Virus record (IMG/VR): IMGVR_UViG_3300030116_000156
Span: 1 to 21,154 of that record
Direction: 5' to 3' (one strand)
DNA from: a virus
DNA length: 21,154 nt
A program made the translations under genes and the position numbers. Every line of letters begins with the position of its first letter. Positions within the stretch are counted from its first letter, which is position 1. A model generated the notes under the pieces. The model searched no databases and was not told the DNA's origin. It saw nothing but the letters and a program-made list of their open reading frames with translations. Of the stretch, positions 1 through 21,154 are shown piece by piece.

Positions 1-2086
1 CTAAGTTGGATGAGTCCAGCAGGTGCTGATTGGTTCCACCACCACCAGGCCCCTTGAACCCATATGGGGTGACAGGGTTTGGGATCACGATGTGTACATA
101 GTCACCAGGCTCAACGTGAGCATAGGCCATCCCCCTCAACCTGACTGTGCATTCTTCACGAGGCACAAAGAAGAAGTCTGTCGCTAAATACTTGTAGTGA
201 TAGTCTCGAAACTTTTTTCCCGCCTCAAAGCCCATGGCGCAGTCTGAGGTTGTCACAGTCAGCGTGCTCAGTTGGGGCCAGTTTGTTCCTACGTCTTCAA
301 GTCCACTCTCCATAATGTATGAGCCTGGAACTTTCTTGCCAAGAGACTTGGCTCTTCCGTAGTTTCCCACATCGTAGCCCGAATATGGATGGCTGAGTGT
401 GTAGTCATAGTCTGTGGAGATGTACTCGATAGCATTGTACACACCGGCGCTATCTTGCTCTCTTTTTGACCACTCGAATGACTCAATGTGGCGCTCTGTG
501 ATGAACGCCTCCACATCATTGTAAAGAGGTGTCGATCCGCTGTTGTTGCCCTGCACGGTGCAGACAGACCAGCCACCGTTCTTGAAGCGTGGGAATACGC
601 CCCACTTGCCTGTAAGCTTGGTCATATCCCCCAGGCCATTGGTTGATGACTTGATGAAGGTGGTACGGAATGGGGCGTTCCTTACAAGGTCCCACACCTC
701 TGATGTTGAGTGTGCGTATCGACTGTTCCACAGGTTGTGATTGTGTTGTATGTCCTCTACGTTGAGCGGGTCCCACTCTGTGTCAGCATATGAATGCTGA
801 GCCCATGATGTACCAAAGATCCCAGCGGTCATCTTCCTGCCATAGCCTATGACATACACTGTGTTGACTAGCTCAGTGACAGGCGTGCCATGAACCACGC
901 ACACCGCCTGCAGGACTGTTCCAGCGCCGAATGAGGTTGAGTCTTCACCCCCAACTTCAAACCCAGTGAACCCAGGTGGTGGATTGTCACTGTCTGACCC
1001 TGCCCTTGTTAGTTGAGTCGCGGTCGTTGAGCTTGCCTCTTCATATGTGATGAATGAGGTCTTGCCTTCGCTATCCTTGACCATTGCCCAATTGTAGTAG
1101 TCAAGGCTAGTCGCGGTGGTGAGGTCGGCATAGTAGAAGTCATCATGAGCGCCTGACCCAGCACCAAAGCATACATCATCAATGCCAGTCGCTACGATGG
1201 TGCGCTTGTATGAGTCACCCCATGCTTGATACTTAGCGCCCGTCACTGGCCTGCCATCAAGCTCCTCACCCTCTCCGAACGGATAGTCCAGATATGGGTG
1301 CCCTATTGTCATCCTGTCCTCACCACTGATCAGGGCTGGTGTGATTGTCGCTTTGAGCTTCATCTGAGCGCCACAGCCTTGCCACCACCTATAGGCTTCT
1401 GGGGTTCTGACTTTTTCGATGTCAGCGGTGGAGCCAAACCCCTTGATCACGTTGCGCTTCATCTTTGCGCCTTCCAGCGCTGGGGTGAAGTTTGCGGTGC
1501 TCTTCACGCCATCTGTTCGCATGCCTTGGTAGACGCCTATAAACACATCGGTCCATTGAGCGCGCCAGGGTGCAGCATCGAGACCGCTGATGTCCATGGT
1601 GTGGGTGTGTGCTTTGGATGACTCCTCTTTGAGATCAGGCAGAACCTGCAAGCGAGCAAAGTTGCCAATTGCTAGCCGAGATAGAACCTTTGCACCCCAA
1701 GGAGTCAGCCCACATGTCAGCGTGGCGCCAGTGTACTCAAAGGTTCGAGGGTGAACCCTGGCCGCTCCCATGCTGATTGGGTTGGACAATCCCACGCCGT
1801 AGATGTATTGGATAGGACCCTCACCAGGCGCTCCACCTGTGAATGACGTTAGTGGCCAGACCCCTTCACCTGCGATCAAGTCAGCGCTTGAAACCCCTGA
1901 AGGGAATGACGCACAGTCTGGGTGGCTTGTAAGCTCAACCACCTGGGCGTGCATCCTTTCCCAGTCGCCCATGCATGATCCATGCACCACTGCAGGAGAC
2001 CCGACTAGCAGGCGATACTTGAAGGTATGAGTGCCATAATAGGCGCCGAACTTCAGCGCGGCCATGAACTCGTCATTCCAGATCAT
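1..2086 (-). CDS. Tail/baseplate hub-like protein, 3' end outside window (partial)
   Basis: The reading frame starts at an ATG whose ATGA overlaps the stop of the preceding tail gene. I translated most of it by hand, in blocks across its length, and found no stop; about 695 residues are visible and the C-terminus lies beyond the left edge. It begins MIWNDEFMAALKFGAYYGTH. Near the visible end it reads RLRGMAYAHVEPGDYVHIVI, resembling the 'profile-then-GD-V' strands of tail hub and late-control type proteins, followed by a glycine-rich stretch. Position after tape measure and distal-tail genes fits a baseplate hub or Gp37-like tail protein of siphoviruses. No enzymatic motif was recognised. Structural tail protein is well supported by context; the exact role is inference. 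Confidence 0.75.
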   Translation of the reverse strand, partial: MIWNDEFMAALKFGAYYGTHTFKYRLLVGSPAVVHGSCMGDWERMHAQVVELTSHPDCASFPSGVSSADLIAGEGVWPLTSFTGGAPGEGPIQYIYGVGLSNPISMGAARVHPRTFEYTGATLTCGLTPWGAKVLSRLAIGNFARLQVLPDLKEESSKAHTHTMDISGLDAAPWRAQWTDVFIGVYQGMRTDGVKSTANFTPALEGAKMKRNVIKGFGSTADIEKVRTPEAYRWWQGCGAQMKLKATITPALISGEDRMTIGHPYLDYPFGEGEELDGRPVTGAKYQAWGDSYKRTIVATGIDDVCFGAGSGAHDDFYYADLTTATSLDYYNWAMVKDSEGKTSFITYEEASSTTATQLTRAGSDSDNPPPGFTGFEVGGEDSTSFGAGTVLQAVCVVHGTPVTELVNTVYVIGYGRKMTAGIFGTSWAQHSYADTEWDPLNVEDIQHNHNLWNSRYAHSTSEVWDLVRNAPFRTTFIKSSTNGLGDMTKLTGKWGVFPRFKNGGWSVCTVQGNNSGSTPLYNDVEAFITERHIESFEWSKREQDSAGVYNAIEYISTDYDYTLSHPYSGYDVGNYGRAKSLGKKVPGSYIMESGLEDVGTNWPQLSTLTVTTSDCAMGFEAGKKFRDYHYKYLATDFFFVPREECTVRLRGMAYAHVEPGDYVHIVIPNPVTPYGFKGPGGGGTNQHLLDSSNL

Positions 2087-2856
2087 AGCGCTTCCTCGTG
2101 GGTGCCTATGTTCTGGTATGGGATGATGTACTGCAGGTTGAGGTCTAGCGTGTACGTGATGCGGTGGTCGTGAGTGAGCAGCCCTGCACCCACCTGGCTC
2201 TTGGGAAGCACAAGCGTTGGCCAGAAGTCATGGTAGCGCACAAGATCGCCCTGGTTGAAGCCCTCCTCAACTGCATAGATGGTATCGCTTCCGCCATAGG
2301 CAATCCGCCCAACTTGATGACTGGCTCCCCCATCACCTGTCTCAGTCTTAGAAATGAGAACACCGTGCCAGCGCTTAGAGAATGGCGGCGCCTGTTCAAT
2401 GACGATCTCATCATTCTGGGCTTCATTGAGGAAGTCTATCTCAGTGGTTGAGTATGCCTTGCAAAGGTTTGGGCCTACCCTGATGACCTTATCGTCAGGG
2501 AATACATCACTGACCAAGCGCGATGCATAGCACTTGTCTTTACGATTAGCGAAGGACACCACGCCACCACGCTCAAGGTGGTTAATCATGTTTGACAGGC
2601 GCCTGAAGAGATCACGATCATTGAAGCGGTCAATGACGATTCTGACATTCTGCCAGGCTCTGGTCATGGTTCTGCTCACACCACCACCAATGGAGTAGGT
2701 GTCAACCACGTCACGCATTGGTGTCACCTGCAGATCAGACAGTTGCTCTCTGTGATCATAAAGATCCAGATAGACCCTCTGCTCAGGGTCATCCATTTCA
2801 AACAGGGTGGTCGCATCAAGCTGGTGAGGGATCCATGAAAAGATGGGATAAGACAT
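2083..2856 (-). CDS. Distal tail-like protein
   Basis: A 257-residue protein directly downstream of the tape measure gene, starting one base after its TAG stop, and overlapping the next gene by ATGA. Position is that of a distal tail (Dit-like) or first baseplate protein, which closes the tail tube and carries the hub. The sequence is beta-rich with no signal peptide, membrane segment or coiled coil visible; the middle part (FANRKDKCYASRLVSD) and C-terminal part (ITYTLDLNLQYIIPYQN) look like alternating strands. I do not recognise a specific family from sequence, so the role rests mainly on synteny. The Shine-Dalgarno is weak (GACGAG), so coupling to tape measure translation is likely. Confidence 0.65.
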   Translation of the reverse strand: MSYPIFSWIPHQLDATTLFEMDDPEQRVYLDLYDHREQLSDLQVTPMRDVVDTYSIGGGVSRTMTRAWQNVRIVIDRFNDRDLFRRLSNMINHLERGGVVSFANRKDKCYASRLVSDVFPDDKVIRVGPNLCKAYSTTEIDFLNEAQNDEIVIEQAPPFSKRWHGVLISKTETGDGGASHQVGRIAYGGSDTIYAVEEGFNQGDLVRYHDFWPTLVLPKSQVGAGLLTHDHRITYTLDLNLQYIIPYQNIGTHEEAL

Positions 2857-2857
2857 T

Positions 2858-5632
2858 CTACAAGCTCGTCATGGGGGCTGCTTCACCCCATATTGGAACA
2901 GTGGCACGTCCGAGCGCGCCCATTTCTTGATTGATCAACCGTGACAAGCCAAGCAGGCTGTCAGGGTCGACCACGTTGGTATTGACCACCACTGATGGCC
3001 CGCCACCCATTCCACCTGTGAAGGCGCCTAAACCCTTGGCGGCTGTGCCAGTAGAGGCGCCAGATGCTGGGATGACGCGCTCGCCCTGGTGGAGCAGATA
3101 CTGCTGGGTCTTTGGTACGTATCCACCTGTCTGGAATCCAAAAGAGAACAGGTCAGCCAGCCATGCCGTAACGGTGTGCCACCACTTGGCTATCGCTTTG
3201 GGTATGGCTTGGAAGAGCACCTTGACCAGCATGACCATGATCTTGGGGATCAACTTGAAGACCATCTTGACCAAAGCCGCTGGCAGGTCTGTGATGAGCA
3301 CTGGGATGAGTTCCTCGATGAATGCTGGGATCATGTCAATCAGCGCAGTGGGCAGATCAATCAGCAGCATGGGGATCAGTTCTTTCAAGATCTCAGGCAG
3401 CCCTTGCAGCAATGCCTTGAGGCCCTCAATGATCCCTTCCACCATACCAGTCACCATGTCAGCCATGACCTCGCCGCGATCAGTATCTTCTTTGGCAGCT
3501 TCTTCGTCTTCGTCTGTCACCTCGCCAGCCTCAGCAATTGCCTCTTTACCTAGACCAGCAGCCTCTATTTCGGCTTCAGAAAAGCCCTCATCTTGCATGG
3601 CCTTACGACGCGTTTTCATGGCGTCCTGACGATCCTTGGCTGCCTGCTCAGCCTTAGTTGCTACCTCTTGTTCATAGGCTTGATCGCCCTGCATGCCGAA
3701 CCCAATCAGAGACGCAGCGCCCCCACCCAGAGCAGCGAAGTTTACGCCGGTAGTCTCACCAGTGACGGGATCCTTTTTTGTTTTGTCAGGCAGAGCGCTA
3801 AGCAACGACAGACCGCCCGTTTGCATTGCCGCGCTAAGCTCCCCCATGGCGTTGCCGACAATAGTTGACATAGTAACTGTTTGCTTCGCTTGCTCATCCA
3901 TTGCAGATGCAGCCCTCAGAGCAGCCTCTGCAGCCTTCAGCCCTGCCTCTGCTTCTTTTTTTAGCGCGGCCTCGTATGCGTCAGCAGTGGCCTCAATCTC
4001 AGCCTGGAATGCATCAAACCTAGCCGTCATCTCAGGGCCGCCAAGATCAATACCGAGGGCGGCCGCTTTGTTGGCGGTTTTAACCATGCTGTCAGTGAGT
4101 TTGTCTATCTCCTTTTTTAGTCGTTCTGACTCAGAAAGCTGCTTGTCGGTGAGTCTCTCAACGGAGTCGCGAGCTTTTTCCGTGCTCCTGGCGAGATCCT
4201 TCATGAACTGATCGCTGAGCTTTTCAGCTTCGCTCTTTTCGGCTGATTTGCCACCACCAGCACCACCACCACCACCACCACCAGTGACAACGACAGGCAC
4301 AGGCTGATCAGCCAGAACAGTACCCTGACCCTCAGTGGCGCCTCTGAACTCAGGCATGAGTGGACCTTCACCAAAGTCAAAGTCAAACCCAGTCACCATC
4401 TGCTGCATCTGCTGGAACTTCTCACGCACCTCATCCATGGTCTCGCCAACGCGGCCAAACCTCATGAAGGTGCCGGTGAGCACGTCCATCTCTTGCTTGT
4501 ACTCGCGCAAAGACTCAGCAGAGCGGTCAAGGGCTTTGCGGCTCTCCTCAAGGCCTGGGCCAAGGTCAATCCCTGGGATCAAGGATACAGACTCAAGCAA
4601 TGGGAACATCTCATAGAGGGCCACATTGGCGGCCCTGATGTTGTAGATGAATGTCTCAAACTCCCACGCCACAGCCTTGATTGCTACAGCAAAGCCAGTG
4701 ACAGTGGTGGCCAGAACACCAAACACCCTGACTGTGGCATCAAGCGCATCAATCAGGCTCATAGAGAGCATCTCAGCAAGCTGCTGGCCCCTCTTGTTTC
4801 CAGTGTTCAGCCCGTCAATCAGTTCCTTGATGCCGAGCTTGGCATAGTCAAAGAGGCCAGCGTCACCAACCTGCTTCTTGAACTTGAACCACTGATCGCT
4901 CACGTTGGACAGTTGGCCCTTGAAGGTTGCCGCCAGTTTGGCTGTACCACCAGCAACTACACCATTCACATCATTCAAGGCGGCTATGATTGAGTTCCGC
5001 CAGTTGTTGATGTCATCAGACCCACCCAGAGCCTCAGCCCTGCGTGTCACATCTTGGAAGAGCAGCGCATATGACTCACGCAGACCATCTGAGGCGCCCC
5101 TACCAGCGGCAAAGGACTTGCCGACAGCCAGCGCTGCACTGGGCAGGTCTCCACCCAGCGCACCCACCAGATCCATCACGCCACCACGCATCTCGTCTGC
5201 GTTAGCTCCAAAGCTCACCAGGCGCTGCTCAGCGGCCACGATCTGGTCAAGCTCAAATGGCGTGGATGAGCCTATCTCAAAGAGCTTCTCTAGCCTCTCA
5301 CGCGCTGCATCTGCTGATCCAAGCAGCACCTCAAGCTGGGCCTGGTATGTCTCCATGTCTGCAGTTGCATCAATGGCTGACTTGCCAAACGCAGCAAACC
5401 CAGCACCAAGCACAGCAGCAGCAGCGGCTGCAGCCTTGAACCCTGTTCTGAGAGATGCCAGCGCCTTGGCTTGGCGCTCGCTGGCTTGGCGTTGTTCTTC
5501 CTGCTTTTTGCGTAGCTTGTCAAACGCCTTGCGCGACTTGTCAGCCTCTTTCTGGACATCTTCCAGCTTCTTAGAGACGCGATCTTCCATGTCAATCAGG
5601 TAGGCGATCACATTCTTGTTGTTTGTAGCCAT
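2858..5632 (-). CDS. Tail tape measure protein
   Basis: 924 residues, the longest tail gene here. Residues about 10-65 are a charged coiled coil (KKLEDVQKEADKSRKAFDKL). Residues about 75-265 match the TMP_2 type tape measure domain (DMETYQAQLEVLLGSADAAR, SSTPFELDQIVAAEQRLVSFG, FKGQLSNVSDQWFKFKKQVG). A polyglycine linker and a further coiled coil follow. A hydrophobic proline-punctuated segment lies near residues 725-830, and the C-terminus has the GGYVP...LLHQGERVIP motif common in tape measures. The protein sets tail length and lines the tube before ejection. At the usual ~0.15 nm per residue the tail would be about 140 nm (inference). Start chosen because AGGAGG lies 7 nt upstream. Confidence 0.95.
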   Translation of the reverse strand: MATNNKNVIAYLIDMEDRVSKKLEDVQKEADKSRKAFDKLRKKQEEQRQASERQAKALASLRTGFKAAAAAAAVLGAGFAAFGKSAIDATADMETYQAQLEVLLGSADAARERLEKLFEIGSSTPFELDQIVAAEQRLVSFGANADEMRGGVMDLVGALGGDLPSAALAVGKSFAAGRGASDGLRESYALLFQDVTRRAEALGGSDDINNWRNSIIAALNDVNGVVAGGTAKLAATFKGQLSNVSDQWFKFKKQVGDAGLFDYAKLGIKELIDGLNTGNKRGQQLAEMLSMSLIDALDATVRVFGVLATTVTGFAVAIKAVAWEFETFIYNIRAANVALYEMFPLLESVSLIPGIDLGPGLEESRKALDRSAESLREYKQEMDVLTGTFMRFGRVGETMDEVREKFQQMQQMVTGFDFDFGEGPLMPEFRGATEGQGTVLADQPVPVVVTGGGGGGGAGGGKSAEKSEAEKLSDQFMKDLARSTEKARDSVERLTDKQLSESERLKKEIDKLTDSMVKTANKAAALGIDLGGPEMTARFDAFQAEIEATADAYEAALKKEAEAGLKAAEAALRAASAMDEQAKQTVTMSTIVGNAMGELSAAMQTGGLSLLSALPDKTKKDPVTGETTGVNFAALGGGAASLIGFGMQGDQAYEQEVATKAEQAAKDRQDAMKTRRKAMQDEGFSEAEIEAAGLGKEAIAEAGEVTDEDEEAAKEDTDRGEVMADMVTGMVEGIIEGLKALLQGLPEILKELIPMLLIDLPTALIDMIPAFIEELIPVLITDLPAALVKMVFKLIPKIMVMLVKVLFQAIPKAIAKWWHTVTAWLADLFSFGFQTGGYVPKTQQYLLHQGERVIPASGASTGTAAKGLGAFTGGMGGGPSVVVNTNVVDPDSLLGLSRLINQEMGALGRATVPIWGEAAPMTSL
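4251..4283. repeat. ACC/CAC microsatellite encoding polyglycine linker
   Basis: A run of CCA/ACC triplets on the plus strand encodes the glycine-rich linker (seven Gly, Ala, three Gly) near residue 455 of the tape measure protein. Triplet tracts like this can change length by slippage without breaking the frame, so linker length may vary between relatives. Confidence 0.85.
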
Positions 5633-5639
5633 GTGACCA

Positions 5640-5645
5640 CCTCCT
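5640..5645 (-). promoter_or_regulatory. Strong Shine-Dalgarno of tape measure gene
   Basis: AGGAGG on the minus strand sits 7 nt before the ATG at 5632. The 35-nt gap to the upstream gene makes this one of the few non-overlapping junctions in the tail module, so the tape measure is probably initiated independently. Confidence 0.85.
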
Positions 5646-5667
5646 GATTGTTTAGTTTAGAACTATA

Positions 5668-5910
5668 TTAATCTCGCAGCACAATGACTGGAAAGACCGG
5701 CATGCCGTCTTTGTTAATCCGTTTCATGAGGCCACCAGCCACCTGGTCAGCCTCCATCAAACAGGCCACAGCAAAGCTCATCTCCCAGACATCCATCTCA
5801 AGCACCTCACTTGGCAGCCTTCCGTACCGCTTTGCTATCTGGTCGACTATCAGGAGAATCTCCGGCTCTTTCTCGAAAGGCCTGCAGCCGCTCGACTGCT
5901 GCACCTCCAT
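5668..5910 (-). CDS. Frameshifted C-terminal extension of tail assembly chaperone (GT-like)
   Basis: This frame overlaps the 3' end of the upstream chaperone gene by 104 nt and lies between tail tube and tape measure genes, exactly where lambda G/GT-type pairs sit. It is +1 (equivalently -2) relative to the upstream frame and is open only from just after a TGA at 5925-5923. The possible ATG at 5910 has no clear Shine-Dalgarno, so I favour expression as a fusion by programmed frameshifting. It includes IVDQIAKRYGRLPSEVLEMD and ends EADQVAGGLMKRINKDGMPV, similar in style to the T-domain of tail chaperones, which often carry a tyrosine-glycine-proline helix turn. Independent initiation at 5910 cannot be excluded. 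Confidence 0.7.
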   Translation of the reverse strand: MEVQQSSGCRPFEKEPEILLIVDQIAKRYGRLPSEVLEMDVWEMSFAVACLMEADQVAGGLMKRINKDGMPVFPVIVLRD

Positions 5911-6322
5911 CTGTCGCCAGCTTCATAGCCTCTTGGAATATCTCATTGGATATGTCTGAGGGTATAGACCCAACCCAGAGCGCGCCATTCTTGGCGTCTG
6001 ACTTCTCAGGGTCCAGAACACACGATACTTTCTCCCACTCACCAGTCTCAGGGTCACCCACTCCAATGAGCGCAGCGGCTACTATTGCGTCTTTGAGCCT
6101 GGCCATGGTTTCCAGTTGCTCAGGGCGCGCGCTGGCCATCTGTGTGAGCGCATCCTGCTCACTGGCTTCTTTGCCGTCACCCATTGCCTGGGTCATGGCC
6201 AGTGCCGCATGACCCACTGCAGCCAGGTCGGCTGAGCAGATCTTCTTGATCCTCCAGAGCATAGGCCCTGCCTCGATCTCAATGATCGCACTGTTCTCTA
6301 TTGCTTGCAGTAGTTGACCCAT
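5807..6322 (-). CDS. Tail assembly chaperone (G-like)
   Basis: 171 residues, starting MGQLLQAIENSAIIEIEAGP, with AGGAGAGG 4 nt upstream of the ATG. It lies between the tail tube and tape measure genes, the conserved place of the tail assembly chaperone. The protein is soluble and mostly helical, with a small beta start (EIEAGPMLWRIKKI) and a basic end (SKAVRKAAK). Such chaperones coat the tape measure and recruit tube subunits, and are absent from the virion. Family assignment is by synteny and by the overlapping second frame, not by a diagnostic motif. Confidence 0.75.
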   Translation of the reverse strand: MGQLLQAIENSAIIEIEAGPMLWRIKKICSADLAAVGHAALAMTQAMGDGKEASEQDALTQMASARPEQLETMARLKDAIVAAALIGVGDPETGEWEKVSCVLDPEKSDAKNGALWVGSIPSDISNEIFQEAMKLATDGGAAVERLQAFRERAGDSPDSRPDSKAVRKAAK

Positions 6323-6352
6323 TATCCTCTCCTGGTCTTGGGTTTAGTTAAA

Positions 6353-7357
6353 TCATCCAGCGGCGATAGCTGTGCTGGCTGCGTTCTTGACGATCAGGCG
6401 CGTTCCAAGGTTCAGCCCAGATGAGCCATCACCTTGAGCCTTGAACGTCACGCTAGCTGTGACCATCCCGGTCTCCGAGATCTCATCGGTATAGCTCTCA
6501 ATGTATGCGTTGTTGAGAGTCATCTGCAGCACACGGTTGCTGCTGCCACTGGCGCCATTGTTCACTGTCACTTCAGCGTCAGCCACGTTGTCATTGATGA
6601 ACGCCTTGTATCCAGCCACATCATCAGTCTCAAAGGTGACTGTCATGGTGACAGAGCGGTAGTCAGACTGAACTGGCTGCAGCGTGTTCAGGCTGCCCAG
6701 ATACATCCGCTCAGCTAGACCATTCTCAATCTTGTATTCAAAGTCGATGAGGGTGAATGTGCTGCTGTTCCAGCCAAGGGTGCCAACGTGGTGGTGCAGC
6801 ACGAGGTTCTCATTGGTGGGGTCTGAGAAGCTGAGCGTAGTGTCTCCACGTGGCCCCTCGGTGTCATTACTGGTCTTGCCAATCATGTCCAGAGTCAGGC
6901 TCATGTGCTCGCCTGCTGCACAAGCTAGCGTGAGGGTGTTGAAGACCACGCCAGTGAAGGTCTCTGAATAGTCACTTGTTCCTCTCTGCAGCCTGAGCGT
7001 TGACCCATGTGTGGGGACATCACCCATGGTGTAGGTGTGCTCATACAAGCTGTCGGCCACTGCTGAGCTAGATGAGGCGCCCAGGGCAGCGTCAAGCCAG
7101 TAGCCCATGTTGTCGTAAGTTGCCTCGAGTTCGAGAGAGCCAGAAACCTTATCGGCCACGATGTAGTGCCCTTTGCGTAGACCAGCCACACCAGCAACGC
7201 GTAGATTGGCGCGTTCCACCTTCTCCACCTGGCGCAACATAGAGCAGCTAACCACAGGACGCGTCACGTCTGGTGTGGTCTCTGCTGTGCCCCAGCCTGA
7301 GTCTTCTTTTGCTACGCCGACAAACGAGTTGCGGCCAAAATATGAGGATGTTGCCAT
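6353..7357 (-). CDS. Major tail tube protein
   Basis: 334 residues, beta-rich, starting MATSSYFGRNSFVGVAKEDS, followed by GWGTAETTPD, the type of opening seen in many phage tail tube proteins (a conserved 'xKEttyGT' region). Later segments alternate strands (EHMSLTLDMIGKTSN, SVTMTVTFETDDVAG, TGMVTASVTFKAQG). It lies directly upstream of the chaperone pair and tape measure, the canonical tube position. It would polymerise into the inner channel of the tail. Its translation start region is nearly identical to that of the major capsid gene, fitting another very abundant structural protein. The final strand with a loop (GLNLGTRLIVKNAAS) could be a surface domain. Confidence 0.85.
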   Translation of the reverse strand: MATSSYFGRNSFVGVAKEDSGWGTAETTPDVTRPVVSCSMLRQVEKVERANLRVAGVAGLRKGHYIVADKVSGSLELEATYDNMGYWLDAALGASSSSAVADSLYEHTYTMGDVPTHGSTLRLQRGTSDYSETFTGVVFNTLTLACAAGEHMSLTLDMIGKTSNDTEGPRGDTTLSFSDPTNENLVLHHHVGTLGWNSSTFTLIDFEYKIENGLAERMYLGSLNTLQPVQSDYRSVTMTVTFETDDVAGYKAFINDNVADAEVTVNNGASGSSNRVLQMTLNNAYIESYTDEISETGMVTASVTFKAQGDGSSGLNLGTRLIVKNAASTAIAAG

Positions 7358-7374
7358 GATAGTCTCCGATTAGG
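7352..7374 (-). promoter_or_regulatory. Translation initiation leader shared with capsid gene
   Basis: Reads CCTAA-TC-GGAGAC-T-ATCATGGCA on the minus strand. It matches the major capsid leader at 12144-12166 in 20 of 23 positions. GGAGAC supplies the Shine-Dalgarno, and the TAA is also the stop of the preceding gene. Confidence 0.75.
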
Positions 7375-8203
7375 CTGGATGAAGTCCTAGGTTCTTGACG
7401 TGGATAGTAGCACGTTGGTCGATAACCCGTATATCGCCCTCGGCGTCTACCAGTCCAAACGTCATGATAATGATATAGCGCTTCTCATGATCGCCAGCCT
7501 TGATGGGCATTCTGACAACATGGTCATCAAGAATCACGATCTCATTCAGTGTGGTCATCGCTGATGTAGTGTCGGCGCCGTCTTGGTCATAGATGACGGC
7601 CTTGACATATGCGATCTCTTCATTGTCAAAGCGCCTGTGATTGGGCAGGCTGAGTTGAGCTATAGATCGGCCAAGATGCCAGAAGATGAAGGTCTCATCA
7701 TTCACCTGCTTCCTGAACTCACTGTTGGGGTACTCCTGGTTCACGCCTGGTGAGGAGATGTGTACGTGGTACGCGTTGGTCATGCTTGTAGCAGCGCCCA
7801 CTGGCAGCAGCATCGCCTTGGCTGTGCCTGTGTTCACGTTGACTGAGTTGTTGGCATTGCTGGCCAAGTTGGTGGTGTCGTTGCCGTAGTACATCCAAGC
7901 ACCCACTGAGGCGCTTGCTGCGTTGTTCCCATAGAGCGTGGCCACGTTGTGGTTGGTGTCATCTACCACTATGGTGGCTGTCCTGTTGTCTTGGGATGGC
8001 GTGCCACCATCGAATGCCCAGTCAAGCAGCGTGATCCCATCAGCAGCAGTGATCCTGACATCATTGAAGTTAGACAGCGTCTTGCTCCAAAAATGGCCTG
8101 CAGACTTGGGAATGGTGATCTGCGCTTCTGGCGCGTTGGCTCCACTGTGGTTCGCTATTGTTAGCGGCACCCTGTACAGCCAAGCATTGTCAAGCCAAGC
8201 CAT
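7370..8203 (-). CDS. DUF2341-like structural protein in tail module
   Basis: About 277 residues. The N-terminal 120 residues resemble DUF2341: an opening WLYRVPLTIANHSGA, then FNDVRITAADGITLLDWAFD, then an ATIVV strand and the closing WMYYGND, equivalent to the family's 'yYGN' signature. DUF2341 is usually found in secreted or surface proteins with lectin-like neighbours; its presence between the tail completion and tail tube genes suggests a tail or neck decoration domain. The C-terminal half (residues 150-275) is beta-rich and unrecognised, ending VIDQRATIHVKNLGLHPA. A GTG at 8206 is also in frame, but AGAGGGG sits at proper spacing from the ATG at 8203, so I start there; the ATG shares its A with the previous stop (TGATG). 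Confidence 0.7.
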   Translation of the reverse strand: MAWLDNAWLYRVPLTIANHSGANAPEAQITIPKSAGHFWSKTLSNFNDVRITAADGITLLDWAFDGGTPSQDNRTATIVVDDTNHNVATLYGNNAASASVGAWMYYGNDTTNLASNANNSVNVNTGTAKAMLLPVGAATSMTNAYHVHISSPGVNQEYPNSEFRKQVNDETFIFWHLGRSIAQLSLPNHRRFDNEEIAYVKAVIYDQDGADTTSAMTTLNEIVILDDHVVRMPIKAGDHEKRYIIIMTFGLVDAEGDIRVIDQRATIHVKNLGLHPA

Positions 8204-8673
8204 CACTCACCCCTCTTCTCTGTGTATTCAATAGTGACCCTGAGCGCGGCGACCCCATACCCTGGCACCTGGACAGCCTCACCATCATAGGCAGAGGCGT
8301 CAATCTCAACATCGTGGGCCAGGTTGTTGCAGGTGGGATCATTCTCAAGCGCGCGCATGATGTCAGACTGTGCATTCAGAGCCGACAGCATCGCGTTCTC
8401 TGCCGTTCCTGCTGTGCGGGGCACCCAGACATCCATCTGCACCACAAAGACGCGTGAGTAGCGATTTAGGGGCGTTCTGCCTGCCTGGCGTGATGACTGG
8501 ACTGATACTGGGTAGATGTAGACACCAGGCGCACGCGGTGCCACACCAGTGGGCTCTGAGCCCAAGATGACAGCATCAGTGGCGCTGAAGTCATAGTTGT
8601 AGGAGCCAGAACCATCCACTGCAGCACAGTTGGTCTTCAGCCTCTCAAGTATTGATCGCTCAGTGCTGCCCAT
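8203..8673 (-). CDS. Tail terminator/completion-like protein
   Basis: 156 residues between the gp10-like neck protein and the tail tube region. It starts with a helix (STERSILERLKTNCAAVDGS), continues with a strand region naming an experiment-type pattern of minor tail proteins (RYSRVFVVQMDVWVPRTAGT, ENAMLSALNAQSDIMRALE) and ends in a strand (AALRVTIEYTEKRGE). This helix plus central sheet layout and position match the tail terminator family (lambda gpU or HK97 gp11 like), which caps the tail tube and joins it to the head. Identification is by position and fold style; no catalytic role is expected. The start codon overlaps the previous stop as TGATG. Confidence 0.65.
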   Translation of the reverse strand: MGSTERSILERLKTNCAAVDGSGSYNYDFSATDAVILGSEPTGVAPRAPGVYIYPVSVQSSRQAGRTPLNRYSRVFVVQMDVWVPRTAGTAENAMLSALNAQSDIMRALENDPTCNNLAHDVEIDASAYDGEAVQVPGYGVAALRVTIEYTEKRGE

Positions 8674-9188
8674 CAGGTGATCACCTCAGCGGTGAGGAAG
8701 CTGCCCAGATCCTTCTCGATTCTCTTATTGATGCGGATCCATGAGGGCCTCAAGAATGGGCGCGCTGGGATTCTGACCTGTCTCGCAAAAGCATACTCTG
8801 TCGCCTCACCATCACCCCTGTCAACGCCCACCTCAGTGAATGCGTCAGCGCTCACAGGGAACACCAGATACTTGCCCTTCTTTGGTTTGATGGTGAAGAA
8901 CGTGCCTGGCTCGCCATCCTGCTCATGGACCTTGGCATATTTCACAGGACCACCACCAGCTTGAAGCCGGATCGTGGTGCCGTTCTTGCGCTTGGTGGGC
9001 CTGGCCTTAATGCTCTGAACCAGGTGCCCTGTTCTTGGTGTCAGCACCCTGCTTGCTGTGTGCTTTGACAGCTTCTCCAAGAGTGCTGAATACTTGAGCG
9101 CGCGCCTGTGGAGCGCTGCCAAGATCTCACCTGATGAGTACTTGTCAAGCTCTCTGGCCATCTCTTCCAGTGTGATAGGCGTGCTCAT
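8673..9188 (-). CDS. HK97 gp10-like head-tail joining protein
   Basis: 171 residues. The N-terminal helix (LEEMARELDKYSSGEILAAL) is followed by the family's conserved core: TPRTGHLVQSIKARP, then VKYAKVHEQDGEPGTFF, then ARPFLRPSW near residues 140-150, the 'y...hE.G......paRPFlrpa' signature of HK97 gp10-like proteins. Members form the neck or tail completion ring between connector and tail. The gene lies directly after the gp6-like connector, the standard order. ATG 9188 shares its A with the previous stop. The internal lysine-rich loop (TIKPKKGKYLVFP) is typical of the beta hairpin region. Confidence 0.85.
   Translation of the reverse strand: MSTPITLEEMARELDKYSSGEILAALHRRALKYSALLEKLSKHTASRVLTPRTGHLVQSIKARPTKRKNGTTIRLQAGGGPVKYAKVHEQDGEPGTFFTIKPKKGKYLVFPVSADAFTEVGVDRGDGEATEYAFARQVRIPARPFLRPSWIRINKRIEKDLGSFLTAEVIT
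8675..8686. repeat. 12-bp perfect palindrome at a gene junction
   Basis: AGGTGATCACCT is self-complementary and covers the last codons of the gp10-like gene immediately before the TGATG junction. On the mRNA it contains the only Shine-Dalgarno-like GAGGTG for the next gene, so pairing could limit initiation. It may equally be chance. Confidence 0.5.
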
Positions 9189-9796
9189 CAGCCCACCCAG
9201 GAGGTGGCTAGCGCGTAAGGTTGGAGAGCCATCTTGACCTCTGGCAGAAGTTCAAGAGTCTGCAGTGCCACTGTCTGGCCCTGGCTTGATAGATTGGTGC
9301 GCCCAATGTGAGAGCGCCCCTGATACCAGTGAGCCACCTGCAGACAGGCAGCGTGCTGGATAGCTTTGGGCATTGTGCCCCCAGTATACCCAGCCACATA
9401 GGTGATCTTGATGTGCCTGTTGCCTACTGACCAGGCCGCATCTGTGGCGTTGTAGTCAAGCACCACGCGCCCCTCATGCCCATAGAGCGTATAGTCAGAA
9501 GCGGCTATGAGGTCAGCGCTGTCAGTGTAGTCAAGATCAGGGTCATCATAGACAGAGGTGATGCTGACCACTGGCTTGGCTGTGACGGTAAGCTCACGCC
9601 CACCAGGCCCATCTAAGTACTCGACATAGGTTCCAGACTCCATGCTCACAGCGCCACTGCTTTGCTTGGGGTATCCCATATAGCCAGCAGCCACAGCGTC
9701 AAAGCGGCTGATCAACGTGTTCAGCGTGGCGTCTTCGCCATCACCAGACAGCGTGGGGATGTAGGCTCTAGCCTCAGCAGCAGTGACCACAGCCAT
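9188..9796 (-). CDS. Head-tail connector (gp6-like)
   Basis: 202 residues: VTAAEARAYIPTLSGDGEDA then LNTLISRFDAVAAGYMGYP, the helical opening of phage gp6-like connectors ('ak.ylri..dddd.ll..li..A....e.yl'), followed by a beta region (VEYLDGPGGRELTVTAKPVV, SVYDDPDLDY) and a closing helix (AIQHAACLQVAHWYQGR). These proteins bind the portal ring and provide the adaptor for the neck. The start ATG at 9796 has GAGGGG at good spacing and follows the small gene upstream by 3 nt. The 'VYDDPDLDY...D......G.v.l.y' stretch is very typical of this connector class. Confidence 0.85.
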   Translation of the reverse strand: MAVVTAAEARAYIPTLSGDGEDATLNTLISRFDAVAAGYMGYPKQSSGAVSMESGTYVEYLDGPGGRELTVTAKPVVSITSVYDDPDLDYTDSADLIAASDYTLYGHEGRVVLDYNATDAAWSVGNRHIKITYVAGYTGGTMPKAIQHAACLQVAHWYQGRSHIGRTNLSSQGQTVALQTLELLPEVKMALQPYALATSWVG

Positions 9797-9799
9797 GGT

Positions 9800-9973
9800 T
9801 CACCCCTCTGGATCGGCTTTCTTTTTTGCCTTCTTGGCGGGTGCCTTAGCCTTGACCTCAACCAGCCAGGATGGAATCTCAACACCATCCTCAACCTTGA
9901 TCTCACGCACTTCACCGGCTGCCCAGTGTGACCAGTTTGGCCAGGTCCCATTTCGTGTGGCTTTGAGCTTCAT
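9800..9973 (-). CDS. Small Lys/Ala-tailed protein (57 aa)
   Basis: A short gene of 57 residues filling what would otherwise be a gap between the connector and the Lys-Ala-Pro protein. It begins MKLKATRNGTWPNWSHWAAG, has a middle part EVREIKVEDGVEIPSWLVEV and ends with a basic KAKAPAKKAKKKADPEG. ATG 9973 overlaps the upstream stop (ATGA) and its own TGA is 3 nt before the connector ATG, so it is in register with the operon. The tryptophan-rich N-terminus suggests a small folded domain; the basic tail resembles that of its upstream neighbour. Function unknown; a head accessory or DNA-contacting role is inference. Confidence 0.75.
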   Translation of the reverse strand: MKLKATRNGTWPNWSHWAAGEVREIKVEDGVEIPSWLVEVKAKAPAKKAKKKADPEG

Positions 9974-10290
9974 GACTTGCCCTTCTTGGCTGGCGCTTTG
10001 CGCTTGGCTGGTGCCTTCTTAGCTGGTGCCTTCTTAGCCGGGGCCTTCTTGGCTGGTGCCTTGCGCTTGGCGGGTGCTTTCATTGCTGCAGTCTTCTCAG
10101 GCGCTGCTACTGCTGCACCCTTGGCTGCCTTGTCACTCACGATCTTGAAGTGACCAGGGAACGTGGTGACAAGATAGTCAGCTAGCTCCCTGGTCATTTC
10201 ACGCTCTTCACCCTGAGCAAAGCCCTTGCACTCTGAACCACCATTGTAGATGGTCCAGGCAGAGCCCTCAAGGTGGCGAACTACAGGCAT
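9970..10290 (-). CDS. Small protein with histone H1-like Lys-Ala-Pro tail
   Basis: 106 residues when started at the ATG overlapping the previous stop (TGATG at 10292-10288); a further in-frame upstream ATG at 10329 would overlap the previous gene by 40 bp and is less likely. The N-terminal 50 residues (PVVRHLEGSAWTIYNGG, then MTRELADYLVTTFPGHFKIV) look like a small folded domain. The rest is low complexity, with repeats of KAPAK and KRKAPAK ending KKGKS, like linker-histone or bacterial histone-like tails. Located between the putative decoration protein and the connector, it may bind DNA or the acidic protease tail; this is inference. Confidence 0.75.
   Translation of the reverse strand: MPVVRHLEGSAWTIYNGGSECKGFAQGEEREMTRELADYLVTTFPGHFKIVSDKAAKGAAVAAPEKTAAMKAPAKRKAPAKKAPAKKAPAKKAPAKRKAPAKKGKS
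9973..10083. repeat. Tandem repeats encoding the KAPAK tail
   Basis: Imperfect 12- to 15-bp tandem copies of a CTTCTT-AGCTGGTGC-type unit on the plus strand encode the Lys-Ala-Pro repeats. Copies differ at third positions and alternate AAG-AAG with CGC-AAG, so copy number probably changes by recombination or slippage. Confidence 0.8.
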
Positions 10291-10673
10291 CAGACGCGAC
10301 ACCGTTCGAAGGCAGCGACAAAGGTGCAATTTGCTGATGCTGTCCCGGTCTCTGTGAAGGTGATCTTCAGCACGTCTGTGGCACCAAACTCAAGCGCTGC
10401 GCCTGCAGTGCCTGTGATTGTGAATGCCTGAGCGACCTGTGCAGCATGCTCTGCAGCGCTGCTGTCCAAGCTGGTGACGACGCTGTCACTGCCTTGGGTA
10501 GCAGAGATGACATACTTGTTGGATCCGTCTGCACTGAGTGCAACTTGGGGAACCATAGTGAGCCCTGTGAGCTTCCACTCACCTGACTGACCGTGGCATA
10601 TGCCAATCGTCGCTGATGCCGCTGTAACGGTTCCAGACTCAACTGATACTGAACATGATTCTTGAACTGACAT
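10290..10673 (-). CDS. Putative capsid decoration or minor head protein
   Basis: 127 residues immediately downstream of the major capsid gene, with AGGAG 6 nt before the ATG. The composition is Ala/Thr/Ser/Gly/Val-rich and strongly beta, with alternating segments (VSVESGTVTAASATIGI, DVLKITFTETGTASANCTF) and a central helix-like AAEHAAQVAQAF. A small beta-protein right after the capsid gene commonly decorates the capsid surface, but no family motif is recognised. Four cysteines are spread along the chain. Called by position only. Confidence 0.55.
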   Translation of the reverse strand: MSVQESCSVSVESGTVTAASATIGICHGQSGEWKLTGLTMVPQVALSADGSNKYVISATQGSDSVVTSLDSSAAEHAAQVAQAFTITGTAGAALEFGATDVLKITFTETGTASANCTFVAAFERCRV

Positions 10674-10682
10674 GGGGAACTC

Positions 10683-12149
10683 CTAGAGGTTGAACAGGTA
10701 TTTAAGGTTCTTCTTGGAGCTATCATCGACGGTGAAGAAGGCCTCTCGCACGGTCGCCACCATCTGGTGTGTTCCGCGTGTGATGTCCTTGTCGACCTCG
10801 ATCTGGGCACCACGAAGCGCGCCGATCTTGAAGCGATCACGGTTGACCATCAGCATGCCTGAAGTAGCACCAGAGTTGGTGAACTTACCTGATGCGTTCA
10901 GATCTGCACCCATGAACTCACTGATGATGATGGGCATTCCGTAGACCTCCCCTAGCTGACCACTCACAATTGTCGGCTTGGGGTGAACGTCCATGGTCTG
11001 GACTTGGTCCATAGCCAGGAGATGCTTGAAGTATGCCTCTGGCGAGGTGATCAAGATCAGAGATCCTGCCACACCGTGTGGGCTGTCCAGGTTGGAGCGG
11101 TCATCAAGCAACGTGTCAGCGTTGAAGGTTGCGCGGTTCTCTGTGTTGCTCACATCATAGGCACGCGCCCGCAATCCAATCCAAGCTCGCCTATGGTCGG
11201 CAGACCCGCCAAGGCCAGAAGCGCCCCATCGCCCGCGAATATTCCAAGAGGCCAAGGCACCTGAAGCATCATCAATGTGGACGCCGGATGTATCACTGTT
11301 TCCGGTGTCACCGTTGATGATGGCATCTTCCTCGCCATCGACCAGGGCGCTGATCAGTTCAGCCCGTACAGTTGGAAGCACTGCAATGATTGAGTCTTCA
11401 TCTGCATCATCTGAGACCTGAGCCCGTACAGCAAAGCCAGTTGCTGAGATGGTGCGCTGCTCTGTCACCATGCTGCTGCTGGTGTACTGTGCAGGGTCAT
11501 CCGATGTGGCCGCTGCTTTGATATAAGGCCGGAAGCCCGTGCTCAAGTATGGAAGCAGGGTGGTGGAGTTTGGAAGCTGCATGGTGTCGAATGCTGATGC
11601 AACGCGACGTTCCGCTGTCAGGTTGCGCTCAAGCGCTGGCAGCATCTCATCAGGGATCCACTCAGCACCTACGCCAGACGCATCCGCGAAGATTCGCTGC
11701 ACTTCCACAGGTGCCTTGCGTGCGATCTCACGCACACGTGCCAGGCACTTGGGAGCGCCTCCACGGCCACTGAGGTTCTTGACCAGTGTGTAGTCACTCA
11801 CAGCGCTCTGCAGTTCTTCCTGCCAGTCACAGACGGGAGCATCTTGAAGAAGGCCAGGCATAAATGCCTTGTCGCGTGTCTGCTCACCCTTCAAGCGTAC
11901 AGACCCATCAGGGCGGCAGTACTTCTGCAGTGAGGCGTTGCTTGATGTAGTAGATCCACCAGGGCGGTTCTCCATCTCGCTGACGCGCTTTTGAATCGCG
12001 AGGAGATCAGCAGCTTTCTTGTCTGCGTTCTCCATGAGATTGCGGTTGGCCTTCTTGAGGCGGATCTGCTCAGCACGCAGATCGTGCATCGCTTTCCGCG
12101 CCTTGTCGGGCGTCGATAGGTCAAGGTTGGAAGTCTGACGATCTGCCAT
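10683..12149 (-). CDS. Major capsid protein, HK97 fold with N-terminal delta domain
   Basis: 488 residues. Residues about 12-62 are a charged coiled coil (KARKAMHDLRAEQIRLKKAN), typical of the HK97-type delta (scaffolding) domain that the prohead protease removes. The body carries features of the HK97 fold: a long helix with ALVDGEEDAIINGDTGNSDT near residue 280, the 'inGdg' region, a P-domain stretch EVYGMPIIISEFMGADL, and a final AHQ-type strand (THQMVATVREAFFTVDDSS). It follows the protease gene and has its own candidate promoter and strong leader. Some 90 residues between the coiled coil and the core (PDGSVRLKGEQTRDKAFMPG) may hold the cleavage site. Start chosen by GGAGAC 6 nt upstream. 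Confidence 0.92.
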   Translation of the reverse strand: MADRQTSNLDLSTPDKARKAMHDLRAEQIRLKKANRNLMENADKKAADLLAIQKRVSEMENRPGGSTTSSNASLQKYCRPDGSVRLKGEQTRDKAFMPGLLQDAPVCDWQEELQSAVSDYTLVKNLSGRGGAPKCLARVREIARKAPVEVQRIFADASGVGAEWIPDEMLPALERNLTAERRVASAFDTMQLPNSTTLLPYLSTGFRPYIKAAATSDDPAQYTSSSMVTEQRTISATGFAVRAQVSDDADEDSIIAVLPTVRAELISALVDGEEDAIINGDTGNSDTSGVHIDDASGALASWNIRGRWGASGLGGSADHRRAWIGLRARAYDVSNTENRATFNADTLLDDRSNLDSPHGVAGSLILITSPEAYFKHLLAMDQVQTMDVHPKPTIVSGQLGEVYGMPIIISEFMGADLNASGKFTNSGATSGMLMVNRDRFKIGALRGAQIEVDKDITRGTHQMVATVREAFFTVDDSSKKNLKYLFNL

Positions 12150-12166
12150 GATTGTCTCCAGTTAGG
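12144..12166 (-). promoter_or_regulatory. Translation initiation leader of major capsid gene
   Basis: CCTAA-CT-GGAGAC-A-ATCATGGCA on the minus strand, 20 of 23 positions identical to the tail tube gene leader at 7352-7374. GGAGAC is the Shine-Dalgarno 6 nt before ATG. Confidence 0.75.
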
Positions 12167-12167
12167 T

Positions 12168-12181
12168 TGAACACTTGTTCA
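12168..12181. promoter_or_regulatory. Perfect inverted repeat TGAACA-N2-TGTTCA (possible operator)
   Basis: Two 6-bp arms separated by CT on the plus strand (AG on the minus). It begins right after the candidate -10 box and would cover the transcription start, a position suited to a repressor or activator site. As RNA it could form a small hairpin in the capsid 5' leader. Confidence 0.55.
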
Positions 12182-12182
12182 G

Positions 12183-12211
12183 TTTGTACGAGATCCGAGG
12201 TTACTTGTCAA
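12183..12211 (-). promoter_or_regulatory. Candidate sigma70 promoter for capsid gene
   Basis: On the minus strand, TTGACA (12211-12206, perfect consensus) is followed by a 17-nt spacer and TACAAA (12188-12183, four of six matches to TATAAT). The -35 lies over the last codons of the protease gene and the -10 in the only 51-bp gap of the head module. It would give a separate transcript beginning with the capsid gene. Confidence 0.6.
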
Positions 12212-13118
12212 TGCCGAATACAGATCCCAGCGGATCAGCTTGTCTGGTTCTGTGGCTGTCTACGTGTGAACATGATGATCGGGCGCTCTTGATTGTGGGG
12301 GCTGTCAGAACCTCAAGGTCTGCCTCACCCAGCACTTCAATGAGCACCTCTTGGACCAGGGCCTTGAGCGCATGCTTGACCATGTGCTTGGCTTCCTCGT
12401 CCTCTTCTTCTTCCTCTTCATCCCCTATGGCTTCCTCTTCCTCATCCCCATAGACGCCTTGCTCCTCATCCTCATCCTCAAGGGCTTCTTCTTCTTCCTC
12501 ATCACCAAAGGCCTCCTCCTCAATCTCATCCTCTGGCTCTTCTTCCTCAGCCATAGCCTCATCATGTTTGGCATAGGTGACGATGTAGGAGTCATCAGTC
12601 TCCTCAACACTCAGGATGTGCTTCAACTGAGATGCGCCATAGCCGCGAAGCGCTAACGCCTCGCCATTGGCTGGCACTGGTACGGCTGATATTTCTAGCA
12701 ATTGGTTCTGTTCGAATAGCATTCCAGAGGCTCCATAGGCTGGGTGGTCTGTGGGGAGTTTGTTGCGAGGTGTAGAGCGGCCAGGCTGGAAGCCCACTGA
12801 GACAGCAGAAAGGAAGCCCTCTCTGAACTGACGCGCCACTGTCTGGCCAAGGGGGTTGGTGGGTGAATCATCCCACCTGATGGTGGCCACCAGGTTGCCA
12901 TCCTTGTCTGTGGTCAGCTTCTCTGTCTTGCCGACTGGGGGCGTTGAGTAGTCATGGCCGAACTGCACCACTGGGTTGGCCAGGTACTTGTCAAGCCGCC
13001 ACTCATCACCACCTGCCACCACGTCATCGTAGCGATCAGGTGTGGGGGTGCTTGCGATCACTGTGGTGGTGGACGCTGTCTTTGACTTGATCTGGGTTGA
13101 ATAGGATCTTTTCTTCAT
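12201..13118 (-). CDS. Prohead protease with acidic C-terminal domain
   Basis: 305 residues from the ATG that overlaps the portal stop (ATGA); an in-frame ATG nine codons earlier would reach into the portal gene. Residues 1-155 match the HK97 prohead protease (S78) family: ASTPTPDRYDDVVAGGDEW, VVQFGHDYSTPPVGK with the likely catalytic His about 55, and EGFLSAVSVGFQPG with the likely catalytic Ser about 107, then EISAVPVPAN. It would cleave the capsid delta domain during maturation. Residues about 190-243 are almost entirely Glu/Asp, followed by a helix (VKHALKALVQEVLIEVLGEA) and a polar end. Such a tail is unusual for the family and could act as an internal scaffold or bind the basic head proteins; that is inference. 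Confidence 0.9.
   Translation of the reverse strand: MKKRSYSTQIKSKTASTTTVIASTPTPDRYDDVVAGGDEWRLDKYLANPVVQFGHDYSTPPVGKTEKLTTDKDGNLVATIRWDDSPTNPLGQTVARQFREGFLSAVSVGFQPGRSTPRNKLPTDHPAYGASGMLFEQNQLLEISAVPVPANGEALALRGYGASQLKHILSVEETDDSYIVTYAKHDEAMAEEEEPEDEIEEEAFGDEEEEEALEDEDEEQGVYGDEEEEAIGDEEEEEEDEEAKHMVKHALKALVQEVLIEVLGEADLEVLTAPTIKSARSSCSHVDSHRTRQADPLGSVFGIDK
12390..12551. repeat. CTTCCTC-type low-complexity tract encoding acidic repeats
   Basis: A pyrimidine-rich plus-strand tract made of TCC, TCT and CTC triplets, encoding repeats of the kind AxGDEEEEEA in the protease tail. Three spaced copies of a GDEEEE block are recognisable. The opposite frame reads as an artificial hydrophobic protein and is not a gene. 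Confidence 0.8.
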
Positions 13119-15790
13119 ATCTTCACCGAGGGTAGGAATGTGCATCTACAGTTGATGTCAAGGCCAGCAACACCAAAGCCACCAGGGGCTGACGCCTTGG
13201 CGCCATCTATCTCCCAGAAGCCATCATCACCTCTGACCTTCCCATTGAGTGCAGCGTGCTCTTCGCGCGCGCCTGGCTGAGCCTTCCACTTGAGTTCAAG
13301 CTCTACGCCTGCCTCATCTGCCATCTGTTCCCAGGCATTGACGCCAGCAGCGTTGATTGACTTGGTGGATTCGGTTCTCGCGATCTTCAGCGCGCGGCTA
13401 GCGTTGAATGAAGGCGCCTGCATGATCTGCTTCTGCATGTCAGCAATGGTGTCACCAGCGTCAAGCGCTGAGAGAATGATGCGCCTGACATTCTTGCGCG
13501 TTGTGGCTGTGATGGACTTGTCAGCGATCACATAGCCACCCTTGCCATCTGGCCTCACGCCAATCATCTCACCAAGCTGCTCATCAACCTTCTTGTCAGT
13601 CTCATCATGGTCATAGACAAACTCGATCTCGTCTGGCATGTCATCAACTGCAGCCTCAGCGCCCCTCTTCCAGGCGTCAGAGACAACGTCTCTAATCGCA
13701 TCATCAAGGATCTGGCCCTCAGCGTATGCGTCAAGCAGCGTGTCAAGCCAGCCCTCATCAAGCTCAGCCTTGAGCACAATGTCACCAGAGGCTGTCTTCT
13801 TGCTGATCACCTGTGGCAGGCGCTTGGCTATCCTTGACGCGTAGCCCTTGAAGTATCTGAGGATAGCTAACTGCAGGGCCTTCTCTGATGGGCTGTGGAT
13901 GTCATCAGCCCAGGCACGCCAGAGCGTGTCTTCAATCTGCTTGGTGATGCCCTTGTCAGTGTTCTCCATCTGGCCAACGAGCTTCTCACTCCAAGAGACT
14001 GCAGGATCACCACCCCACAGCGCCCAGGCTACGCGACCAGGAGAAGGATAGCCCTCTTCACCAGGGCTGAACCCTTCACCTGTCTTGTCTGACTTGTGAC
14101 GGGCTAACCAGGCGCGCATCTTCACAGCCTTCTCAGGGCTGATGTCTTCACCGTTGGCCATGCGTCTGGCCCATGAGACAGTGGCAGGCACAAGCCCATC
14201 ACCAGACAGGCCCTCATCATGCCACTTCAGGCCACGCTCTAGCTCAGCCTTCACGCCTTCAGGAACTGAGAAGTCAATATCATCATAGAGAGCGCGCCTG
14301 GCTTCTGTCAGGCTTTGCTCTGTTGGTGCATCTGGATCATCTACTGCCTGAGCGCCAGCCAGGATCTCACGGGCTGAAGACTCACTGATAGTGGGGAAGG
14401 CCACACTGATCAGAGCCAGGGCAGCGTCGAAAGTGATCGCACCCATGGCCACGCTTGACAGGATCTGCAGCAGGCTGGCTATCTGGGCACCATTCAGGGC
14501 AGTGGCTGCAAGCGGCTCATCTGTTGGCGCTTCAGTCTGGCCATCAATCTCATTGGGCTCAGCGTTCTCATCTGCGATCTCAGCAGGCTCTTCATCTGCC
14601 TGGGTCAGCGGCAGGTCATCAAAGCCCTCATAGGCTGCAGCGTCTGATGCAGAGACGCCAAGCATGGTCCACTCCATCACGCGGTTCAGCCTTTCTGATC
14701 TGCTCTCTTGGAGGCTCTCCACCTCACTGAAGTCATGCTTGATGACCACATCTTCATCACCCAGCATCCTAGCTAGGCGCGTGAGTTCTGAGTCCACCAG
14801 GGCAGCGCGTCCTTGGAGGCTTTCCCAGTAGAGTTGAAGCTGGTTCCTGCTCTGGCTGTAGTTCGCTGTCTCAAGGCCAAGACGCACAGGCACACACCCA
14901 AAGGCGGCGATGGTGCTGGCCCTCACAAAGTCTCTGACCTGGCTGAACTCCATCTCTCGTGGCGTGATCTGCAGCTTGTCGAACTGAGCCTGCCCACCAA
15001 GGATGAGCACACCAGAACCACCTGCCCTCATCTGCTTCTCATAGGCGTCTCTGAGGGTGCCGATCTGTTCTCGGCTCCATCGGTCACCATCTTCCTTCGG
15101 TGACAGGATGCCTGTCGGCTGACCAGTGGCGGCTGTGCGTGCGGCCAGTGCAGCCTGTGCCTTCTCTGTGGTCAGGTCATTGTGCAGCGGCTGGACAGCG
15201 CCAATGCCCCACAGGTTAGTGGGATCATCAGACCAGGATGGCCCCCTGATGTGCAGAACTTGATCGTGCTCATAGAGGGCTGGCTGACCATGGCCTGACT
15301 CATACTGGTACTTGTCAGGCTGGCCATCTGAGAGGGGTGAGATCTTGACGCGTGCTGGGTGCATCCTGATGAGGGCGTCCACCCTGCCAGCGCTTCCAGC
15401 CATCAGGCAAAACGCATTGCCAGACAGCACCAGGTCCGTGTATAGCTGGCGCCTAAACAGCACACCATTCACCCGTGAACTGGGCTGGCTCAGCAGTTCC
15501 AGAACGGGGTGAGTGTCAAGCACTTCAGCCTCTGACCCTCTGCCCCTGTAGGCTCTGAGGGGCACTTTGCTGAGGTCTGTCGATATGGCCTGCACAGCCG
15601 CGAACGGCCATGGGAATGCAGCAAGGGCTGACATGGCTGCTGATGGGTCATAGCCTGCCTTGAATGGAGTATCTTCAATGAAGTCAGCACCAGCGCTGTG
15701 GCTTACTTTGCCATCAGGATCAACCTTCACCAACCCCACTGCACGCAGTAGAGACGCGATGATTCCAGGCTTGACGATCAGATTGTTCAC
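13115..15790 (-). CDS. Portal protein fused to WGGD-domain and MuF domain
   Basis: 891 residues. Residues 1 to about 390 are an HK97-type portal (FAAVQAISTDLSKVPLRAYR, NGVLFRRQLYTDLVLSGNAF, LETANYSQSRNQLQLYWESL). Residues about 432-480 resemble a portal C-terminal helical segment (LNGAQIASLLQILSSV). Residues about 506-608 form a domain I know from many environmental phage head proteins, with GLKWHDEGLSGDGL, MRAWLARHKSDKTGEGF and WALWGGDPAVSW. Residues about 620-886 are a MuF-like (minor head protein) domain ending in the NCRC signature. One chain thus forms the packaging ring and carries internal head parts. It starts with GTG; no in-frame ATG occurs until codon 53. Shine-Dalgarno is weak. 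Confidence 0.9.
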   Translation of the reverse strand: MNNLIVKPGIIASLLRAVGLVKVDPDGKVSHSAGADFIEDTPFKAGYDPSAAMSALAAFPWPFAAVQAISTDLSKVPLRAYRGRGSEAEVLDTHPVLELLSQPSSRVNGVLFRRQLYTDLVLSGNAFCLMAGSAGRVDALIRMHPARVKISPLSDGQPDKYQYESGHGQPALYEHDQVLHIRGPSWSDDPTNLWGIGAVQPLHNDLTTEKAQAALAARTAATGQPTGILSPKEDGDRWSREQIGTLRDAYEKQMRAGGSGVLILGGQAQFDKLQITPREMEFSQVRDFVRASTIAAFGCVPVRLGLETANYSQSRNQLQLYWESLQGRAALVDSELTRLARMLGDEDVVIKHDFSEVESLQESRSERLNRVMEWTMLGVSASDAAAYEGFDDLPLTQADEEPAEIADENAEPNEIDGQTEAPTDEPLAATALNGAQIASLLQILSSVAMGAITFDAALALISVAFPTISESSAREILAGAQAVDDPDAPTEQSLTEARRALYDDIDFSVPEGVKAELERGLKWHDEGLSGDGLVPATVSWARRMANGEDISPEKAVKMRAWLARHKSDKTGEGFSPGEEGYPSPGRVAWALWGGDPAVSWSEKLVGQMENTDKGITKQIEDTLWRAWADDIHSPSEKALQLAILRYFKGYASRIAKRLPQVISKKTASGDIVLKAELDEGWLDTLLDAYAEGQILDDAIRDVVSDAWKRGAEAAVDDMPDEIEFVYDHDETDKKVDEQLGEMIGVRPDGKGGYVIADKSITATTRKNVRRIILSALDAGDTIADMQKQIMQAPSFNASRALKIARTESTKSINAAGVNAWEQMADEAGVELELKWKAQPGAREEHAALNGKVRGDDGFWEIDGAKASAPGGFGVAGLDINCRCTFLPSVKI

Positions 15791-15825
15791 GGCTTGACCA
15801 TACCGTAGTCAGGCCAGGCGCGCAA

Positions 15826-17223
15826 TCACCCAATGTCAAAGTCAGAATAGGACAGCCTTGAGCAGCAGTATCTAAGGGCGTCCAGTGCGTGATCCTTCTG
15901 TCGTGGTTTTGGCTGGTCTCTGGACTCACCCACCCCACGCTCATCCCACACATAAGTCTCAAACTCATGGATCAGGTTGGTGCAGGTATCAAACACCAGC
16001 AGGGCAGGGTTGCCCTCAACGTCAAAGGCCAGCCGCTCGCAGACATCATTGATGCCACCTCGCACAGACCCACGCCCCTTCTTGGCTGGCACGTTGGCCA
16101 GGCCATGCTCTCTGGCTAGCGCCAGGCGGCTGCCTCTGTCCTCTGGGTCAGCCACTATCCACCTGGGCTGGCCATAGGTGTTGATCAGTTCATGCAGCTT
16201 GGCAGCGTGCTGGCTGAGAGTCCACTCTGCCTGGTAATGCTCAGCCACTACCACCAGGGTGTCGTTGCTGGGATCAATCATGCAGACCACAGCCGCAAAG
16301 GGCGCGCGCGTACCAAAGTCGATGCCGATATAGGGGCCAACCCAGTGGTCAGGAATGGGGCCAGCCTTGATGACGTGGGTGGCACGCTGGAAGTCTGAAT
16401 AGATGCGCCCCTCAAGCGTGGTCCATTCACCCCTCTCTCTAGCTGCTCTCTCATGTGGCCCATACTGCTTCAGCAGTCTCTCAAGCGCTCCCGCTGGGAT
16501 GTGGGGGTTGTCAATCCCATGGATCCAGTGGACGCGTGCATCCTCTGGGGTGGTGCTGATCCAGCGGTCGTAAAGCCAGGTCATTCCCCTCAGCGGAGTC
16601 ATGGAGAAGATGCAGCGCCCTCTTCTGTCTACCAGGCGCATCAGCGCCTCATTGACCACAGCCTGGTCAGCAGGCTCTTCATCAAACCAGACCAGATCCA
16701 CAGCCGCGCCCTGGAATCCGTCTCGGCCCATGTCCACTGATGGGAACATGATGCGACCACCACCAGGCAGCCTGACCTCAGCGCGACCATACCCAAACTG
16801 ATTGCGCCACTTGGCGTCAGGGGGCAGGTATGCTGTGACTGCAGGGCGCAGATACTCACGGCTGTCACCTGAATCCAGAGCCACAGCCCACACGTTGCCA
16901 GGCCTGTTGGGCAGAGAGGACAGAGGCACCCCATTCTTCTGGCACCACTCTATTGAGTCAGGGTGATCCCTGCCGAGCGCTGAGGCCACTGCATACTGAG
17001 CACAGCCTGCCGTCTTGCCTGATCTGTTGCCACCACAGATGATGGTCACTAGCTCACCCAGATCCTGAAAGGCGCGGCGCTGTGATGTCTTGGGCCTCTC
17101 TCTATGCCAGAGCCTGGCGAGGGCCAGCGGCCTGTCACGCTTCATCTGCTTCAGGGCGTCTACCAGTTCAACCACATCAGCAAGCGCCCCCAGGTCAAGG
17201 GGATCAAGGGGATCAAGGTTCAT
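15826..17223 (-). CDS. terL: Terminase large subunit
   Basis: 465 residues. The ATPase domain has Walker A GGNRSGKT (residues 64-71), Walker B VDLVWFDEE (175-183, with the catalytic Asp-Glu) and a coupling SMTP (207-210). The nuclease domain has IDFGT (Asp 302), VADPED (Asp 359) and DHALDALRY (Asp 444 and 448), the acidic set of the RNase H-like terminase nuclease. Hence both motor and cleavage activities look intact. The N-terminus carries a short 9-bp tandem repeat (LDPLDPLD). Its start overlaps the stop of the glycosyltransferase gene as ATGA, so it is translated together with the modification genes. It moves DNA into the prohead and cuts it. Confidence 0.96.
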   Translation of the reverse strand: MNLDPLDPLDLGALADVVELVDALKQMKRDRPLALARLWHRERPKTSQRRAFQDLGELVTIICGGNRSGKTAGCAQYAVASALGRDHPDSIEWCQKNGVPLSSLPNRPGNVWAVALDSGDSREYLRPAVTAYLPPDAKWRNQFGYGRAEVRLPGGGRIMFPSVDMGRDGFQGAAVDLVWFDEEPADQAVVNEALMRLVDRRGRCIFSMTPLRGMTWLYDRWISTTPEDARVHWIHGIDNPHIPAGALERLLKQYGPHERAARERGEWTTLEGRIYSDFQRATHVIKAGPIPDHWVGPYIGIDFGTRAPFAAVVCMIDPSNDTLVVVAEHYQAEWTLSQHAAKLHELINTYGQPRWIVADPEDRGSRLALAREHGLANVPAKKGRGSVRGGINDVCERLAFDVEGNPALLVFDTCTNLIHEFETYVWDERGVGESRDQPKPRQKDHALDALRYCCSRLSYSDFDIG

Positions 17224-18107
17224 GGCCTGGGCCTCTTGGTCTTCTTGCGGGTGCTCTCATGCACGATCATGGGGGCTGTCTTCTTCCAGTCAACGCGGTG
17301 GTGCAGCCTGAGCCTGGTGTCACCCATGGCCTGGACTCTGACGCAAGATGGCTGAATCATCACTGAGTAAAAGCTCTTCACATAGGTGCCGATCTCCAGG
17401 TAGTGCTCTGTGAGTCCTCCCTTATTGGTCTGGGTGTCTTCCTGGCAGAGGCTCACCTGGTTCAGCGTGAACATCAGATCCCCCTGAACTGCCCTGTTGA
17501 CGTAGGTGTTGGCGTCCTCATTGATGGTCCCAATGAAGCTGAATGGCCTGTCAACGCTGCAGATAAAGCTGTTCATGGCCTTGCGTGACAGCCTGAGCTT
17601 CTTGGCGTTCTGGCTGTCCTTGCCTCCTATGAAGTCACCACCCTGGGCCATGGTCAGAGTCAGTGCTGGTGTGGACCTGTAGAAGTCCAGCATGGCCTTG
17701 AACACCAGATCCAGGCTCTTGATCTTGCCCCTGGTCACAAACTCCAGGCGATCATTGAAGCGATACTCAAACCAGAAGTAGTCATCATCCAGCACTATGA
17801 AGTGCTTGATCCCCAGGTCTCTGGCTATCTGGTGGCAGGTGTTGCGAGCATAGACCACCACATTCATGCGGTTGAAGTTGTCACAGGTGTCAGTGGCTTC
17901 AGCGGCAGCAGCCTTGTCAAAGACCACAACTTCATCACCATACCTCTTCACATACTCATCAAGGGTGGCATCCATGTCATCCACCACGATCACAATGCGC
18001 CCTGTGTAGCCACCATTCTTGAGGGCCTTGTATGTCTTCAGGTTTGACGGCCTGCCATGGCTCAGGATGAACGCAGCAAAGTCATCCATGGTCCACCTGA
18101 TAGGCAT
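17220..18107 (-). CDS. TET/JBP-associated glycosyltransferase (TAGT-like), predicted DNA base glycosylation
   Basis: 295 residues from the first ATG (a second at 18089 has AGGTGG just upstream and is an equal candidate). The sequence follows the TET/JBP-associated glycosyltransferase family closely: FILSHGRPSNLKTYKAL, GRIVIVVDDMDATLDEYVKR, NVVVYARN, the metal-binding HFIVLDDDYFWFEYR (DDD at about 107-109), LTMAQGGDFIGG, AMNSFICSVDRPFSFIGTINEDANTYVNRA read as adjacent blocks, GGLTEHYLEIGTYVKSFYSVMIQPS and a final RLHHRVDWKK. Family members are predicted to add sugars to oxidised methylpyrimidines in phage DNA. It sits between the ParB-like and TerL genes with overlaps at both ends, so modification may be timed with packaging (inference). 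No signal peptide or membrane segment. Confidence 0.9.
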   Translation of the reverse strand: MPIRWTMDDFAAFILSHGRPSNLKTYKALKNGGYTGRIVIVVDDMDATLDEYVKRYGDEVVVFDKAAAAEATDTCDNFNRMNVVVYARNTCHQIARDLGIKHFIVLDDDYFWFEYRFNDRLEFVTRGKIKSLDLVFKAMLDFYRSTPALTLTMAQGGDFIGGKDSQNAKKLRLSRKAMNSFICSVDRPFSFIGTINEDANTYVNRAVQGDLMFTLNQVSLCQEDTQTNKGGLTEHYLEIGTYVKSFYSVMIQPSCVRVQAMGDTRLRLHHRVDWKKTAPMIVHESTRKKTKRPRP

Positions 18108-18873
18108 CTGCCAGGTCTGCTGTCAGCTTCACAAAGCCCCTCTCAACTGCCTGGTTGAAGTCAATGATGACCAGGGCTGACTCTTCCATCAGGGCCTGAA
18201 CGTCAGCAGGGGCGTGGGCATAGTACTCAGCAATCAGGTCATACCTGAACCCTGTGTGCCTCTTGGCAGCAGCCACCAGGAACTCACGCAGATCATCATC
18301 TATGTCAGCGCTCATGATCCTCTCAATCAGAGCCAGCGCCTTGCCTTGGTCATATAGCTCACTCACATCAGGGCACTCCCCTGTCACCTCATAGATGGGG
18401 CTCTCAACCTTGGCTGTGTAGATGTTGTCATCTGTCTCACTGGGTGCTGTCAGTAGGGCGTCAAGCTCATCATCACTGAAGCCCAGGGTGCCTGGGTCAA
18501 AGTCAGGGTCATAGCTCAGCAGGTCAGCCAGGTGGGCGCTCAGGATCTCATCATCCCAGCCAGCTAGCTCCCCAGATCGGTTCAGCACTATGGACAGCTT
18601 GCGTGCCTGGGTGTCATCCACATCAAGCACAGCACAGGCCACCTCAGTGAATCCAAGCTCACCCATGACCTTGAGGCGGCCATTGCCATGGATCACTCTG
18701 TTGCTGCTCTTCTGGACCACCACTGGCTCCACCTGGCCATGCTCATTGATGCTGGCCTTGATGGCTGCCAGGTTGCGTGGATTGCGCGCTCTGGGGTTCT
18801 CAGTGTCATGGTGCAGGTCAGCCACTGCCATCAGTCTGTGCTCAAAGCTCACAGCGCTCTGGGGTTGGTTCAT
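18082..18873 (-). CDS. ParB/sulfiredoxin-fold nuclease-like protein
   Basis: 263 residues. Residues about 12-120 form a ParB N-terminal-like domain: MAVADLHHDTENPRARNPRN, INEHGQVEPVVVQKSSNRVI and HGNGRLKVMGELGFTEV with the GxxR-like HGNGR (62-66), then AWDDE-type closing region. Residues about 150-263 form a second domain (YTAKVESPIYEVTGECPDV, RYDLIAEYYAHA, SALVIIDFNQAVERGFVKL) that I recall occurring after such ParB domains in phages. Relatives are often encoded beside terminase and TAGT genes, where ParB folds are suggested to be nucleases or NTP-dependent DNA binders. It overlaps the small terminase gene (ATGA) and the TAGT gene (26 bp). Confidence 0.85.
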   Translation of the reverse strand: MNQPQSAVSFEHRLMAVADLHHDTENPRARNPRNLAAIKASINEHGQVEPVVVQKSSNRVIHGNGRLKVMGELGFTEVACAVLDVDDTQARKLSIVLNRSGELAGWDDEILSAHLADLLSYDPDFDPGTLGFSDDELDALLTAPSETDDNIYTAKVESPIYEVTGECPDVSELYDQGKALALIERIMSADIDDDLREFLVAAAKRHTGFRYDLIAEYYAHAPADVQALMEESALVIIDFNQAVERGFVKLTADLADAYQVDHG

Positions 18874-19358
18874 TTCTCTGGCTCCTCTGTGAAGGTGGCC
18901 TCAATGGCCATCTGGGTTGGTTGGTCTGGGTGTGATGCCAGTAGGCCCTTGATCATGGGCAGTGCATCTCTGAGCCTGTTGAGCAGTTCATCAGGGTCTC
19001 TGGTGTGGGTGTGTGTGACCTCCACCTGGGCTGGCTCATAGACCCCCAAGGCCTGGCCCTCAAGCTGCATCAACCTGGCTGCTGCCATGCTGTGGCCATT
19101 GCGGAATGAACGCGCCTGGGCACCCCTCACTCTCATCAGCCAGTCAGACCTGTCAGCCTCTCTGCTGGTGGTGCTCACCTGCTCCTGCCAGGTCTCTCTG
19201 ATCTTGGCTGCATCTCTCTGGACCTGGCGCAAGCCCACCCCATATCTCTCAGCTAGTCCAAGGGCGCTGGCTCTGGTGTACTCCCCTGCAAGCATGACAG
19301 CCTCAACTGCAGCCAGGCGTGCAGCCACCTGTTCATCTGTGCTCTTACGCCCTGCCAT
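18870..19358 (-). CDS. Terminase small subunit-like protein
   Basis: 162 residues. The N-terminal 60 residues look like a helix-turn-helix (LAGEYTRASALGLAERYGVG, then LRQVQRDAAKIRETW), a DNA-binding layout of small terminases. A helical middle (DWLMRVRGAQARSFRNGHSM) and an acidic end follow. It is the first gene of the leftward packaging operon and directly precedes the ParB-like, TAGT and TerL genes. GGAGAGAGG lies just upstream of the ATG. Small terminases recognise the packaging start and regulate TerL. Called by position plus HTH; a phage regulator is the alternative. Confidence 0.7.
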   Translation of the reverse strand: MAGRKSTDEQVAARLAAVEAVMLAGEYTRASALGLAERYGVGLRQVQRDAAKIRETWQEQVSTTSREADRSDWLMRVRGAQARSFRNGHSMAAARLMQLEGQALGVYEPAQVEVTHTHTRDPDELLNRLRDALPMIKGLLASHPDQPTQMAIEATFTEEPEK

Positions 19359-19438
19359 GGTCCTCTCTCCACTTGGGTGTCATTCTTTATGTCACACCAT
19401 ACCGTGGCTAGCTGTCCCAGTCCAGTCATAGGCTTAGG

Positions 19439-19464
19439 CTCAAATCCTCAAAATCCTCAAAAAG
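19439..19464. repeat. Three direct repeats of CTCAAA(A)TC type in divergent intergenic region
   Basis: CTCAAATC, CTCAAAATC and CTCAAAAAG follow each other without gaps in the stretch between the leftward TerS-like and rightward FmdB-like genes. They could be a regulator binding array. The remaining 19359-19438 shows no confident promoter. Confidence 0.5.
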
Positions 19465-19487
19465 CCCACGCCACTGTGGTCGGTGGG
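19465..19487 (-). terminator. Possible terminator or operator dyad
   Basis: On the minus strand, CCCAC and CCA pair with TGG and GTGGG across a short bulge and a CAG loop, followed by CTTTTTG. This could end leftward transcripts arriving from the methyltransferase gene after it runs antisense to the plus-strand pair. The arms are short and bulged, so a DNA dyad for a regulator is equally possible. Confidence 0.4.
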
Positions 19488-19546
19488 AGACCTTCATGCC
19501 AGAAGGACGTGACCACAATGACGTGGGAGGTGTTAAAGTGGGGCCG

Positions 19547-19741
19547 ATGCCTCTCTACGAATATCAATGTGAGCGATGTGACGCACGTGTAGAAGTGCTG
19601 CAGCGTCTTGGTGATGATCCACCTGGGTGCTGTGAGTGTGCTGTTGATGGCTCCCCTGCTCCTATGAAGAAGATGATGAGCGCGTCCAGCTTCCTGCTCA
19701 AGGGATCTGGGTGGGCTCATGACAGCTATGGGTTGAAGTGA
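19547..19741 (+). CDS. FmdB-like zinc ribbon protein
   Basis: About 64 residues with the hallmark MPLYEYQCERCDARVEVLQR, a second metal knuckle (GCCEC) and the family's closing block SASSFLLKGSGWAHDSYG. Four cysteines can bind one zinc. FmdB-type zinc ribbons are putative regulatory proteins and turn up in phage genomes near packaging genes; their function is not settled. The family normally starts at MPLYEY, used here; a GTG at 19538 is in frame and has GGAGG 7 nt upstream, so the real start may be three residues earlier. This gene opens the only plus-strand pair in the window and could regulate the divergent packaging operon (inference). Confidence 0.85.
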   Translation: MPLYEYQCERCDARVEVLQRLGDDPPGCCECAVDGSPAPMKKMMSASSFLLKGSGWAHDSYGLK

Positions 19742-20052
19742 TGCAGGCGTTGATCGATCAGTTGTTAGCTGGTGGTCACCTTGGTCTCTTTGCGGCCTTC
19801 CTGGTCTGGCAGCACATTAAGAATGAGAAGCGCAATGACTACCTGGTCAAGTCCTTCCAGGCTCAACTCAAAGAGATCACAGACGACTATGACAGCCGTA
19901 TCCTGGCGATGAGAGAGCGCTATGACGTGGTGCTGAGAGAAGCGCGCCAGGAGAGAGACGCTGATGCGCGTGACTTCTTGGTGGCCAGGGCAGCGATCCA
20001 AGAGCAGATCGTGAACAAACTAGACCAGATCCTGGTCAGGCTTGAGAAATAG
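19741..20052 (+). CDS. Small one-TM coiled-coil membrane protein (holin-like?)
   Basis: 103 residues from the ATG sharing its A with the previous stop (TGATG); GTG at 19738 is also in frame. Residues about 6-25 (DQLLAGGHLGLFAAFLVWQH) form one short hydrophobic segment, and the rest is a charged coiled coil (AQLKEITDDYDSRILAMRER, AAIQEQIVNKLDQILVRLEK). One TM followed by a coiled coil is the layout of BhlA/UviB-like phage holins and of other small phage membrane proteins. No lysin gene is in the window to support a lysis role. Its 3' end overlaps the convergent methyltransferase gene by 17 bp. Confidence 0.7.
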   Translation: MQALIDQLLAGGHLGLFAAFLVWQHIKNEKRNDYLVKSFQAQLKEITDDYDSRILAMRERYDVVLREARQERDADARDFLVARAAIQEQIVNKLDQILVRLEK

Positions 20053-20896
20053 CCATACTCCCAGCCTCATTCATACACTCGCCACAGATGCTATTCCAGC
20101 CGTCAATCTGTGCCGTGTATTGTTTGCGCTGACCACAGCATCTGCACTTCCGTAGGTTTGGCGAGTCATCAGCAGATGTAGACATCTCCCATGTACTATC
20201 AACACACTTTCGACATAGCCTAACGCCTAAACGCCCTGATTCCTTGCCACAGACGATCATGGATTCGGGATGCCTCACACGTCGGTCACACCCAGAACAC
20301 TTGCGTGGATAGGCGGGCAGTGGCCTCAGTTCTTGCCAGCCAACGACGGGCTTGAGAAGTGAGCGCATGAAGTCCTCTGGCAGTTCACTCTCGATCTCAT
20401 TGCCCCACACCAGCCACCCCTCTCTGAAGTCTCTGGCGAACATCTCCAAGCGTGGTCCAATGCTCCTGGCCTCAATCAGTTCATATGCCTCAGCAGGCTT
20501 CTGGCTGTGCTTGCCTCTTGGGGCGTGGATGACTGATCCCAGCGTCTTCAAGTCAGTCTTCACGCTGAAGCCCCTGCCCCTGGTGCCGAATAGAAGGTGC
20601 TCATGCTGCCCTCTGAAGTATTGGCCAAGCCCCTTGGGGCCACTCTTGATCCACACCGCATTGGTCTTGTACTGGAAGCCCAGCGCCCCCATCAGCCATA
20701 TAGCGTCAGGCAGGTGGTTCACTGTTGCCCACATATACAGGTGGCAGTCCTTGTTTGGCAGGAACTCACCTGAGCCCAGGATGACCCCAGGCATGTCTGC
20801 TGTCTTGACCAGGGGGTAGTGCCTATCAGCGCCCCTCTTGATCCTGCCACCACCTTGCTCATTCCATGGTGGATCAATCACGATCGTGTTGTACAT
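20036..20896 (-). CDS. MT-A70 family adenine-N6 methyltransferase with cysteine-rich C-terminus
   Basis: 286 residues. Residues 1-170 are an MT-A70-type methyltransferase: VIDPPW (catalytic DPPW at 8-11), CHLYMWATVNHLPDAI, QYKTNAVWIKSGPKG, GQHEHLLFGTRG, HSQKPAEAYELIE and RLEMFARDFREGWLVWGNE. It should transfer a methyl group from S-adenosylmethionine to adenine N6 in DNA. Residues about 198-276 add three cysteine clusters (RKCSGCDRR, LCRKC, KCRCCGQRK and ICGEC) that look like zinc ribbons for DNA binding or target choice. AGGAGGGG lies just upstream of the ATG. No restriction partner is seen, so self-protection or regulation is likely. The zinc part is less CpG-poor than the catalytic part (hand count). 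Confidence 0.92.
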   Translation of the reverse strand: MYNTIVIDPPWNEQGGGRIKRGADRHYPLVKTADMPGVILGSGEFLPNKDCHLYMWATVNHLPDAIWLMGALGFQYKTNAVWIKSGPKGLGQYFRGQHEHLLFGTRGRGFSVKTDLKTLGSVIHAPRGKHSQKPAEAYELIEARSIGPRLEMFARDFREGWLVWGNEIESELPEDFMRSLLKPVVGWQELRPLPAYPRKCSGCDRRVRHPESMIVCGKESGRLGVRLCRKCVDSTWEMSTSADDSPNLRKCRCCGQRKQYTAQIDGWNSICGECMNEAGSMAISQA

Positions 20897-20897
20897 G

Positions 20898-21134
20898 TCA
20901 CCCCTCCTCTGGTGTTGAGAATCCTAACAGATCACCCATTGCAGCAAGCTCTTCTCTCTGCGTCTTGAGCGCTGCGAATAGTGTTCGATTGTTTATCAGG
21001 TGCGGCCTCCACCTTGGGTGGGGGTTGTTCTGGTTCACATAATCATCGATCCACTTCTGGCGCCCTTGCCAATACTCAGAACGCGACTGATCGCACGCTA
21101 TGCGGGTGCATGTCCTTCTGGCGCGTCGACGCAT
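20898..21134 (-). CDS. Small basic hypothetical protein, possibly 5'-truncated by window
   Basis: 78 residues from the ATG at 21134, starting MRRRARRTCTRIACDQSRSE and ending in an acidic helix (LAAMGDLLGFSTPEEG). The frame stays open to the window edge without a stop, so the true start may lie outside; the ATG has only a weak AGG in front. The middle (YWQGRQKWIDDYVNQNN) is helical and aromatic. It ends one base before the methyltransferase start, whose Shine-Dalgarno it contains, so the two are co-expressed. No family recognised; a small DNA-associated protein is possible. Confidence 0.5.
   Translation of the reverse strand: MRRRARRTCTRIACDQSRSEYWQGRQKWIDDYVNQNNPHPRWRPHLINNRTLFAALKTQREELAAMGDLLGFSTPEEG
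20901..20908 (-). promoter_or_regulatory. Strong Shine-Dalgarno of methyltransferase gene
   Basis: AGGAGGGG on the minus strand, 4 nt before the ATG at 20896, overlapping the end of the upstream gene. It fixes the start directly in front of the VIDPPW region. Confidence 0.8.
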
Positions 21135-21154
21135 CCTGTGCTCATTGTGTTCCT

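Follow-up and report, generated by a model that had tools for sequence, protein, structure and literature searches.

What does a predicted glycosyltransferase do between the genes of the two terminase subunits, and what does it act on? The question is raised by the window analyzed here, a stretch of 21,154 nucleotides covering positions 1 to 21,154 of the viral record IMGVR_UViG_3300030116_000156, in which an initial annotation had read a row of overlapping TerS-like, ParB-like, TAGT-like and TerL genes as a TET-dependent DNA hypermodification system.

Gene row and protein families in the window

The features of the row are as follows; residue conservation is given for the homologues compared.

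15826-17223, minus strand: TerL, large terminase subunit (Terminase_6N and Terminase_6C, both over cut-off)
17220-18107 as listed, likely start 18089, minus strand: TAGT-family glycosyltransferase (GT); PF20691 over residues 12-231, GT-A fold model
17298-17303, minus strand: H269-H270, C-terminal His motif of the GT (invariant, 31 homologues)
17514-17522, minus strand: NED, N196-E197-D198, xED-type motif of the GT (N196 and D198 invariant, E197 in at least 90%, 31 homologues)
17781-17789, minus strand: DDD, D107-D109, DxD-type nucleotide-sugar/metal motif of the GT (invariant, 31 homologues)
18082-18089, minus strand: 8-nt overlap ATGGATGA, joining the ParB-like stop and the likely GT start (same 8-nt overlap in relatives)
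18082-18873, minus strand: ParB-like partner protein, 263 aa (phrog_620, E 2e-47; ParB_N, PF02195, over cut-off)
18106-18432, minus strand: helical partner domain, about residues 148-256 (last ~110) of the ParB-like protein, found only beside this GT class
18580-18831, minus strand: ParB_N domain, residues 15-98, with the GxxR pocket as G63-N-G-R66 (Pfam and AF2 model)
18870-19358, minus strand: TerS-like ORF, 162 aa, possible small terminase subunit by position and helix-turn-helix-like look

The annotated order and the overlap at every junction were confirmed, as were the ParB-like, TAGT and TerL identities; TerS is a call by position only, the 162-aa ORF giving no significant match in Pfam, PHROGs or NCBIfam, and the GT start is shifted. 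The TerS-like and ParB-like genes overlap by 4 nt, the ParB-like and GT genes by 26 nt as listed, and the GT and TerL genes by 4 nt. The ATG at 18089, inside the 8-nt overlap, is the likelier GT start rather than 18107, because homologues begin there and an overlap of 8 nt is the commonest among homologous pairs (55/87, with 11 nt in 23/87). Elsewhere on the minus strand, the window encodes an MT-A70-type adenine DNA methyltransferase whose C-terminal part is rich in cysteine and resembles a zinc ribbon (20036-20896) and an 891-aa portal protein with a fused Mu gpF-like domain (13115-15790).

A Pfam profile search placed the GT inside the TAGT family, as the initial annotation had proposed, at 112.4 bits against PF20691 (curated cut-off, 27.5; E 4e-32). 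Its AF2 model (pLDDT 84), which like that of the ParB-like protein is a single-chain model, has a GT-A fold and aligns to GT-A enzymes with a Z score of 14.6 and 3.5 Å over 196 residues. The solved folds closest to the model are protein and polysaccharide transferases, and a search of solved structures by sequence gave no convincing relatives of the GT. Since the DDD, NED and HH motifs and the GT-A fold are kept, the GT is predicted to be active and should use a nucleotide sugar.

The ParB-like protein belongs to the ParB/Srx superfamily, with a ParB_N domain carrying the GxxR pocket. ParB_N scored 30.5 bits (Pfam cut-off, 26.3), the phrog_620 match covers nearly the full length of the protein, and G63 and R66 are invariant in 29 homologues. 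The AF2 model of the domain has the ParB/Noc/KorB/sulfiredoxin fold, with VIA as the best match (Z 12.0, 3.1 Å over 132 residues), and residues 86-145 weakly match the middle domain of Spo0J (Z 5.2). Among the genes next to the pair, no ParA gene was noticed.

The partner domain and its pairing with the glycosyltransferase

The C-terminal part of the ParB-like protein forms a separate helical domain that has not been described before and that, when used as query, turned up only immediately upstream of this GT. It has no Pfam family, and its motif reads AA-RH-x-x-F...IA-YYAH...LME-SALVIID...AI-x-G. No fold match was found for it when searched as part of the whole ParB-like model, for which ParB_N filled the match lists. 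The pairing with the GT was strict in both search directions. With the domain as query, 28 of 28 records from the phage collection carried this GT, and the GT lay directly downstream in all 17 loci of a domain-first IMG/VR scan. Starting from the GT, the domain was upstream in 87 pairs of the first set, with two exceptions, both at contig edges; the second set of 98 GTs comprised 88 direct pairs, 7 pairs with one methyltransferase-like gene in between, 2 contig edges and 1 tandem second GT.

The partner domain also stands without ParB_N, in Vibrio phage pv27 (139 aa) and in many IMG/VR loci (128 to 157 aa), and where the surroundings were read these shorter versions sit among replication genes (DUF1376, DnaB and sliding clamp). 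Because the domain is often found in this form and away from terminase genes, the core unit is the partner domain plus the GT. ParB_N is an optional add-on to that core and elsewhere in phages accompanies DNA methyltransferases or DpdA.

Searches recovered the pair from roughly 200 viral loci and from 34 phage records, among them E. coli Rac-like prophages, Lactobacillus, Nocardia and Vibrio phages and a haloarchaeal virus. A tblastn search with the GT matched 35 phage records, from viruses of E. coli, Salmonella, Lactobacillus, Vibrio, Nocardia, Porphyromonas and Haloarcula, and many more in IMG/VR; one of the 35, Vibrio phage 1.124.O (E 3e-6), belongs to another TAGT branch. No partner domain was found in the plasmid search, and carriage of the pair by plasmids was rejected. 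Some dairy phages (Lactobacillus delbrueckii phages LL-Ku, Ld17 and phiLdb) give interrupted or truncated matches to the GT, which suggests that the gene is dispensable there.

The order ParB-GT-(TerS)-TerL recurs in c5, phi jlb1, Porphyromonas phage005a, NTR1 and coliphage 683R6, and in HHTV-2 several small genes lie between the pair and TerL. This recurrence in unrelated phages rules out a chance arrangement. TerL is just downstream of the pair in at least 20 of 21 tested nonredundant IMG/VR loci, and the adjoining terminases are of the Terminase_6, GpA, Terminase_3 and TerL_ATPase classes. Other surroundings comprise replication genes, an N4/N6 DNA methyltransferase and a sliding clamp. The terminase was rejected as an obligate partner, as the core is also present away from it. 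The proposal that decoration occurs late, at packaging, does not hold generally, since the core also lies in replication blocks far from terminase genes.

Several loci carry further genes linked to the pair. Nucleotide-sugar epimerase/dehydratase genes lie beside it or one to two genes away (L078, positions 6105-7082; L224, positions 3530-4582); they are possible suppliers of the sugar donor, which fits use of a nucleotide sugar by the GT. A family of SAM-methyltransferase-like proteins (253 to 282 aa) accompanies the pair in metagenomic viruses and matches nothing in 50,697 phage records. Its gene separates the partner domain from the GT in seven loci (L164, L165, L172, L173, L174, L189 and L202), lies just upstream of the pair in L224 and L110, and is also tied to the pair in L008. 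Two TAGT domains are fused in L075 (positions 5053-6702), the second being similar to the TAGT of P12024L and to those of Aeromonas phages, Aeh1 among them, and two partner-GT pairs stand in tandem in L030. Both arrangements suggest more than one sugar step. In a likely prophage of a Blautia genome (L111, positions 8388-10849), one ParB-partner gene is followed by two tandem GTs. The extra TAGT domains, tandem pairs and SAM-methyltransferase-like genes fit a decorated glycan, without proving one.

The TET pathway and the source of the acceptor

The initial annotation held that the TET and methyltransferase partners must be elsewhere in the genome, so that the GT would glycosylate hydroxymethyl-pyrimidines formed by a phage TET/JBP dioxygenase acting on C5-methyltransferase products. 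PF20691 is named for its TET association, the window is only a fragment, and a real operon of this kind exists in Nonlabens phage P12024L, where gp26-gp27-gp28 are TET, TAGT and methyltransferase. Profile searches with Tet_JBP (PF12851) nevertheless found no match in 74 pair-bearing viral records (0/43 and 0/31) and none in nine host genomes, while P12024L, the positive control, was detected at 2.8e-29. Because many of the records are fragments, this negative result carries full weight only for genomes that are complete or nearly so (HHTV-2, c5, jlb1, NTR1 and pv27), in all of which it also holds. No phage record appears both among the 32 that contain TET relatives and among the 35 that match the GT. 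A C5-MTase was found in 2 and a thymidylate-synthase/hydroxymethylase family member in 1 of 32 pair-bearing records, neither of them in the window, and another dioxygenase family, the 2OG-Fe(II) oxygenases, in 0 of 20. Among the 25 of 39 families listed for the complete 31.8-kb phage c5 there was no TET, C5-MTase or hydroxymethylase-type enzyme. TET/JBP, C5-MTase, thymidylate synthase and 2OG-Fe(II) oxygenase were each rejected as the acceptor source, none being common to the carriers.

In a tree of 25 GTs, those of the pair form one group (support, 87/93) apart from P12024L, Kuja, 1.124.O and T6, with an outer placement that is unsure because of long branches. The P12024L operon resembles the window in having a phage-encoded PF20691 GT, but it combines a TET with a methyltransferase, and no ParB gene is annotated in its vicinity, whereas the window pair has ParB_N and the partner domain and belongs to a separate branch, a lineage not found with TET. 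We therefore consider a TET-based route very improbable here. The claim of partners elsewhere in the genome is unsupported, as judged from relatives of a window that is itself a fragment. A DNA-modifying role with a ParB-like partner in a terminase context remains plausible; it is the TET pathway of the initial annotation that is not supported.

Alternatively, the acceptor could be a modification made by the host or by an unrecognized phage enzyme and then glycosylated by the pair in DNA or RNA. The enzyme action would be the same as in the reading that we prefer below, the difference lying in self-containment. Enzymes of this class normally use a hydroxyl group as acceptor, many genes of both hosts and phages lack annotation, and pv27 encodes a thymidylate-synthase-family enzyme. 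However, the carriers' hosts include Haloarcula, Lactobacillus, E. coli, Nocardia and Porphyromonas, a diversity that makes a single host-made base unlikely, and no extra phage gene was seen to be common to the carriers, though many of their genes are unannotated. We regard such an outside source as rather unlikely.

Glycosylation of DNA as the preferred reading

The pair is a real, widespread module, and glycosylation of DNA is the best reading of its function, although unproven; we infer DNA as the GT target from the genomic context and the family. In the form that we favor, the pair is a self-contained phage cassette that glycosylates phage DNA, with the partner domain as an obligate companion and the nature of the acceptor left unspecified, and we hold this to be slightly more probable than its opposite. 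The GT-A enzyme would move a sugar from a nucleotide sugar to phage DNA, and the partner domain, translationally coupled to the GT, would hold or direct it. Beside the terminase, the NTP-binding, DNA-engaging ParB_N of the partner would serve to load the complex of partner and GT onto DNA, by analogy with DpdB for DpdA and, presumably, with ParB_N-DNA methyltransferase fusions. The purpose would be protection from restriction.

This reading is supported by the inseparability of partner domain and GT in both search directions, together with the kept GT motifs and fold. It is also supported by the epimerase/dehydratase, SAM-methyltransferase-like and extra TAGT genes, and by surroundings of terminase, replication, methyltransferase and clamp genes. 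A further line of support comes from the PF20691 member of T6-like phages, for which addition of a second glucose to already glucosylated DNA cytosine is regarded as the likely activity (PMC13390438). T6-type TAGTs are named beta-glucosyl-HMC-alpha-glucosyltransferase in PHROGs. The T6 protein shares PF20691 membership with the window GT but scores 39 bits against 112 bits, and T6 is not among the matches listed for the partner-domain search in the phage collection. The T6 TAGT acts on hmC, which dCMP hydroxymethylase produces.

The relatives of ParB_N also argue for DNA. The best ones beyond its own family are in DNA methyltransferases (phrog_498, E 8e-34, PHROGs), and in 5 of 10 sampled ParB_N loci a ParB_N-DNA methyltransferase is encoded no more than about 3 kb from terminase genes; against this, four other sampled phages with ParB_N-methyltransferases have no terminase annotated next door. 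In Mycobacterium phage Hilltopfarm (L128, positions 202-5630), a ParB-like gene, DpdA-like and preQ0 genes and a terminase gene stand in one run, and this association of ParB with DpdA and terminase likewise favors DNA. DpdB has been reported as a ParB-like ATPase that acts with DpdA and drives preQ0 insertion (PMC12839542), ParB_N adjoins CmoX cytosine carboxymethyltransferases, in which its role is unknown (PMC12783734), and a ParB-methylase with nicking activity has been reported (PMC5512222). The window resembles the ParB_N-methyltransferase fusions and DpdB with DpdA in pairing ParB_N with a DNA modifier, often near the terminase. In contrast to them, the modifier in the window is a GT, and ParB_N is joined to the new partner domain rather than to a methyltransferase. 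No DpdA was present among the annotated neighbors of the pair, unlike in Hilltopfarm.

Two further points stand against DNA. Most carriers have no recognized enzyme making a hydroxylated base, which leaves the acceptor unexplained. The acceptors used by GT-A enzymes vary widely, and the closest solved folds are those of enzymes acting on proteins or polysaccharides. The GT could accordingly modify a protein, such as the terminase, a virion protein, the partner itself or a host protein, with ParB_N only bringing it to DNA. Peptide glycosyltransferases are among the structural neighbors of the GT model, and the pair abuts the terminase in most loci. However, the adjoining terminases are of several classes, the core also occurs without a terminase among replication genes, no protein is known here as common to all carriers apart from the partner itself, and PF20691 includes the T-even member attributed to DNA glucosylation. 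A protein target therefore seems unlikely to us. Within the preferred reading of a DNA target, the pair might add sugar without a hydroxymethyl or hydroxyl base, either N-linked to a canonical base or at an acceptor created by the partner domain. Such a two-protein route independent of TET and hydroxymethylase is a speculative proposal to which we give a low probability.

If the pair does glycosylate DNA without TET or hydroxymethylase, it would represent an overlooked DNA-modifying chemistry in about one-sixth of complete E. coli genomes as well as in bacterial and archaeal phages, and the labels "hmC" or "TET-associated" glycosyltransferase would mislead annotation. The role of ParB domains in DNA-modifying systems would also become testable in a two-protein setting, because versions with and without ParB_N exist. 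In E. coli Rac-like prophages the same pair, with no difference in architecture, consists of ynaK and a gene that RefSeq names GREB1-related protein in some genomes; no function for these two genes was found in the literature searched. At least 80% of the pair is present in 885 of 5,426 complete E. coli genomes. K-12-derived strains such as NEB_Turbo keep only about 15% of it, which makes K-12 a natural null background.
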